In this document: positions 1 to 61,959 of the stretch, one piece after another
Layout of the letters: each line of letters opens with the position of its first letter
How positions within the stretch are numbered: position 1 is the stretch's first letter
Assembly (NCBI GenBank): GCA_021108215.1
Contig: JAIORK010000048.1
Location: forward strand, 1 to 61,959
DNA from: a bacterium
Lineage (GTDB): Bacteria; Oederibacteriota; JAAXVQ01; JAUVAV01
Direction of reading: 5' to 3'
DNA: 61,959 nucleotides
Made by a program: the position numbers and the translations under genes
The notes under the pieces: generated by a model
Seen by the model: only the letters and a program-made list of their open reading frames with translations
What the model was told of the DNA's origin: nothing
The model's database searches: none

Positions 1-137
1 TTACGCAAAAAGGTCTTCTGAGTTGAATGTGTCGCACTATAAGTTACAATTCACCGTTCGACAAAAAAATGGTGAACGGTATTGACTTATCGAAGACGAA
101 TGGATGTAGAAAATATGCAAAAAAAGGATCGCGATCA

Positions 138-1073
138 GTGATAATGACCGACCAAAAAAAAATTATTGAGCACTTACTGTCGTGTCCGGTTTGCCAATCA
201 TCAATAAAAATGGAGGGTGAGTGTATTCAATGCCAATCATGCCAGGCTTTTTTTCCCGTCGTGGAAGGTATTCCGATCATGCTTCCCGGAGAAAAAGATA
301 AAGCATCCATTCAACAGGCAAAAGCAGTTTGGGATGCCAATTGGCAAGCTGTCGAAATGATCGATATCAATCGGATTGAAGATGATCCGGCCTATGCGGA
401 TGCGATGAATCATATTCGTGAACATGCGCCTGGAAAATCCTGGGATGTTTTTTTTGAAGCCGGATGTGGTGATGCACGTAAATCTTTGGTGCTTGCGCGG
501 GAAAAAAAAATTCAGGTCATTGGTGTGGATACCAGTCTGTCAGCTTGTCGCCGCGCACGGGATTTATTTACTCAAGCCGGACTTGAGGCTTTATTTGTTG
601 TAGGTGATTTGCGCCAATTGCCCATTCGAGCGTCTGTGGTTGATTATATCTATGCGGGCGGGTCTATGGAGCATTTTCCTGAGACAGAATTGGCGGTCCA
701 AGAGGCCTATCGTGTTCTTACACCGCAGGGGCGCATCACATCAACCGTTCCTTGTTTGTCGATCGCATCATTGACTTATGCACAACTGTGGGGAAATATT
801 CCTGAGCTGCCCATCATCCGTCCTATTGCAGAATGGTTTCATATGCGTTTATTGAAGGGGAAGCATATGAAGTATGGATATGAAAAATCATTTATGCTAA
901 ATACATGGAAAAAATATTTTTTAAACGTTGGATTTAAAAATGTTCGCGTGGATTTGTTTAAAACGTATATGGGTTTTCAATTTATTCCCTGGAATTGGTT
1001 AAAACGTATCGCGAGAATGCTTACTGGTTTTCGTTGGTTTTGGCCTGTTATCTATGTGGATGCCGACCGTTGA
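138..1073 (+). CDS. SAM-dependent methyltransferase with zinc-ribbon N-terminus
   Basis: Class I methyltransferase of about 311 residues. The N-terminus has a Trm112-like zinc-binding motif: CPVC at residues 16-19 followed by a CxxC at 32-35. The Rossmann fold follows, with motif I (FEAGCGDA, about 106-113), an acidic residue ending beta-2 (VIGVDTS, about 129) and a post-motif DLRQLP. The mid-domain GGSMEHF and YRVLTPQGR segments are typical of the Methyltransf_11 family. I chose the GTG at 138 because an AGGA stands 9 bases upstream; the ATG at 144 or an upstream ATG at 27 are alternatives. Next to a glycan gene cluster, a sugar or lipid methylation role is likely, but the substrate cannot be read from the sequence. 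The gene faces a minus-strand NHL protein with 92 bp between the stops. Confidence 0.85.
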   Translation: MIMTDQKKIIEHLLSCPVCQSSIKMEGECIQCQSCQAFFPVVEGIPIMLPGEKDKASIQQAKAVWDANWQAVEMIDINRIEDDPAYADAMNHIREHAPGKSWDVFFEAGCGDARKSLVLAREKKIQVIGVDTSLSACRRARDLFTQAGLEALFVVGDLRQLPIRASVVDYIYAGGSMEHFPETELAVQEAYRVLTPQGRITSTVPCLSIASLTYAQLWGNIPELPIIRPIAEWFHMRLLKGKHMKYGYEKSFMLNTWKKYFLNVGFKNVRVDLFKTYMGFQFIPWNWLKRIARMLTGFRWFWPVIYVDADR

Positions 1074-1165
1074 ACGGTGTTTGAAAAAAACGGATTAAAT
1101 GTTTTTATCGTCTGTCAACAAGCATGTTGATTGATTAAGAACGAATGATTTTTTAAAAATAAACT

Positions 1166-2269
1166 TTATTTTTCGGCGATAAAACTTTCAATTCCGCCAC
1201 TGCCGGACATATAGAAAACATTTTTTTTATCGACCGCCAATGTGACAGGGAATGGGATGGCGGCTTGCCAGGCCAGTTTCCCTTTGGACGTATATTTTTT
1301 TAGCATGTTGTCAGTTAAATCAAGCATATAGACTTCGTTTCCCTGGAGATCAATTACTTCAGCGGTGGTTTTCCAATACCGGACGAACTTACCGGTTGGA
1401 GAAAAAACATTGACCCGCTTTGCACCCTTATCCACCACGTAAAGATTTCCCTCGTCGTCCGTGGTCAGGTTTCGCGGTTGGGTGAGTTTGTTTTTTCCAA
1501 TCGTTTTGAGTTGTTGTCCTGTTGGGCTAAACTGAACCACCACATTTCGGGTTGCATCAGAAATATAAACATTCCCAATCGAATCAAAAGTCAGTCCGCT
1601 GGTGGGAGGAACCTGCCAGCGTTGCATGAATTTCCCGGTGCTATTAAAAATAACAATTTCACTGTTGGTTCGGTCCCAAGCTGCGATATTACCATCACCA
1701 TCAACATCAACCAGGTAAGGATCAAAGGTTTCTTTTTTTGCTTGTATGCGGGTTATATCAAACAGGGATTTCCGTGTTGCAATATCCCATACAATAATTT
1801 TATGCAAATTAATATCAACCAGTAAAAGTCGATTGAGGGAATCTTTTCTTAAATATATGGGACCGGTAAAATGGCCGGGTCTGTCGGGGAGACCCCGGAC
1901 ACCAATGATATCGGGCAATCGTCGCAGGACCCTTTGCTGATCAGTTTTTGTTTTCACGACATAGAAGACTTCAAAAGAAACCAAAATGCCGAGTAATAAA
2001 ATGATTCCAACACGAAGAAAATTCGGAAGTCCCCGTTTTGGGGGTATTGGCTCAGGTTGGATTGTTTGTATTGGAACTGTCACGACAGGTTCCGGAACGC
2101 CTTTTTTTTGTTCAATGTGCGCCTTGGTTGGGATAGGATCAGCGGCAACCACTTTTTTTGTCGCTGTTTTTTTTGTTACAGCCTTTTTTGTGGTGACTAT
2201 GCGTGCTTTGGTTGCCTTTTTTTTGGTTGTTTTGGCCGTTTTTGTCTGTTTTATTGATTTATCTGGCAT
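1166..2269 (-). CDS. Membrane-anchored NHL-repeat beta-propeller protein
   Basis: 367 residues. The first ~50 residues are Lys/Thr/Ala-rich and cytoplasmic in character, followed by a Pro-rich stretch and one hydrophobic helix (about 84-104, FLRVGIILLLGILVSFEVFY), so it looks like a type II anchored protein. The remainder is built of NHL/SMP-30-like blades; segments such as GNVYISDATRNVVVQFSPTG and GNLYVVDKGAKRVNVFSPTG recur at about 45-residue spacing. One loop, DVDGDGNIAAWD, matches an EF-hand or FG-GAP calcium loop. The start has an AAAGGTG 8 bases upstream. NHL propellers are usually protein- or glycan-binding platforms; no enzymatic residues are apparent. A second NHL protein lies at 20609-21973. 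Confidence 0.85.
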   Translation of the reverse strand: MPDKSIKQTKTAKTTKKKATKARIVTTKKAVTKKTATKKVVAADPIPTKAHIEQKKGVPEPVVTVPIQTIQPEPIPPKRGLPNFLRVGIILLLGILVSFEVFYVVKTKTDQQRVLRRLPDIIGVRGLPDRPGHFTGPIYLRKDSLNRLLLVDINLHKIIVWDIATRKSLFDITRIQAKKETFDPYLVDVDGDGNIAAWDRTNSEIVIFNSTGKFMQRWQVPPTSGLTFDSIGNVYISDATRNVVVQFSPTGQQLKTIGKNKLTQPRNLTTDDEGNLYVVDKGAKRVNVFSPTGKFVRYWKTTAEVIDLQGNEVYMLDLTDNMLKKYTSKGKLAWQAAIPFPVTLAVDKKNVFYMSGSGGIESFIAEK

Positions 2270-2292
2270 TGTGGCAGCACCTTTTCAAAGAA

Positions 2293-2475
2293 TTTTATCG
2301 TGCCAACGCAAACACAATGGGTAGCCTGCCCGGCGAATGCCGGGTAAGCCCATTGATGAAGCGAGTTAATATCGCCGAAGGCGAACATCTCAGGACAAAA
2401 ATACCACGGGCGTCAAGTGTGGACCCGAGAAGAATTATCATATATCATGTGGGTTAAGTCTGTGGATTTTTATCG
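2293..2475. repeat. Dispersed intergenic repeat, copy 1 (GCCCGGCGAATGCCGGGT core)
   Basis: A non-coding element of about 180 bp that begins and ends with TTTTATCG-like edges. It contains the imperfect palindrome TGCCCGGCGAATGCCGGGT at 2327-2345, then segments (GATGAAGCGAGTTAATA, GGCGAACATCTC, GACAAAAATACCACGGG) that recur almost base for base at 52770-52995. A core-only copy lies at 27335-27360. It encodes nothing visible. Confidence 0.75.
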
Positions 2476-2753
2476 TTAAATTTTAAGATATTATAGAATA
2501 ATCAATATGCTCATACAAGTAAATTAAACAAAGATATCCGGTTGGTATAAAATAAAATATTGGAATGCACGACTAGAGGAATAAAAAAGTAGAAAAAATA
2601 TATGAAATAAGTAAAAATAGCTCTGCTTCTTTTGAAGAGAACTTTTTTGTGATCACGCAAACAAGTGATGGTTAAAGCAGGTTGAATAAAATGTTGATTT
2701 TTTAAGGATGAGCAATCAAGCAATACAGAGAAAAATTATAAGGATACCAAGAA
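2476..2753. other. AT-rich intergenic stretch without a gene
   Basis: About 280 bp of AT-rich sequence before the aminotransferase gene. I see no credible ORF with a ribosome binding site, no RNA gene and no clear promoter pair; the only recognisable signal is the AAGGA Shine-Dalgarno near 2740-2744 that belongs to the downstream gene. Confidence 0.5.
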
Positions 2754-3905
2754 ATGAGGCATATTGGATCGATGAAAAATAAGGCGCAAACCGTGAAAAA
2801 AAATCTTGTACCATTTATAAATTTACCCCAACAGCATAAAGGTTTGAAAAAAGAATTGCTGGCAGTTCTGGGGGAAACCCTTGATTCGGCCCAATTTATT
2901 ATGGGGCCTCAGACTAAGGCATTGGAGAAGGAGCTGGCCCACGTTTGTAAAGCGAAGCATGCCTTGGGTGTCAATTCCGGAACCGATGCCCTGATTTTAG
3001 CCTTGCGGGCATTGGATATTGGTCCGGGTGATGAGGTGATTGTACCGGATTTTACTTTTGTAGCAACGGCCACAGCTGTCATGCTGGTTGGTGCGACGCC
3101 GGTGCTGGTTGACATTGATGAGGCGTCATTTCATCTTGATTTGGATGCTGTTCAAAAAAGCATAACCCGTAAAACCAAGGCAATCATCCCGGTTCATTTA
3201 TACGGGCAGGCAGCGGACATGAACCGGCTGATGGCCATTGCCAGGAAAAATAAAGTAGCGGTGATTGAAGATGCCGCCCAGGCGATCGGTGCCATGTACC
3301 GGAAAATGCCGGTCGGTGCGATCGGTCACGTGGGGTGTCTCTCGTTTTTCCCAACAAAGAACCTGGGCGCCTTGGGTGATGCCGGAATGGTGATGACCAA
3401 TAACGCAGATTTGGCAAAACGGTTAAACCGGCTCCGGCAGCATGGTGCTGACCGTAAATATTACCACGATGAATTGGGGGTGAACTCCCGATTGGCGGAA
3501 GTACAGGCAGCGGCCCTGCGTGTTAAGCTGCCATTGCTGCGCGCGTGGAACAAAAGGCGTCAATCCATCGCTGCGGCCTATGCCAAAGCATTTGCAAAGC
3601 TGCCGATTTTCACACCACAGGTGGTAAAAGGCAATACGCATGTTTTTCATCAGTACGCGATTCGCACAGCTAAGCGTGATTTGCTCCAGCACTATCTTTT
3701 GGAAAAAGGCATCAGCACGGCAGTGCATTATCCGCTGCCGCTGCATCAACAGCCGGTATTGTCCAACAATGTTTCGGCACGCAGGAAGTTTCCCAACAGT
3801 GACCAAGCGGCCAAGGAAGTTCTCTGCCTGCCGATTGTACCGGAAACCACGGACCAGGATGTCAAGCAGGTGATTACACAGGTGCAGGCTTTTTTTAAGT
3901 GTTAA
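2754..3905 (+). CDS. DegT/DnrJ/EryC1/StrS-family PLP aminotransferase
   Basis: 383 residues, normal for the family. These enzymes transaminate keto-sugars, usually UDP- or dTDP-linked, for surface polysaccharides. The fold-type I signatures are present: NSGTDAL (74-80) for phosphate binding, VPDFTFVATA (98-107), IEDAAQ (171-176) with the Asp that contacts the pyridine nitrogen, and SFFPTKNLGALGDAG with the Schiff-base lysine at K202. The start has AAGGA 9 bases upstream; an in-frame ATG at 2772 is an alternative. It leads the + strand run of glycan genes, suggesting an amino-sugar is made for the polymer handled downstream. The sugar substrate is not determinable here. Confidence 0.93.
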   Translation: MRHIGSMKNKAQTVKKNLVPFINLPQQHKGLKKELLAVLGETLDSAQFIMGPQTKALEKELAHVCKAKHALGVNSGTDALILALRALDIGPGDEVIVPDFTFVATATAVMLVGATPVLVDIDEASFHLDLDAVQKSITRKTKAIIPVHLYGQAADMNRLMAIARKNKVAVIEDAAQAIGAMYRKMPVGAIGHVGCLSFFPTKNLGALGDAGMVMTNNADLAKRLNRLRQHGADRKYYHDELGVNSRLAEVQAAALRVKLPLLRAWNKRRQSIAAAYAKAFAKLPIFTPQVVKGNTHVFHQYAIRTAKRDLLQHYLLEKGISTAVHYPLPLHQQPVLSNNVSARRKFPNSDQAAKEVLCLPIVPETTDQDVKQVITQVQAFFKC

Positions 3906-3941
3906 TAAAAAAGATTTTATAAAAGCTTGAAAACAAAGGCA

Positions 3942-4050
3942 TGATCCACAGATTTCGCAGATTTTTTGGATTAGGTCTAAAAGACAAAACATAAAAGCAA
4001 ATGATTTAAAGTTTTTTAAAATCGGCGTAATCGGTGTAATCTGCGGATAG
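3942..4050. repeat. Imperfect inverted repeat of CAGATT-type elements
   Basis: The left arm near 3942-3964 (ATCCACAGATTTCGCAGATT) and the reverse complement of the right arm near 4030-4050 (ATCCGCAGATTACACCGATT) match at most positions, separated by about 65 bp. Such ATCCRCAGATT...GATT elements look like dispersed intergenic repeats rather than a terminator, because no T-tract follows. Confidence 0.5.
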
Positions 4051-4111
4051 GAATTTGACTTTATTTGGACAAGAATGCTTGGGAAAGCAAAAAATAAAAA
4101 CGAGGAATGCA

Positions 4112-6709
4112 ATGGCAGGTAAAACGATGCGCAAGAAAAAAATATCTCAGCAAAAGCGTGGGCAGCGAAAAAATATTGTAGCAACTGCCGGAGCACCCAA
4201 AATTTTTCAATGGCTTGAACTGTATAAACCCGGTTTTGTCGGTATGGCAGTGATCCTGGCCTGGTTGGGACAAAATCAGTTTGCGGCCCGGCACTTATCT
4301 CTGGGGCTTTTATTTTGGGTTTTGGCAGCAGTGTTTGCTGTGATCGCTTTTTGGAAACAGTCCGATCACAGATCTTCTGAAATCGACCAGGACTCCAAAT
4401 TTGAGGCAATGGCATTGGGACTTATTGTTGTGGTTGCCATCGTGGTCCGGGTATGGCGGTTGGCGGAGATTCCGCACGGGTTTCATTTTGATGAGGCGGT
4501 CAATGCGTTGATTGCGCTTCAGATTATTCAGGAACCGGGTTATTTGCCTATCTTTGGTCCTTCTGACGCACCTTTACCGACATTGTTTCATTATTTTAAT
4601 GTTGTGGCGCTTGTTTTTATTGGGGTCAGCGCTACGGCCGTGAAGTTTGTTCCGGTATTTGCCGGGACCGCGACGGTAATTATGTTTTATTTTCTTGCAC
4701 GGCGGATGGTTTCCCGTCCGGTTGCCCTGGCAGGCGCGCTCCTGTTTGCACTGCTGCGCTGGCATATCAATTTTTCGCGGATTAATTTTGTGGGTATTCT
4801 CACACCCCTTTTCGGGGTGGCGGCGGCTTATTTTTTAATTCGCGGGATGGAGACCAAGAACCGGTGGCATATGGCTTTTTCCGGGTTGTCCGTCGCACTG
4901 GGATTGTACACCTATTATGCCTCCAATTTAGTGCCGTTTGTGCTCGGCCCTTATATGGTGCTCCAGCTGGCCTGGGACAGAAAATTTCTCAAGGAACAGT
5001 GGCAAGGACTTTTGGCTTTTTTGGTTGTTTCCCTGGCGGTTTTTATACCGCTGGGTCATTTTGCACTGACTGAGAAGCATCGTTTTTTTTCCCGCAACGG
5101 GCAGGTGATTATTTTTAGTCATGTGCCGCCCGAACAAGCGCTGGAAGCCCTATGGCGAAATATTAAGACTACACTTTTGATGTTTCATTATTTTGGAGAT
5201 TGTAATGGCAGACACAATCTTCCGGAAGCACCCATGCTTTCGCCGATTGCCGGACTGTTGTTCGGTTTTGGTCTGATTTGGTCATTCATGCGGCTGCATC
5301 GCCGGCATACGTTTCTTGCGGTCTGGTGGTTTTTGGTTGCGTTGGTGCCGGGATTTTTAACCATTGAAGCACCGCAGAGTTATCGCTGTATTGGCGCGAT
5401 TGTTCCGGTGATGCTCATTATGACCTTTGGCTTGGAACGACTCTGGCAGGCGGTGCGCGAGTTGACCGAGGGGATGCGTATCCGGCCGTGGCTTTGGGTC
5501 GGTCTGGTTTTGTTGGTTGCGGTGATCGGCTCCCGCAACCTGTATGATTATTTTGTGCGGCAGGCCGGGCATGTTGCCAGTTGGTCGGAGTTTTCTTCTC
5601 AACAACATGCGATCGGCAGCCGGATTCATGCGCTGGGATCCGATTACCATACTTATATTTCAGCCGGGTCGTATTATTATCCCACGATTCGTTTTATGGG
5701 ATATCCCCATCATGATACGGAACCATTTGATATGATTCAGTCCATTCCATCGGACTACCAGAAAGAAAAAAATCTGTCCTATATGTTACTGCCGATTCAT
5801 GACGGCGCTTTGGAACTGCTGCGTTATTACTATCCCGATGGGAAAGAAACAATCCATCACAGTCCGTATGATTTTTCCTTGTTTACATCGTATGAGGTGC
5901 TTCAGGCGGAGATCCAGGCCTCGCGGGGTTTGCTGGCAAGTTATCAAGACAGCCGAGGCAGGGTCATCACGGAGCACGCCGGCAAACAGGGATTCAGCAT
6001 CAACCTTGCAATACACGAACTGGCGGCACCTATCCGGGTAAGCTGGACCGGAAGCATACGCGCACCTGCTTGGGAAACCTATCAGTTTCGTTTGCAGGGG
6101 GAAGAACGCGCTGTGATACGAATTGAGGACCGGGTTGTTTCGGGTAAGGGTGTTGAATTGGCGCAGGGCATGCACCGTATTTCCGTTCAGGCCAGGTTGA
6201 GGGATAGTCGGAAAACAGTGACCTTGCAATGGAAGCGCGGTACTACCGGACCCTGGAACACGGTTCCCGGACATGTTTTATCGCCGCGAATCCAGGTGCA
6301 TGGACTGGTGGGGACGTATTACCGCGCAACCGACTGGAGCGGCCGGCCCACATTTTGCCGCGTGGATCCGCTGATTTCCATGTTGGGTCATGATTTTACC
6401 ATGGCATCACCCTTCTCGGTTCGTTGGGCAGGCACCATTTTGATACCTGAGACAGGCCGTTATACCTTTGGGACGTTATCCAATGAGCGTTCCTGGGTCT
6501 TTATTGATGGCCAGGCAGTGGTGGCCAATGATAAAGTTGATCGTGAAGCACAGGGCAGTACACGCCTGAGTAAAGGGAAACATTCGATTCGGATTGATTA
6601 TCAAAAGACCGAGGGAGCCTATCCCAGAATTGTTTTTTACTGGACGCCGCCGGGTAAACCCAAGGAGAAAGTACCTTTTACCGTGCTATCCGTCGAGCAG
6701 GGACGCTGA
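4112..6709 (+). CDS. GT39/ArnT-like membrane glycosyltransferase with C-terminal PA14-like domain
   Basis: About 865 residues. A basic N-terminus (RKKKISQQKRGQRK) precedes ten or more hydrophobic segments covering residues ~45-500. The loop after the early membrane helices carries FHFDEA (Asp127-Glu128), the catalytic acidic pair position of ArnT/PMT-type polyprenyl-phosphate-dependent transferases. The C-terminal ~270 residues are soluble and beta-rich, with PA14-like features (GLVGTYYRATDWSG, GRYTFGTLSNERSWVFIDGQ, LSKGKHSIRIDYQ) and a related degenerate half before it (about 600-700). PA14 modules bind carbohydrate, so the tail may hold the acceptor glycan outside. I chose the ATG at 4112 because GAGGA sits 5 bases upstream; a TTG at 4055 gives a longer form. 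Likely role: transfer of a sugar from a lipid carrier to surface glycan or protein. Confidence 0.85.
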   Translation: MAGKTMRKKKISQQKRGQRKNIVATAGAPKIFQWLELYKPGFVGMAVILAWLGQNQFAARHLSLGLLFWVLAAVFAVIAFWKQSDHRSSEIDQDSKFEAMALGLIVVVAIVVRVWRLAEIPHGFHFDEAVNALIALQIIQEPGYLPIFGPSDAPLPTLFHYFNVVALVFIGVSATAVKFVPVFAGTATVIMFYFLARRMVSRPVALAGALLFALLRWHINFSRINFVGILTPLFGVAAAYFLIRGMETKNRWHMAFSGLSVALGLYTYYASNLVPFVLGPYMVLQLAWDRKFLKEQWQGLLAFLVVSLAVFIPLGHFALTEKHRFFSRNGQVIIFSHVPPEQALEALWRNIKTTLLMFHYFGDCNGRHNLPEAPMLSPIAGLLFGFGLIWSFMRLHRRHTFLAVWWFLVALVPGFLTIEAPQSYRCIGAIVPVMLIMTFGLERLWQAVRELTEGMRIRPWLWVGLVLLVAVIGSRNLYDYFVRQAGHVASWSEFSSQQHAIGSRIHALGSDYHTYISAGSYYYPTIRFMGYPHHDTEPFDMIQSIPSDYQKEKNLSYMLLPIHDGALELLRYYYPDGKETIHHSPYDFSLFTSYEVLQAEIQASRGLLASYQDSRGRVITEHAGKQGFSINLAIHELAAPIRVSWTGSIRAPAWETYQFRLQGEERAVIRIEDRVVSGKGVELAQGMHRISVQARLRDSRKTVTLQWKRGTTGPWNTVPGHVLSPRIQVHGLVGTYYRATDWSGRPTFCRVDPLISMLGHDFTMASPFSVRWAGTILIPETGRYTFGTLSNERSWVFIDGQAVVANDKVDREAQGSTRLSKGKHSIRIDYQKTEGAYPRIVFYWTPPGKPKEKVPFTVLSVEQGR

Positions 6710-6791
6710 GCCGGACGTAAAGATTAGGGCGGTAATTTTTTTAATCTGATTGGATCAAGAAAAAAGGCATGATCCTATTAAGGAAGGCAAA

Positions 6792-7817
6792 ATGAGTTTA
6801 CTAAAAAAGAAAAGATTTTGGATCGGTATTTTTATGACCGGTTTGTTTTTGTATTTGGTTTTTCGTCAGGTGGATGTGTTCGGTTTGAAAACCGCGCTGG
6901 TGCATGCGGACTATCGCTGGTTGGTGCCCGCATTGATTGTTTATCTGTTGGGGTATGTGTTGCGTGCGATTCGCTGGCAATACTTGATGCACACGATTAA
7001 GCGGATATCCTGGCAGCAGCTGTTCCCTCCGCTGATTTTAGGGTTTATGTTTAATAATGTTTTTCCTGCGCGGGCAGGTGAATTTGTCCGGGCGTATGTG
7101 GTTGGGAAACGTGAAAATATATCCAAGAGTGCGGTTTTTGCCACCGTGATCATGCAACGTGCTTACGATGGCCTGGTGATGGTATTGTTTGCCGGTGTGG
7201 TGCTTTATTTTTATCACCTGCCGGAAACGCAGGGGAATGCGGAGTTTGTCCAAATGATTAATTTGATTGTTAATCTGACAACGCTGCTGTTTGTTGCCAT
7301 GTTTATAATCCTGTTTGCGATCATCACCTGGAAAAAATTAGCGACAACTGTTTTAGGGAAGTTGACCCGGATGTTGCCCGAGAAAATCGGCCGGCCTGTG
7401 GATAAGATATTCGGTTCATTGCTTGATGGTTTTTCCGTACTTAAAAGTAAGCGCAACAGCATGCTGGCGTTTACTTTTTCCGTATTGGCCTGGAGCGGCG
7501 AGAGTGCGGCCTATTATTTTGTGCTCCGTGCCTTTGGGCTGGAGCTGCCGGCCTATGTGGCGATTATGCTTATGGCAGTCGTGAATCTCGGTATTATGAT
7601 TCCGTCCTCGCCGGGCTATATCGGACCTTTTGAGTTTTTTGGTGTCGGTACTTTGATGCTTTTTGGTATTGTGAAAAGCACGGCCCTGCCATGCATTTTA
7701 GTGATTCATACATTGGTGTGGCTGCCGATTACATTGTGGGGATTTTATTATATGTGGACCATGAAACTCAGCTTTCGCGAGATGGAGGCTAAAGCGCAGG
7801 AATCCGCAGGAATATAG
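6792..7817 (+). CDS. Flippase-like integral membrane protein (UPF0104/AglD, LPG-synthase TM family)
   Basis: 341 residues with about eight hydrophobic helices. Family hallmarks are visible: NNVFPARAGEFVRAYVVG (variant of N-x-PxRxGE-xxR), a following QRAYDG (usual ER..D), and the late SSPGYIGPFEFFGVG motif. This family includes MprF-type flippase domains and AglD-like proteins associated with lipid-linked sugar handling. AAGGAAGG precedes the ATG at 6792, which I prefer over a TTG at 6750. It lies 82 bp after the GT39 gene and is probably co-transcribed with it, which fits a role in moving or processing a polyprenyl-linked sugar. Confidence 0.88.
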   Translation: MSLLKKKRFWIGIFMTGLFLYLVFRQVDVFGLKTALVHADYRWLVPALIVYLLGYVLRAIRWQYLMHTIKRISWQQLFPPLILGFMFNNVFPARAGEFVRAYVVGKRENISKSAVFATVIMQRAYDGLVMVLFAGVVLYFYHLPETQGNAEFVQMINLIVNLTTLLFVAMFIILFAIITWKKLATTVLGKLTRMLPEKIGRPVDKIFGSLLDGFSVLKSKRNSMLAFTFSVLAWSGESAAYYFVLRAFGLELPAYVAIMLMAVVNLGIMIPSSPGYIGPFEFFGVGTLMLFGIVKSTALPCILVIHTLVWLPITLWGFYYMWTMKLSFREMEAKAQESAGI

Positions 7818-7828
7818 CACGAGATGGG

Positions 7829-7967
7829 TATTCCCGGCAAGTGGTTATTTTATTCATGCGAACACGAAAAATCCCGGATTATTTACCGTAAATGTTGCTG
7901 GGCGAACAGTTTTAGTATACTCAATGATATCGCTTCGCATGAATAAAATAACCACTTGCCGGGAATA
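7829..7967. repeat. 34-bp perfect inverted repeat around a 71-bp spacer
   Basis: Arms at 7829-7862 and 7934-7967 are exact reverse complements over 34 bases (starting TATTCCCGGCAAGTGG). The 71-bp spacer is non-coding. No T-run follows either arm, so it is not a standard terminator, and no target-site duplication is obvious. It fits a miniature inverted-repeat element or an RNA hairpin. It lies between the flippase and oxidoreductase genes. Confidence 0.85.
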
Positions 7968-8026
7968 GTAATGTCTTGGGATGCTGACGCTGAATCGGGA
8001 AATTTTTAGTACAAGGAGCCTATTGT

Positions 8027-9439
8027 ATGAATATCGGTATTATCGGAGCAGGGCTGGCCGGGTTGACGGCGGCCCGTCAATTATTAAAAGCCGGGCACAA
8101 CGTTACGGTTATTGAAAAAGAAAAAAAAACAGGCGGACTGGCCGGGACTTTTTCGTTTCAAGGTACGCGCCTGGAGATTTTTTATCACCATTTTTTCACC
8201 ACCGACCAAGAGACCGTGCAACTGATTAAAGAGGTGGGTCTGGCGGATGAAATTATCTGGCAAGAGACGCCCATGGGGATTTTTAAGAACAACCGGCTGT
8301 TTAAGTTTGCCTCACCCCTGGATTTGATCCGTTTTAAACCGCTCTCGTTTTTTAACCGCATCCGGTTTGGTGTGGTTGTGCTGTATTTATCCAGGATAAA
8401 AAATTGGTGGAAATATGAGAATGTTTGTGCCAAAGATTGGATTATCCAGGCGTTTGGAAAGCAAGCATGGGAGGTTATTTGGGGCCCCTTGCTGCATGGG
8501 AAATTTGGTGAGTATGCATCTGAAATCGGTATGCCCTGGTTTTATTCCCGGATTCACACCCGCGCCGGGAGCCGCGAAAAAGGGATGACCAAAGAAAGCC
8601 TGGGATATCTTCGGGGAAGTTTTCAGGTGTTGCATGACCGTTTGGTACAGGACATTAAAAAGTTGGGCGGCAGCGTCCGCTGCAGCGAAGCAGTCCGTCA
8701 AATCGTGGTAAAGAATGGGAGGGCTCGAGGTTGGAAGACATCCGCCAAAACAGAGATATTCGATAGTGTGCTGGCAACCTTGGCGCCTCAGGGTCTTATA
8801 AAATTACTTTCAAAAAACAGTGTTGGCGATTACTGGGACCGTCTCCGGCAGGTGACCTATATCGGCAATGTCTGCGCAGTGTTGACATTGAAGCGGTCAT
8901 TGTCACCGATTTACTGGATGAATATTCCTGATCGACAAAGTCCCTTCATTGCTGTGATTGAGCATTCCAATTTTATTGATAAGAAAAATTATCAAGACCG
9001 GCATGTACTCTATCTTTCTTCCTATCTGCCGACAGAGCATCCCCGCTACCGTGCAGACGATAAGACACTGCTCAAAGAATATTACGACTATCTTAAAAAA
9101 ATTATTCCTTCTTTTACGCCGGCGGATGTTGTACAGAGTCATGTTTTTCATGCGCCGTTTGCCCAACCCGTCATTCGGGCTGGATTCGGAAAAACCCTGG
9201 TTCCGTATGCGTCGCCCATTACCGGGTTGTATCTGGCAAATATGGCCCAAATTTATCCGGAGGATCGGGGGATGAGTTACAGCATCCGCCTGGGTCGGGA
9301 AGCGGCGGAAACCATAAAAGAATATATACCGGAAAAGAAAGCTGTGCGGTCCGGGATTACGAAAGCAACTGGTTTGAAAAAGATTAAAAAAGCCGGGCAA
9401 AAACGCGTAATTTGGAAGAAAACCACGAAGCGAAAATAA
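8027..9439 (+). CDS. NAD(P)/FAD-dependent oxidoreductase (protoporphyrinogen oxidase/amine oxidase-like)
   Basis: 470 residues. The N-terminal dinucleotide-binding fold has IGAGLAGLTAA (5-15) and the beta-2 acidic residue in VIEKEKKTGGLAGTF, typical of the flavin amine oxidase/UDP-galactopyranose mutase/HemY superfamily. The C-terminus carries a second FAD contact region (GLYLANMAQIYPEDRGMSYSIRLGREAAETI) and then a Lys-rich tail. AAGGAG stands 9 bases before the ATG. Relatives are frequently linked to GT2 glycosyltransferases in polysaccharide clusters; here a GT2 gene follows by 94 bp. Heme biosynthesis is unlikely from context. The substrate, possibly a sugar or polyprenyl intermediate, is not known. 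Confidence 0.85.
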   Translation: MNIGIIGAGLAGLTAARQLLKAGHNVTVIEKEKKTGGLAGTFSFQGTRLEIFYHHFFTTDQETVQLIKEVGLADEIIWQETPMGIFKNNRLFKFASPLDLIRFKPLSFFNRIRFGVVVLYLSRIKNWWKYENVCAKDWIIQAFGKQAWEVIWGPLLHGKFGEYASEIGMPWFYSRIHTRAGSREKGMTKESLGYLRGSFQVLHDRLVQDIKKLGGSVRCSEAVRQIVVKNGRARGWKTSAKTEIFDSVLATLAPQGLIKLLSKNSVGDYWDRLRQVTYIGNVCAVLTLKRSLSPIYWMNIPDRQSPFIAVIEHSNFIDKKNYQDRHVLYLSSYLPTEHPRYRADDKTLLKEYYDYLKKIIPSFTPADVVQSHVFHAPFAQPVIRAGFGKTLVPYASPITGLYLANMAQIYPEDRGMSYSIRLGREAAETIKEYIPEKKAVRSGITKATGLKKIKKAGQKRVIWKKTTKRK

Positions 9440-9533
9440 AAAACTGCTATACTGGATGCATTCATGCAAGGGAAGTTGTATCATTTGTAGTAATATATTT
9501 TTCAAATTTTTTTTTAAAAAGGATCGGTTTATC

Positions 9534-10241
9534 ATGATGGACAAACAAAAATTAAATATTTCCGCTTTCTTTCCTGCGTACAATGAGGCTGCGAATTTAG
9601 AAAAACTAACCCGCAAAACCGTGGAGACTTTACAACAGCTGGCCAACCAATGGGAGGTCATTATTGTGGATGACGGCTCATCAGACCATACGGCTGAGGT
9701 GGCGGCAAAACTGGAAAAAGAATTTCCCGGTGTCCGTTATATCCGGCATCAAAAAAACCAGGGATACGGCGGTGCGGTCAAGACCGGTCTGCGTGAGGCT
9801 AAACTGGATTGGATTTTTTTTACAGACGGTGACGGCCAATTTGATACTTCAGAGATCGCCCTGCTGCTGCCGGCAACCCAAGCAGCTGATTTTGTTGCCG
9901 GATACCGCCTGAAGCGGCAGGACGGTTTTCTACGCTCCTTAAATGCTTTTGCCTGGGGAACGCTGGTGAGGACTTTGTTTGGGCTGCATGGCAAGGTCCG
10001 GGATATTGACTGCGCGTTTAAACTTTTCCAGCGGCGTGTGGTGGATGGTGATGAAATTCAAGCCAAGGGCGCCATGATTTCAACCGAACTTTTAGCCCGG
10101 GCAAAAAAGATGGGGTACACGTTTCGGGAGGTGGGGGTCCACCATTACCCGCGCATTGCCGGGACACAGACCGGAGCAAATATTAAAGTGATCCTGCGTG
10201 CATTCGGGGAGTTGTTCCGGCTGTATGGGAAATTGAAATGA
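9534..10241 (+). CDS. Family 2 glycosyltransferase, dolichyl-phosphate mannosyltransferase-like
   Basis: 235 residues without C-terminal membrane helices. GT-A motifs are present: FPAYNEAANL at the start, IIVDDGSSDHT for nucleotide binding, a GGAVKTGL loop, the metal-binding TDGDGQFD, and DIDCAFKLF. This is the DPM1/GtrB-like subgroup that moves a sugar from a nucleotide donor to polyprenyl phosphate. GGA lies 10 bases before the ATG at 9534 (a second ATG follows directly). The product would be a natural donor for the GT39-like transferase encoded at 4112-6709, giving a plausible lipid-linked sugar pathway in one locus. Confidence 0.92.
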   Translation: MMDKQKLNISAFFPAYNEAANLEKLTRKTVETLQQLANQWEVIIVDDGSSDHTAEVAAKLEKEFPGVRYIRHQKNQGYGGAVKTGLREAKLDWIFFTDGDGQFDTSEIALLLPATQAADFVAGYRLKRQDGFLRSLNAFAWGTLVRTLFGLHGKVRDIDCAFKLFQRRVVDGDEIQAKGAMISTELLARAKKMGYTFREVGVHHYPRIAGTQTGANIKVILRAFGELFRLYGKLK

Positions 10242-10261
10242 TCGGACGGAGTGTTTGAGCC

Positions 10262-10990
10262 ATGGTACGATCCATTTCGCGGAACAGGATTGTCCGCACT
10301 ATTTTTACAAAATTGGCAATATTCTATGATGTACTTGAACCGGCTTTAATCAGCAAACAAGGAGCGCAGTGGCGCAGTCATGCGATAGATATTTCCGGTT
10401 TGGTGAAGCCGCATCGTATTTTGGATGCGTGTTCCGGGACCGGCATTCAGTCCATACAGCTGGCGCGCCATTTTGGGTCACCCACGCATGTGGTGGCGGT
10501 CGATTTCTGCCCTGCCATGGTGACGCTTGCCAAACAAAAAATTCGCAGCGACCATCTGCACCGGCGGATTGAGTGCAAAACCGAGAATGTTGAGATTATG
10601 CCTTTTCCGGATGAATTTTTTGATGCCGTGTTTATTTCTTTTGGGATGCGCTTTGTCTCTGATATTCGCACTGTGCTCAAAGAATGCCGCCGCGTTTTGA
10701 AAAAAGACGCCCCCATGATTATCCTTGAATTGGCAGTGCCGGTAAATCCCTTCTGGCGTTTGTTGACGATCGTGCAGCGGGAATACTGGCTGCCATTTTG
10801 GGGATGGTGGAAGGCGCGTATTCCCAGCAGTATGCTGCACCATCTGAATGATTCACTGATCCACTATCCGGATGCCGACAAATTAGGGCGCATGTTGATT
10901 CGTGCCGGTTATGATGAGGTGGAGTACGAAGAACTCAGCGGCGGGACGTTTACCCTCCATCGGGCCATCAAACCCGGCGGAGAGGAATAA
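10262..10990 (+). CDS. UbiE/COQ5-like SAM-dependent methyltransferase
   Basis: 242 residues. Motif I is LDACSGTGIQS (about 55-65), beta-2 ends in VVAVDFCPAM, and the post-motif region reads VEIMPFPDEFFDAVFISFGMRFV, close to menaquinone/ubiquinone methyltransferases. A hydrophobic segment follows (PVNPFWRLLTIVQREYWLPFW). It starts 20 bp after the GT2 stop and is surely in the same operon. True UbiE enzymes are similar in length, but the context points to a lipid or glycan precursor rather than quinones. Function is unassigned beyond methyl transfer. Confidence 0.85.
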   Translation: MVRSISRNRIVRTIFTKLAIFYDVLEPALISKQGAQWRSHAIDISGLVKPHRILDACSGTGIQSIQLARHFGSPTHVVAVDFCPAMVTLAKQKIRSDHLHRRIECKTENVEIMPFPDEFFDAVFISFGMRFVSDIRTVLKECRRVLKKDAPMIILELAVPVNPFWRLLTIVQREYWLPFWGWWKARIPSSMLHHLNDSLIHYPDADKLGRMLIRAGYDEVEYEELSGGTFTLHRAIKPGGEE

Positions 10991-11076
10991 TTTTTTTTAA
11001 AAAAAGTGCATGGAAAAAAGCGAAAATCAGTCTAATAGTAAAGGCTGAAATTCAATTGAGGGGAGAAAAAACCAGA

Positions 11077-12006
11077 ATGAAAAAAGTTATTATTTTACTG
11101 AGTATTTTGCTAATGCCGTGTGTGGCAGGGGCGGATGGCAACAACTATGGTGCCGGGTCTTATTTGTTCCAAGGTGTGGGCAGCAGAGCATCCGGTATGG
11201 GCGGTGCCTTTGTCGCGCTGGCGGATGATGCCACTGCCGGTTATTGGAATCCGGCCGGTTTGGGGCAGATGGATTTATATATGTACCAGGCAGGCATGCA
11301 ATATGCTTTTTTGGATAATAAGATGAGTTCAAGTTATCTGTCGTATTCTTTTCAAATTCCCGATCTGGGTGCATTTTCCCTGTCATGGATCAACTTTGGT
11401 GTGGGTGAACTGGAGGGCCGGGGTGAAAGCGGAGAGGTCACCAATACGTTTAGCAGTTCAGAAAACACACTTATTGTCAGCTATGGCAAAAAAATCCATA
11501 ATTGGGTCAAGGGATTGAGTCTGGGGGCCAATTTGAAAATGCTTCATCAAGGTATTGATGCCTATTCAGCGTATGGGTTTGGGCTTGATGTGGGGGCTCT
11601 TTGGCAGCCGGTACTGTATTGGGACCATACCCTCGGGATTAATATCCAGAATCTTTTCCAGCAGCTTCACTGGCAGGATTCGGATGCCAAGGATGCTTCG
11701 CTGGTAAATGTCAAGCTGGGTGCTGCTATGCGTTTTTTGCCGTCTCAGGAAGAAATATATTTTAATCATTTGATAACCGCCATTGATTTTGAATTCACAG
11801 AATATCAGCGTTTCAATGCCCGGATCGGGGTGGAGTACTGGTATGTCGAGAGTCTGGGTGCGCGGGTGGGGTACAATGGCCAGGAAGTGACTGCCGGCGC
11901 GTCCTACCGTCCGAATATTTATGAAATTGATTATGCATTTCATTATGATTTGTCCGAAGTCGGCGCCCACCAGCACCGGATATCGGTCTTGTTGCGGTTT
12001 AAGTAG
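11077..12006 (+). CDS. PorV/PorQ-family outer-membrane beta-barrel protein
   Basis: 309 residues with a signal peptide (KKVIILLSILLMPCVAGA, cleavage near residue 20). The mature N-terminus has the PorV/UPF0164 signature GVGSRASGMGGAFVALADD...YWNPAGL. The rest alternates hydrophobic and polar residues in a barrel pattern and ends in a strand with terminal aromatic (VLLRFK). PorV-type proteins act as outer-membrane components of type IX-like secretion or as FadL-like barrels. GGGGAG precedes the ATG at 11077; the longer TTG form is less likely. Two paralogues lie downstream (15980 and 18784). Confidence 0.88.
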   Translation: MKKVIILLSILLMPCVAGADGNNYGAGSYLFQGVGSRASGMGGAFVALADDATAGYWNPAGLGQMDLYMYQAGMQYAFLDNKMSSSYLSYSFQIPDLGAFSLSWINFGVGELEGRGESGEVTNTFSSSENTLIVSYGKKIHNWVKGLSLGANLKMLHQGIDAYSAYGFGLDVGALWQPVLYWDHTLGINIQNLFQQLHWQDSDAKDASLVNVKLGAAMRFLPSQEEIYFNHLITAIDFEFTEYQRFNARIGVEYWYVESLGARVGYNGQEVTAGASYRPNIYEIDYAFHYDLSEVGAHQHRISVLLRFK

Positions 12007-12035
12007 GATAGCCATGGTTGTTTGCAGGCGGTGTG

Positions 12036-12044
12036 TGATACAAT
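12036..12044 (+). promoter_or_regulatory. Extended -10 element (TGATACAAT), possibly leaderless start
   Basis: A TGnTACAAT extended -10 ends 9 bases before the ATG of the MNT gene, which has no Shine-Dalgarno. Transcription would start within a few bases of the start codon. The -35 is weak. Confidence 0.4.
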
Positions 12045-12053
12045 AAATTCGCT

Positions 12054-12350
12054 ATGACAAACAGAGAGCAGGAAATTCAACAAAAAATTATTGCGGTTCT
12101 TCAAAAACAGTTGGCACCTGACAGGATTATATTGTTCGGTTCACGCGGCAAGGGTTTACATGCACCTCAGGCGGATTTTGATGTTGCATTGCCCGGGAAA
12201 TCACCGGGTATTGATAAAATGCAACAGATGCGTCAGGAACTTGAAACTGTTTTAGGGCTGTACAAAGTGGATGTTGTTTTTCTAAATGATGTAGATCCGG
12301 AATTCAAACAAATTATTTTGCAAACCGGGAAAACACTCTATGAAAAATGA
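12054..12350 (+). CDS. Minimal nucleotidyltransferase (MNT, HI0073/MntA-like)
   Basis: 98 residues. Carries the pol-beta-type nucleotidyltransferase motif LFGSRGKG followed by the metal-binding ADFDVAL (GSx...DxD), and a later VDVVFLND segment with a third acidic position. MNT proteins pair with HEPN partners, in several systems as antitoxins that AMPylate the HEPN toxin. Its stop overlaps the start of the HEPN-like gene by 11 bp, which implies translational coupling. No ribosome binding site is visible before its own ATG. Inserted between envelope protein genes on the same strand. Confidence 0.88.
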   Translation: MTNREQEIQQKIIAVLQKQLAPDRIILFGSRGKGLHAPQADFDVALPGKSPGIDKMQQMRQELETVLGLYKVDVVFLNDVDPEFKQIILQTGKTLYEK

Positions 12351-12732
12351 AATTAAGTTTGCATTTGAAAAATTAGGGAAAGCGCTCACGAAACTGGATG
12401 AAGGTGCGCGGTCGGCGCGCGAGGAACTGGAAAGAGACGGCGTCATCCAGCGTTTCGAATTTTCTTTTGAACTTTTTTGGAAAACTTTGAAAATTATTTT
12501 GGCAGACCAGGGCATCCAGGCTGCCACGCCCAAAGCCATCCTCCAGGAGGCTTTTCGGCTGGGATGGATTACAGAAGATCAAGTATTCCTAAACATGCTT
12601 GAAGACCGCAATCGTACGTCCCACATCTATGACAGCCGGACAGCTCTCGCCATTTTTAACCGCATTCAGGAACAGTATGTGTCCCATTTGAAAGAAGTTT
12701 TTCAAAAAGTTGCGGAACAGTATCACGATTAA
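12340..12732 (+). CDS. HI0074-type nucleotidyltransferase partner, HEPN-like
   Basis: 130 residues, all-helical. Matches the HI0074 substrate-binding/HEPN-like family: an early FEFSFELFWKTLK helix, PKAILQEAFRLGWI, and the RNRTSH sequence (R-x4-H) followed by IYD, the position of the RNase-type active site in HEPN toxins. Its start overlaps the MNT gene. Together the pair resembles a MntA/HepT-like toxin-antitoxin module, although ribonuclease activity is inferred only from the R-x4-H motif. Confidence 0.88.
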   Translation: MKNEIKFAFEKLGKALTKLDEGARSAREELERDGVIQRFEFSFELFWKTLKIILADQGIQAATPKAILQEAFRLGWITEDQVFLNMLEDRNRTSHIYDSRTALAIFNRIQEQYVSHLKEVFQKVAEQYHD

Positions 12733-12816
12733 AAATAATTTTAAAAAAATTAAATGAAAATCAGAAAAGATCAGTCTAAGTAATTAAAGGGTGATATCCC
12801 AAAAAAAGGAATGTAA

Positions 12817-13617
12817 ATGAGGAATAAAATAATTATTATTTTTTTTCTGTTTATACTGTCGATTTGTACGATGTGTCGGGCAGAAAAACCATCAGAGGAA
12901 ATATCCTGGATAAGTCTGGAGCAATTGGATAATCAGGATGAATGGGAACCATTGGAAAGAAGCAATCCCGATTCACAGGGCAATTCAGTCAATGCAGGGG
13001 AAGTGATTGTTTCTGTTGATCTTGAAGAACCATCTGAGGTGCTGAATCCGCCGGAAGTGCTTATGGTCGGGACTGCCGAAGATGGAAAAAATATGGAAGA
13101 AAATTCGGTGGCATTTCGATACAGCCTGTTGTTTGACCCCCTGAGATTGGCTATTGAAGATGATGATTGGACACAGACGGTCGAGGCTCAATTGGAAAGT
13201 ACGATTACAGACAAAATATCCATTGTACTCATTGGATTGTATTCTTTTTTAACTTCTGAACGAAATTATTTGGCGGGGAAATATAACCGGTACGGATTTG
13301 GAGGTGGGATGCGTTATTATCCTGCCGGAGAGACGGGGAGCCAATGCGGCTTCTGGTTGGGTCCCAAAGCGACTGCTCAGTTTGGAAGGTATGCCTTTGA
13401 AACCGTAAGCGGTTATTCAAGCACGCTTGATGATACAATTCTGACTGTCGGCGCCGAGGCTGGTTTTAAATGGTTTGTCGGCAGGGATGTGGGGATCGTT
13501 ATTTCGCCTTATGCCGGTTATTACTACATGACGGTCCAATATCCTGATGAAGATTATTTGGAGAAGTTGGAACATGATTACTTTTTTATGGGGATTTATA
13601 TTGGGATGGGATTTTAA
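12817..13617 (+). CDS. Exported protein with predicted C-terminal beta-barrel, function unknown
   Basis: 266 residues. A clear signal peptide (NKIIIIFFLFILSICTMCRA) is followed by ~70 Glu/Ser/Asp-rich residues (SEEISWISLEQLDNQDEWEP) and then beta-strand-like segments rich in Gly and aromatics (YGFGGGMRYYPAG, GFWLGPKATAQFG, YAGYYYMTVQYP) ending in GIYIGMGF, a terminal Phe typical of outer-membrane barrels. I do not recognise a family; the pattern resembles small 8-strand barrels. AAGGA lies 6 bases before the ATG. It follows the MNT/HEPN pair and precedes the HEAT protein by 33 bp, so it likely shares an operon with the latter. Confidence 0.75.
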   Translation: MRNKIIIIFFLFILSICTMCRAEKPSEEISWISLEQLDNQDEWEPLERSNPDSQGNSVNAGEVIVSVDLEEPSEVLNPPEVLMVGTAEDGKNMEENSVAFRYSLLFDPLRLAIEDDDWTQTVEAQLESTITDKISIVLIGLYSFLTSERNYLAGKYNRYGFGGGMRYYPAGETGSQCGFWLGPKATAQFGRYAFETVSGYSSTLDDTILTVGAEAGFKWFVGRDVGIVISPYAGYYYMTVQYPDEDYLEKLEHDYFFMGIYIGMGF

Positions 13618-13650
13618 AGAAGAGGACTATTAAAAAAAGAGGATTAAAAA

Positions 13651-14634
13651 ATGAAAATGAATAAAAAGGTCATCATCATTTTATCTGCAGTCGGTATTGT
13701 TGCCATTGCTACAGCAATCACAGCAACTACCGGAGGACAAATGTCGTTTGAAGAGGCGTTTGCGAAAAAAAATGCGGCTAGAAAGGCCGCCTATCAAAAG
13801 AAATTTAAAAAAGAAAAACCTTTAGAATGGAATTCGGAAATTCAGGCGCGTCAGTTACAGGAAAAATATGGAAAAAAAGTGGATGCAAATATCAAACGGG
13901 TGGAAGAAGTATTGGCCAATCCGGGGAAATCCAGTGATCAAACGATCATGTACTTAGGATGGGCTAAAGATATTAAAGCAATACCTGTATTAAAAAAAGT
14001 ACTGGAAAAAGATATATGCGCAAAGAGTCGGCAATTTGCGGTTGTGGCATTGCAGACAATCGGGGATCATTCAGTTATCCCTGCTTTGCAAAAAGCATTG
14101 GAGGATAAAGACCAACGCGTGAAGGTTGCAGCAGCCATAGCATTAGCCAAATTCAATCAAATTAATCAGGCATTTCCAACATTAAGGGATACTGCGCTAA
14201 AGAAGGGCATCGAAAATTGGATCATTGATTTTAATGGAGAAGCAGGCAAGAAATATTTATTAAAAAATCGAAGAGATGTCCAAAGTAAGACTAAAAGCTT
14301 ACCAAGTAAAGCATTGAGGGCTTTAGGGGAAATTGGAGACGAAAAATCCATTGAAGTTGTGCGTCAAAGCCTAAATGATAAAGTGACCTACGTGAGGTTT
14401 ATTTCGGCATCAATTTTGCTCAAAAAAAATGATAAAAAACGCGCATTACCTGTACTTGAAGCAATAATCCTTGATTCAAATACTTCGAGCACAATTAGGC
14501 CATCGGCCATTGGCGTGGTTGTTCAAAGTAAAGGATGGCAAGAGAAAAAGCTCATCAAGCAATTGCTCAATTCTCGGAATTCGATTATTGTGCAGGAAAC
14601 AGAAAAAGCAATTCAAAGGCATAAGGACGATTGA
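13651..14634 (+). CDS. HEAT-repeat protein with N-terminal membrane anchor or signal
   Basis: 327 residues. An N-terminal hydrophobic helix (KVIIILSAVGIVAIATAITATTG) is followed by a charged helical stretch and at least four HEAT-like repeats (DICAKSRQFAVVALQTIGD, DQRVKVAAAIALAKF, LPSKALRALGEIGD, TYVRFISASILLKK). HEAT solenoids mediate protein binding; the location is probably periplasmic or membrane-associated. GAGGA precedes the ATG. The stop overlaps the ATG of the next gene by one base (TGATG), so the two are translationally coupled and their products may act together. Confidence 0.85.
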   Translation: MKMNKKVIIILSAVGIVAIATAITATTGGQMSFEEAFAKKNAARKAAYQKKFKKEKPLEWNSEIQARQLQEKYGKKVDANIKRVEEVLANPGKSSDQTIMYLGWAKDIKAIPVLKKVLEKDICAKSRQFAVVALQTIGDHSVIPALQKALEDKDQRVKVAAAIALAKFNQINQAFPTLRDTALKKGIENWIIDFNGEAGKKYLLKNRRDVQSKTKSLPSKALRALGEIGDEKSIEVVRQSLNDKVTYVRFISASILLKKNDKKRALPVLEAIILDSNTSSTIRPSAIGVVVQSKGWQEKKLIKQLLNSRNSIIVQETEKAIQRHKDD

Positions 14635-15968
14635 TGATGAAAAGAAAAATAATATTTATTCTAACCGCTTTATTTGGGTTTTCTTTTTTAGCGCAATCAG
14701 TTGTTGCTTACAATACTGCGGTTGTTGCGCAATATGCCGATGATTATTGGGATAGGAGAAATCCTGATTATGACAATTTTCATGGTGCTGATTGTGCGAA
14801 TTTTGTTTCACAATGCCTGATTGCGGGTGGGATGATGCTTGGAACAGATGAAGACAAAGCTCTTTTTATCGATGGTGTACTGGAGGATCACATAAAAAAA
14901 GGCGGTGTCATATCAACAGTGGTCAGTTTGATGCCCTATATTGAAAATTTTGAGCATGCTGAAAAAATAATATCAAATTCTGTTGAATATTTAAATACCG
15001 TACTGAATGTTGGCGATGTTGTGGTATTTGGCTACGACGATGGAGATGTTTTGAGTAATGAATATGATGAGTTTTCACATTCAGCGATTGTGTATAAAAA
15101 AGATCAGGGTGAAATATTATTAGCATACCATTCAACGGATAGTATTGACGTTACGATTCAAGAAGCAATTAATAATGGGAATTATAACAGAATTATTGCA
15201 TACCATTTTCCGAACAGCACAGAGACCGGTCAACATGTAAGGTTTTACGGAACCGGGGAATATTATGGTGATCATACGTTGGACATGATTGTGATGGATT
15301 CGGGATATAATTATGAAGGTTATATTATTGATTCAACAGATGATGGTGAACAGGATCTTGTGGTTGGTGAAAATACCAGCTCATTAAATGGCTGCGCGCA
15401 CTTCATCAAGGCCTATTGCAGTGATGCGCATAAAGGTATTCCGGATGACGGATTGATATTCGGACAGCCCTGGACCAGTCACGATCCAGATCATTGGGCC
15501 TATTGGGCCAGGTTGGCGGTTGTTTATGCCAACCAAAATAATTATTCCAGCTTGGATACGTTACAGGCTATTTGGTATATTACGGATCGCTCAGGTTCGT
15601 ACAATCAAATTTTAACAGGCATCGGATATGCTTCTGACGGGCCGGATAAAAATATTTCAGGCTATTATCCTCCTGTGAATGACAATTCCATCAAGTTATT
15701 TCATAATAAGTTCAATCCAATAAATAACGAGACGATGAGTATTGTTTACAATCTTTTCGAAAGCGGACCGGTTTCCATTAAAATTTATACGATTGACGGT
15801 ACATTAGTGGTGACAATTTTGAATGGCGTTTTTCGAAATGCGGGGTCACATTTGGAAGTGTGGCATGGTAAAAATGAACGGCTAAATATTGTTGCCAGCG
15901 GTATTTATTTTTTGCATATTGAAGCGCCAGGGCTTAAGGATACCAAGAAAATATGTGTTGTGAAATAA
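14634..15968 (+). CDS. Exported amidase_6-like protein with FlgD/Por-sorting-like C-terminus
   Basis: 444 residues. Signal peptide with cleavage near residue 25 (AQSVVA). The mature part opens with the putative amidase domain pattern: YADDYWDRRNPDYDNF then DCANFVSQCL, where Cys54 is the expected nucleophile, and SHSAIVYKKD supplies the candidate His. A second Cys/Asn segment recurs later (NGCAHFIKAYCSDA). The last ~90 residues form a FlgD-Ig/Por-secretion-like fold: VSIKIYTIDGTLV, an AGSHLEVWHGKN loop and ASGIYFLHIEA. Such tails direct export or surface attachment in type IX-like systems. Substrate is probably peptide or peptidoglycan amide, by family only. AAGGA lies 7 bases upstream of the ATG. 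Confidence 0.82.
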   Translation: MMKRKIIFILTALFGFSFLAQSVVAYNTAVVAQYADDYWDRRNPDYDNFHGADCANFVSQCLIAGGMMLGTDEDKALFIDGVLEDHIKKGGVISTVVSLMPYIENFEHAEKIISNSVEYLNTVLNVGDVVVFGYDDGDVLSNEYDEFSHSAIVYKKDQGEILLAYHSTDSIDVTIQEAINNGNYNRIIAYHFPNSTETGQHVRFYGTGEYYGDHTLDMIVMDSGYNYEGYIIDSTDDGEQDLVVGENTSSLNGCAHFIKAYCSDAHKGIPDDGLIFGQPWTSHDPDHWAYWARLAVVYANQNNYSSLDTLQAIWYITDRSGSYNQILTGIGYASDGPDKNISGYYPPVNDNSIKLFHNKFNPINNETMSIVYNLFESGPVSIKIYTIDGTLVVTILNGVFRNAGSHLEVWHGKNERLNIVASGIYFLHIEAPGLKDTKKICVVK

Positions 15969-15979
15969 GGAAGGCGTCT

Positions 15980-16906
15980 ATGTTTTTAAGTTTTTTAAGA
16001 AAAATAAAAAGAACTTCAATTGTTTCGGTGATGGTTTTTGTCTGCTTGCCGTTTGCGGTTTATTCAGAGGATTATGCAGAGACAGGCGGCAGGTTTTTGT
16101 TGCAGACTGCAGGAGCGAGAGTATTGGCGATTGGTGAGGCGTATACTGCAGTTGCAGATGATATTTATGCACTCTATTATAATCCTGGCGGTTTGGCCAA
16201 GGTCAAACGCGGTGAATTGAACGCACAATATCGCAAGGGCTTGGTGGATACCTATTATGGTTTTTTAGGTATCACGGTTCCGACCGAGCATTCAACACTG
16301 GGAGCAAGTTTTTTTACTTTTCAGGGCGGCGAGATTGAGATTAATGAGCTGGATGGGACCTCGGAAACCTTGAAAGCGGAGGAAGACTATGTTGTGAGTC
16401 TGGGGATAGGATATTATCTGGATAGTGTGCCTGGAAAATTGGGGTTTGGTGTGGCAGTGAAGGTTATTTCTTCAAAGTTGGTTGAAGAATACGAAGCCTA
16501 TGCACTTGCGATGGACATTGGCGGTTATTATGATACAGCGGTCAAAGGATTGTCGATTGGTTTTGTTTTTCAAAATATTGGGACAAAAATAAATTATCTG
16601 GAACATGCTGATCCATTACATTTTACTTCCAGGCTGGGTATTGCTTATAAGCTTGACATGGGCATGCAAAACCATTTATGGACATCTCTGGATATTATAA
16701 GTGAGGATAAAGTAAACGTTGGTATGGAATTCGCCATCAAACAAGTTGTTTTTTTTCGTGCAGGATATAAACATGGATATGATCTGGAGTCCTTTACCTG
16801 TGGTGTTGGTTTCTCGGTAGGGATGCTTAGGATTGATTATGCATTGGGCTTGATGGGGACGCTGGGAGAAAATCACCTGATTTCAATCACATTCCGTGAT
16901 AGCTAA
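15980..16906 (+). CDS. PorV/PorQ-family outer-membrane beta-barrel protein (second copy)
   Basis: 308 residues. Signal peptide (IVSVMVFVCLPFAVYS) then the family N-terminus with GARVLAIGEAYTAVADDIYALYYNPGGL, a divergent version of the RASGMGGA...WNPAGL signature. Barrel-like strands fill the rest, ending in LISITFRDS. AAGGAAGG sits just before the ATG at 15980; the upstream start at 15953 would overlap the amidase gene. It lies 11 bp after that gene, so the amidase-like exoprotein and this barrel are likely co-expressed, which fits a dedicated secretion or surface-assembly partner. Confidence 0.87.
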   Translation: MFLSFLRKIKRTSIVSVMVFVCLPFAVYSEDYAETGGRFLLQTAGARVLAIGEAYTAVADDIYALYYNPGGLAKVKRGELNAQYRKGLVDTYYGFLGITVPTEHSTLGASFFTFQGGEIEINELDGTSETLKAEEDYVVSLGIGYYLDSVPGKLGFGVAVKVISSKLVEEYEAYALAMDIGGYYDTAVKGLSIGFVFQNIGTKINYLEHADPLHFTSRLGIAYKLDMGMQNHLWTSLDIISEDKVNVGMEFAIKQVVFFRAGYKHGYDLESFTCGVGFSVGMLRIDYALGLMGTLGENHLISITFRDS

Positions 16907-16944
16907 AAATTATATTCAAAATTGGTTCGGTTTGAATCCAAAGC

Positions 16945-16973
16945 TTGAGACTGGTCAGGAAATAGGCTATACT
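16945..16973 (+). promoter_or_regulatory. Sigma-70-like promoter TTGAGA-17-TATACT
   Basis: A TTGAGA -35 (16945-16950) and a TATACT -10 (16968-16973) are 17 bases apart, 33 bp before the ATG of the Thr/Pro-linker exoprotein. The -10 is the same hexamer used before both giant genes. Confidence 0.65.
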
Positions 16974-17006
16974 AATAAGATAGCGTATCGCTAATTGGAG
17001 CCTGTT

Positions 17007-18023
17007 ATGATAAAAAAATGGTTTTCTGGAATCGTAGTGGGGTTGACTGTTGCAATGGTTTTGACCCCGACACTATTTGCGGCTGAACTGATTTTGAATC
17101 GTGATTTTTTATCATCCAATCCTTCTTATATTCCGCAATGGGTGACCGGAGCCAGTCCCACGTCTTTTAACCCGACGATTCATTCCGGGGTTGTCCAGCC
17201 GGACGCCAATCCAGGCAATGTTGCGGTGGCACCGGGCAATAGTCTGGGCGGGTATACAAATTCTTATTTACAGCAATATTTGCATATTCCCAGAGATGCG
17301 GTGGGCAGCACCCTGACGTTTTATTATCAATGGAAAATTTCCTATGTCTTTGGAACACAGTTGTATATGGATGCGCATTTTGGCGGGATTGAAGTGGCCC
17401 GTGAACAGGGGAATGGGGAGTTGATCCAGGCGACACCCACACCCGGCTGGACACAGGTTCAGCACTATCTGAATCTACCGGCTTACAGCGATCAAAATGT
17501 TACCTTGCGGTTTCGGGCGTTTGATGACGGGGTTTCGGACCCTAATTATATATATGTAGATGATGTCTCTTTGGATGTGATCACTGCCACCAAGACCATT
17601 ACCCCGACGATCACACTGACTGCGACGCGCACACCAACGTATACCATCACACCGACATTCACCTATACACCGACCATTACGCCTACCTATACAATTACAC
17701 CCACCATAACCCAGACGGCCAGTGTCACCCCCTGGCCGGTGCCGCAAGGGGATGTGATTGTCTATCCCAATCCGGCTTCCGGTGATCAGGTGACGTTTAT
17801 GTATTCGCTTAGTGCACCGGCGGATATCAGTATTGATATCTATAATTTACTGGGATACAAGGTTGCGCATCTGGAGGATAACAATAAAATTGCGAACATC
17901 AACCGCAAGACAACCTGGAATATTAAAGATATTGCGCCTGGGGTGTATTTGTTTCAAGCTAGTGTGAAAAGTGCCCAGGGGACCAGTAAAAATAAAATCC
18001 GGCGTTTGGTGATTACAAAATAA
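17007..18023 (+). CDS. Exported protein: beta-sandwich, Thr/Pro linker, Por-sorting-like tail
   Basis: 338 residues. Signal peptide (FSGIVVGLTVAMVLTPTLFA). Residues ~25-190 form a carbohydrate-binding-like beta-sandwich (YLHIPRDAVGSTLTFYYQWK, VTLRFRAFDDG, IYVDDVSLDV). A linker of about 45 residues consists almost only of Thr, Pro, Ile and Tyr (repeated TITPT/TYTIT units), probably O-glycosylated. The C-terminus (VIVYPNPASGDQVTFMYSL, ISIDIYNLLGYKV, IAPGVYLFQASV) is a textbook FlgD/type-A sorting-like domain. Its own promoter lies upstream, and a palindromic repeat follows the stop. Likely cell-surface carbohydrate-binding protein; no catalytic residues seen. Confidence 0.85.
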   Translation: MIKKWFSGIVVGLTVAMVLTPTLFAAELILNRDFLSSNPSYIPQWVTGASPTSFNPTIHSGVVQPDANPGNVAVAPGNSLGGYTNSYLQQYLHIPRDAVGSTLTFYYQWKISYVFGTQLYMDAHFGGIEVAREQGNGELIQATPTPGWTQVQHYLNLPAYSDQNVTLRFRAFDDGVSDPNYIYVDDVSLDVITATKTITPTITLTATRTPTYTITPTFTYTPTITPTYTITPTITQTASVTPWPVPQGDVIVYPNPASGDQVTFMYSLSAPADISIDIYNLLGYKVAHLEDNNKIANINRKTTWNIKDIAPGVYLFQASVKSAQGTSKNKIRRLVITK

Positions 18024-18027
18024 TGAA

Positions 18028-18057
18028 AGTAGGGAACGGTCGCGACCGTTCCCTACT
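18028..18057. repeat. 30-bp perfect palindrome, TAGGGAAYGGTCGCGACC core
   Basis: The arms pair without mismatch through the centre between 18042 and 18043 (GGTCG|CGACC). It shares its core with the 46-bp palindrome at 27471-27516, differing by one compensated base pair (C/G versus T/A). It separates the exoprotein stop from the next start and could fold in RNA, but no T-tract follows. Confidence 0.85.
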
Positions 18058-18069
18058 GGGAGTTTTGAA

Positions 18070-18390
18070 ATGATTTCGGAAGAAACCATCAATCAGGTCA
18101 CAAATTTGTTAAAAGCGGCAGCCCCGCATGCCACGGTGATCCTCTTTGGATCGCAGGCCCGGGGAGAGGCAGGTGTACACAGTGATTTGGATATTATGGT
18201 CATTGAACCAAAGGTAACTGCCAGGCGTGCTGAAATGGTACGGCTTTCCGATGTTCTTCGTCCCTTGAAAATTCCGGTGGATATCGTTGTTTCCAGCCGG
18301 GATGATTTTCAAGAGTGGTCTGACATGCCAGGCACGGTTTTTCATAGAGCAGCCCGTGAAGGACGTGTTTTATATGACACAGCAGGATAA
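18070..18390 (+). CDS. Minimal nucleotidyltransferase (MNT), second module
   Basis: 106 residues with the MNT active site LFGSQARGEAGVHSDLDIMVI (GSxxRG then DxD) and a later VDIVVSS segment. GGGAG precedes the ATG. Its 3' end overlaps the HEPN gene by 17 bp. The family partners with HEPN proteins as antitoxin or nucleotidyl modifier. It is only weakly similar by eye to the MNT at 12054, so the two modules look like separate acquisitions rather than a recent duplication. Confidence 0.88.
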   Translation: MISEETINQVTNLLKAAAPHATVILFGSQARGEAGVHSDLDIMVIEPKVTARRAEMVRLSDVLRPLKIPVDIVVSSRDDFQEWSDMPGTVFHRAAREGRVLYDTAG

Positions 18391-18787
18391 ACAATTTTTT
18401 CTTTTAATGAAAAAGGCCAGGCAGGATGAGTATATTCTTGAAAAATTGGTTGGTGATGAAGATGCGCCGGTTGAAATTTTTGGTTTTCATGCCCAGCAAG
18501 CATCAGAAAAAATACTGAAGGCGGTTTTGGCAAAAAGCGGATTGTTGTTTCCGCCAACGCATCGGCTGGTGGAATTAATTGACCTGGCAAAAGACGGTGG
18601 GATTGAGGTGCCGGATCAGTTTGAAGAAATAAGGCATTTAACACCCTTTGCTGTGGAATATCGTTATGATGTTTTTGAAGATGCGCAATTTGAACCATTG
18701 GATAAAGAACACATCCGCCAATTGGTGCACCAATTGCATGAATGGGCGGAAATAACACGTTTCCATAAAACAGGAAATCACTCATGA
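18374..18787 (+). CDS. HEPN domain protein
   Basis: 137 residues. Carries the classical HEPN helix FGFHAQQASEKILKAVLAKSG followed by HRLVELI and the EYRYD region. Unlike the partner at 12340, I do not see a clear R-x4-6-H ribonuclease motif, so it may be a non-catalytic or differently arranged HEPN. I chose the ATG at 18374 because GAAGGA stands 10 bases before it; the ORF extends upstream inside the MNT gene. The stop overlaps the next gene (ATGA), so the MNT, HEPN and PorV-OmpA genes are coupled. Confidence 0.87.
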   Translation: MTQQDKQFFLLMKKARQDEYILEKLVGDEDAPVEIFGFHAQQASEKILKAVLAKSGLLFPPTHRLVELIDLAKDGGIEVPDQFEEIRHLTPFAVEYRYDVFEDAQFEPLDKEHIRQLVHQLHEWAEITRFHKTGNHS

Positions 18788-20628
18788 ATTATTTTTTTAA
18801 GTATCAAAAGATACCCATAATGAAAATGACAACTTTTCTGTTTTTTTGTGTATTTTTTGGATTGTTGGCAGTTAATCACGCCGCTGACCTTGAAGAAAAC
18901 TACGCCTATTCGCAGGTGGCGATGCCGGAGATTATGATCGGCGCGGGGACCCGGGCAACTGCCATGGGCGGTGCGGCAGTTGCCGCCGGCAATGACTTGA
19001 GCTCGCTTTTTTGGAATCCGGCAGGCTTGGAACAGTTGAAGTCCACCCAATTTTCGTTTATTCACAATACCTGGTTGCAGGATATCAACCGCGAAACAGT
19101 GATTTTTGCTGTGCCGTTTGGTAAGGATTTGGTCGTGGCCCTGGGAGGTAATTACTTGGGACTCGGTAGTTATGAGAAGACCGGGATTGCCGCAGACGGG
19201 GTGATGATTTATAACGAAGAATCGGTTGCCATGGCGATGTTTGGCGGCTCATTGGGTGCGGGCATGGCAATAACCTCCGATATCAGTGTCGGGGGTGCGG
19301 TGAGTTTTGCCATGCAGGATTTGGGTGAGGTCTCGCCCATGACAGTGTATGCTGATTTGGGAGCGCAATACCATGGGATGAAAAATATGGTGCTGGGCAT
19401 CAACTTTGAAAATTTGGGAATGGGCGTTGAGGGATATTCGATTCCCATGGGTGTTCAAGCGGGCGGCACCTATCAGTTTAATTTTGGGAATCCGGGCGAA
19501 CTGCTGCTTGCATTGGACACAGAAGTGTTATTTCATGAAATTGCCGATTCGATTATTCATTTTGGGTTTGAATACATCTATGTCCGGATATTAAAAATCC
19601 GGGCAGGCTATCAGTTTTCCGCAGCTGCCAAACCGGAAGGATTATGGGGGTTGACCGCCGGTTTGGGGGTCAATCTGGGTGCTTGGGATTTTGGATACAG
19701 CTTTGCGCCGCAAGGTGACCTGGGCATTGCCCACCGTATTTCTCTTACACTGGATTTGAAAGATATTGGCAAGTCGTCCAAAAAAAAGCGGAAGAAAAAA
19801 GAGAAGAAAAAGCCGATCATGACACCGCGGATGGGATTCGGCATTGATGGTGGTTCCATAAGCGCAAGGCGGGTTTCGCCGATTGCTGCGATATCAAAAG
19901 AAGAGGCAGCCATGCGATCCTTTTTGAAGGGGAGCTTGAAGATAGAGGCACGCGTGACCAAAGCCAGGAAAAAAGGGGCCCGGGAAGTGCATTTTCGTGT
20001 CAAGCGCAGCTCAGGGGCACGCGTGAAAAATTGGAAAATGACTTTGCGGGACCGGCAGGGCAAGACGCTGCAGGAATTCAAGGGCAAAGAAATTCCCAAG
20101 CTTATTCGTTGGAACGGCCGGGACAAAAAAGACCGGATTGTTGAGGATATCAAGGGCGTACGTTACCTTATGGCGTTGCAGGATATCAACGGCCAAAAAG
20201 AGGAGCAGCAGGGAAGAATTGGGGTTAGTAGCAAGGGGACGCTGCCTATGCAGAAAAATCCGCGCCAAGAATTTTTTAATTCAAAAACATTTGGGCCGAT
20301 TCTTTTTGGCCGGAACCAGGCAGAGGTTTCGTCTAAAGCAGCCCGACAAGTTGCCGCTATAGCGGAATTTATTTATCAGCATCCGAACACTAAAATTTAT
20401 ATTGAAGGTTATACCGATTCGGTCAATGAAGGGAGCAGAAAAGTTTATCTTGCAAAAGCCCGTGCCGAGGCGGTTGCCCGTTATCTGACTGCTTATCATA
20501 AAATTCCTATGTCGCGCATTCTTATGCGTGGACGCGGCGCTTCCAATCCTGTTGCCAATAATCTTGATCCGGATCTGCGGTACAAAAATCGCCGGGTTAT
20601 TATTACGGTCAAGGGGCAGAAGAGATAG
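18784..20628 (+). CDS. PorV-like barrel fused to FlgD-like and OmpA C-terminal domains
   Basis: 614 residues, about twice a normal PorV. After an N-terminal hydrophobic signal (TTFLFFCVFFGLLAVNHAA) comes the PorV signature GTRATAMGGAAVAAGND...WNPAGL and a barrel to ~residue 330. A very basic linker (KKKRKKKEKKKP) leads to a FlgD-Ig-like segment (VHFRVKRSSGARVKNWKMTLRD, LIRWNGRDKKDRIV). The last ~120 residues are an OmpA peptidoglycan-binding domain: IEGYTDS with the Asp, ARAEAVARYL with the Arg, and KNRRVIITV. The fusion would tie an outer-membrane barrel to peptidoglycan in one chain. The ATG at 18784 overlaps the HEPN stop; an ATG at 18820 gives a more usual signal peptide. The 3' end overlaps the opposing NHL gene. 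Confidence 0.88.
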   Translation: MNYFFKYQKIPIMKMTTFLFFCVFFGLLAVNHAADLEENYAYSQVAMPEIMIGAGTRATAMGGAAVAAGNDLSSLFWNPAGLEQLKSTQFSFIHNTWLQDINRETVIFAVPFGKDLVVALGGNYLGLGSYEKTGIAADGVMIYNEESVAMAMFGGSLGAGMAITSDISVGGAVSFAMQDLGEVSPMTVYADLGAQYHGMKNMVLGINFENLGMGVEGYSIPMGVQAGGTYQFNFGNPGELLLALDTEVLFHEIADSIIHFGFEYIYVRILKIRAGYQFSAAAKPEGLWGLTAGLGVNLGAWDFGYSFAPQGDLGIAHRISLTLDLKDIGKSSKKKRKKKEKKKPIMTPRMGFGIDGGSISARRVSPIAAISKEEAAMRSFLKGSLKIEARVTKARKKGAREVHFRVKRSSGARVKNWKMTLRDRQGKTLQEFKGKEIPKLIRWNGRDKKDRIVEDIKGVRYLMALQDINGQKEEQQGRIGVSSKGTLPMQKNPRQEFFNSKTFGPILFGRNQAEVSSKAARQVAAIAEFIYQHPNTKIYIEGYTDSVNEGSRKVYLAKARAEAVARYLTAYHKIPMSRILMRGRGASNPVANNLDPDLRYKNRRVIITVKGQKR

Positions 20629-21973
20629 CCGGTACGAGTTTTAGCAGTTTTCGTTTGGCTTTAAATTGACTGGATGAATACGTCGCAACCGCCAGCACTT
20701 CGATCGCAGAAGCTTTCGCCGCACTCTGACTTGGCAGATGCCAGTGGTGCAGATGCGCTCCTGAATCAAACCATTTTTTATCAAACAGTATTTCTTGTTT
20801 CTTTGTGGACGGATTCATTCGAATTGTGATCCAGGCAGGTTCGGTTAAAAAATAGCTGATTTTTATAGTGGCTGATTTGAGTGGATCACGAATTGCCCGG
20901 GCATCAAGAATATCTGTTCCGATCCAGAAATAATGGGCAGCCTGTTTGTCTGCGACAAAAACCTGACCAAAATGCCGGTGAATGGCAATGCCGGTCGGAG
21001 ATTGAAAAAAGCCGTCCCCTTTGCCTGGTTGCCCAAAGCTTACCAGATGATCCAGCTGCCGGTTGAATTTGTGAATTTCCGAGCGCTGCGGATCAGTGAC
21101 CCAAATATTTTCATAGTAGTCCAGTTCCAGCCAGGCAAAAGCAGCGGGTTCTCCGGAAAAACCCAGAGAGGCGGCAGTGCGTTGATGATGCAAATTACCC
21201 GCGAAATCCATTCGTGAAATTCGTTGTCCATCCTGATCGGAAAAAAAAATAAAAGCACTTTTGTAAAAGGACCAGGGTTCACCGGGATCAACCACAGAAA
21301 TTGCACGGGGAGCTGCCAGACGTTTTTTATTTGGCAGATCGGGTCCGATACTTTTGGTATAGGCGTGGTCCGGCGTGTAAATTAGAATTTGGTTTCGCAA
21401 GGTATCGGTAATAAACAGGGTCCCTTGGGAATCCAATGCAATGCCCCAGGGTTTTTGCCAGCCGCCGGGTGGTTGTGGCAAGACTCCTTTTGGGATCAAT
21501 CGGTTGTTTTTTAATTTTAAGATGACAACCTCTTTTCGTCCGGGATCAACGACATAGGCCGTACCATTCGTGTGGAGAGCGACTCCGGCCGGTTGGAGGA
21601 ACGCATGCGGAGAATTCAGATCATCGCCCACTACATCGAGATGGGTCAGGTCGGGATTGTAAATAAGGTGGCCTTGGCCGCTGTTGGCGCCCAGTACGCT
21701 GATTTGAAACTGAGGTCCCGGTTTTTGTATGCCAAGGTTATGCAAAAGCAGGTTACACGTCAGGTCTTGTGGTTGGTCGAGATAGGTGCGATTACCCAAA
21801 AACAGCCGGAGCAATTCCGGGGTTCCCCGATGGATGCCGAAGGGAGTATGCCAAAAAGGCGGATAGAGTAGAGACGTCGGTTCTTTTTCCACAAGCTGCG
21901 GCCCGGCAAAAAGAGTGTGCGCCATGAATGTTAGCGAACCTGTCAGGATGAACAACCGGACCCAAGAGTGCAT
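20609..21973 (-). CDS. Exported NHL-repeat beta-propeller protein with FlgD-like tail
   Basis: 454 residues. Signal peptide (LFILTGSLTFMAHTLFA). NHL-like blades occupy about 130-360, for example GTAYVVDPGRKEVVILKLK, GTLFITDTLRNQILIYTPD and GQVFVADKQAAHYFWI. The C-terminal ~90 residues (TIKISYFLTEPAWITIRM, FDSGAHLHHWHLPS, ASAIEVLAVATYS) resemble the FlgD/Por-sorting beta-sandwich of the exoproteins at 14634 and 17007, so it may use the same export route. Its 3' end overlaps the PorV-OmpA gene by 20 bp in convergent orientation. No Shine-Dalgarno is visible, and the promoter lies very close to the ATG. Confidence 0.85.
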   Translation of the reverse strand: MHSWVRLFILTGSLTFMAHTLFAGPQLVEKEPTSLLYPPFWHTPFGIHRGTPELLRLFLGNRTYLDQPQDLTCNLLLHNLGIQKPGPQFQISVLGANSGQGHLIYNPDLTHLDVVGDDLNSPHAFLQPAGVALHTNGTAYVVDPGRKEVVILKLKNNRLIPKGVLPQPPGGWQKPWGIALDSQGTLFITDTLRNQILIYTPDHAYTKSIGPDLPNKKRLAAPRAISVVDPGEPWSFYKSAFIFFSDQDGQRISRMDFAGNLHHQRTAASLGFSGEPAAFAWLELDYYENIWVTDPQRSEIHKFNRQLDHLVSFGQPGKGDGFFQSPTGIAIHRHFGQVFVADKQAAHYFWIGTDILDARAIRDPLKSATIKISYFLTEPAWITIRMNPSTKKQEILFDKKWFDSGAHLHHWHLPSQSAAKASAIEVLAVATYSSSQFKAKRKLLKLVPAISSAP

Positions 21974-21979
21974 CTCTTT

Positions 21980-22009
21980 GTGTTAGCATGGAGGAGGGGT
22001 AACTGTCAA
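21980..22009 (-). promoter_or_regulatory. Minus-strand promoter TTGACA-18-TAACAC with extended TGC
   Basis: Reading the minus strand, TTGACA (22009-22004) is followed after 18 bases by TAACAC (21985-21980) preceded by TGC. The start codon of the NHL gene begins only 6 bases downstream, so the transcript could be leaderless or nearly so. Confidence 0.45.
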
Positions 22010-22141
22010 ATTGAAAAGTCGGCAAGCTGCGGGGAACAAGCGATGTGCTTGCAGTTATTATCTTTTGAAAATTCCGATTCAATTTTAAGATGAGATATGG
22101 CATTATTTGAGCAGAGACATCAGTATGTGAAGGAGGACGGT

Positions 22142-22957
22142 ATGCTGCGTTATCCGGCAGTTGCCGGGATGTTTTACGAAGAAAACAAGGCGGCGCTGCA
22201 ACTTCAATTGGACGGGCTCTGGCCTGAACCGGGCATGCCAAAGCGGTCTGCGCTTGGCGCCATGGTGCCTCATGCAGGATATGTTTTTTCCGGACGGACG
22301 GCGGCCAAAGTCTATGCAACTTTGAAACCGGCAGATGTCTATTTTCTTTTAGGCCCCACGCACAGTGGGCAAGGGGGTGCAATTGCACTTTCCCGGGCAG
22401 CGGAATGGGAGACACCCTTGGGACGCGTTTTGGTTGATGGTCCCATGAGTGCGGCCTTGAAAAAAAGTTGTTCCGGTGTATCGTACAGCGACCAGGCGCA
22501 TGAAGGGGAGCATGCCATAGAGGTGCAGCTTCCGTTCTTGCAGAAAATGAGTGGTGGGTTTTCCATTGTGCCGATAGGATTGGGAACGCATTGCATGACG
22601 CAGCTTCGCAGGCTGGGGGAAAGCATTGCGGCGTTGATCCAAAACAGCCGGAAAAAATGTGTGGTACTGGCATCATCTGACATGAATCACTTTGCATCTT
22701 TGGAAGACACACAGACGCTGGATAAAAAGGCGTTGCAACCTTTGCTGGCATTGGATGCAGAGGGACTTATGGAGACCGTGGCTGAACAGAATATTTCAAT
22801 GTGTGGTGTCGGACCGGCGGTTGTGATGGCAGTTGCTTCCAAAGCGCTGGGTGCGACTCGGGCAGAGCTGATAGATTATACAACCTCGGCGGAGGTATCA
22901 GGTGACGAAGACCGGGTGGTGGGTTATGCCGGTGTGTTGGTCTGTGCGGACACATGA
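22142..22957 (+). CDS. MEMO1-family protein (AmmeMemoRadiSam system protein B-like)
   Basis: 271 residues, normal for MEMO. Recognisable blocks: MLRYPAVAGMFYEEN at the N-terminus, VPHAGYVFSGRTAA with the first conserved His, LLGPTHSGQGG with the second, the HEGEHAIEVQLPFL-like block (here AHEGEHAIEVQLPFL), ASSDMNHF and MCGVGPAVVM. These are the residues of the extradiol dioxygenase-like metal site. A perfect AAGGAGG lies 5 bases before the ATG. The usual AMMECR1 and radical-SAM companions are not encoded nearby. Biochemical role in bacteria remains unclear. Confidence 0.92.
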   Translation: MLRYPAVAGMFYEENKAALQLQLDGLWPEPGMPKRSALGAMVPHAGYVFSGRTAAKVYATLKPADVYFLLGPTHSGQGGAIALSRAAEWETPLGRVLVDGPMSAALKKSCSGVSYSDQAHEGEHAIEVQLPFLQKMSGGFSIVPIGLGTHCMTQLRRLGESIAALIQNSRKKCVVLASSDMNHFASLEDTQTLDKKALQPLLALDAEGLMETVAEQNISMCGVGPAVVMAVASKALGATRAELIDYTTSAEVSGDEDRVVGYAGVLVCADT

Positions 22958-23053
22958 TACCGTCAAATGATCGCTGGGAAAGCGGCGAGACAATGTCCCT
23001 ATGTGCGGCAGGCTTTCAGGATTATCATGACTGGGTGATCAAAGAAACCGGAG

Positions 23054-25270
23054 ATGTTTCCTAGTATGCCGGGAAAGAAAACAGTAAAAAAACCTATTCG
23101 GAAAACGCCTAAAAAAATGAAGGATTCGTTTGTCCAAGGCGTGCTCAAAGCCGGCAGCCGGAAAGAGGTTGCCGGACTTATTGCCCGGGAAGCCGGACGG
23201 TTGTTTGGTGCATGTCCTGCCTGGATTGTGATTTTACCTCCGGATGGGAGCAGACCGGTGCTGGTGGCGGCATCCAAACAGCTTCGTTTGCCAAAAGCAC
23301 CGGACGATGAGCTTATCCAATGGGTCGCGGATCAGAAAAATATTTTACAGGTGATCCCGGGAAGGCAAGTCATTTTTCAGGAATTGAAACCCAACGGGGA
23401 ACAATGGCGCAGTCCAGCAGGTCCGGCAATCATGCTGCGTCGTTATCAAAAAAGTCGGGCATGGTTGGGTAAATCCTTTGAAAAAGGCGCAGTGTTCATT
23501 GCTTCGCTGGACACACCGAAAAAAAAGAGCCGAATACTTCCCAAGGATGGAAAAACGATTTTGGTTTTGTTTGCCACGGCGTTGACCGAACAGGTTAAAG
23601 CGGAGGTGCAACCTTTTATACAGACGGCACGCATGGCAGTCGGTATGACAGGTCAGAAAAAGAGTCTGGCAAAGCGTCTGCGGCAAACCACTTCCATTGC
23701 CGAGATTGCGCAAAATATTAACGCTATTTTGGATCTAGATATTCTTTTGCGGTTGATCATTCTTGAAGTGGCAAATGCCATGCAATGTCAGGCCAGTGAT
23801 ATATGGATGACAGGTGAGCAAACATCAGAATTGGTTTGCAAAACAAGCCTGGGTCTGGCGGCTGATTTGCGGGGGCGTCCTTTGGCGGCAGCGTATACCC
23901 GGCAAGCCATGAAGACGGGTGATGCGGTTTGGATTGAAAATGTCGGAGATGACGAAAAATTGGATCAGGAACTTTTGCGTAGCGCCGGGATTGTATCGAT
24001 GGCGGTTATACCGCTGAAAATTAAAAATAAAATAATAGGTGTTCTCCACCTTTTTGCGAAAAAACAGCATGCCTTTGTTTCCGAGGAACGGGTGTTGCTG
24101 AAAACGTTGGTCAATCAGGCCACGACCGCGATCGACAATGCCAATCTGTTTGAGGAGACCAAACAGCGTGCCCAGGAATTATTGGCACTGTATGAGGTGG
24201 CGCAAGTCATCAGTGAGGTGTCTAATCTAACTCATGCTCTGGAGCAGATTGTCGGGAGGGTGAGCGAGGTTTTAAATGTCGAAAAATGCTGGCTGATGTT
24301 CTTGGATAAAAAAAACGGGAGGTTAAGCGCGCATTCCGCCGCAGTGGGATTTTATGAAGAACAAATTGAGGCGATGAATTTGCCGCTGGATGCGCCGGGA
24401 ATTTCTTCCCGGGTTTTTCACAGTGCACGTGAAATGTTTACCAATACCGCAGAGCAGGAGCCGTTGGTTGAGGCGGAATTTAAAAAGCAGTTTAAGTTGC
24501 GAAATTTAATGGCTGTGCCCTTGCGCGGTCAGGAAGAAACCTTTGGTGTGTTTTTTGTAGCTAATAAAAAAGGCGGCAATTTGTTCAAAGGCAATGACGT
24601 ACGTTTGTTTAGAACCATGGCTTCAGAGGCTTCTGTGATTATTCGAAATGCCACGCTGTATAATAAGCTCAAGAGCAGTTATCAATCAGTGATTCAGATT
24701 ATCACCGGTATGATTGATGTTCGGGAACCCTATACCCGGGGGCATTCGGGGCGGGTTGCGGTTTATAGTGCCATGATTGCCAAACAGTTACAGCTGCCGG
24801 AAGACATCATTGAGCGTATTCGGATGGCGGGTCTGATGCATGATATCGGTAAGATCGGTATTCCGGAAAATGTACTGCTCAAAACCGAAGCATTGACCCC
24901 GGAAGAACAGGCTGCCATGGAACGCCATCCGGAAATCGGCGGTCAGATACTGGAAAATATTGAATTGCCCTGGAATATTCATGATTTGGTTTTGTGTCAT
25001 CACGAAGCCTATGATGGCAGTGGATTTCCCAATGGATTGCAGCAAGAGGATATTCCGCTGGGATCGAGGATTATTGCAGTGGCCGATGCCTTTGATGTGG
25101 CCACCAGCAGCGTGGGGCAGCAACCTTCCGAATTATCCCAAGATGGGTTTGCGATGATTTTGAAAGAATCCGGCAGGCATTTTGATCCGCGTGTGGTGAG
25201 CGCATTTGAGAAAATCCGGACGAAAGTGCAAGCCGTGATGGCGGAACGGCACCGGCGGAAAGTGGATTGA
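23054..25270 (+). CDS. GAF-domain HD-GYP cyclic-di-GMP phosphodiesterase-like regulator
   Basis: 738 residues. A basic N-terminus precedes three GAF-like domains (about 20-200 degenerate, 210-375, 378-530; blocks such as VSMAVIPLKIKNKIIGVLHLF and NLMAVPLRGQEETFGVFFV). The C-terminal HD-GYP domain (about 535-730) has HSGRVAVYSAMIA, LMHDIGKIGIPE, HHEAYDGSGFP (canonical GYP is GFP here) and SRIIAVADAFDVATSS. The usual RPYR segment after that motif is replaced by GQQP, which may alter activity. No membrane segment, so a cytoplasmic sensor turning over cyclic di-GMP is the likely role. Ends 22 bp from the convergent transketolase gene. Confidence 0.92.
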   Translation: MFPSMPGKKTVKKPIRKTPKKMKDSFVQGVLKAGSRKEVAGLIAREAGRLFGACPAWIVILPPDGSRPVLVAASKQLRLPKAPDDELIQWVADQKNILQVIPGRQVIFQELKPNGEQWRSPAGPAIMLRRYQKSRAWLGKSFEKGAVFIASLDTPKKKSRILPKDGKTILVLFATALTEQVKAEVQPFIQTARMAVGMTGQKKSLAKRLRQTTSIAEIAQNINAILDLDILLRLIILEVANAMQCQASDIWMTGEQTSELVCKTSLGLAADLRGRPLAAAYTRQAMKTGDAVWIENVGDDEKLDQELLRSAGIVSMAVIPLKIKNKIIGVLHLFAKKQHAFVSEERVLLKTLVNQATTAIDNANLFEETKQRAQELLALYEVAQVISEVSNLTHALEQIVGRVSEVLNVEKCWLMFLDKKNGRLSAHSAAVGFYEEQIEAMNLPLDAPGISSRVFHSAREMFTNTAEQEPLVEAEFKKQFKLRNLMAVPLRGQEETFGVFFVANKKGGNLFKGNDVRLFRTMASEASVIIRNATLYNKLKSSYQSVIQIITGMIDVREPYTRGHSGRVAVYSAMIAKQLQLPEDIIERIRMAGLMHDIGKIGIPENVLLKTEALTPEEQAAMERHPEIGGQILENIELPWNIHDLVLCHHEAYDGSGFPNGLQQEDIPLGSRIIAVADAFDVATSSVGQQPSELSQDGFAMILKESGRHFDPRVVSAFEKIRTKVQAVMAERHRRKVD

Positions 25271-25292
25271 ATGATCCGGAGTCTTGAGTTGT

Positions 25293-26231
25293 TTACCGCG
25301 CGGCGAGCAGTTGTCTGACTTGGTCGGCAAGTTGTTTTGCAGTCAATCCATGTTTTTCGAAGAGTTCTTCCGGTTCGCCGGATTCACCGAATTGATCACG
25401 TACACCCAGCCGCTTGAATTTTGTCGGGATCGCTGATTCTGCCAACACTTCAGCTACCGCACTTCCCAACCCACCGATAATCGTATGCTCTTCGGCAGTG
25501 AGAACAATGCCGGTTTCCTGAGCGGCTTTATAGACAGCAACTTCATCCAGTGGTTTGATCGTGTGCATATTAATAACCCGAAGGGTGATGTTTTCTTTTT
25601 CTAAAATTTCCGCTGCTTTGATGGATTCCTGTACCAAGGTGCCACAGGCAATCATGGCGGCATCAGATCCATCCCGAAGCACCTGGGCTTTGCCGATTTC
25701 AAATGATTGGTCCGTCTTCAGACTTTCAACCTTTGGCCGTCCCAGACGAAGGTAAACCGGTCCTGGTAGATAATAAATCGCCTTGGTGGCTGCCGCAGCC
25801 TGCGGACCGTCGGCAGGGACAACTACTGTGAAATTGGGCATGACCCGCATAAGCGCAATGTCCTCAATGGCTTGATGGGAAGCACCGTCAGGACCGACCG
25901 AGAGTCCGGCATGGGTGGCACAAATTTTGACATTTAATTTGGGGAAAGCGATTGAGTTGCGAATTTGATCAAACGCGCGGGCAGTGGCAAAGACTGCGAA
26001 GGTGGAGGTAAAGGGGATTTTTCCCGAAACGGCCAGTCCGGCCGCCCAGCCGGTCATGTTTTGTTCGGCCACTCCGATATTATAAAAGCGGTCCGGATAT
26101 TTTTTTGCAAAAACACAGGTTTTGGTAGAGCAGGAAAGATCCGCGTCAAGCACCACCAGGTTATCATGTTGTTCCCCCAGTTCGGCCAGCATGTTTCCAT
26201 AGGCTTCCCGGGTTGCGATTTTTTCAGTCAT
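25293..26231 (-). CDS. Transketolase, C-terminal subunit
   Basis: 312 residues covering the pyrimidine-binding and C-terminal domains of a split transketolase. Visible features: ATREAYGNMLAELGEQHDNLVVLDADLS at the start, YNIGVAEQNMTGWAAGLA with the catalytic Glu of the EQN motif, FATARAFDQIRNSIAF, CATHAGLSVGPDGASHQAIEDIALMR, and VLTAEEHTIIGGLGSAVAE in the C-terminal domain. AAGGAG precedes the ATG. It follows the N-terminal subunit gene by 97 bp. The pair performs two-carbon transfers in the non-oxidative pentose phosphate pathway. Confidence 0.95.
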   Translation of the reverse strand: MTEKIATREAYGNMLAELGEQHDNLVVLDADLSCSTKTCVFAKKYPDRFYNIGVAEQNMTGWAAGLAVSGKIPFTSTFAVFATARAFDQIRNSIAFPKLNVKICATHAGLSVGPDGASHQAIEDIALMRVMPNFTVVVPADGPQAAAATKAIYYLPGPVYLRLGRPKVESLKTDQSFEIGKAQVLRDGSDAAMIACGTLVQESIKAAEILEKENITLRVINMHTIKPLDEVAVYKAAQETGIVLTAEEHTIIGGLGSAVAEVLAESAIPTKFKRLGVRDQFGESGEPEELFEKHGLTAKQLADQVRQLLAAR

Positions 26232-26328
26232 ACAAAAACTCCTTCGAATAATTACCGTCTCAACCGTATGTCTGCTAAAAGTGTTCGCTGCGGTTGGGTT
26301 TTATCAAGGGGAGAAAGCCCGTTGATTT

Positions 26329-27165
26329 TTATTTTTTTAGTTCCTCCAAGGCCTGACAGACCTGCTCTTGCGAGGGGGCCACACCGTGCCAGCCGGCTTT
26401 GTTTTCCATGAAGGTGATGCCTTTTCCTTTGACCGTCTTGGCAACAATAACGGTCGGCCGGCCGGTTTCATTTCGGGCTGAAGAAAGAGCGGCCAAGAGA
26501 TTTTGCATGTCATGCCCATCGGCTTCAATGACATTCCATCCAAAAGCCTTCCATTTGTCGGAAATGGAATCCATATTCATAACATCCTGTGTCCTGCCAT
26601 CAATCTGCAGGCCGTTGTTGTCAACAATGGCACAGAGATTATCCAATTTGTAATGAGACGCACTGGCGGCAGCCTCCCAGACTTGTCCTTCGTTTAACTC
26701 ACCATCACCCAATACGGCATAAACCCGGTAGCCCGGTTTTCCGCTTTTATCACGGGCGGCGACGGCCATACCACACGCGACAGACAAACCCTGTCCGAGT
26801 GATCCGGTGGACATCTCAACACCCGGAGTTTTATTCATATCCGGATGACCCTGTAAGCTGGAATTGAGCTTGCGGATGGTTAAGAGTTCATCGCTGGAAA
26901 AATAACCGGTTCTCGCCAAAGCCGCATAAAGCGCAGGCGCAGCGTGTCCCTTGGATAAAATAAAGCGGTCCCGTTCCTGCCAGGACGGATTTTGGGGATC
27001 ATGTTTGAGTTCTGAGAAAAAGAGAGTGGTTAGGATATCTGTTACCGAGAGTGACCCGCCGGTATGTCCTGAGCCGGCTTCTCCTAGCATTGCGATAATA
27101 TCGCATCGGATGATTGTCGCCTGTTTCGCCAGAAAGGCAGGATCTGAATTTGTTGGGAATGGCAC
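26329..27165 (-). CDS. Transketolase, N-terminal (TPP-binding) subunit
   Basis: 278 residues. Contains the family start GEAGSGHTGGSLSVTDIL with active-site His, ILSKGHAAPALY, GSLGQGLSVACGMAVA, and the thiamine diphosphate motif GDGELNEGQVWEAA...DNNGLQIDG. A GGAGG about 9 bases upstream sets the start. Transcribed first in a two-gene minus-strand operon with the C-terminal subunit. A TTGACA-like -35 occurs on the minus strand at 27226-27221, but a matching -10 is poor. Confidence 0.95.
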   Translation of the reverse strand: MPFPTNSDPAFLAKQATIIRCDIIAMLGEAGSGHTGGSLSVTDILTTLFFSELKHDPQNPSWQERDRFILSKGHAAPALYAALARTGYFSSDELLTIRKLNSSLQGHPDMNKTPGVEMSTGSLGQGLSVACGMAVAARDKSGKPGYRVYAVLGDGELNEGQVWEAAASASHYKLDNLCAIVDNNGLQIDGRTQDVMNMDSISDKWKAFGWNVIEADGHDMQNLLAALSSARNETGRPTVIVAKTVKGKGITFMENKAGWHGVAPSQEQVCQALEELKK

Positions 27166-27326
27166 GATTAGAAAACCTCCATAAAATATGGGGGAAATGG
27201 TACTATTCCGGTCTGGTCTTTGTCAAGTGATAAAACCGGAACATTTTTGATTAAATAGTTGATCCTGAAAAAATCAAATTGGAACTCATTTCCCGATGGA
27301 GCCTGGTCAAACGATTGAGCAAGTAC

Positions 27327-27360
27327 GCCGGGCATTGCCCGGCGAATGCCGGGTGCCGGG
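27327..27360. repeat. Dispersed repeat core, copy 2 (GCCGGG cluster)
   Basis: The 26 bases at 27335-27360 are identical to 52927-52952, and the inner 19 match 2327-2345. Only the palindromic core is present here, without the GATGAAGCGAG and GGCGAACATC flanks of the longer copies. It lies in the 541-bp gap between the transketolase and lnt genes, in which no gene is evident. Confidence 0.75.
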
Positions 27361-27470
27361 ATTCGGATGATACGATGATACCTCGCCTTCGTTGACCGCT
27401 ACTTTAGTGTCTATCCATATCCCCGTTCCGTACTTTGTTCTTTGGCAGCTCACGCGATCAATTGTTTGAC

Positions 27471-27516
27471 CAACCGATAGTAGGGAATGGTCGCGACCAT
27501 TCCCTACTATCGGTTG
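27471..27516. repeat. 46-bp perfect palindrome with TAGGGAAYGGTCGCGACC core
   Basis: All 23 base pairs match around the centre between 27493 and 27494. The inner part corresponds to the 30-bp palindrome at 18028-18057 with a compensated C-G to T-A change. A cruciform or very stable RNA hairpin is possible. No T-run follows, so it is not a classical terminator. Confidence 0.9.
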
Positions 27517-27706
27517 AGACCTGTGCGTATTGTTTCACTCCCATGCAGCCTATTCGTTCAACAACACGCGTACCAATATCCCTAACACTTTTCGTGTTTT
27601 TTAGGATCGACTCAATAATTAAAGAAGTATGGGTTTCGGCTGCTTTTCGAAAACTGCGGCAACGGCTAAAAAAGAATGTTATACTTTTTTCACGAAGGAG
27701 GTATTT

Positions 27707-29377
27707 GTGGGCGCACTCTCATTTTTTAAGCAATCGTCCCTTTGGAGGGATTATGCATTTGCCGGTTTTTCCGGTATGTTGCTTTGGTTTTCCTGGCCCA
27801 ATGCCCTGTGGCCAGGATTTTCCTCACTTCCCGGCTGGCTGGCTTTGATTGCTTTGGTGCCTTATTTTTCTCTTTGGCGAAAAACCGGCTGGCGGGGTAA
27901 TTTTGTCTATGGCTGGGTGGTAGGGTTTATTTATTTTTTGGGAATTATTTATTGGCTCCGGCTTATCAACAAAGATACAAATGTAGACAATACGATCGGC
28001 TGGATTTTTTTTGCTGCATGCGGAGGAATTTATTTCGGGCTTTTTGGCGCTTCGGCGCGTCTGCTCCGCGACCGGTTGCAGCTCCCTCATTGGTTGGTAC
28101 TCCCGATTGTTTGGACAGCCTGGGAATATGTGCGTGGACAGATTCTCACCGGCGGGTGGCCCTGGGGGAGTTTGGGGCATTCCCAGTACGCCAATCCGCT
28201 TTTGCGACAAGTGGCGGCAGTCGCCGGTGTGGGCGGGGTTTCGTTTATGCTGGTTTGGATCAATTATTTTGTCCTTTTGGGCATAGACCGGCTAAACAAT
28301 AGTGTTAGACATAGGGAACCGGATTTTTCAAGCATGTATTTTTCAAAAAAAAGAATTCAAGCGGCGCTGTTTCGAAAACCGCTTCATTTAATCCTGGGCG
28401 CAGTCATCATCCTCGTCTGGAGTGGCCTGCTGGGTATGCTGGTTATAGAGACGGTCCGGTTCGTGAGGGTAAAACCGCAGGCCCTCACCATTGCAATGGT
28501 CCAGGGAAATATTAATACGGACCAGCGTTGGGATGCTAGCTACAAGGACAAGGTTATGACCAAGATGGAGAGTCTGCATGCCCAGGCGGCGCAGGGGAAG
28601 CCGGATCTTATTATTTGGGCTGAGTCCTGTTTTCCGAGTTTCCTGGAATACACCCCGGAAAAAAAATGGGAAGACCGATTACGTGCATTGATACGCCAAC
28701 ACCAAATTCCGACAGTATTGACCAGCAATGAGTACCAGAAAACCTACTTGCTTGAGGGGCCTAAATACCATCATTATAACAGTGCTTTTTTATTAGGTCC
28801 GCAAGGTGAGGTTCTGGGGCGCTACCGGAAAATAAAATTGGTTCCCGGCGGGGAGTATATTCCATGGGAGTGGATGAAATCTTTCATGCAGGCAGTGGTG
28901 CGCGAACCGATTCCAGTGGATTTTGAACCCGGAACAGAGTATACGGTATTTCAGTGGGAGTCTTCCAAATTTTCAACGTTGATTTGCTATGAGGATCAAT
29001 ATGAAGTTCTGGCCACCCGAATGGCCCGGAAGGGTGCGGATTTTTTTATCTCACTTTCCAATGACGGATGGGCAGGAAAATCCGCCATGAGTACTCAGCG
29101 GGTTGCCATGTCGGTTTTTTTAGCTATTGAAAATCGTGCTTATTTTGTAAAAGCTGGTATGACCGGGCCCAGTATGCTGATTGATCCCTGGGGACGCCTT
29201 GGCAAACCCATTCCGCTTTTTGAGCCGGGAATCAATCCGGTTGTCATTTATCCCAGGACATTTTTAACAAGTTACGCGTGTTTTGGGCATCTTTTTTCTT
29301 TTGCCTGTTTCATCCTGATGAGTGCTTTTTTTTTGGCTGCGTTTTTACCAGTTCGGGTGCGCGGGAAGGTTGCCTAG
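27707..29377 (+). CDS. lnt: Apolipoprotein N-acyltransferase
   Basis: 556 residues. Several N-terminal hydrophobic helices (starting FAGFSGMLLWFSWPNALWPG) with the family segments YWLRL and TAWEYVRGQILTGGWPWGSLG, then the periplasmic nitrilase domain (IAMVQGNINTDQRW) with the catalytic triad in context: Glu306 (IIWAESCFPS), Lys377 (KIKLVPGGEY) and Cys427 (ICYEDQYE). SNDGWAGKSAMSTQR and ENRAYFVKAGMTGPS follow, and a final hydrophobic helix closes the protein. It N-acylates the lipoprotein cysteine, the last step of lipoprotein maturation. I chose the GTG at 27707 because AAGGAGG is 5 bases upstream; the longer frame to 27629 lacks such a site. Confidence 0.95.
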   Translation: MGALSFFKQSSLWRDYAFAGFSGMLLWFSWPNALWPGFSSLPGWLALIALVPYFSLWRKTGWRGNFVYGWVVGFIYFLGIIYWLRLINKDTNVDNTIGWIFFAACGGIYFGLFGASARLLRDRLQLPHWLVLPIVWTAWEYVRGQILTGGWPWGSLGHSQYANPLLRQVAAVAGVGGVSFMLVWINYFVLLGIDRLNNSVRHREPDFSSMYFSKKRIQAALFRKPLHLILGAVIILVWSGLLGMLVIETVRFVRVKPQALTIAMVQGNINTDQRWDASYKDKVMTKMESLHAQAAQGKPDLIIWAESCFPSFLEYTPEKKWEDRLRALIRQHQIPTVLTSNEYQKTYLLEGPKYHHYNSAFLLGPQGEVLGRYRKIKLVPGGEYIPWEWMKSFMQAVVREPIPVDFEPGTEYTVFQWESSKFSTLICYEDQYEVLATRMARKGADFFISLSNDGWAGKSAMSTQRVAMSVFLAIENRAYFVKAGMTGPSMLIDPWGRLGKPIPLFEPGINPVVIYPRTFLTSYACFGHLFSFACFILMSAFFLAAFLPVRVRGKVA

Positions 29378-29504
29378 CACTTCAATTGCCCAATTTTTTA
29401 TAAATTAAAATTTTTTAAACCTGTAAAAAAAAATACTATTTTTGTAAATTATAGTTTTCCAATAATATCCTTTTAAAACAGCTGTATTATTTTTGCGTTG
29501 AATT

Positions 29505-29533
29505 TTGACTCTGCTATTTTTCGGTGATATACT
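29505..29533 (+). promoter_or_regulatory. Promoter of the first giant gene, TTGACT-17-TATACT
   Basis: TTGACT (29505-29510) and TATACT (29528-29533) are separated by 17 bases, the optimal spacing. The flanking bases (TATTTT..CGRTGA) also match the promoter at 53134-53162, so the two upstream regions are homologous. Confidence 0.8.
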
Positions 29534-29551
29534 TTAAAAGGCAAGAATTAT

Positions 29552-29608
29552 TTGAGTAAATTTTTGCAGATTTTAATAGAAACAAAAAATTGAATAAATT
29601 TTTGCAGA
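29552..29608 (+). repeat. Direct repeat in the 5' leader of the first giant gene
   Basis: TTGAGTAAATTTTTGCAGA at 29552-29570 recurs as TTGAATAAATTTTTGCAGA at 29590-29608 (one difference, 38-bp period). A related GAGTGAATTCTTGCAA occurs once in the leader of the second giant gene near 53189. It could be a regulator or RNA-binding site in the leader. Confidence 0.6.
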
Positions 29609-29641
29609 CTTACACAATAATTGTATAACGGGGTGATGATT

Positions 29642-32600
29642 ATGATGCACTTACATTTAATCATGAATAAAGGAAAAAAGACGATGGATGACTTCTGGCG
29701 AATGCTGCGGGAGCGGCAACGCAAGATCATTTCACTGATCATCGCTGTAACCTTTGTGTTCAGCATGACCGGTATTGATGTGATCTTGGTCCATGCGTTT
29801 GACCAGAATCATCATGAAAATTATAATCAGATGGATGATTTGTATGCGCCGGCCAACCCCCTGGCGGATAGCAACCCCGATGCGTTTATTGATATTTCCA
29901 CAGATGAAAAATCCAGTGACCCCATTATTAGTGACACAAAATTAAATGTTTTAAAAGCGGAGTATGGAGATCTGCTTAATACGGTTTCTTTGCAGACCGT
30001 GGCTGAGCGGTCAACCAGTGGTGTGAATCTTGAGTCCGCGGTTATCAATGCATTGCAAGACCAGGGGCAATTAACCGGTACCGAGCAACCGGTGGATTCC
30101 GGCACTGAAATGATGCCGGAAATCGATCCGACGTTGATTGCTGAAGCAGCGACGACCGGTCAGGGCCCGCTTTCGTTTACCCTTGAGCTGGGAAGCCTGG
30201 ACATTGGTGTGCGTCAGGATGAGGGAGGGACCGGTATTGTGAAACTTCCGGTTCCGGTGGTTGCAGTTCAGGAAGAGGAGCCGCAGCCGGAGACAACGGA
30301 CACGAGTACGCAAGTGGCGGAAACAGAAGAGGACACTGCCGGCGCGACGATTGCCACGAATGAAACACAGCCGCAAGCGGATGTCGCAATACTCCAAAGT
30401 GAAGACCAAACCGATCAGAATCAAACAGTCCCCGTGGATACGGAACAAGCTGAAACCCAGGAGATCGTAGACCTCCCGGATATCCAGGATTCCGAGCAAC
30501 CGGCCGAGACCACGGAGACAGAACAGGCGGAAGAATCTGAAGGTACGTTGATGGATCTGGCCAATGAATTTCTTTCCCGCCTGGGATTTGGGACAGAAGA
30601 CCAGAAGGATGATGTGCTCAATGTTGAAGAGGTCGCGGTGGAAAATGAAGCTGAGACAGCAGGAACCCAAGAAACGCAGGAAGAAGGCAATGAAACAGTA
30701 GACCCGGAAACTGAAAATACCGAAGACATTATTGTGATGACAGATACTGAAGGTGAAGAAGGAGAAGGCGAGGCAACCCCGGGGACGGAGGATGAAGAGG
30801 AAGGTGAGGTTGTTGTCCCGGGCGAGGAGAGTCCTGAAGAAATTGCCGCCAAAAACGATGAGGATGAAGGTGAAGGCACGGAAGAAGAAGCGAGCCTGCC
30901 TGATTTGATTGCGGCCTTGCTGCTGGGCGAAGATGAAGGCGAGACGGAAGGTGAAGTTGATACGGAATTATTGGAAGCGATTATGGATGAATTTCCCGAG
31001 GAGCTGCCTGAGATTGATACGGGTGAGGGAATGGAAGGTGAAGTGGATATTTCCGCTTTGTTGGATGAGATGGGGATTGAACTCGATAACGAAGGCATGC
31101 CTGCTGAAGCGGAAGAACTCTCGTCGGTATTGGTGGAAGAAGATGCACCCGATGCGGAGCAAGGTGAAGAAGTGATTGAGGAAGATACCGGATTGGAAGA
31201 TGCGCCGGTGACCAATACGGATTCAGAGCACGCGGAAGAAGATGAGACCAGCCTGGTCGGTCCTGAAACCACGATGAAGGAAGAAAAACTGGTTGAAGAG
31301 GAAGAGGAAGAACCTGAGGAAGGAGATCCGAGTCCGGAAGATGTGGCGGAAGCAGCAACGGTGGCGAAAGACGATGTACTGGAAAAAGATCTTTCGGATT
31401 TTACCAAAGAAGCATCTGCGATTAATGTTCTCAAGAGTATGAATCTTGATCTTCCCAGCGGCGTGGAAGCCGGTTATTTGAAAAAATTGGGAGGCAGTTT
31501 TAAAGACGGATTGAATTTGATTACCGGCAAAGACAAGCTGGATACCCAATTTCTCAAAGGCATAAATGAGAGCGGCGTGGACCCGAAAAATCTTGAAGTT
31601 CCCGAAGAGATCGGCATGACGGTTCAGGCACTGCCTGAGCAGATTGATGTTAATATGAAGCTGGTCATGGGTCAGGTGAAAGACGATATTAAAAAAGGCA
31701 AGGATGAGATCGGCCGACTTAAATTAATGAGTGTGATGGCGGTCGCAGGGCTCTTGGAAGAAGGCAGTTCAATCCCGGATGCGCCCAATGTAGATACCGA
31801 TCCTGTGTATCAAGATTGGACCGGGAGTCATAGTGTGAGCGGGAGCGATCCCTGGACGATTTCAGAAATGTATAGCCATCCGGAACCGCCCGAGGAAGAG
31901 CAGCCGGATCCGGAATGTTCGGATTATCTTTCTTTTGGTATTGTGCTGTTAATTTTCGGTATTTTTGTTGAATTTGAAAATTTCCTGGAAAATCCCAGTT
32001 GGGAATCATTCGGTGAATTTCTCTGGGCCATGTTTGATCCGGTCGGTCATATGATTTATGAACTGGTTAATTTTGACTGGGATGAACTTGCCGCTTATGG
32101 TGAGTTCGCCCAATCGCCGATAGGCAAGCTTATTATGTTTATTATCACGATTATTCTCACCATCGTGACCTTCGGCAGTGCCGCGCCGATTCTGATTGCC
32201 CTCATTATTTTAATAGAACTTATTCAGATGTTTGTTCCGCTTCCTAAATGGTTGGATATTGCACTCTCGATTGTCAAAGCAGCTTTGGGTGGATGGGCCA
32301 GCGCGATCAAGGGCGTGATTAAGCAGGCACTTAAAGTTACCATGGCAATAATTATGGAACTTCTTAGTACCCTGACACCAGCTGTCATTAAATCCATTAT
32401 TAAATCCATCATTAAAGAAATCCTTATGCAGATTATGGCTGAAGTGCTGCCGGATGACTTAATGATTTTGCGGACAGTTTTGGGTCTGGCAGCAGATGTT
32501 TTGGCCAGCGGTCTGGCAGAATTGCTCACCGGCGGCAGCTTGGAGGATATTGGTGCTGCTATGCTGGAAAGTTTAAAGAATATGTTTGGTCTTAATAGTA

Positions 32601-35600
32601 CTGCGGATATGAGTACGTTGTTAAAAGTGATAACATCATCAGCAGTACGCGCCATTGTCGTGGTCTGTATCCAGGTGGCGATTATTGAGAATCATGATAA
32701 CGCAGGGCAGGGAATGATGGCCGGGGCCATCTGGGGTGCTGTGGCCAGCGGAACACTGGGCTATATTGGACAAAGTTTTGGGACAACAAGGCCAACAGAT
32801 GCCATGGATGAATTTATGATGGCATTAACCCAGATCGCGGCACCGGTGGTTGCCGCATCTCTGTCAACTTTTATGCAGCTTTATGGGTCACAGGATAATG
32901 AAGATGCAGGATTTGCGCGCAATCAAACCATGCTGATGGGCGACATTCTTTCCTCTTTTGGTACGCTGATGGTGGGTTCCTATTCGCCTGGCATCAACGG
33001 GGGTTACTCCAATCTGGTTACCACGGTAATGGAAATGGTGGCACCCGTCAGTGCCGGATCTGTCCGTACGGGTGATATCAGCAATGCGATTGAGATCAAA
33101 GAAGGTGATGGAGAAGGCGACGGTGATGGTGACAAAAGTGGTAAAGGTGTCAAGGGTACTAAGGGTGTGAATGCGGGTAGTAATCTGGTGGGAACCAGCA
33201 ATGTCATTAGTGATTTTGATGGTCTGGCACCTAATGGCCTGGCTCTGGCAGTTAATAATGCATCATTGTCCCAACCGATGGAGGCAGAATTGGATTTAGG
33301 CGATTCTGAGGTAGAGACGGAGGATGCGCAGGATAATTCTACCAGCAGCTCAGTTTCTAGTGATAGGCGCTCGAATAAATCTTCTCAGAGTTCCTCACAT
33401 CATGGCATGAATTCACAGACCAAGAAAAACCAGCCGCAACAACAGGAAATAAAAAAAGAGACACCAAAAACAAGTAGTTCGATTAAACCGCAGACCAGTG
33501 AACAACCGCAACAGGTTCAGCAAGATACTCAGGAACAGGCGCAGACTTTATACACCTCGTCGACCGATATAACCAGCGAGGAGAATCTTTTAACCAGCAG
33601 TGCAGATGGGGTTGACCGGCAGGATGCGCCGATTGACCGGAATAATTCCGATCATAAGCAGCAACAGGAGCAGCAACAGATTGAAGTGAAGGACCTGAAT
33701 AAAAAAATGGCAGGCAAGACGATTGCCGAGCAATTATTAGAAAAAAACAATTCGGTTATTAAAGAAGAAGGCCGTCTTGATGAGGAAGGAAATAATATAG
33801 CTGCCAACATTAAAACTTCTGGTACCGGCGGCGGCGGTGACGGTGATGGTGGCGGTGGCGGTGGCGGTGACGGCGCAGGCACAGGGGGCAAGGGATTGAC
33901 GGGAACCGGCGGCAGCGGTACGAATGTAACAGCCACCACCAACATGGCAGCTATGAATTTGAGCCAGCAGTTGCAGCAGTCCGGTAATACAGGGAATCTT
34001 CCTGCGAATTACCAGGCTAAATCCGGGTCAACCACTAATTCCTCTACCATGAGTTCGGGCATGGCCAAGAATCAGGACCATCTCCAAACCGCCATGCAGG
34101 CATTGAAAGCAGCGGATGCGCTGCCAGGTGGTAATCCCAGTCTTAAGGTGGATACATATATAAATGAAGCCGGTAATAATATGATGGCAATCAGCCAGGT
34201 CAATGCCGATGGTTCCACCAGTTTGCTTTCTGTTAGTGAGAGTCTTGGGGACCAGACTCTGACCACGGTATTCAAGCCCAATGGCAGCGGCGGTTCTACG
34301 GCAAGCACATTTGCCGGTGATGCGAATAATGCCAAGCAGATAGGTCCGGAGGTTGATGTCAGCCGTAATTTGACTGAAGGATTTAATCCGGCCGGAGAGA
34401 AAGGGTTTAACAGTACTGGCCCGGGCGGTTCACAATCTCGCGGCGGTTCTCATGAAGGTGACCAGATTGAACTTGTGGATGATCTTGATCCGGTTACCGG
34501 CAGCCAGAGCAATGGTGCCAAGTATGATGAATCCGGTAAATTAATCAAACCGGGACAAGGTGAAGAAATCGCGCTCGGTTCAGCCGGAGAATCCACACTT
34601 GCCGGAAAAGGCGGCACAGCTGATTCTTCGGCAGTTGCCGGATCACTGGCAAATGGTGAGCAGGTGAAATTGACAGTTGATGGAGCAGGCAATGTCCAAG
34701 TCAACGGGACGTCTGAAGCACTCCAGGATTTAATGGCAGGTAAATCAGAGACCGTCACCCTGCCCAATGGCGAGACTGCAACGCTTAACTATGATGCCGG
34801 CACCGGGAAGGTTTCAGTCAATGGCAGCTCCACTGCGCTCCAGAGCCTGCAAGATGGCGCAGGAGGAAGCGGCAGTATCGGCGGAACCCGTTCTATGGAT
34901 GTTAAATTGCCCGGAAACCGGGATGCCACGGTTTCGATTGACGCTGCCGGTAATGTATCGATGACCGGCAATCCGGAGGAGCTCAACAGCCTCAAGGCTG
35001 ATGGCGGCGGATCACTGGATGTCACCCTGCCTAATGGGAAATCGGCTACGATTGATGTGGATGGCAGCGGGAAGATGACCATGTCCGGATCGATGGATGC
35101 TTTGGGTTCGGCCATGGACAAGGCACGCAATACAGCCGCTCCTTTGGCTGATATGAGTGGCAAGGAAGTGACGCTTAAACTTAAAGACGGCCGGAGCGTA
35201 ACTGGCACAGTCAGTCCGGATGGTACCCAGTTGCTGATGAATGAAGATCAGGCGGCAAAATTAAATCCAGGTGGGAATGACGGCCAGAAGACTAACTTAG
35301 GCAATGATCCCGGTAAGACACCCCAAACCCGGGATATGCAGATTACGATGCCGGATGGTTCAAAAATAGATGCAACGGTCAGTGAGAATGGACGGCAGAT
35401 TAATTTGAACCAAAGCGGTGATCAGAACGGTCGCGGCGGCGGCGGCGGATCCGGGGAAGCTAAGCTTTCAGATCAAACCAAGTCAAGCGATAATCCACTC
35501 AATCCTTCCGCCGACAGTCAAAATATTGTAAACGATCAAAACCAGAAATCCGAGTATACGACGGGCAGAACCAAGCAGCCTGAGGCTGACAATTTGGCTG

Positions 35601-38600
35601 AAGGTCAGAAAATTATTCCTAAAAAAGCCAACTGGGCGCAAAGAATAGTGGGCAAAATTTTTGGAGTTGATGTCAATGGGTTTACCGCAATTCAGCAGAC
35701 TTTCACGGTTGAATTGGATGGCAAGGTTTTAGATATAACGTTTGAACCGCAATTTCTTATAAACGCCACAGATGCCAAGACGTTTATGGCAATAGATCAA
35801 TTTGGCAATGATTTTATGGTTTCAGTAAAACCTAATGGAGAAGTATTCAGCATTACACGCTCGATAAAAATCGGTTCCTGGCATCATTTCGTTATCGCTT
35901 ATGAAACCGTTTATTCATCAAATCCCGCTAGTATCGGCCAGGCGGTTACCTATGATGAGAACGGTCAAATCTACAGTGTCTTCACGCGTGATCCCCAAAC
36001 CAGTGAGTGGAAGATGACGTTTAAGCGGGACTATACGAATGACGCCAGCGGCATGCAGGTTTCTGCGCTGTTGGATATTAAAGACCTACAGTTACCGCCC
36101 GGCGCCCGGAAGGCCTTGATTTTATCGAATCCCAATGTGATTGCGCAGAATCCTTATTTTAATCAAATGATGGAAGACATGGGAATTGACATTCGTTCGG
36201 AAGAGTATGGTGATCGGGTGAAAGCCCGTGCCATGGTTTTGGCTGCCGAGGGTGTTCGGGCGGCACAGGTATATTTGCAGGCAGTAAAAACAGAACTGGG
36301 CCAGAATGAAACGGTTGTTAATATTATGGAGCAAGAGGCATTCAAAACCGCAATTGCGGTTTTGGCGCAGACCCAGGTTACGCAGTACTGGCTGGACAAT
36401 AGCAAAGTCACCATTAACACGATTGCCACCAATGCACTCAGAGGGAATGATCCGGCAGTCATGCTCATGGCAGCGAATTTAAAAGTTTCTACTGCCGAAA
36501 ATGTTCAGGCAGATATTTTGGTCACAACCGCTATGAATTTGATTGAAAATTCCAAGACAATGCCCGTCTCAGTAAAGCTGGAACTCTCCATTCAGGCTAT
36601 GGAGATTTTAAGTGATGCAGGTCGTTCGAACAACAGAGCGTTTAATTCAGTAGCTCAGTACGCTGCTGGATTGATTAAAACCCGCGGGTCATCCTCAGCC
36701 GTTAATTTTGCTCAAGCTGTCCGTCTGCTCAATGTGAGCGATCAGACCGTTATCGACCGCGCCATAATAACTGATTTGCAGATTTTGGTGACCAACACAG
36801 TCAATGAGTACGCTGCGAACTTGGCACCCACCAAATCGGTTAATATTGCAAATGTAGGCATCTTAACCCGGTCGGTGGATGGACGTTTGTTCCTGACCCA
36901 GGAAGCAAATGGCTTTGGAGTCACGATCAGCTTTACACGCGATGATTCCCAGTCCAACAGCTGGGAACAGATCGAGAGCATTTCAATTAGTGATCAACAG
37001 GGTGAGCGCATTACCTTTAAAATGCAAGACGGTTCTTTAAGCCTTTTTCAGCATCGTGTGACAATGAGTATGGAAATAAATGGTCAGGATACTACGCGCA
37101 ATATTATGGTCAAGGCGCATATGGTTGTCGAGAATGGGACGAAGGCTACGGCGTTTTTCAAGGAAGACGGCAAAGACTATCTCCTGGAAATCAATCTTCA
37201 GACCAATACTGCGATTGCGACGCTTCAGTTTGATCGCAGTTGCCATGATTTTATCCAGCAAGGTTTGCCCGACGCGTTGGTATCGCAGAACAATGTATCC
37301 TTTATTATTGAAAATGGGAAAGCATTTTTCATTATTAATGGTCGCCGTGAAGCAGCCAATCAAATCCCGGAAGTCAATGCGAAACATTTAACGGCACTTG
37401 GCATACCGGAGAATTTAGCGTCTGCAATCGTCAGTAATTTGACGGGGAAGCCGGCTTATATAGCGTCGGATGGTACGCTCATGATTGGATCACAGGCGGA
37501 AATTTTGGCTGGGAAGTATTATGTGGCCGGACGCAATCAATTCACCGGTAGTACTGAAACCCTGGGATATTTTGGGCAATATGAAAATGGTATTATTAAC
37601 CGTGTTGACCTTTCGGATAAACGAATTATTTCATATTTAAATGGCGGCACGCAATATTATACAGTCACCCAGTACAGTCCGGATAAAAAACGCGTCATGG
37701 TATCGTTGTACAACAACGGCCGTCTGACCGGATCAAAGTTGATTCTACGCGATTTTAAAAATTTGGAGCTCATTTATGATGTTGAGGGAAACATTACTCC
37801 GGAAAGTTTACGCAGCCTGCGTACCCACGGGATCGATGGGATTTCTGTGAAATTCGATCCGGGTCAGGGTTTCACGATCCGCAATGAGCAGACAAAACAG
37901 GAGATCAAGTTCAGTATGTCCGGGCGTCATATGCTCGAAACCAATGGTTTTGATGATCCTAAGGGCAAAACCACCCCCAAAGGATTGCAGGAGTCCGCGG
38001 AATTTGATGTCAAACGTTCCATGTCTTTCAATGTGGCGGGTTATCACAATCAAGGTGTGCGCGTCACCGTGCATACCCATGAGAGCTATTCCGTTACAGT
38101 CAGTGTTAATAATGCCGGGAAATTGACGCGCGTCCTGACACGGACAGATTTTTTCCATGCGCGCGACCAGTTTGTTCAACATACCGAGGGATATGTTTTC
38201 AATCCGCAGACAAGTCAGTTTGCCTGGATTTTGCAGCAAGTCCGTGCCTCACAAGCGTATTTGCAGGAAAATAATTATTGGCCGCAGCAGGCCTTTGATG
38301 CCAATCGGGCTGAGACCAATTCGTTGAATCATCTTCAGGCGGACCAATATAACTTGTTCGCAGTAGGGATCAATCAAGATAAGCTCACATTGATGGGCAA
38401 GACCGGCAATGGTGCCATGGGTTTCTGTTCCGTTGAAGTGAAACCCAATCATCTGGGAGAACAGGTTATGCACTATTCCTTCGGTGCTACCGGCACGCCG
38501 GAGCAATTGAGAGAGCTGGGGCTGAAGGTCGATGATCTGCGGAAACAAAATCAAGCCGATCTGGGTGAGCGCCTGATTCTGGATGAAAATAAACGCTACA

Positions 38601-41600
38601 CTGTGGTGAAAAGCAATGGTTCGCATACCCTGCAGGGCCAAACCGCCAATGGAACCATGGCGTTTGTCACCGTGGATCGCAATGGTCGTTTTACCTTTGG
38701 CGGAACCGGCACTGTTGAGCAGTTGGACGAATTGCAACTTAGAGCTTCTGATTTGCTCAAAGTCAATGGTGAAGATGAGCGCGGTGATATTTCGCGGGAG
38801 ATTAAGGGAACCCATGATGGACAGTATACTGTGGTGGAGAGTGAAAACGGCTCGCATATACTTCAAGGCAAACTGGGTGATAAAGAAGGTACCACGGCAT
38901 TTGCAACCATTGATAAGAATGGCAAGTATAGCTTCGGCGCTACCGCAGATCTGGAAAAACTTGATGATTTGGGTTTCCGCGCCAATGAGATAAGTAAAAT
39001 GAATATTGCGGATGAGCTGGGAGAGGCTTCGCGTGAGGTTTTGTCAACCGACAGTGAATATACTATGGTTGAGACCGAAGCCGGGATCAATACCCTGCAA
39101 GGCAAGACCCGGAATGGTGCCGATGCATTTGCAACCCTGGATGCGGATGATAATTATAGTTTTGGCGCCACAGCTGAAGATTTGGCCACACTTGATGCGC
39201 TGGGCCTTAAAGCGACTGAAATTGCTGATTTAGCAGTGAAAGATAAAGGTAATCCAGGGCAAAAGAAAGATAGAGATATTGGCGCAAAAGATGGGAGATT
39301 TACAGCGATCGACAGCTTCAAGGAACAAGGGAAACATGCTTATACACTCCAGGGACGTGCAGGCAATGGTGCTGATGTTTGGGCAACACTCGACTCAAAA
39401 AATAAATATTCCTATGGTGGTAACGGGGATTTAAAGCAGCTGGATGATTTGGGGCTGGATGCTACCAAAATACTCAATAAGACTATTGCTGATAATAATG
39501 GCGAAATTCCCCGTACAATTCAGGCAGATGATGGCAAGTACACTGTAGTGCAGAACCGGAATGCGTTTACACTGCAAGGGCTTGCATTTAATGATGCCAA
39601 GGCCTTTGCGACGCTTAAAAACGGCAAGTACACTTATGGCGCGACCGGCAGCACCACCCAGCTGGATGATTTGGGACTTAAAGGAACGGATATAACCACA
39701 CAAAATCAGGCGGACGCAGCGGGTAAAAAATCACGCACCATTTTAGCGGACCATAACGGTGATTATACAATCGTCCAGGATGGGAGTTCACGCACACTCC
39801 AGGGTAAAACCGCCAATGGTGCCAATGCATTTGTCACGCTTGCAAGGGGAAATAAATATTCTTTTGGCGCCACATCATCTGATTTGAAAGTGCTGGATGA
39901 GTTGGGACTCAATGCCAGCTATTTGGCGGGGCGCGCCTACAATGACACTGGCAATGGCGAGACGGTGCGTCGTTCCATTGGACGGCGTGACGGCGTATAC
40001 ACCGCCATTGATAGCGGCGGCGTATATACATTGCAGGGTGTTGCAGCCAATGGCGCCTCGGCATTTGCCACACTCAGCGACGGCAAATTTTCGTTTGGCG
40101 CTTCCGGAACAAAGGAACAACTCGACGCGCTCGGCCTGGAATGCTCTGATCTGCTGGAAAAGAATGCAGCGGACAAGGCAGGAACTGTATCCCGCGGTAT
40201 TCATGGAGATTCCGATACAGGCTATTATACCGTTGTACAAAATGGCGATGTCAAAACACTTCAAGGCGTACTTGGTGACAAGACAACCAAGGCATTTTTC
40301 TCGAAAAATACAGTGGAAGGAAAATACAGCTTTGGTGCGACAGCCAACCGGGAAAAATTGGATGCTTTAGGACTCAAAGGATCGGATCTTCTGGATCATA
40401 ATGCTGCGGATCAAGCAGGCGAGGCTTCGCGTCTGATCTCAGCTGATGAAAATGGATTATACACTGTAGTTGACAGTTATACAGGCTTCACACTTCAAGG
40501 CAAACTTCTTGGTGACGGAAAAACCCAGGCGTTTACCTCCAGGGATCTTGATGGGAATTTTAGTTTTGGCGCAACCTCCACTTCCATTGATAAATTAGTT
40601 GGTTTGGGCTTGCGCTCCGAGGATATTTTAAAACTAACCGCAGCGGACAACCGCGGCGCGGGCGTCGATCGCACGTTGCAAGGGAACGAGAAGAATGAAT
40701 TCACAGGTGTGGATGCCAATGGAAGCTTTACTTTACAAGGCAAGACGCTGAATGAGGCAGATGGTTTTGCCACCCTCGATGCACAGGGAAATTATTCGTT
40801 TGGCGCAAGCGGTACATTGACACAGCTCAATGCATTGGGTCTGCGCGGCAGCTGGATGCTGAACAATAATACAGCCGGCAGCTGGGACCATTCCCGCAAG
40901 ATTCAAGGGCGGGGCGAGAATAAGGATGTCTTTACGGTGGTTCAGGGCGCCAATACACGCACCATACAAGGAAAACTTCTCAATGGCGCAGATGGATTTT
41001 TAACCTACAACGCAGAGACCAAGGAGTTTACCTTTGGTGCAACCGGCACACAGGCTCAATTACAGGCGCTCGGCCTACGCGGGAATTATCTGATCACAAC
41101 CAATCGTGCGGACAAGGGCAATGACGGCTGCACGGATTCGCGTCGCATCAAGTCGCGCACCGGCGAAAACAATATCAAACGCTATACCATCGTGCAAAAT
41201 GGTAGTAACCGGACCTTACAAGGAAAATTAAATGACGGCACAGTGGCGTTTGCCAGCGTAGATCGCGCCGGAAATTATTCCTTTGGTGCGACTGCCAATG
41301 AAGCCAAACTTAACCGTCTGGGTCTGCGTGGTTCAACGTTACTCATACGCAATGCAGCAGAAAGTCAACATCCTGATTCACGTACGATACTACCTGTTGA
41401 AAGTGATAAATATACTGTGGTTGAGACCAAAGGGACGGATACATTACAAGGTCTTTTGAATGATAAAAAAACCTCTGCCTTCCTTAGTGTCACCAAAGGC
41501 GAAGACGGCACACGTGTCTACAACTTTGGTGCAACTTCCGAAGACTTGGTTAAGCTGGATAACCTTGGTCTGGATGCCACAAAAATACGTGATGCATCGG

Positions 41601-44600
41601 CCAAAGGTCATGGTGGCAAGCGTACCATTTTTGGCAAAGATGGAAAATTCACAGCCATTGAATCTTCAGCCGGTGCATATACGTTACAGGGTATCACAGC
41701 CAATGGGGCAACTGCTTTTGCAACCATTGCTGCAGATGGTAAATTCACCTTTGGCGCAACCGGTAATGTAAAGCAATTGAAAGAGCTGGGTCTGCCGGTT
41801 GAGGATTTATTATTAAAGAATGAAGCGGATGCAGCGGCATTCTTAAAAGACGGAGACTATGACAAGGCGGACGGTCTCAACCATGACCGCACCATCCAAA
41901 AAGATATGGATGGCAAGTATACAGTTGTTGAAAGTGATGGCTCTTTCACCATGCAGGGGAAACTAGCGAAAGGTACACCTGCCTTTGCAACCCTGGACAA
42001 AGAAGGCAAATTCAGTTTTGGCGCGACCGCTGCTCCGGACAAATTGAAAGCACTCGGTATGCCGTGTGATGACCTGATTGAAAATAGTGTCAATGATAAA
42101 TCAGGCAATTTCTACATGGGGACACATAAGGTCGAAAAGCGTAGAATCAAAGCAGACGCAGAAGGCCGCTACACAGTGATTGTTAATGAAGAGAGCGATA
42201 TGACCTTGCAAGGCAAAACCGCCAATGGCGCGCAAGCCTTTGTGAGTCTCTCTGATGGCGAGTATACCTATGGCGCGACCGGTACGGATAAGCAGTTGGA
42301 TGGTCTTAATCTCAAGGGAAGTTATCTAATAGAAAAAAATGGTCTGCTGCCGGCGGATAAACGCATTGTGTCCGCTGATGGACGCTATACGATTGTTCAG
42401 AGTGATAAGAATTTCACCCTCCAGGGTAAAAATGCAGCAGGCGAAAATGTTTCCTTGTCACGAGATGAAGGCGGCGGGTACTCGTATAGTGAGACGAAGG
42501 TGCGTACTGATAATGAAGGCAATGAAGTCAGCGTGGGTGTTTCCACTCAGTTAGATGTCAATGGCCACCTCAGTGGTGAGACCAATGTCTCAGTAGGTAT
42601 AGGCGAGGATGCAGCCTCGGTCAGCATGGGAAAAGGTCTGACTATCTCGATTAATACAGACAATGAGGTTGTTCTTCAAGATGCCCGGGGTGTAAAAGAA
42701 GTTTATTCGCAGTCCGGTGAACGTGAAACCGGCCGATGGCAGCGTGTCAAAAATGCCGGAAATAAATTCACTAATTATGTTTCGCAATCCTGGAAGGCTT
42801 TCGGCAACCGCTTCGACGCGATTTGGAATACTTGTAGTTGGAATGGGGAAAGCAACAGTGTCTGGAGTGTTATTAAATGGATAGGCGGTGCATTCGCCAC
42901 CGTGGGGGTTGCCTTATGGTCTGCTATTGCCACAATTGCGTATACACTTGAACTTATCTTGACAGTTATTTGGGAAGTTGTGGAGATCGCAGTGGTGGCA
43001 TCTTTGGATTACAACCCGCTCACAGCCGGGCTTTCATGGGTGGTGGGTGAGTTGACCGGCAAGACCATGGGTGAATGGCTGCTGGCAGGGATCAAAGAAG
43101 TGGTTGAGATCCTTTTCATTCCGATTGATTTTATCTTTAAATATGTAGGCATGGCTATTGCCTGGATTGGCGAGCAGTTCTCACTCATGTCAGAAGCGCT
43201 CTTCCACTTTGCCGGGCAGACCAATAGTTTTTTCCTTCAAGCCATTGCATCGTACTATGGTGCCTTGGCCTTTGTGGTTGGGTTTGCAGGGCAGTTTATA
43301 GGCGAAAATCTGGCGATTATCATTATTGTCGCCCTCTCCATCATCGTTCCTGCATTTGCTGTATTCGGCATGATTTTGCTGGCCAAAGACGCAATTCTGC
43401 ATGGTGCGGGTAATATGTTCCGAACATTTTTTATTGAGCCCTTTACCAAACTGGCACATGGTTTTAGTATGTTTGCGCATATGAATCAACTTGATAATGA
43501 CATTTCTACGGTTCGTGTTGTCACCCAGGCTTTGTTGGTGATTGGCGGCGCCCTTGTCGGGCTGGTATTTGCCTTCCTCATGATTAAAGGCATGCTGGCC
43601 AAAGCCAAGGGTCTCTATGAAAAGATGTACACCAAGAAAACGGTCTCTAAAATTCAGAGTTCAGCGCTCTCGCCGCGTCAATTGGCGAAAAAAACCATCG
43701 GTGACTTGGTGGGTGAAAAAGCCGCCAAAGGTCTTAGCCCGGAAGTGGCCAACATGACATTTGGTAAGTTACGATTCTCAAATCATAAAGGTACGATCAA
43801 CAGCATGCTTGCAAAGCGCGGCGGTGCGACGAAAGTCAGTAATTTGCTCAAGTCAAAGCAATTCCGGCTCAGTGAGTTGAGTATGAATGGTAAACCCTTG
43901 ACATCAGTGTTGACAGCCAAAGCACTCGGATTCAATGGTTTCCAAAGAGGTATGATGGCAGTCGGGTCTATGCTGGGAGCTTTTTTCATCCATCAGGTGG
44001 ACATCTTCCGTCATGCCGGTAAAGCCATGTTCAATCTGGCTAAAGGCCGGGTGCACTACACCACAAAGGCAGGAGTGGCCAAAACAGCGGACATCCGCAG
44101 TACCGGCCTGTTCAAGAGCGTTTCGAAAGGCGCAGTCAAGATGATGAATGGTGCGCGCTCCTTGGTTAAGGGCGGCCGTACTACTGCGCAGCCATCAAGC
44201 AAAGTCGCAACAGTTGAAAAAGGATTAACCTCAGAGCGGTCCGGCAGCACGGAAAACGTGAATGTATCAGAAGCCAAACCCGGATCAACGACACGGGGTA
44301 ACAACACAACCGTACGCAATCAGACTGGGCCGGGACAGGGGACAACCCGGCAACAAGCACAAACTGTGAAAACAATGCAGAGTAAACTTACAACAGCACA
44401 GGCAAATTTACAAAAAGCACTCGCCGGCGGCAAAGCCACTGCACGCCAAATTGCCGGGCTCAAGGGCCAGGTTACCAAAGCTCAGAATGCTCTGGCCAAG
44501 TCCATGGGCATGACGACCAGTCAGATGAAAATGCAGCTGGCGCAGGAAAATTTCGCCAAAGCAACCTCGCAACAAGGGCGTGCTGTTGCCAAGGCGGAGA

Positions 44601-47600
44601 TTTCCCGGCTCAATGCAGAAGGTCGTGTTGAATCTGCCAAGGGTCGTCAAGCAGCCAAGCAGACCGAGATTGCCAAGTTGAAGAAGCAGATTAAGGATTT
44701 GGGGAAAAATCCGGAAGCCATGGAAAAACGCCAGTCCTTGGAACGCAAGCTGGATGCAGCCAAAGCGGAACAACGGACAGCAAAAATGGATATCCAAAAG
44801 GCAGAGGTGGAAATGGAAGCTGCCAATCTGCAAGGCGAAATGGCCAAGACCCAACAGAAATTGGAATCCAAATCATTAAATAGCAACGCCCGGTCAGGAC
44901 TTCAAGCCAAAGTCGCCGAACTCAAAGCCAAGTTAAATCAAAATTCACTCAAGCAAAAAGCGGCAGGAACACAAAAACAGATTGCTGATTTGGAAGCCAA
45001 GCTGGATCGTATGACCGGTGACGCTGAAGTGCGCAAAGCATTAGCTGAAAAAGGCGGCCTTGAGCGGGAGATGGCTACGGCAGAAAAACAATTTGCCAAA
45101 GAGCAAGAAGCCGTTGATAAAGCGCAGGCGTCCCAAAACCAGAGCATGGTGAAAGATCTGCTGAATCAGGCACAGAAGACCAAAAAGTCAGGTATGGAAA
45201 ATGCCAAAGCCGGGACCCTGGAAAAAGCCCTGGACAAGGTTATCAAGGAGTTAGGTTCGAAAATCAACAAGACGGCACTTAAGCAGATGATTGCGGATGT
45301 GCTGCTCGCTGATCCTTCAACGCGTCGTACTGCCCGGCAAATGCGTGAACTCTTCAAGGGTGAATCCGGCAAGCAATTACTAAGAGATATGGCAAATAAT
45401 GGGATGAAAAATCAAGCTCAGAAGTTGTTTGATCAGCTGCTCAAGGAAACCGGGCAGACACTTACGGAAGGTATGAAAAATGCATTGCGTGAGCAGCTGG
45501 GCTTGCGCAACGGGATCAAGGCTTCCAGTAAGCTGAATCGCGGAATCATGGAAAAAGCTTTGGAAGATGTTTTTAGCATGAAGCGGGGCACAGGACGCAA
45601 TCAACTGCTCAATGAGGGGCATGCCCGGGCAGAGTATAATGCCAACCAACGCATGATCAATGAGGTACAGCAATTGCAGGGTAAGTCAAGCGCAGAAGTA
45701 CAACGTGGGTTGGAACGGGTTCTCAATGAGCGGTTTGGAAAAGCACACAAAGAAATGGGTACCTCGAAATTTGTACGCAAATCCACCATTCATGAGGTGG
45801 CCAAAAATCTTAGTGCCAAGCAGCTTCAGAAACTACTTGCTTCAGATAGCCCGATTGAAATGCTCAGAGAACTTAAAAAAGGGCCGGGTAAAAGTCTGAC
45901 TGAGATGAATGCCAAGGCCAAGGTATTGACTGCTGCTGAAAAGCCTTTGGTTGAATCATTGGTCAAGAGTGAAGCAGGCACGCCAGGTCTCAATACGGCA
46001 GGGGCGGTCAAGCGCATGCAGCAACTGGCGACTGCCAAATGGCAGCATCAGCAAGCTGTTGCCAAACTCAATCAAGCCACCACAGCCAAAGCACGTACCA
46101 GTGCGCTTAAAGCGGTAGACAAAGCAGCCAGTAACCTCGAAAACGTAAAAAGCATGGCAGATGCAAGATCTGAGGCGGGCGGGTATATGAGTGAACTGGG
46201 ACTCAAAATTAGTAAACAAGGTGGTTTAAAGGGAAAGGCCTATCAGATGCTGCCTGAAACCATCAAGGTGCGCCAGGGTCTTAAAGCAGCAGCAGCTGAG
46301 GCGGAATTAGGCACTGGTTTGCAAATTGAGAAAATCATGAAAGCCAAGGAAGCTGTGGAAAAAGCGGTTCAGGAAAGAAAAAGCATGAATGTGGATAAAG
46401 CCAAAGCAGCGGTGAATGAGCTGATGACCTTGCGTGAAAACATGATTAAATTGGAACAGGTATCAGAGAAAGCAGCGCAAGCGCATCGCCGGAGTCAGTC
46501 GCAATCAAAGGGTCCCAATTCATCGCAGGTCAGGAAGGCGGCCCAAGCGCGTACTGAGGCGCAGAAAAATTATGATATTATGAAAAAGGCATTTGATGCC
46601 AAGATGGCGGAACTCAAATTAACTAAAGCGGATCTCCAGAACCTTTCCAAGTATGATCAGGCTTTAAGCGCTGCAGATGTCACCTCAGCCATTGAAAAAT
46701 CTTGGAATGATACATACAAAACGCTTATTGAAAAAGCGCGTCAAAGTGGGAAACTTCAGGAATATGAAAATAGTATAAAGCGGTTTGATGCGGAGATCAA
46801 TAAAGTGTTGGATCAAGTATCTGCAAGCGAGGTGAAAGTCAAAGGCGGTACTGCTTTCCATGAAGCGTTCATGAAATTCCGTGAAAACTATTTAAAAACA
46901 AACGGAATTGAAATGGGTTCAGCCAAGGATGTTCAGATGATCCAGAGTTATTCCCAACGGGTGATGGCCAAGATCACCGGTTATCCCGGTCTGCGGGTTG
47001 CGCAGCAGATCATGCTGACGGAATTTTTACGCGGCAATAATATTGGTTTGCGTGCCGGTGGCGGCAAGACCCTGCCCTTTATTATGTTCCCGGGCCAGAT
47101 CCGCATGCTCATGGGCAAGGTTTTACGTGCGGAGCTGCTGGTGGATGATCCGGCTGCGATTGACAAGTACATTGGTGAATCATTCGGCAATAAAGTAGGC
47201 GGTAGGAGTATGGTCCATCAGGATCTGGCCAAAGCCATGGGTATTGAACTGGTCAGTGGAAACAATATGTATAAACAGGCTCAAAAGACCGGAAATTACA
47301 GTGAGCTAATCAAAACATTAAATGATCCTACCAAGACGGTTATCTTTGATCACACCACGCGTGCCCATCTGCGGAATGCTGCGATGCGTAATGCAGGTTT
47401 ACACAATGCGCTGAAGAGTACCAATCTGATAGGGATTGATGAAGTGCATATGCCGGCTACCAGCCAGACGTCCGCCATTGTGGGAGGTAAGATCAAGGCA
47501 CCTACTGAGGCAATGATGAAAAATGTGAATGATCTTTTGGATGCATTCAAATTTGAGTCCAAAAGTTTTGAGAAAGTATTTGAAAACTATCAGCAAAAAT

Positions 47601-50600
47601 ATATCAATAATAAAACTGCTTTTGCCGGTAAAAAAATTATGCTGGGTGAATTTGAGGTGGTACACGAGGGTCACCTGACCAATGCCAAGGCTGCGCAATA
47701 TAATTTACGAGGCCGTAAGACCATTGTGATCACAGAAACCGAGGTTTTCCTCAACACCAAAGCTCAGCAAGCGCTAAAGAAGTTTAAGGGCGCAGATGTC
47801 TCTTCAGCCATCAAGACTTTGTTCTCACAGCAGGGTAAGGCCGGTGAGTTGAACGCCTATGCAGTTGAGAATGGCTATATCTATCCGGTGGATAACCTGG
47901 GTAAGATTCAGTACGAGCAGATCAGCAATGATATCACGGGCCAGATTGTAGCTGCCCGTAAAGCCGGACTCCGGCATCCTTCCCGCGCGGTGCGGGTCAA
48001 TACCACTTCCATGCAAACGTCACTCTCTGCGATGTATGCGGGGAATAATGGAGCACGGATTGTGGGGGCATCCGGCACCATTGCAGGTCTGGAAAATTTG
48101 ATGCAGAGCAAAATCGGTTCAAACTCAGTTCACTTGTCAACCTCGCGGTTTAATGTGCAGGGAGATATTCTGAATACCGGGGGTAAGATTCTGACTGATC
48201 TTGCAGCTGCCGACCGTATTGTGATTGACTCTTTGACTCGGCAGCGCCGCAGTGCGTTGGTTTTTGAGACCGATCCGGCCATGCAGTTAAAATTAGTGGA
48301 AACCTATATGGCCAAGATGATGAAGAACATTGACAGCACACAGGTCCACAAGGTCGACGGTCAACTGGTCAGCAAGGTCAACGGTGCGCCGGTCATCAAG
48401 GTCAACGGCAAGCTGATGGTCGCCAAGGTCAACAACATACCCTCGATCAGTGTAATCAGTGCCAGCGGTACCGGTTACTATGTTCCAGAGGGAACAGCAG
48501 CCCAGTTGATTAAACAATTGAATCTGCGGGACGTAAAAATCCACACGGCTAAGAAGAATGCTTCGCCGGTTAAGGGACTTGATTATATTCAGGTCAAGAA
48601 GGCCGGTATCCAGACGATTGTGGAGGGTGTGGGCAACAAGGCCATGCAGGGCAACCATATCTGTATTATCAATGAGCAGGCGGCTGTGGGTAAAAATTTC
48701 CAAGCTGATTTAACCCTGGTCGCCCGCAACACCACAGGGCTCACAGCAGATATGTTTACCCAGCTACTGCTGCGTAGCGGGCGTCCGGGCGGCAAAGGCC
48801 CCAATGGCACATGGGCCACAACCCGTTATGCAGTCATTGATCCGGTTAAGCTTCAAGCCAATCTGGAGCTTATCAAGACACGCAACGCCGAGTTGGGCGA
48901 GATTTGGAAGAGCGATTCACAGATGGCCAATCAGATGACGCAGTTGTTGAAAGGACTGAGCAAGACCGATTTGAGCAAAATGGACTTTAATAATCAACAA
49001 ACTTTGTCCAATGCCTTGAAACTCAACGGCGAATTCCGACAAGCTGAGTTGGTGGGAAATGCCACACGCTTTAGTGTTCAGGACACCTTTAAAGATAAGC
49101 TCGTGATTGAGCCCTTGAAAAAGGCCATCCAGAGCGATTCGTTTGCCCAGCAAACGACTATCCAGAGAATTTTGGAAAATCAGATGAGTAAAGTGCTCAA
49201 TGAGCGCGCTTCTAAAGTGGATGTCTCGCTCAAGATTCAGAGTGGGCTTCAACCACATGAAATAAACAATCAATACGCACGCAGCACCTTCTTAGCCAGT
49301 GTGCAGCAGGCACGGGGCGTTTGGGGTTTCAAAGGCGTCCTGGGTCAAGCCCTGATTCCGACCAACTTCTTCCGCGGTGGTTACAAGCTGGTGGGCATGA
49401 GTCTGTGGACATACGGGAGATTGATGTTCCAGGCCCCAAAGGTTGTCAAAGCCGCGCCCTTGGAAAATGCCAAGAGTTTCGCTGATATCCAGGTGGGTGA
49501 ATTTCAGAAGCTTTATTCGGTTGGGCACAATCTTATGCAAGGTGTGCTTTCCTTGAACAGCGGCGGTATGCAGGCGGCTAAGCTGCAAAATGCAACCGTG
49601 GCCATCAACCGGGCGGTGAATCAGAACCGTACACCCAGTGCTGCAGAAACAAGAGATTTTCGCAAGGCATGGGGCGAGAGCAACAATGCCATCAGGAATA
49701 TTATTAACAAGCACGGTTATACCACTGAGGCAGTTAATATGGCTGCCGAACAGCTGGGTGTGACAGCCAATGTGGCAAGAATTGCCATGGCGGAAAACTT
49801 TCATCAGGCCACACAGATGCTTCAGCATCAGATGCGCAACAATCGTCATGTGACTGGTATCCCGTTAACTTACGAAGGTCCGGCTGTGGCACCGGATGCA
49901 TTGCCGGAGCTTTCCAAGCCCATACAATTGGCAGGTATGAATCGTTTTGGGAAGTGGATAAAGGGTCTTCCCATGGTAAGCCCAATGCTCAATAACTTCG
50001 ATGCGCGTATGGCATCAACCGCCGCCGCCGCCGTCCAGATTCGCGAGGCTGAGGCCAATTTCAACAGTCCGACCTGGCAGGCACAGAACCAAACCCAGGT
50101 TGACTCATTTAAACAACGGTTTGGCGACAAGTGGGTAGCAGGTGCCATGACAGAAACTTATGGCCCGGATATGTCCTACTTGAAAAGTTATAACAGCAGC
50201 AAGACGGGTATCCAAAGAACTTTTGCCGCTTTGCGTCAACCTGCTCAGGGTCAAAAGGCTTATACCCAGACCCTGCACAATATTCAAACCGTGAGTCAGC
50301 GTTTACCGGAATTGCAGACGGATTTACATAAAACAATTACATATCAAGGTCAGACCATGAGCCTAAGTCAGGCTAAATTGTATTTGAATAATCAGGTGGC
50401 GGCAGCATCATCGCTTGCAACCCGCTATGGGCTGAATCAAGGTAAAGCACTGAACTTCCTTAATAATAATAACCATTGGTCAAAGCAAGCTGATGCAGTG
50501 GAGACCCGGGCCAATGTGATGGCGCGTGCAGCAGCCACCGGATTGGATCAACAAAATTGGTTCAGCCGTGGCATGGATTATGTGGGGCAAAAGTGGCAAG

Positions 50601-52693
50601 GCATGCTTGAAACTTTGGTACGTACATCCGTGATTGCACCGCTGTTTAAAACTGAGAACGGAAAGATTATACCCGCAACCACCACAAAGCTTATGACCGG
50701 TGCGGTTGCATTGTCTGTGTTGAGTCTGGCGGGTGTAGGCGTTCCTTTGTTGGGGACCGCCTTGCTGGGGATGGCGTCGGGGACTCTGCTCAAGCCCCTT
50801 ATGGCGCGCATAACCCCGCATATGGCAATGAAAAATGCGGCAACAACGAAAAAAGCGAGGGGTATCTTGACCCGCTTCGCGATACCGGCCGTGATGCTGG
50901 CAGCGGGTATTTTCTTCCAGATACCCATGATGGTGGGTGCGTCGGTTGGATCGTTGAACAGTGAAGTGGTGGAACATGTCATGAGTTCGAAAAACGAAGC
51001 GGAGATCACGGTCAATGACCGCGGGGGCTACTTGCGTGAAAAACAGCAGAAGGAAGCTGCCACCGACAAAGCGGACGAGACCATGGCGAAAGAAGCCAAG
51101 CAAGATCTGTCAGTGGTTGAGGAATGGAAGCAAGCCATGGGTGAAGAAAAAGATGGCAAAAAATCCGCAGAGACACTGAAGGATATTTTAAAGAAACGCA
51201 ATGTCCAAATGGTAACCGGATCTGTCGCGCAGCATTATGGATACATGCACATGTTGGCGGCACTGGTCAGCCTGGTGCCGCAATCCTTAAGCAATATTTC
51301 GCGTATGGAAATCGGCGAAAAATTGGATCAAAAAGAATTGGAGCAGATTGATAAGGCCAAGCAGAGTGTGGTGGTTGATCAAGGGTCAATCAAGTTCCTT
51401 GACCAAAGTTTTTCTGAAATCATTCTGACCCAGTTGCTCCAGGCAGTAACCGATAAGTTGTTCACAGATGCCACATCATTTACGTTGAAAGAAACCTTGC
51501 GTCAGCATCGTTTGTTCAAGGAATATGGTGAAAATTCTCTGGTGGAATTTATGAAACAATACATCACCGATGGGCAGAGTTTGTGGGCCTTGTGCTCAGG
51601 GGAAAAATCCTTACGCAAGGTTTACGAGCAAGTGGCCGAGACCATTGGGCGTGAGTATGCGCAAAGCGATCTGGCTGAATTAACTACCGCAGCCGGTGAA
51701 TTGGAAAACGAGGCAGTTAGTTTGATGAAAAAACGCGCACAGGAAATCAAGCAGGCGGATGAACAGGATCGCCCACTCCAAGAAATTGAATTTGAAGCCA
51801 TGTTTGGTGTTTCTTGGGAGAACTACAATAAGATGATCAATCCTCCGTTTGCACAGCGTATTTTGACCCGGTTGGTGAGTAAGGAGAGATTGAAAGGAAC
51901 GGACTCGGTTGTGGCAGTCAGGAGTGTCGGCCAGCAATTGGTGGGTGTGGGTCTGACACTGGTTGCAATTGGTACTGCGTTGCTAATCATCACCGGTATT
52001 TTGCCGGTGATGGCGGGTGTTGCGGCCGCGATTGTTGGAATAGGTCTGGCGATTCAGGGGATGTTTAGTTGGATACAGGCGGAGCGGATTGCGTTTAATC
52101 TCAATCCCAGCAATGCGGTTAATGAACAACTAAGCAAAGCAACCTTTGCTTCGGCCAATTCGAGTATGTTGGGAGATGCAAAGGTTATTGCCAATAAGAC
52201 CGGCGCTGCTGAGTTCAAGCTGCAGAAAATATTTGAGGCTCAGTACGACATGACCTACGAGACCTTCTCGCGAGTCTCAATTCATGCGCTGCTCGAGGAC
52301 CAATATTTTAAAAAATCTGTTGAGAAATTGCGGGTGGCGGGTACGGAGCAGATGATTTCAGAGACCATGCGCAACCGTGCCATCCGGGTAAGTTTACAGC
52401 ATTTGTTGGGAGTGGTGGAATCCGACATCAGCCGGGAGATGAAGCTGGACATCACACGTGATATCACTCAGATACTCGGGTTCCTTCAGTTTGATATCAA
52501 CATGACCTTCAAGAAATATGCTGATGAGCTTTCTGTAACCCTGACACCGGAAGTTGTCCCGCGCACCTTGACGCAGGATCATAAACTCGGACGGATCATT
52601 AAGCGCCTGGAAGGCCTGGGTGTGGGTATCAAGCTTGATATTCAACCGATCCGGAAGCAGCCCAAGCTTAAGACCACAGGTGCTGCGGCCTAA
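29642..52693 (+). CDS. Giant exported multidomain protein with SecA-like helicase module
   Basis: About 7,683 residues in one uninterrupted frame. Order (numbered from 29642): extended signal peptide (basic n-region 1-27, hydrophobic core 28-45, likely cleavage after VHA at 52); Glu/acidic-rich tract ~140-590; membrane-like hydrophobic block ~760-1140; Gly- and Gln-rich linker ~1200-1430; VTLPNG-type repeats ~1666-1930; beta-rich scaffold shared with the next gene to ~2890; about 17.5 LQG repeats ~2900-4281; hydrophobic segments ~4411-4659; helical, coiled-coil-like Lys/Gln/Ala-rich region ~4896-5733; SecA-like helicase ~5737-6413; Ala/Gln-rich helical region; C-terminal membrane segments ~7017-7100 and ~7433-7479. 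I chose the ATG at 29642 because GGGGTGAT precedes it and the signal peptide then matches the paralogue in length (cleavage at 52 versus 50); an ATG at 29684 with its own AAAGGA is possible. Codon use and frame are consistent throughout. Function unknown; surface contact or prey/host interaction is inference. Confidence 0.9.
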   Translation: MMHLHLIMNKGKKTMDDFWRMLRERQRKIISLIIAVTFVFSMTGIDVILVHAFDQNHHENYNQMDDLYAPANPLADSNPDAFIDISTDEKSSDPIISDTKLNVLKAEYGDLLNTVSLQTVAERSTSGVNLESAVINALQDQGQLTGTEQPVDSGTEMMPEIDPTLIAEAATTGQGPLSFTLELGSLDIGVRQDEGGTGIVKLPVPVVAVQEEEPQPETTDTSTQVAETEEDTAGATIATNETQPQADVAILQSEDQTDQNQTVPVDTEQAETQEIVDLPDIQDSEQPAETTETEQAEESEGTLMDLANEFLSRLGFGTEDQKDDVLNVEEVAVENEAETAGTQETQEEGNETVDPETENTEDIIVMTDTEGEEGEGEATPGTEDEEEGEVVVPGEESPEEIAAKNDEDEGEGTEEEASLPDLIAALLLGEDEGETEGEVDTELLEAIMDEFPEELPEIDTGEGMEGEVDISALLDEMGIELDNEGMPAEAEELSSVLVEEDAPDAEQGEEVIEEDTGLEDAPVTNTDSEHAEEDETSLVGPETTMKEEKLVEEEEEEPEEGDPSPEDVAEAATVAKDDVLEKDLSDFTKEASAINVLKSMNLDLPSGVEAGYLKKLGGSFKDGLNLITGKDKLDTQFLKGINESGVDPKNLEVPEEIGMTVQALPEQIDVNMKLVMGQVKDDIKKGKDEIGRLKLMSVMAVAGLLEEGSSIPDAPNVDTDPVYQDWTGSHSVSGSDPWTISEMYSHPEPPEEEQPDPECSDYLSFGIVLLIFGIFVEFENFLENPSWESFGEFLWAMFDPVGHMIYELVNFDWDELAAYGEFAQSPIGKLIMFIITIILTIVTFGSAAPILIALIILIELIQMFVPLPKWLDIALSIVKAALGGWASAIKGVIKQALKVTMAIIMELLSTLTPAVIKSIIKSIIKEILMQIMAEVLPDDLMILRTVLGLAADVLASGLAELLTGGSLEDIGAAMLESLKNMFGLNSTADMSTLLKVITSSAVRAIVVVCIQVAIIENHDNAGQGMMAGAIWGAVASGTLGYIGQSFGTTRPTDAMDEFMMALTQIAAPVVAASLSTFMQLYGSQDNEDAGFARNQTMLMGDILSSFGTLMVGSYSPGINGGYSNLVTTVMEMVAPVSAGSVRTGDISNAIEIKEGDGEGDGDGDKSGKGVKGTKGVNAGSNLVGTSNVISDFDGLAPNGLALAVNNASLSQPMEAELDLGDSEVETEDAQDNSTSSSVSSDRRSNKSSQSSSHHGMNSQTKKNQPQQQEIKKETPKTSSSIKPQTSEQPQQVQQDTQEQAQTLYTSSTDITSEENLLTSSADGVDRQDAPIDRNNSDHKQQQEQQQIEVKDLNKKMAGKTIAEQLLEKNNSVIKEEGRLDEEGNNIAANIKTSGTGGGGDGDGGGGGGGDGAGTGGKGLTGTGGSGTNVTATTNMAAMNLSQQLQQSGNTGNLPANYQAKSGSTTNSSTMSSGMAKNQDHLQTAMQALKAADALPGGNPSLKVDTYINEAGNNMMAISQVNADGSTSLLSVSESLGDQTLTTVFKPNGSGGSTASTFAGDANNAKQIGPEVDVSRNLTEGFNPAGEKGFNSTGPGGSQSRGGSHEGDQIELVDDLDPVTGSQSNGAKYDESGKLIKPGQGEEIALGSAGESTLAGKGGTADSSAVAGSLANGEQVKLTVDGAGNVQVNGTSEALQDLMAGKSETVTLPNGETATLNYDAGTGKVSVNGSSTALQSLQDGAGGSGSIGGTRSMDVKLPGNRDATVSIDAAGNVSMTGNPEELNSLKADGGGSLDVTLPNGKSATIDVDGSGKMTMSGSMDALGSAMDKARNTAAPLADMSGKEVTLKLKDGRSVTGTVSPDGTQLLMNEDQAAKLNPGGNDGQKTNLGNDPGKTPQTRDMQITMPDGSKIDATVSENGRQINLNQSGDQNGRGGGGGSGEAKLSDQTKSSDNPLNPSADSQNIVNDQNQKSEYTTGRTKQPEADNLAEGQKIIPKKANWAQRIVGKIFGVDVNGFTAIQQTFTVELDGKVLDITFEPQFLINATDAKTFMAIDQFGNDFMVSVKPNGEVFSITRSIKIGSWHHFVIAYETVYSSNPASIGQAVTYDENGQIYSVFTRDPQTSEWKMTFKRDYTNDASGMQVSALLDIKDLQLPPGARKALILSNPNVIAQNPYFNQMMEDMGIDIRSEEYGDRVKARAMVLAAEGVRAAQVYLQAVKTELGQNETVVNIMEQEAFKTAIAVLAQTQVTQYWLDNSKVTINTIATNALRGNDPAVMLMAANLKVSTAENVQADILVTTAMNLIENSKTMPVSVKLELSIQAMEILSDAGRSNNRAFNSVAQYAAGLIKTRGSSSAVNFAQAVRLLNVSDQTVIDRAIITDLQILVTNTVNEYAANLAPTKSVNIANVGILTRSVDGRLFLTQEANGFGVTISFTRDDSQSNSWEQIESISISDQQGERITFKMQDGSLSLFQHRVTMSMEINGQDTTRNIMVKAHMVVENGTKATAFFKEDGKDYLLEINLQTNTAIATLQFDRSCHDFIQQGLPDALVSQNNVSFIIENGKAFFIINGRREAANQIPEVNAKHLTALGIPENLASAIVSNLTGKPAYIASDGTLMIGSQAEILAGKYYVAGRNQFTGSTETLGYFGQYENGIINRVDLSDKRIISYLNGGTQYYTVTQYSPDKKRVMVSLYNNGRLTGSKLILRDFKNLELIYDVEGNITPESLRSLRTHGIDGISVKFDPGQGFTIRNEQTKQEIKFSMSGRHMLETNGFDDPKGKTTPKGLQESAEFDVKRSMSFNVAGYHNQGVRVTVHTHESYSVTVSVNNAGKLTRVLTRTDFFHARDQFVQHTEGYVFNPQTSQFAWILQQVRASQAYLQENNYWPQQAFDANRAETNSLNHLQADQYNLFAVGINQDKLTLMGKTGNGAMGFCSVEVKPNHLGEQVMHYSFGATGTPEQLRELGLKVDDLRKQNQADLGERLILDENKRYTVVKSNGSHTLQGQTANGTMAFVTVDRNGRFTFGGTGTVEQLDELQLRASDLLKVNGEDERGDISREIKGTHDGQYTVVESENGSHILQGKLGDKEGTTAFATIDKNGKYSFGATADLEKLDDLGFRANEISKMNIADELGEASREVLSTDSEYTMVETEAGINTLQGKTRNGADAFATLDADDNYSFGATAEDLATLDALGLKATEIADLAVKDKGNPGQKKDRDIGAKDGRFTAIDSFKEQGKHAYTLQGRAGNGADVWATLDSKNKYSYGGNGDLKQLDDLGLDATKILNKTIADNNGEIPRTIQADDGKYTVVQNRNAFTLQGLAFNDAKAFATLKNGKYTYGATGSTTQLDDLGLKGTDITTQNQADAAGKKSRTILADHNGDYTIVQDGSSRTLQGKTANGANAFVTLARGNKYSFGATSSDLKVLDELGLNASYLAGRAYNDTGNGETVRRSIGRRDGVYTAIDSGGVYTLQGVAANGASAFATLSDGKFSFGASGTKEQLDALGLECSDLLEKNAADKAGTVSRGIHGDSDTGYYTVVQNGDVKTLQGVLGDKTTKAFFSKNTVEGKYSFGATANREKLDALGLKGSDLLDHNAADQAGEASRLISADENGLYTVVDSYTGFTLQGKLLGDGKTQAFTSRDLDGNFSFGATSTSIDKLVGLGLRSEDILKLTAADNRGAGVDRTLQGNEKNEFTGVDANGSFTLQGKTLNEADGFATLDAQGNYSFGASGTLTQLNALGLRGSWMLNNNTAGSWDHSRKIQGRGENKDVFTVVQGANTRTIQGKLLNGADGFLTYNAETKEFTFGATGTQAQLQALGLRGNYLITTNRADKGNDGCTDSRRIKSRTGENNIKRYTIVQNGSNRTLQGKLNDGTVAFASVDRAGNYSFGATANEAKLNRLGLRGSTLLIRNAAESQHPDSRTILPVESDKYTVVETKGTDTLQGLLNDKKTSAFLSVTKGEDGTRVYNFGATSEDLVKLDNLGLDATKIRDASAKGHGGKRTIFGKDGKFTAIESSAGAYTLQGITANGATAFATIAADGKFTFGATGNVKQLKELGLPVEDLLLKNEADAAAFLKDGDYDKADGLNHDRTIQKDMDGKYTVVESDGSFTMQGKLAKGTPAFATLDKEGKFSFGATAAPDKLKALGMPCDDLIENSVNDKSGNFYMGTHKVEKRRIKADAEGRYTVIVNEESDMTLQGKTANGAQAFVSLSDGEYTYGATGTDKQLDGLNLKGSYLIEKNGLLPADKRIVSADGRYTIVQSDKNFTLQGKNAAGENVSLSRDEGGGYSYSETKVRTDNEGNEVSVGVSTQLDVNGHLSGETNVSVGIGEDAASVSMGKGLTISINTDNEVVLQDARGVKEVYSQSGERETGRWQRVKNAGNKFTNYVSQSWKAFGNRFDAIWNTCSWNGESNSVWSVIKWIGGAFATVGVALWSAIATIAYTLELILTVIWEVVEIAVVASLDYNPLTAGLSWVVGELTGKTMGEWLLAGIKEVVEILFIPIDFIFKYVGMAIAWIGEQFSLMSEALFHFAGQTNSFFLQAIASYYGALAFVVGFAGQFIGENLAIIIIVALSIIVPAFAVFGMILLAKDAILHGAGNMFRTFFIEPFTKLAHGFSMFAHMNQLDNDISTVRVVTQALLVIGGALVGLVFAFLMIKGMLAKAKGLYEKMYTKKTVSKIQSSALSPRQLAKKTIGDLVGEKAAKGLSPEVANMTFGKLRFSNHKGTINSMLAKRGGATKVSNLLKSKQFRLSELSMNGKPLTSVLTAKALGFNGFQRGMMAVGSMLGAFFIHQVDIFRHAGKAMFNLAKGRVHYTTKAGVAKTADIRSTGLFKSVSKGAVKMMNGARSLVKGGRTTAQPSSKVATVEKGLTSERSGSTENVNVSEAKPGSTTRGNNTTVRNQTGPGQGTTRQQAQTVKTMQSKLTTAQANLQKALAGGKATARQIAGLKGQVTKAQNALAKSMGMTTSQMKMQLAQENFAKATSQQGRAVAKAEISRLNAEGRVESAKGRQAAKQTEIAKLKKQIKDLGKNPEAMEKRQSLERKLDAAKAEQRTAKMDIQKAEVEMEAANLQGEMAKTQQKLESKSLNSNARSGLQAKVAELKAKLNQNSLKQKAAGTQKQIADLEAKLDRMTGDAEVRKALAEKGGLEREMATAEKQFAKEQEAVDKAQASQNQSMVKDLLNQAQKTKKSGMENAKAGTLEKALDKVIKELGSKINKTALKQMIADVLLADPSTRRTARQMRELFKGESGKQLLRDMANNGMKNQAQKLFDQLLKETGQTLTEGMKNALREQLGLRNGIKASSKLNRGIMEKALEDVFSMKRGTGRNQLLNEGHARAEYNANQRMINEVQQLQGKSSAEVQRGLERVLNERFGKAHKEMGTSKFVRKSTIHEVAKNLSAKQLQKLLASDSPIEMLRELKKGPGKSLTEMNAKAKVLTAAEKPLVESLVKSEAGTPGLNTAGAVKRMQQLATAKWQHQQAVAKLNQATTAKARTSALKAVDKAASNLENVKSMADARSEAGGYMSELGLKISKQGGLKGKAYQMLPETIKVRQGLKAAAAEAELGTGLQIEKIMKAKEAVEKAVQERKSMNVDKAKAAVNELMTLRENMIKLEQVSEKAAQAHRRSQSQSKGPNSSQVRKAAQARTEAQKNYDIMKKAFDAKMAELKLTKADLQNLSKYDQALSAADVTSAIEKSWNDTYKTLIEKARQSGKLQEYENSIKRFDAEINKVLDQVSASEVKVKGGTAFHEAFMKFRENYLKTNGIEMGSAKDVQMIQSYSQRVMAKITGYPGLRVAQQIMLTEFLRGNNIGLRAGGGKTLPFIMFPGQIRMLMGKVLRAELLVDDPAAIDKYIGESFGNKVGGRSMVHQDLAKAMGIELVSGNNMYKQAQKTGNYSELIKTLNDPTKTVIFDHTTRAHLRNAAMRNAGLHNALKSTNLIGIDEVHMPATSQTSAIVGGKIKAPTEAMMKNVNDLLDAFKFESKSFEKVFENYQQKYINNKTAFAGKKIMLGEFEVVHEGHLTNAKAAQYNLRGRKTIVITETEVFLNTKAQQALKKFKGADVSSAIKTLFSQQGKAGELNAYAVENGYIYPVDNLGKIQYEQISNDITGQIVAARKAGLRHPSRAVRVNTTSMQTSLSAMYAGNNGARIVGASGTIAGLENLMQSKIGSNSVHLSTSRFNVQGDILNTGGKILTDLAAADRIVIDSLTRQRRSALVFETDPAMQLKLVETYMAKMMKNIDSTQVHKVDGQLVSKVNGAPVIKVNGKLMVAKVNNIPSISVISASGTGYYVPEGTAAQLIKQLNLRDVKIHTAKKNASPVKGLDYIQVKKAGIQTIVEGVGNKAMQGNHICIINEQAAVGKNFQADLTLVARNTTGLTADMFTQLLLRSGRPGGKGPNGTWATTRYAVIDPVKLQANLELIKTRNAELGEIWKSDSQMANQMTQLLKGLSKTDLSKMDFNNQQTLSNALKLNGEFRQAELVGNATRFSVQDTFKDKLVIEPLKKAIQSDSFAQQTTIQRILENQMSKVLNERASKVDVSLKIQSGLQPHEINNQYARSTFLASVQQARGVWGFKGVLGQALIPTNFFRGGYKLVGMSLWTYGRLMFQAPKVVKAAPLENAKSFADIQVGEFQKLYSVGHNLMQGVLSLNSGGMQAAKLQNATVAINRAVNQNRTPSAAETRDFRKAWGESNNAIRNIINKHGYTTEAVNMAAEQLGVTANVARIAMAENFHQATQMLQHQMRNNRHVTGIPLTYEGPAVAPDALPELSKPIQLAGMNRFGKWIKGLPMVSPMLNNFDARMASTAAAAVQIREAEANFNSPTWQAQNQTQVDSFKQRFGDKWVAGAMTETYGPDMSYLKSYNSSKTGIQRTFAALRQPAQGQKAYTQTLHNIQTVSQRLPELQTDLHKTITYQGQTMSLSQAKLYLNNQVAAASSLATRYGLNQGKALNFLNNNNHWSKQADAVETRANVMARAAATGLDQQNWFSRGMDYVGQKWQGMLETLVRTSVIAPLFKTENGKIIPATTTKLMTGAVALSVLSLAGVGVPLLGTALLGMASGTLLKPLMARITPHMAMKNAATTKKARGILTRFAIPAVMLAAGIFFQIPMMVGASVGSLNSEVVEHVMSSKNEAEITVNDRGGYLREKQQKEAATDKADETMAKEAKQDLSVVEEWKQAMGEEKDGKKSAETLKDILKKRNVQMVTGSVAQHYGYMHMLAALVSLVPQSLSNISRMEIGEKLDQKELEQIDKAKQSVVVDQGSIKFLDQSFSEIILTQLLQAVTDKLFTDATSFTLKETLRQHRLFKEYGENSLVEFMKQYITDGQSLWALCSGEKSLRKVYEQVAETIGREYAQSDLAELTTAAGELENEAVSLMKKRAQEIKQADEQDRPLQEIEFEAMFGVSWENYNKMINPPFAQRILTRLVSKERLKGTDSVVAVRSVGQQLVGVGLTLVAIGTALLIITGILPVMAGVAAAIVGIGLAIQGMFSWIQAERIAFNLNPSNAVNEQLSKATFASANSSMLGDAKVIANKTGAAEFKLQKIFEAQYDMTYETFSRVSIHALLEDQYFKKSVEKLRVAGTEQMISETMRNRAIRVSLQHLLGVVESDISREMKLDITRDITQILGFLQFDINMTFKKYADELSVTLTPEVVPRTLTQDHKLGRIIKRLEGLGVGIKLDIQPIRKQPKLKTTGAAA
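31914..33060 (+). other. Hydrophobic membrane-like block in the first giant protein
   Basis: Residues ~760-1140 contain several long hydrophobic stretches (FGIVLLIFGIFVEF, LIMFIITIILTIVTFG, ILIALIILIELIQMFVPLP) and amphipathic Ile/Lys-rich helices (VIKSIIKSIIKEILMQIM). The motif SP-x-GK followed by the hydrophobic run and VPxP is conserved in the second giant protein (55526-55650). The pattern recalls pore-forming or inclusion-membrane segments, but I assign no family. Confidence 0.65.
34640..35430 (+). repeat. VTLPNG-type tandem repeats in the first giant protein
   Basis: About five imperfect copies of ~45 residues with a consensus near VTLPNGxxATVxVDGxGNVxVxG then a short helix (xEALxxLxxG). 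Examples start at ETVTLPNGETATLNYD, SMDVKLPGNRDATVSID and SLDVTLPNGKSATIDVD. Small two-hairpin beta units are likely. Copies are too diverged at DNA level for recent expansion. Confidence 0.7.
38341..42486 (+). repeat. About 17.5 tandem ~70-residue LQG/FGATG repeats
   Basis: A 4.1-kb coding array. Each unit reads roughly YTVVxSxGxxTLQGKTANG, AFATLDxxGKYSFGATG, xxxQLDxLGLKxxDLLxxNAAD, then a variable linker ending in R-x-I. I count a degenerate first copy, sixteen clear ones and a truncated last one (FTLQGKNAAGENVSL). Strand-strand-strand-helix units are expected, giving an elongated superhelix of over 1,100 residues. Synonymous differences between units are extensive, so the array is old and under protein-level selection. 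No known repeat family comes to mind. Confidence 0.85.
42850..43620 (+). other. Central multi-helix membrane region of the first giant protein
   Basis: At least five hydrophobic helices, including WIGGAFATVGVALWSAIATIAYTL, ILTVIWEVVEIAVVA, LAIIIIVALSIIVPAFAVFGMILL and ALLVIGGALVGLVFAFLMI. They separate the repeat array from the helicase part, so the two could lie on opposite sides of a membrane. Confidence 0.7.
44330..46840 (+). other. Long charged helical / coiled-coil-like region of the first giant protein
   Basis: Roughly 840 residues dominated by Ala, Lys, Glu and Gln with heptad-like runs (QTEIAKLKKQIKDLGK, KLDAAKAEQRTAKMDIQKAE, KVAELKAKLNQNS). No Cys or hydrophobic membrane segment. 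Probably an extended stalk or rod leading into the helicase module. Confidence 0.7.
46850..48880 (+). other. SecA-like superfamily-2 helicase module inside the giant protein
   Basis: Motifs appear in SecA order. YPGLRVAQQIMLTEFLRGNN then RAGGGKT (Lys5809) matches SecA's HYDVQLxGGxxLxxGxIAEMxTGEGKT; the usual Glu of TGEGKT is Gly. LIGIDEVH (Asp5933) is Walker B. VGASGTIAGLE (about 6141) corresponds to the GMTGTA motif. ALVFETDPAMQLKLVE resembles motif IV. VGKNFQADLTLVA followed by QLLLRSGRPGGKG (about 6374-6386) parallels AGRGTDI and QLRGRAGRQGDPG with the arginine finger. Inserted segments lie where SecA carries its cross-linking domain. ATPase activity is predicted, not shown. Confidence 0.82.
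50690..52690 (+). other. C-terminal hydrophobic segments and tail of the first giant protein
   Basis: Two membrane-prone clusters, TGAVALSVLSLAGVGVPLLG with IPAVMLAAGIFFQIPMMVGA, and LVGVGLTLVAIGTALLIITG with VMAGVAAAIVGIGLAIQG, are separated by acidic helical sequence. The final ~200 residues are soluble and mixed, ending in a basic KQPKLKTTGAAA. No sorting-type C-terminal domain is present. Confidence 0.65.
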
Positions 52694-52705
52694 GTAATAA
52701 AATTG

Positions 52706-52750
52706 ACAAAAGGACCCTGGTGTAAAAATACACCAGGGTCCTTTTGTTTT
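52706..52750 (+). terminator. Rho-independent terminator of the first giant gene
   Basis: A stem of 17 or more pairs (AAAAGGACCCTGGTGTA and its complement) closes on an AAAA loop at 52725-52728 and is followed by a T-rich TTTTGTTTT. It begins 13 bp after the stop and shows that the giant gene is transcribed separately from its downstream paralogue. The A-run on the other side could allow weak action on minus-strand transcripts. Confidence 0.93.
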
Positions 52751-52769
52751 ACGACAGTCTGGGTTGTAT

Positions 52770-52995
52770 TTATCGTGCTAGTGCGAACACGATGGACGCA
52801 AGTCCATCGATGAGCAAATAAAAATATCGCCAAAGGCGAACATCTCTCGACAAAAATACCACGGGTGTAAACTCGTGGATTTTTATCGTGCCGGCGCGAG
52901 CACAATGGGCGGCTTGCCCGGCGGACTTGCCCGGCGAATGCCGGGTGCCGGGTAAGCCCATGGATGAAGCGAGTTAATACCGCCGAGTGAAGGTG
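52770..52995. repeat. Dispersed intergenic repeat, copy 3 (about one and a half units)
   Basis: Starts with a unit lacking the palindrome core (GTGCGAACACGATGG, then GGCGAACATCTCTCGAC and AAAAATACCACGGG), followed by ATCGTGCCGGCGCGAGCAC and a core-bearing unit with a duplicated GCCCGGCG segment. The part after the core (GTAAGCCCATGGATGAAGCG) matches copy 1 with few changes. Fills most of the 534-bp gap between the giant genes. Confidence 0.8.
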
Positions 52996-53133
52996 GAGCA
53001 CCGAATTGATATTTCAGCAGATCGGTGCGACATCCTGCCGTATTTGGGGCAGGATGAACATTTTTCTTGCGGAGCAAGGACAAGCCCGTGGCATTTTTAT
53101 TCCTATAAAATAAGAGTAAAATTTTAGGCTATT

Positions 53134-53162
53134 TTGACTTTCGTATTTTCCGATGATATACT
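53134..53162 (+). promoter_or_regulatory. Promoter of the second giant gene, TTGACT-17-TATACT
   Basis: TTGACT (53134-53139) and TATACT (53157-53162) with 17 bases between, and a spacer nearly identical to that of the first giant gene (both end CGRTGA). The ATG follows 65 bases later with a GAGGTGA Shine-Dalgarno. Confidence 0.8.
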
Positions 53163-53227
53163 TATACTGTCTAAAAGCAACTAATTGTGAGTGAATTCTT
53201 GCAATTAATGGTAAATGAGGTGACGGA

Positions 53228-56200
53228 ATGATCGGATATTTTCGGAGAATTCTATTCAAAATAGATAAATATATTGATAAAAACGTGCAAAAGTATTCGC
53301 GAAAAGTTATTTCTTTGCTTATCGCTGTGTGCTTTGTATTTTCCATGACCGGGTTGGATACAATTTTAGTCTATGCATTTGAATCTGACTATCATCAACC
53401 GGGTACCACCCTGGATAACCCTGCGAACACACAATCGTACAGTGATTTTGTCGGAAATAATCAACCGGATGCCTTCCTTGATATTTTAACCACAGAGACA
53501 GATCCGAAAAATAATGAAGCAACCGTAAATGATACGACTTTAAATGTGCTCAAATCAGAATATGGCGATTTGCTGGACACGGCATCGCTTATGACAATCG
53601 CTGAACGATCCCTGACAACCGGCAGTCTGGATACGGCCGCCAACCTGGTGATGACAAACCAAGATATTTTAATGCCCGTGCAAGAACCATCCTCGCAGGA
53701 AAAAGATCAAGTGACATCCACGGACCTTCAACAGACAGAACAGTCGGAGCTAATGGAAACTGGATCACTTACCGAGATCATTGAGATGGGCGGCATCGAA
53801 ACGGAAAAGCGGCTTGATGAGGCGGGTGAGCAATCAGATTACCTCCCAACCGCAGCGGTTGTTGCCAAAGAAAATGAAGACACCGCTTCCAGCGAACCGG
53901 AAGAGACACAAGCTACAGATGAAACCGATCCGAGTGTGGAAGTGGAGGTTGTCAAAGACTTCGATGATTCACAACCTCAAGACGTCATTGACATACCTCA
54001 GGAAAATGAGAACGATGTAATTGAAAACGCAGATATAATTGAAATTCAAGATGATCAGAGCGTGGTGGAAACAACTGAGGAGAATACGGACAATGAAAAC
54101 CAGCTGCCGGAGACCAACGGAAATCAGGATGATTCCGGATCGCTGATTACAGATGTTGCCAATCGAATTAAAAGTTTACTGGGTATGGAAGAATCGGTGA
54201 AAGATGAAATACTGGAACAACCGGAAACACCCGAACACGATATTCAGGTAACCGGCAAGACAGATAATAATGTAGTGACAGGAACGGTTGATGAGACCGA
54301 AGCCGACACGGATGGTCAAAGCAACCAGGAAACGGATAAAGTGGCTGTGCCGGCAGAAAAAAACCGTGGTGTTGAAGATCTGGTTGAAAGCGAAGCGGAT
54401 GATACAGAGCAGGAGGGTACGCCCGGCGAGGATGACGAGTCTGAGGATGTTTCCAAAGGGGAAGAAGAGGAGGAGGAAGAGGACGAGGAGGGGAATGAAT
54501 TCTCCGATCAAGTTTTGGCCATGCTGGGAATGTCTGATGAGCAGGCAGATGAAAGTGATCCGGAGAATCAACCGGACACCCCGGATGAAGGGGATTCGGA
54601 GTTGTGGATTACAGAAGGGGATGATGAGCCGACCACCGACGAGGTGGCGGTTGATGTTTTAGTGCCTGTGGAGGAAGCCTCCCGGGGCAACATCAAAGAT
54701 ATAGATGAAGATCCATCACCGGTTTTGACGGAGATGGATGAAGAACCGGCAGGTGAAATCGAGCGCGACGATACGGACGAGGGCAAGGGTGATGTTCCGG
54801 TTAAAAATACAGACTCAGAGCTGGATGATACCAATGAAATTGCAATCATTGGACCGAAGACGATTGATAAAAATGGAGATGATAGTGAGGAAGACCCGCA
54901 AATACCATCTGTGGATTTTGTGTTGGCCGCTGCGGTGGAGACCGATACCACGCCGGGCAGCATTTCACCGCTGAATATAGATGATAATCTTACAGCTTCG
55001 CTTGTGTCCGGTCCGCCGGTTTCCCGGAAAATTGATACGGTAATAGGCACTATTACAGAATTGGTGAATCAAAGTATTGTGCAAGTCACAGGACCGGGCA
55101 GCAATACAAATCCAACAATCCTGCACACCAAAGTAATCGGCACACGGGAAGTCATCAAACCGGCTGAAAAAAAAGTAGCCGATACCATCGGCACGGCACC
55201 CAATTACAGCACACTCTCACGAAGTGAAAATATGATTCAGGGCGCGGTCAGTGGCAATGGCAATAACACGCAGCAGGATTTAAAGGTTTATGCGTCCATG
55301 AATTTATTTGATGTCCTCAGCATGGCATCCGACCGGTCGGGGCGTACAGACGGCCGGGTCCCGCCTTTGCCGGATGTAGGTCTGGATGATGTTTTTGCTT
55401 CCGCCTGGCCGGAATACAGTACAGCCGGTTGGGACGCAATACAAGAGGAGTATGCCACCCGTCACCACCATCGCAATTCTCCGGAAGATAAGCTGGACGA
55501 GCCGGATGGTTGTGCGGCATTCCTTATATCGCCGCTCGGCAAGTTTACCATGTTTGTATTCAGCGCAGTCCTGACAGTGGTGACCTTGGGAACCGCGACA
55601 CCCTTGCTGCTCATCATCATCATCACGATCCAGTTTTTGTTGACTTGTGTACCTATGCCTGAAGAATTGGCCACGCTATTGACCATTGTAAGCATTGTCT
55701 TGTGCGCCTATGCGGCAGCGATCAATGCTGCAGCCAAGGCCGGGGAAATAGCTGTGAAAGAATATGCCAAAAAAAGTCTGGAAACCATGCTTAAGAACAG
55801 TGTTTTTAAGCAGGAATTCATCAAAAAGGCACTCGCACCATTATTGGTCATGTGTGTTATAGAGCTATTCCCGGATGCCGGTGTATTGGAAATTGCCATG
55901 GTATCCTTGCTGGCTACCATTGTGTCCAGTGGTGTTGCCGCCGAGCTTTCGGGAGGAGATTTTTGGGGCGGCATTCTGGAGGGTCTGCAGGATACTTTCT
56001 TGAATGAAGATGTCAAATTTACCGACAAAGAAGGAAGAATAGGTGCGTTTCTTACATCAAAGTTTGTCAAGGTGATTGTGGATTTGACAGTATCCGCTGA
56101 GGTTGCCGGGTTATTGAATGATACAAAAATCGGAAAAATCACAGGCATGATGATGGGCGCATTGACTGTTGGATTGATTGATTTTACGGTAGCGGCGGAA

Positions 56201-59200
56201 TCATGGACTGCCGCTGATAAGATAAAGCCGGAAGTAGGAGGTTCTGATTTATTAGAAACCATTGTGGCGCCGATTATAAGCACCGGCGTGAGTGCCTATT
56301 ACACTCATTTTGTGGCACCTCATGATGTGGAGAACGGTTATTCGGAACGACAGGCGCAAAACTTTGGAAACAAATTAGGTGAGTTTATGGGGGCAATGAT
56401 TCCGACTTTTAACTCGACCACCTCAAAGTGGGTCAATGTTATCACCCGGTTTTCTGATGCCATGGATAAACTGTTCTCATCGCCGGATGAGGTGGCGGGT
56501 GCCAGTGCCAGTTCAGATACGAATCCTTATGACGAGGGCGGTTCGAAATCCGACAACCAGACGGGATCTGACAAAGACGGCGAAGCCGGTGTGGATCCCG
56601 GACATGATCCTGAAACCGGAGTGGCCATCAATGAGAGTTATGCAAGAACAACCGGGGGGGAGGCGGATGGTGCGGAAGCATCACCTGGAGTGAGTCAACC
56701 GGGAAAAACCGTAATCATCGCAGAAAGTGTGGCTGCGGAAGAAATCGGAGAAATGGAATCAACCCAGCTTCAGCCTGGCTCGGAGTTTGACCAAGCCGGT
56801 ATTCCCCGGCAAACAGATGATTCCCAACAACAATCCCAAAAGCCCCCGGAAGTGGTGGAGGATCAGGGAAAAAAAGGCTCCGGGAACGAAAAAGTGGTCA
56901 ATGATTTGGATAAACGCCGGAATGAAGAGGACGCATCCCGGCAAATTATTCCCCAGGAGAAGCAAGCTGTCCCAAATGCCGAGGCGCTCTTGCTTGACGG
57001 CACCATCATGCCGGAAACAGAGCTGCAGGAGGAAAAGACGAACCTGGATGAGAGTCGTGAAGCGGTGGAACCGGAGCCGGGAAAAGAGGATCAGTTCAGA
57101 GCGGAAAAAGAAGAGCATATGGAAAAGGGTATTATGGATTTGGAGGAAGATATTCAGGAGGATATTTTACGTCGCGACGAAGACCTGCTCAGTGAAGAAT
57201 CAAGCAAGGTGGATCATACCGGCGGCGGGGAGGGTTCTGAAGAAGTCAGTGAAGACGAGCAGACACAAAAAAACAATAATGAGTATAAACAGCAACTGCA
57301 AAATGCTGCAGCCACAGGCGAATTGCCTGCCATGTATACCCCGGCCATGGCGGGTGAAACCGACAAGACCTCTATTCAGTCTTTGGAACCTAAAGCAACG
57401 GAAAATTTGCAGGCGGCAGGTGATGTTCTCAATAAACTTCGGGCCGCGGACATGCTTCCGCAGGACAGGGCGGACCTGACTATTGAACAATTTGAAAACA
57501 GCAATGGTGATCAGGTGTTGCGGGTTTCAGGTACCGGCGAAAATGGTGAGCAAAAAATATTGGCAGCCAGCGTACAATCCGCTGATGGAAATGAATATAC
57601 CACCTTGTTTGGCAACAATGCGGAAAACCAGGCAGAGGCCGCCCCCTCGGCCGTCACCTATACCAATGGTATCGCCGATGCGGATATTCAGAAAAATAAT
57701 GACCAGGAAAATCTTGTCCCGCCGGTTAAGGATGCAGCGTTTGGACCCGGTCTGCGGGGTCCTCCGGAAGGTGAAAAAAGTTCCCCGGATAGTGACCGGT
57801 TGAATGACGCATTGGCAGTCGAACCGGCAGCACCTGCGGGAATACAGGATCCCAGGCAAGCGATCAATGCCGAGTTGGCTGCCGCCTCTCAGTCCAGTGA
57901 CGGAGCGTTTGAGAAAAAGAAAGGTCCTCAGCCGGGCGAGAAGGTTTTGCATACAATTAAGCTTCCGGACGGCACGACAACCCAGGCGGAATTTGAATAT
58001 GATCCGGATAAAGCGTATCAGGAGGTTGAGGCGGATAATGGTAAGACGTATCAGCTATCCTTCTCGGAAACCGGCGAGGTTGTTCAAACGCTTGAAAAGA
58101 GCTTGCTGAAAAAATCGTTTTTTGGTGCGCGTGTGGCTTGGATGGATGTCACCACCCAGGCGGTCCAGAATCCTGACGGACAAACAATTCAACAACCTTC
58201 CCAGCTTTATGGTCAGAAATTGCTGTTTGCCCGTGATGGCAAGCTGGCGGAAGTCTGGGAACAAAATTCTGAAGGGAAATGGACCCAATCCCAGACAACG
58301 TTTCAAGCGGAACACAAAGGTGTTCACTATGCAGCGCTGCTGGATGCGGACAACCGGCAACTGCCGCCGGAAGAATTGAAAAACAAGGTCATGCTGCACA
58401 ATGCCCGGAATGCCCAGGAGATTTTTGGAAATGATCCGTATTATTCCCGGCATGTTCTGGCGGACCTGAAAAAACAGGGAATCACACCGGATAGCGATAA
58501 TTTTCAGGAAGCGTTCAGTCGTGCGGTTCACACGCTGGCAACGGACATGGCACAGACAGCGGTTCAGGATGCGAATCAGTACGCAGATATACAACTACCG
58601 GAGAATGCAGCGTATAAGTCCGCCAGGGGGATGGTGGCGCGTTCGGAAATGACCCTGGCAACAGTGGATCCCACCCAAGTCCGGCCAAGCGAGATTACAA
58701 CGCATGCCGCCGCCTCCGGGGATGTTGAGGTCATGCATCAGGCTGTAAATTATGTGACAAAGGCAGCCGAGCGCAACACCTTGGCGGCCGCAGCGCAGCA
58801 GACATTTGAGCTGAGCCTGGGAGATGCGGGCATCCTGCCGGTTGAAAAAATCGAGATGGCGTTGAATACCATGGAAGTGATTGCTGCTGCCGGCGCGGAG
58901 CACACCGCAGCTTATTCCGGGATATTTCAGCAGGCACAAGCGAATGTAGAGGATGCCCTGCTCGCAACCCGGCCGGATGGGATTGCGCTGGCCCAGGCCA
59001 TACGTCTCAATGAGGTGGTGCCGGCACTTACGGCAGATGAATCTTCATCCGGCACCAGTGAAAGCACCAGCCAACTGGATGTGATGGAAACAGCGGATGA
59101 ATTTTCATCCGCCACCAGTAAAAGCACCAGCCAACTGGATGCGATGCACCGGGATGTGATGGAAACTGTGGAACGGTATGCCGAACCGCTCCAGCCGGGA

Positions 59201-61959
59201 CAATCGCGCATTGTGGAAGGTTTGGGTACGATCACCAAAACCGAGAACAACCAGATTATGTTACAACAGCAAAGTGATGAGAAAAACCTTTCCGTGCAAA
59301 TGAATTTTAAACCTGTTTTATCACCCCAAAGCGGCAACACTCTACAGGTCGATACGCTCACCATTTCCGATGCCCAGGCCGTCCGGCAGGTATTTGAGAG
59401 CACATCCACCGGCATGGTTTTAAAAAGCCGGGCAACCGCGAGTCTGGTCACCATGCCGGATGGCAGCCAGGCGGCGGTCACAATGATGCTTCCGCCGAAT
59501 CGGTCATCCAATGCGTACAAAACGCTCCAGACCATTAATACAGAGAAGTACATCGCCACCACGGATTTGCAGGGCAACACCACGCTGGAGAAATTGTATG
59601 GCCCTCAGGCTGTCCCGGAAATGCTGATAAGCGGGTCTGTGGGATCACTCCGGTTTGACAGCGAGAATCGTCCGGTTTCCTTTGACGGCCAATCCATCAG
59701 AGCGTTTCAAAATCCCGACCCGGCAGTCCTGGCAGAGGCCCTGATCCAGGCCGGGCTGACACCGGAGCAGGCACAACAGCAAGTCACGGTGTTGAACTAC
59801 AGTCATAAAATCGTGTACCTTTCAGGTCAAACATTGTTTGTCGGCGACCGGCAGGATTTCTTGAGCGGGACCTACCATGTTGTCGGCGTGAATACCTTCG
59901 GGGGGGATACCGAGCCCCTGTTGTATACGGCGTCATTTGTGGGGCATGTTTTAGAAAATGCGTATCTCTCTGACGGGCAGATTTTGGAATTCATAAAGGG
60001 CAATCCAAAAAATTATACAGCAACACTGCATAGTGAAGACGGGTTGCGCGATCATGTGACTGTTTATAAAAATGGTGAGTTGATCGGTTCCAAGCTGATC
60101 CTGCGGGATGTGGGCAATGCCGAATTGATCTATACCCGCCAGGGCAATCTGACACCCGAAAGCATAAGTGCTCTCAAAAAAGGCGATTTCTCCGGCGTCA
60201 CTTTTTCGGAGATTCCCGGCCAGGGGTTCAAGTTAAGCAACAATGAAACCGGGAAAGAATACCGGTTCAACATGAGCGGCCGACGAATGCTTCCTTCCGA
60301 AACCGGCGGCAGCAGCGGCATTGGCGGCGGGACTCAGGAGATTAAGGAATTTGATGTTCAGCAAAAACGAATCCTCACTTTCGCACACTATAATAGTGCC
60401 GAGGGCCTGTCGATCACAAATTATTCGAATGCAACCAAACACAGTATTATGATCAGCGACGGCGGGGAGGGGAATCTGACCAAGAGTATCACCATCAGCA
60501 ATGCGCTGGGTGAATTCACCCAACCGATAAGGGATTTTGAATTTGCGTCCCAAGGACCGGGCGGTGAATGGCAGCTGACCGGTTACCGTGATTTCCAGAC
60601 CGTGACAACCGACCGGGGTGAAATTATTTCATTGAGTGTGAGCAAAGGGGTGGAGCCGGGCGCCAATTGGACAGGTGTGGAAAACGGCAAGGTCTATTCC
60701 GAGCTGGTGGACGACACTTTTCAGCAGACCGGAACCCGGAAGGAAATGACCATTACACTGGAGAATGGACAGGAGATAACCGCCACGGTCTCTTCGCAAG
60801 GCATGGTAAATCCCACGCCCGGTACGGCGGAGATCAATGGCAGGATTTACGCGGAACAACCCAGTGGCGAATTTAAATATACCGGCCGGGTGATGTATGA
60901 CACGGCGATTGTTAATGGATTCGAATACCGGGTTAAGACGACTGTTTCCGCCTTGCAGACACATTCATCTCAATCTTTTAGCAAACAGGGTATTACCTAT
61001 ACCAAGACCGCCGGGGAGTATATTCCGACTGCAGAAAACAAGTATGTCGCTATTGGCAATGAGATCCAGATGGCTTCGAAAAGTTTGCTGACCGAGCATG
61101 CGCTTTGGCGTGTTTCAGATACAGAAGGCAATGTTTTCGTTGAACTGGAAGCCAGAGTGGCGGAGCAGTATCCCGGGCATCAAGTCGGTGATCTGGTTCT
61201 GCAGGAAAAAGCCGGTCGTTTTGTAAACTGCGAGGATCTCTATGTTCGCCGCATGACCAATTTGCGCACCGGAAAAGTCAGCGGTGCGGATATTTATGGG
61301 AATCGGTACAGCATTGATGAGGCCGGGAAATTGGGCAAGGGAAAAATATTCACCATGCTGACCAAGGTCGTGGGAACGGTTGAGACGGCGGAAGGTGTCA
61401 TTGTCACCCTGACCGTGAATTTGCTGGAGGGCGAGCATGCCCAGGCCACTGGGACGGACATGCACGGCAACAGCTATGCTTATGATTCTGACGGAAAATT
61501 GGGAGAAAAAGATGCTCTTGTCAAAAGTATAGAAGTGATTGGGACAGAAATTAAAAACGGCGCCATTGTTACCAAGACGCATAATCTGTTTACGAATAAG
61601 ATTACCGGCTCTGACATGTACGGGAATGTGTACGGGATGATCGAGAAGAAGATAGACGGTGCGACCACGGTCGAGAACGTGATTTTTGGAATGACCTCGC
61701 GGATGGTAGGAACAGAACTCAAAGACGGCATAACCGTGACTGTGATGGAAAGCCTGCTGGATACCAATCAGAACGGCAAAGTGGAAGCGGGTGAGAAGAA
61801 GATCACAGGTTCTGACATGTACGGAAATGTGTATGGGATGATCGAACACAAAAATGGAACAGCAGAGTTTGGGATGACCTCGCGCGTGCTGGAAACAGTT
61901 GTGGAAGACGGCATGACCGTGACTGTGATGGAAAGCCTGCTGGATACCAATCAGAACGG
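53228..61959 (+). CDS. Second giant exported protein, paralogue of the first (3' end outside window)
   Basis: Open for 2,910 codons and still open at the window edge. Parallels the first giant protein: an extended signal peptide (basic n-region, then VISLLIAVCFVFSMTG, cleavage likely after VYA at 50), the TLNVLKSEYGDLLDT segment (first protein: KLNVLKAEYGDLLNT), a Glu-rich tract to ~590, a hydrophobic block near 767-830 (SPLGKFTMFVFSAVLTVVT), a Glu/Lys-rich linker, and scaffold blocks such as GSKLILRD...LIYTRQGNLTPES and FNMSGRRML that match the first at about residues 2690-2770. After the scaffold it carries a different repeat cassette (see 61256 onward). GAGGTGA precedes the ATG. Whether it also holds a helicase module cannot be seen here. 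Confidence 0.9.
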   Translation, partial: MIGYFRRILFKIDKYIDKNVQKYSRKVISLLIAVCFVFSMTGLDTILVYAFESDYHQPGTTLDNPANTQSYSDFVGNNQPDAFLDILTTETDPKNNEATVNDTTLNVLKSEYGDLLDTASLMTIAERSLTTGSLDTAANLVMTNQDILMPVQEPSSQEKDQVTSTDLQQTEQSELMETGSLTEIIEMGGIETEKRLDEAGEQSDYLPTAAVVAKENEDTASSEPEETQATDETDPSVEVEVVKDFDDSQPQDVIDIPQENENDVIENADIIEIQDDQSVVETTEENTDNENQLPETNGNQDDSGSLITDVANRIKSLLGMEESVKDEILEQPETPEHDIQVTGKTDNNVVTGTVDETEADTDGQSNQETDKVAVPAEKNRGVEDLVESEADDTEQEGTPGEDDESEDVSKGEEEEEEEDEEGNEFSDQVLAMLGMSDEQADESDPENQPDTPDEGDSELWITEGDDEPTTDEVAVDVLVPVEEASRGNIKDIDEDPSPVLTEMDEEPAGEIERDDTDEGKGDVPVKNTDSELDDTNEIAIIGPKTIDKNGDDSEEDPQIPSVDFVLAAAVETDTTPGSISPLNIDDNLTASLVSGPPVSRKIDTVIGTITELVNQSIVQVTGPGSNTNPTILHTKVIGTREVIKPAEKKVADTIGTAPNYSTLSRSENMIQGAVSGNGNNTQQDLKVYASMNLFDVLSMASDRSGRTDGRVPPLPDVGLDDVFASAWPEYSTAGWDAIQEEYATRHHHRNSPEDKLDEPDGCAAFLISPLGKFTMFVFSAVLTVVTLGTATPLLLIIIITIQFLLTCVPMPEELATLLTIVSIVLCAYAAAINAAAKAGEIAVKEYAKKSLETMLKNSVFKQEFIKKALAPLLVMCVIELFPDAGVLEIAMVSLLATIVSSGVAAELSGGDFWGGILEGLQDTFLNEDVKFTDKEGRIGAFLTSKFVKVIVDLTVSAEVAGLLNDTKIGKITGMMMGALTVGLIDFTVAAESWTAADKIKPEVGGSDLLETIVAPIISTGVSAYYTHFVAPHDVENGYSERQAQNFGNKLGEFMGAMIPTFNSTTSKWVNVITRFSDAMDKLFSSPDEVAGASASSDTNPYDEGGSKSDNQTGSDKDGEAGVDPGHDPETGVAINESYARTTGGEADGAEASPGVSQPGKTVIIAESVAAEEIGEMESTQLQPGSEFDQAGIPRQTDDSQQQSQKPPEVVEDQGKKGSGNEKVVNDLDKRRNEEDASRQIIPQEKQAVPNAEALLLDGTIMPETELQEEKTNLDESREAVEPEPGKEDQFRAEKEEHMEKGIMDLEEDIQEDILRRDEDLLSEESSKVDHTGGGEGSEEVSEDEQTQKNNNEYKQQLQNAAATGELPAMYTPAMAGETDKTSIQSLEPKATENLQAAGDVLNKLRAADMLPQDRADLTIEQFENSNGDQVLRVSGTGENGEQKILAASVQSADGNEYTTLFGNNAENQAEAAPSAVTYTNGIADADIQKNNDQENLVPPVKDAAFGPGLRGPPEGEKSSPDSDRLNDALAVEPAAPAGIQDPRQAINAELAAASQSSDGAFEKKKGPQPGEKVLHTIKLPDGTTTQAEFEYDPDKAYQEVEADNGKTYQLSFSETGEVVQTLEKSLLKKSFFGARVAWMDVTTQAVQNPDGQTIQQPSQLYGQKLLFARDGKLAEVWEQNSEGKWTQSQTTFQAEHKGVHYAALLDADNRQLPPEELKNKVMLHNARNAQEIFGNDPYYSRHVLADLKKQGITPDSDNFQEAFSRAVHTLATDMAQTAVQDANQYADIQLPENAAYKSARGMVARSEMTLATVDPTQVRPSEITTHAAASGDVEVMHQAVNYVTKAAERNTLAAAAQQTFELSLGDAGILPVEKIEMALNTMEVIAAAGAEHTAAYSGIFQQAQANVEDALLATRPDGIALAQAIRLNEVVPALTADESSSGTSESTSQLDVMETADEFSSATSKSTSQLDAMHRDVMETVERYAEPLQPGQSRIVEGLGTITKTENNQIMLQQQSDEKNLSVQMNFKPVLSPQSGNTLQVDTLTISDAQAVRQVFESTSTGMVLKSRATASLVTMPDGSQAAVTMMLPPNRSSNAYKTLQTINTEKYIATTDLQGNTTLEKLYGPQAVPEMLISGSVGSLRFDSENRPVSFDGQSIRAFQNPDPAVLAEALIQAGLTPEQAQQQVTVLNYSHKIVYLSGQTLFVGDRQDFLSGTYHVVGVNTFGGDTEPLLYTASFVGHVLENAYLSDGQILEFIKGNPKNYTATLHSEDGLRDHVTVYKNGELIGSKLILRDVGNAELIYTRQGNLTPESISALKKGDFSGVTFSEIPGQGFKLSNNETGKEYRFNMSGRRMLPSETGGSSGIGGGTQEIKEFDVQQKRILTFAHYNSAEGLSITNYSNATKHSIMISDGGEGNLTKSITISNALGEFTQPIRDFEFASQGPGGEWQLTGYRDFQTVTTDRGEIISLSVSKGVEPGANWTGVENGKVYSELVDDTFQQTGTRKEMTITLENGQEITATVSSQGMVNPTPGTAEINGRIYAEQPSGEFKYTGRVMYDTAIVNGFEYRVKTTVSALQTHSSQSFSKQGITYTKTAGEYIPTAENKYVAIGNEIQMASKSLLTEHALWRVSDTEGNVFVELEARVAEQYPGHQVGDLVLQEKAGRFVNCEDLYVRRMTNLRTGKVSGADIYGNRYSIDEAGKLGKGKIFTMLTKVVGTVETAEGVIVTLTVNLLEGEHAQATGTDMHGNSYAYDSDGKLGEKDALVKSIEVIGTEIKNGAIVTKTHNLFTNKITGSDMYGNVYGMIEKKIDGATTVENVIFGMTSRMVGTELKDGITVTVMESLLDTNQNGKVEAGEKKITGSDMYGNVYGMIEHKNGTAEFGMTSRVLETVVEDGMTVTVMESLLDTNQN
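59033..59152 (+). repeat. 20-residue tandem duplication in the second giant protein
   Basis: Two copies of a 60-bp unit (59033-59092 and 59093-59152) differ at only a few bases; both read ADExSS.TS.STSQLD. The high DNA identity marks a recent duplication inside a Ser/Thr-rich surface loop. Confidence 0.75.
61256..61959 (+). repeat. Tandem 54-61-residue repeats with EF-hand-like loop in the second giant protein
   Basis: At least four copies, continuing past the window. Consensus: NLL...ITGSDMYGNVYGM, a variable spacer, then TSRVVGTEVKDGxTVTVME. The last copies insert DTNQNGKVEAGE (61760-61795), matching the EF-hand/dockerin calcium loop DxNxNGxVxxxE. The final two copies share nearly identical DNA with a 183-bp period, so the array is expanding at its 3' side. 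Confidence 0.85.

Follow-up and report, generated by a model that had tools for sequence, protein, structure and literature searches.

A dispersed family of long hairpins with co-evolving arms in the genome of an Oederibacteriota bacterium

Among the described systems closest to the repeat analysed here, REPINs undergo compensatory changes and involve hairpin intermediates, according to an excerpt of PMC3116915. Hairpin stems can arise and persist through template switching (PMC8794818, excerpt), which can also homogenise their arms (PMC8604942, excerpt). A literature search over titles and the starts of abstracts returned no family that combines conserved spacer motifs with arms that vary between copies and match within each copy, which is no proof of absence. 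Here, we present an analysis of a perfect inverted repeat in a 61,959-nucleotide stretch of DNA (the window) from a bacterium of the phylum Oederibacteriota, whose genome assembly comprises 3.56 Mb in 67 contigs.

The repeat lies between two genes on the same strand (Table 1), beginning 11 nt past the stop codon of the first and ending 59 nt ahead of the ATG of the second, with a TA at both feet. A previous sequence-only reading of the locus had reported exact 34-bp arms and a 71-bp spacer, and both the coordinates and the complementarity were borne out; we reason that the probability of such a repeat arising by chance in 62 kb is negligible. Pairing reaches outward in weaker form (7818-7862 with 7934-7978; 45 nt, 89% complementarity), and the hairpin region folds far below shuffled sequences on both strands (z of −9.4 and −9.6; 0/200 shuffles each). 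As that reading had also noted, terminator features are absent, in that no terminator-like site was found at the hairpin. It had further pointed to a TATACT near 7916 as a possible promoter for the oxidoreductase gene; the hexamer is indeed present at 7916-7921, but the plus strand showed no promoter-like site (the minus strand had one, versus 1.0 expected) and, by eye, the hexamer is not conserved across 38 aligned copies. A promoter or terminator role for the hairpin is therefore not supported.

Table 1. Coordinates of the hairpin and its neighbours in the window
Feature	Coordinates	Strand	Remarks
Left arm	7829..7862	+	34 bp, perfect complement of right arm
Spacer (loop)	7863..7933	+	71 nt; defines the orientation of the element
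Right arm	7934..7967	+	34 bp
T tract in arm	7848..7851	+	mirrored by AAAA at 7945-7948; least variable part of the stem in 38 aligned copies
Conserved spacer motif ACGAAAA	7864..7870	+	from the 38-copy alignment
Conserved spacer motif	7893..7903	+	TGTTGCTGGGC in the window copy; family consensus TGCTGCTTGGC
Outward extension of left arm	7818..7828	+	weakly paired with 7968-7978, by complementarity
Upstream gene	6750..7817	+	membrane protein of the PF03706 LPG_synthase_TM type
Downstream gene	8027..9439	+	PF01593 flavin amine-oxidoreductase type

The sequence-only reading had proposed looking for the arms elsewhere, and this search led to related hairpins at 50 sites in the same genome. BLAST against the genome's DNA listed 13 matches, including half elements and opposite-strand matches. 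A first covariance model (R1), built from 8 copies (alignment A1), gave 59 matches at E≤0.1, and a second (R2), built from 38 copies (alignment A2; 48 palindromes less ten judged to lie outside the family), gave 63 matches at E≤0.01, which by our tally represent 50 distinct sites once 13 matches counted as opposite-strand duplicates are removed. Arms were measured at 43 of these 50 sites by an ungapped palindrome scan of the fetched loci; the scan requires a palindrome and trims arm ends at mismatches, so that arm mismatch in the 43 copies is underestimated. By eye, three of the remaining seven sites still form strong stems and four fold poorly. The copies are mostly intergenic, and the mean G+C of the 43 is 39%, versus 47% for the window. 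They occur in clusters, several in opposite orientation, and a unit of two opposite-orientation hairpins recurs at three loci, where by eye the similarity stops on both sides and the flanks are unrelated.

Several loci show other arrangements. At L055:3239-3567, two copies stand in direct tandem, 203 bp from start to start, and a third hairpin, of another subfamily, adjoins them at L055:3660-3795. A half element, made up of the left arm and the beginning of the spacer, is found in L074 near 2798-2841 (C40:14297-14340), by eye upstream of an ECF-type sigma factor-like gene. Other long-arm hairpins (L070:2900-3043, L075:2338-2479, L136:3704-3887, the same site as L052:204-387, L065:1315-1457, and L057:7063-7226) have arms of 31-34 bp and spacers of 77-120 nt without the ACGAAAA/TGCTGCTTGG core; two of them have a GGCACTGTC-like spacer start in common, and the five possibly represent one or more further hairpin families.

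Within the family, arms are mostly 25-37 bp long (20 bp in a single case, L054:3461), and spacers span 59-85 nt. A near-invariant T/A tract is present in the arms, and in the 38-copy alignment ACGAAAA and TGCTGCTTGG-like motifs are conserved in the spacer. The arm sequences vary from copy to copy, yet in most copies both arms match each other. In alignment A2, 29 of the 31 stem pairs have changed on both sides, the two invariant pairs both lying in the T/A tract, and 95.6% of 1111 stem cells are paired. The covariation score was 0.84, compared with 0.168 (sd 0.012) in shuffles, none of 500 scoring as high, and with at most 0.129 when the alignment was slid. Arm co-evolution is thus well supported as a pattern. 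Watson-Crick pairs fill 1127 of 1184 arm cells in the 38 copies; the mismatched cells, read on the motif strand, comprise 10 of the GT type and 29 of the AC type (p = 0.003, the copies not being independent). This skew is absent from five further copies (5 GT-type, 2 AC-type) and is not robust in the 43 combined (15 and 31, respectively). G-U pairs are not enriched on the motif strand, which argues against RNA selection on that strand; an RNA read from the opposite strand would still be compatible with these counts. Because the arms covary nearly wholly by Watson-Crick double changes without a motif-strand excess of G-U, our data suggest that they are maintained at the DNA level, by template switching or by selection for a DNA hairpin.

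From the perfect identity of the arms, the sequence-only reading had inferred a recent insertion or gene conversion, or else a function at the RNA level. The copy closest to the window copy among the 37 others in A2 has only 72% spacer identity, and the best other copy by BLAST has 78% identity over 101 nt. Moreover, 12 of the 43 measured copies, which are strongly diverged, also have perfect arms; perfect arms are therefore not a sign of recency, and they do not support a recent insertion. Arm identity drops along with spacer identity: as the latter decreased bin by bin from 0.9-1.0 to 0.4-0.5, mean outer-arm identity was 0.92, 0.82, 0.67, 0.57, 0.38, and 0.29. Divergence is thus faster in the outer arms than in the spacer, although the outer arms are not unrelated at each site; between the window copy and L048:4291, identity is 43% in the outer arms and 72% in the spacer. 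Because arm identity falls with spacer identity, the arms look inherited. The idea that, in general, arms are captured from the target is not supported on the same ground. Among close copies, the two closest pairs (95-97% spacer identity) had no double-changed and 9 broken stem positions, three pairs at 84-89% had 6 and 11, and three pairs at 78-80% had 12 and 6, respectively. This trend, which rests on small numbers from 8 overlapping pairs, is as expected if single changes arise first and are matched later.

Using a protein search over 12 relatives with the gene pair that flanks the window copy, we examined 10 loci with strong matches, nine of which had both genes. The gap between the LPG_synthase_TM and oxidoreductase genes was ≤35 nt in seven of these nine relatives versus 209 nt here (aligned ends); of the other two, G004 has a gap of 143 nt and G010 one of 110 nt, with unaligned ends in G010. 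A second copy (L065:2242) lies between two genes, presumably ispD and ispF, that are 158 nt apart here. Both ispD-ispF-like genes were present at nine of 10 relative loci, where they overlap or are separated by ≤60 nt in eight cases and by 316 nt in one. It is well supported that the hairpin is a dispersed, inserted element.

In other genomes, R1 with strict filters matched none of 58. At E≤0.01, R2 matched six of 37 genomes (14 matches in G004, two in G003, and one each in G007, G030, G032, and G036); the single weak matches may score on pairing alone, and by eye their sequences look unrelated. At E≤1e-4, one of 44 other genomes in the phylum was matched (G004, 12 matches). R2 run over 384 genomes, with 8 candidates scored per genome, gave no match outside the own genome, a weak negative since even G004 was missed. 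We found no relatives in plasmid or phage records, and no viral contig contained the exact 29-nt piece of the arm, collections from which the own genome or near records may be absent; likewise, no relatives of the oxidoreductase were found in viral contigs. A motif scan of genome contigs yielded single matches in 45 stretches, which look like chance (best R2 E-value of 0.12).

In G004, which belongs to a sister genus, the R2-matched hairpin (best E of 1.2e-10) lies inside elements of 212-214 bp. Like the window family, these elements have the R2-matched hairpin, a T tract, and a ATTGCAAAGCGGAAAACC-like motif; unlike it, they have 13-bp terminal repeats (GTAACTACTCAGG) outside the hairpin, 8-bp duplications, and copies that are very alike. 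Duplications were found at ≥7/8 identity in 12 of 14 cases (6/8 and 4/8 in the other two), with a mean match of 7.3 versus 3.4 in shuffles (0/2000). Judging from the R2 score, the common T tract, and the GAAAA-type motif, the hairpins of G004 and the window may be homologous. Elements of the IS66 family have 5'-GTAA ends and make an 8-bp duplication, and the GTAA ends and 8-bp duplications of the G004 elements recall this family. A search for the IS66 transposase (PF03050) found one fragment (a 61-aa open frame) in G004 and none in G000 or G003; an IS66 transposase in the own genome is not supported by this search. Five G004 loci (L149, L161, L151, L174, and L175) have GTAACTACTCAGG ends around very different contents, and the smallest such element, of 27 bp, is little more than two ends.

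Altogether, we consider it likely that the window repeat is one member of a family of mobile hairpin elements, non-coding and non-autonomous, whose arms co-evolve at the DNA level, and that it inserted passively at this site. The family has spread to 50 detectable sites of the genome, and the insertion in the window followed the split of the lineage from most of the related genera in the comparison. Pairing, arm length, the T/A tract, and the spacer motifs persist across copies whose arm sequences show little conservation, from which we infer that an enzyme targeting the spacer motifs, the folded hairpin, or both most likely mobilised the element. Both arms would change together by template switching between them at replication and/or by selection for a single-stranded-DNA hairpin, and if so, the perfect 34 bp would be a maintained property of the family rather than a mark of youth. 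At the window site, the element probably inserted passively between two co-oriented genes and, if these are co-transcribed, may form part of a large hairpin in their mRNA. We offer more tentatively, as a possibility that falls short of probable, the further proposal that this mobile family is recognised by shape, leaving arm sequence almost unconstrained, and that template switching homogenises the arms in place, so that copies drift yet stay near-perfect palindromes.

A classical MITE (the sequence-only reading had named the repeat a candidate MITE) would be a deletion derivative of an IS with a DDE transposase, its arms being the terminal inverted repeats and its target-site duplications eroded or too short to detect. 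The part of that proposal that stands is insertion and dispersal to 50 sites, and small size and lower G+C fit as well. However, no target-site duplication was detected within 25 nt of the feet at 48 own-genome sites, where the longest direct repeat averaged 4.56 versus 4.49 in shuffles (17/60 shuffles as high), in a test blind to duplications of 2 bp or at greater distance. Several bacterial MITEs have TA at their ends (PMC2229807, excerpt), as does the window copy; nevertheless, a symmetrical TA near the feet was seen in only 11 of 43 copies. The relative in G004 is flanked by duplications and has terminal repeats starting with GTAA; however, those repeats stand outside the hairpin, and the IS66 family was not found in the own genome. 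Moreover, the arms are not common to the copies, unlike terminal repeats bound by a transposase, and no linked transposase or autonomous element was found among the two families sought (PF01797 and PF03050). We therefore regard descent from such an IS as doubtful.

It is equally doubtful that the element is REPIN- or BIME-like and is moved by a tyrosine (HUH) transposase with single-stranded hairpins as its substrate. The layout resembles that of a REPIN (inverted arms with a spacer of ~70 nt), the copies are clustered and several oppositely oriented, the lack of target-site duplications fits, and compensatory changes are also reported for REPINs (PMC3116915, excerpt); some RAYTs, moreover, have flanking self-complementary repeats that bear no relation to GTAG-REPs (PMC3733652, excerpt). 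The genome contains Y1-type genes, with 5 matches to PF01797. In addition, 11 matches, including the query itself, were obtained with a fragment that we take to be RAYT-like. However, R2 found no full hairpin in the Y1 and RAYT-like loci (~1.5 kb on each side), and linkage to these genes is not supported. Scores in the Y1 loci were weak (E of 0.17-0.99); in the RAYT-like loci, the best (E of 0.0027) was the edge, at the locus end, of a hairpin at C5:25681, 1.4 kb past the RAYT-like fragment at C5:23896-24246 and followed by a second hairpin at C5:25830, and the next was 0.05. Instead, these loci carry other repeats: inverted-repeat scans revealed GTAG-type palindromes in several of six RAYT-like loci and, at three of five Y1 loci, flanking repeats of the GGGGACGT type. 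The tags expected of REPs were seen near the feet of few of the 43 copies (GTAG in 4, CGTC in 2, versus 2 and 2 for the reversed tags), and REPINs have conserved ends and a variable spacer, the reverse of the window family.

Five of these loci (L245-L249) hold genes that are presumably RAYT-like, with GTAG-type palindromes nearby that vary by locus (e.g., GTAGGGGCGAAAAATTTTTCGCCCCTAC in L245). Three others (L128, L129, and L130) hold Y1 transposase genes of ~340 aa with inverted repeats of 22-32 bp around a GGGGACGT core; their layout resembles TIRYT elements, although the agreement of the core with the GGGGWSAS motif of PMC3733652 (excerpt) is incomplete.

The possibility that the hairpin is a structured RNA gene family or an mRNA element, such as an attenuator or an RNase III site, kept by selection for RNA pairing, is improbable. 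The very strong covariation, the stable folds, and the conserved spacer motifs would be expected of it, the window copy lies between co-oriented genes, and the AC-over-GT skew (31 to 15 in 43 copies) would mean tolerance of G-U on the opposite strand. Against it, Rfam covariance models gave no match at E≤1 in positions 7700-8100, G-U pairs are few on the motif strand, and the insertion is absent from most relatives. Strand preference is lacking too: 29 of 48 sites lie between co-directional, 11 between divergent, and 8 between convergent genes, and at the 29 co-directional sites the spacer is sense in 16 and antisense in 13, as judged from crude gene calls (the longest ORFs, including a few short ones that overlap an element) and with five of the 48 sites being other hairpin types of arbitrary orientation. 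An RNA-level function, which the sequence-only reading had also entertained, is thus unsupported as far as an RNA of fixed strand is concerned. Finally, an assembly or amplification artefact (a fold-back chimera) might be imagined in a 67-contig assembly but is exceedingly improbable given fifty sites with a common family structure, diverged sequences, and oriented spacer motifs.

The genome offers about fifty natural replicates of a long hairpin with co-evolving arms, which allow a direct test of homogenisation by template switching against selection for pairing. They also warn against dating an insertion as recent from the perfection of its inverted repeat. Should the reading in which arm sequence is nearly free and shape is recognised hold, this would be a mobile element recognised by its shape and loop motifs rather than by the sequence of its arms.

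Three known systems invite comparison. Like the Correia/NEMIS, ERIC, and RUP MITEs, the window family is <200 bp, A+T-rich, and dispersed, with inverted repeats and TA at the feet of the window copy (PMC2229807); it differs in that no target-site duplication was detected, the arms are unshared, and symmetrical TA is confined to a minority of copies. Rickettsia palindromic elements, compared here by description only, are likewise palindromic repeats (105-146 bp) that fold into long stem-loops; however, they are known for insertions in protein genes (PMC2229807), while the window family is mostly intergenic. With REPINs, the window family has in common the inverted doublet, the long hairpin, the compensatory changes, the intergenic, non-coding nature, and pairs in opposite orientation (PMC3116915). 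In contrast to REPINs, which have conserved 16-mer ends and associated RAYTs, the window family has no linked RAYT, its arms vary, and conservation lies in the motifs of the spacer.

Follow-up and report, generated by a model that had tools for sequence, protein, structure and literature searches.

An extended -10 promoter class that probably serves the giant genes of an uncultured bacterial lineage

The near lack of recognisable protein domains makes the giant genes of uncultured bacteria difficult to study. Among the closest described systems is Candidatus Velamenicoccus archaeovorus (Omnitrophota) with a giant open reading frame of 39,678 amino acids (aa) (PMC10066038), and giant genes also occur in other PVC lineages (PMC12057145). 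The giants described here resemble those of Omnitrophota and PVC bacteria in being very long, domain-poor predicted surface proteins which contain transmembrane (TM) segments and occur several to a genome. For Apilactobacillus kunkeei, which belongs to an unrelated lineage, the abstract describes a cluster of consecutive giant genes, Giant1-5, that occupies 6% of the genome, and mentions no common promoter class (PMC12863079); in the genome studied here, giants are likewise consecutive and their open frames sum to ~9% of 3.56 Mb. In the open PMC papers searched, no description of a common promoter class for giant genes was found.

The promoters reported here resemble sigma70 extended -10 promoters (TGn / TRTG) of E. 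coli and Bacillus in the TTGA of the -35 element, the 17-nt spacing and RTGn directly before TATAnT, and the region 3.0 motif HMIETIN of the E. coli and Bacillus factors is also found in the primary sigma factor here. TGn is present at ~20% of E. coli promoters, and the extended -10 element is contacted by domain 3 of sigma (PMC4496709). In E. coli it serves genes of all kinds, whereas here it is strongly concentrated on giants, at which TATACT and TATATT are commoner than TATAAT.

Two giant genes and their promoters

The window, that is the whole stretch of 61,959 nucleotides analysed, carries two giant genes on the forward strand. Giant gene 1 (29642..52693, +; 7690 aa counted from TTG 29621, ORF 29621..52693) likely starts at ATG 29642 behind the ribosome binding site GGGGTGAT (29630-29637; site and start codon together 29630..29644, +), a GAGGTGAT-like signal common to homologues of this gene, while TTG 29621 is a mechanical start. 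The encoded protein has a signal-peptide-like N-terminus and 15 TM-like segments, and searches against Pfam, NCBIfam and PDB sequences revealed no convincing match. Giant gene 2 (53228..61957, +) starts at ATG 53228 behind the ribosome binding site GAGGTGA (53217..53230, +), encodes more than 2910 aa and runs past the contig end; its product had no convincing match in Pfam. The preliminary description had stressed the strong divergence of both coding parts. This holds for longer blocks (25-31% protein identity), but the N-termini are clearly homologous (best block 34%), so that the two giants are paralogues. They are separated by a strong hairpin of 19 pairs with a T-rich tract on each side (52706..52747, +), by its sequence likely a bidirectional terminator, and gene 2 therefore requires its own promoter.

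The proposed promoters TTGACT-N17-TATACT were found at 29505..29533 (+, TTGACTCTGCTATTTTTCGGTGATATACT) before gene 1, with -35 TTGACT at 29505-29510, a 17-nt spacer, TG at 29525-29526 and -10 TATACT at 29528-29533, and at 53134..53162 (+, TTGACTTTCGTATTTTCCGATGATATACT) before gene 2, also with TGA preceding the -10 hexamer. The -35 hexamer TTGACT is close to TTGACA, its distance of 17 nt lies within 16-18 nt, and 10 of 12 consensus letters are present. Both spacers end in CGRTGA, as previously noted; this ending contains the extended -10 element TGn, one base 5' of a TAnnnT hexamer (TGA TATACT at both sites), and each site is consequently an extended -10 promoter of the form TGnTATACT. A position weight matrix (PWM) built from relatives only gave 27.3 bits at the gene 1 promoter and 30.4 bits at the gene 2 promoter.

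A chance likeness of the two sites was ruled out by expectation, shuffles and mismatch search. Pairs of TTGACT and TATACT with spacers of 15-19 nt occur twice in 62 kb (0.01 expected; none of 100 shuffles reached two), and the hexamers together with the spacer letters, at up to three mismatches, matched these two window sites alone (0.00 expected). The preliminary description had suggested a genome-wide search for the extended promoter and had named random recurrence of the spacer as evidence against its proposal. Across 3.56 Mb this search returned the window pair only and, with three mismatches, one added site before a third giant gene; the extended pattern is thus confined to giant-gene sites.

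The leaders share the repeat TGARTAAATTTTTGCA (29553..29606, +, with copies at 29553 and 29591 in gene 1, and at 53188 in gene 2). No further window copies were found at up to one mismatch and none was seen in leaders of other genera; it was rejected as a conserved element, being restricted to the two window genes. A search of the leaders against Rfam revealed no known RNA element.

Recurrence at related and unrelated giants

The giants homologous to those of the window, designated class 1, have two further members in the same genome, of 6778 aa and 7831 aa. The 7831-aa giant carries the promoter TTGACTCAGGGTTTTTTCGATGATATACTT, the third copy in the genome. The 6778-aa giant, which lies directly 3' of another giant and a terminator-like hairpin, is without the promoter; in all, two second-in-line giants lack it, one on contig C14 of this genome and one on contig C117 of relative G003. 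Five further genomes of the family and one of the order have class-1 homologues with the same promoter, and all seven exact occurrences of TTGACT-N14-TGATATACTT across 45 genomes of the phylum precede giants homologous to those of the window. Pairwise identity across class-1 loci is 0.92 for the -35 element and 0.98 for TGATATACTT, while the transcribed leader is at background (~0.3). As the promoter elements are near-invariant next to such a leader, the promoter appears to be under selection, in the pattern of a cis-regulatory element. The remaining 14-nt spacer is moderately alike (identity 0.44 vs 0.28 in shifted controls), and what is conserved in it is RTGn and A/T richness.

Copies with one mismatch in the relatives G001 and G005 lie upstream of genes for further long proteins whose signal peptides are similar. 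A profile from three such N-termini matched ~105 loci, most in very long frames, across eight genomes; the genome of the window has ten (2270 to 9482 aa). The three seed proteins of this class 2 were first found via the promoter pattern and the other matches come from the protein profile alone. Class-2 and class-1 proteins have at most the signal-peptide region in common. Behind the signal peptide, several hundred N-terminal residues of class-2 giants (e.g. loci L124, L130, L138 and L146) form a conserved domain with the motif VHIQDLHCNYEVQ..EGA..VTGGFHTERVL, for which no convincing Pfam match was obtained.

The enrichment of the promoter was quantified with upstream DNA of 100 class-2 loci and with controls from 780 kb of other DNA of the same genome and ~370 kb from relatives. 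Within 350 nt upstream, TGnTATAnT is present at 12 of 14 giants of the genome vs 5 of 131 non-giant genes with free upstream DNA (p = 5e-12), and at 75 of 97 giants of relatives vs 9 of 133 such genes (p = 5e-30), where control promoters may be under-detected because the starts of control genes were set mechanically from ORFs. The consensus derived from relatives is ATTTGAMTT-N8-TTTTtnTRTGMTATAMTTAAA. The PWM trained only on relatives separated giants of the genome from controls with an AUC of 0.984; at ≥12.6 bits it recognised 13 of 14 giants and 3 of 256 controls, and the sole miss was the second-in-line giant on C14. When one genome at a time was left out, 92 of 111 giants scored above the 98% quantile of 388 controls; about 17% fell below this threshold, several of them cut by contig ends. 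The assemblies are fragmented, and in the window, too, the contig stops within a giant. At 12.6 bits, none of the 18 tRNA transcription units carries the promoter vs 78 of 111 giants over a similar search span, a comparison that covers tRNA units among the genes expected to be strong.

Control stretches picked to avoid known giants were also scanned with the PWM, which gave 13 hits of ≥15 bits in 1.84 million strand-bases (giant contigs included) vs 2 in a Markov null. The scan exposed a giant of a third type with the class promoter, missed by both protein profiles: a 6526-aa protein with a signal peptide and four MgtE_N-like stretches, encoded on contig C49 at ~180.9-200.5 kb (−; locus L300, 19860-280), with its promoter near 200.5 kb. 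The promoter class thereby offers a sequence handle for giants that escape protein profiles. One of the strongest copies (25.4 bits) precedes a SpoVS gene of 92 aa on contig C36 at ~71.06 kb (−; locus L255, 11066; PF04232, E 2.5e-29), which could be a co-expressed regulator. Strong non-giant copies also belong to a gene that was named LolA-like by eye and had no match in Pfam, to other short genes for secreted proteins, and to a 71-aa ORF. As these genes carry strong copies, the class is enriched at giants yet not exclusive to them.

Reading of the promoter and alternative explanations

On these sequence comparisons, we consider the element to be a sigma70-type extended -10 promoter of a class used by the lineage's giant genes, with a probability of roughly three in four. 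The class spans several giant-protein families, at which it is strongly enriched without being exclusive. Since most giants, unlike most other genes, carry this promoter type, they are probably expressed together. The coordinated expression put forward in the preliminary description is a reasonable inference as well because the element is non-random in the genome and recurs at giants of other genera. RNA polymerase would contact TTGA of the -35 element via sigma region 4, RTG via region 3.0 and TATAMT via region 2, and transcription is predicted to start ~7 nt past the -10 hexamer, near 29540 and 53169. The -35 element, the 17-nt spacing, the extended -10 and the A/T-rich surroundings would together make a strong start with little dependence on an activator. 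Each giant would be transcribed from an efficient start of its own, with a terminator as insulation against the neighbouring giant, and at class-1 giants an upstream block may additionally bind an activator.

This block (29430..29498, +; core TCCTTTTAAAACA..GTATTATTTTTGCG at ~29468-29498) is conserved across genera at homologous giants; across the class-1 family, identity between genera is above background ~25-75 nt upstream of the -35 element. It may be a candidate activator site or UP element and, from its conservation, a better candidate for regulator binding than the spacer. Its sequence AAACCATTGYAAAWCAAG has three exact matches, all of them class-1 giant promoters, and did not turn up at other genes; a wider regulon was rejected, since looser matches look like coding or chance.

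Both promoters could be alike merely through paralogy, the upstream region having been copied with the gene and not yet diverged, in line with the homologous N-termini and the 69% identity of the upstream DNA over 110 bp. This is very unlikely, because the leader is at background across genera next to near-invariant promoter elements, and because the same promoter precedes class-2 giants and the MgtE_N-like giant, whose proteins share no homology past the signal peptide; paralogy alone is therefore disfavoured. A dedicated regulator could also bind over the spacer or just upstream of the -35 element. For the spacer, where the preliminary description had placed such a regulator, this was not borne out and the site was rejected: in the matrix from relatives the conserved letters are RTGn, a known extended -10 element, together with A/T richness, and class-2 giants show no conservation of other spacer letters. 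As the extended -10 element explains most of the spacer conservation, no spacer-bound regulator is needed. The upstream block AAAACC-TT-TAAA-CAAG...TATTATTTTTGCG, conserved between genera at class-1 giants, speaks more for a regulator; it is centred ~27 nt 5' of the -35 hexamer, a position at which class I activators bind. With the block absent from other genes searched, we still regard a dedicated regulator as quite unlikely.

The promoter could instead be a generic strong vegetative promoter of the lineage that drives highly expressed genes of any kind, without coordination specific to giants. All its elements are standard for sigma70, and it is present at SpoVS and at some genes for secreted proteins, but tRNA units, which are expected to be strong, lack it, and it was found at just 2-7% of non-giant genes; this explanation is possible but on balance doubtful. 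The remaining question is which sigma factor reads the class. The genome encodes a primary sigma of 592 aa with an intact region 3.0 (PVHMIETIN) and, on contig C29, a second, group-2 sigma (566-aa frame; regions 2, 3 and 4), also with the H..E of region 3.0 intact (PVHVVEK). A second match to PF04539 of similar strength is present in the relatives G001, G002, G003, G005 and G006. The class could thus be read by the group-2, RpoS-like factor, with the giants as a regulon switched on by a condition such as stationary phase, contact with prey or host, or envelope stress. Besides the presence of a group-2 sigma gene, the likeness to sigmaS promoters lies in a C at position -8 and in TTAA behind the -10 hexamer: TGMTATAMTTAA resembles the C-13/TATACTTAA preference of sigmaS promoters. 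The failure of tRNA genes to use the giant-type promoter points in the same direction. In E. coli sigmaS, residue K173 in region 3.0 favours C-13; the second sigma found here has E at this position, the -35 TTGA is well kept in difference to sigmaS promoters, and the primary sigma is also able to read TGn. Moreover, no second sigma was found in relative G004, which has the most giants of all (31), though its genome is 90% complete. We therefore consider reading by the group-2 factor rather unlikely. An extended -10 class read by the primary sigma probably accounts for the promoters better, as judged from its region 3.0.

The promoter may be the mark of giant genes for surface proteins that are turned on as one set, and whether the giants are produced jointly, and on which signal, becomes a question that metatranscriptomes can answer. 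In its furthest form, a dedicated regulon would place ~9% of the genome, with several unrelated surface-protein families, under one extended -10 class preferentially read by the group-2 sigma, so that the whole surface coat of giants would be produced in response to one signal. We judge this version unlikely. If the giants did depend on the group-2 sigma, this would be a rare case of control at the sigma level over a large share of the coding capacity of a genome.

Giant gene load of the genome

The genome of the window contains at least 15 giant genes (2270 to 9482 aa) and two C-terminal fragments of giants. The open frames that make up their share of the genome lie on contigs C6, C49, C4, C8, C12, C34, C36, C14 and C48, of which C14, C36 and C48 break off within giant genes rich in repeats. 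Type-A giants, with repeats of the TGATVTNT / GSDMYGNVYG type, alternate with type-B giants. The contig ends and this alternation suggest tandem arrays of giants that were broken by the assembly. Similar C-terminal tails are found in the 6526-aa giant (..ITELLSGQGVKIDIKF..KQKLTSTSA), in the window giant (..IIKRLEGLGVGIKLDIQP..KQPKLKTTGAAA) and in homologues of the latter, and this likeness is possibly due to a common C-terminal signal.
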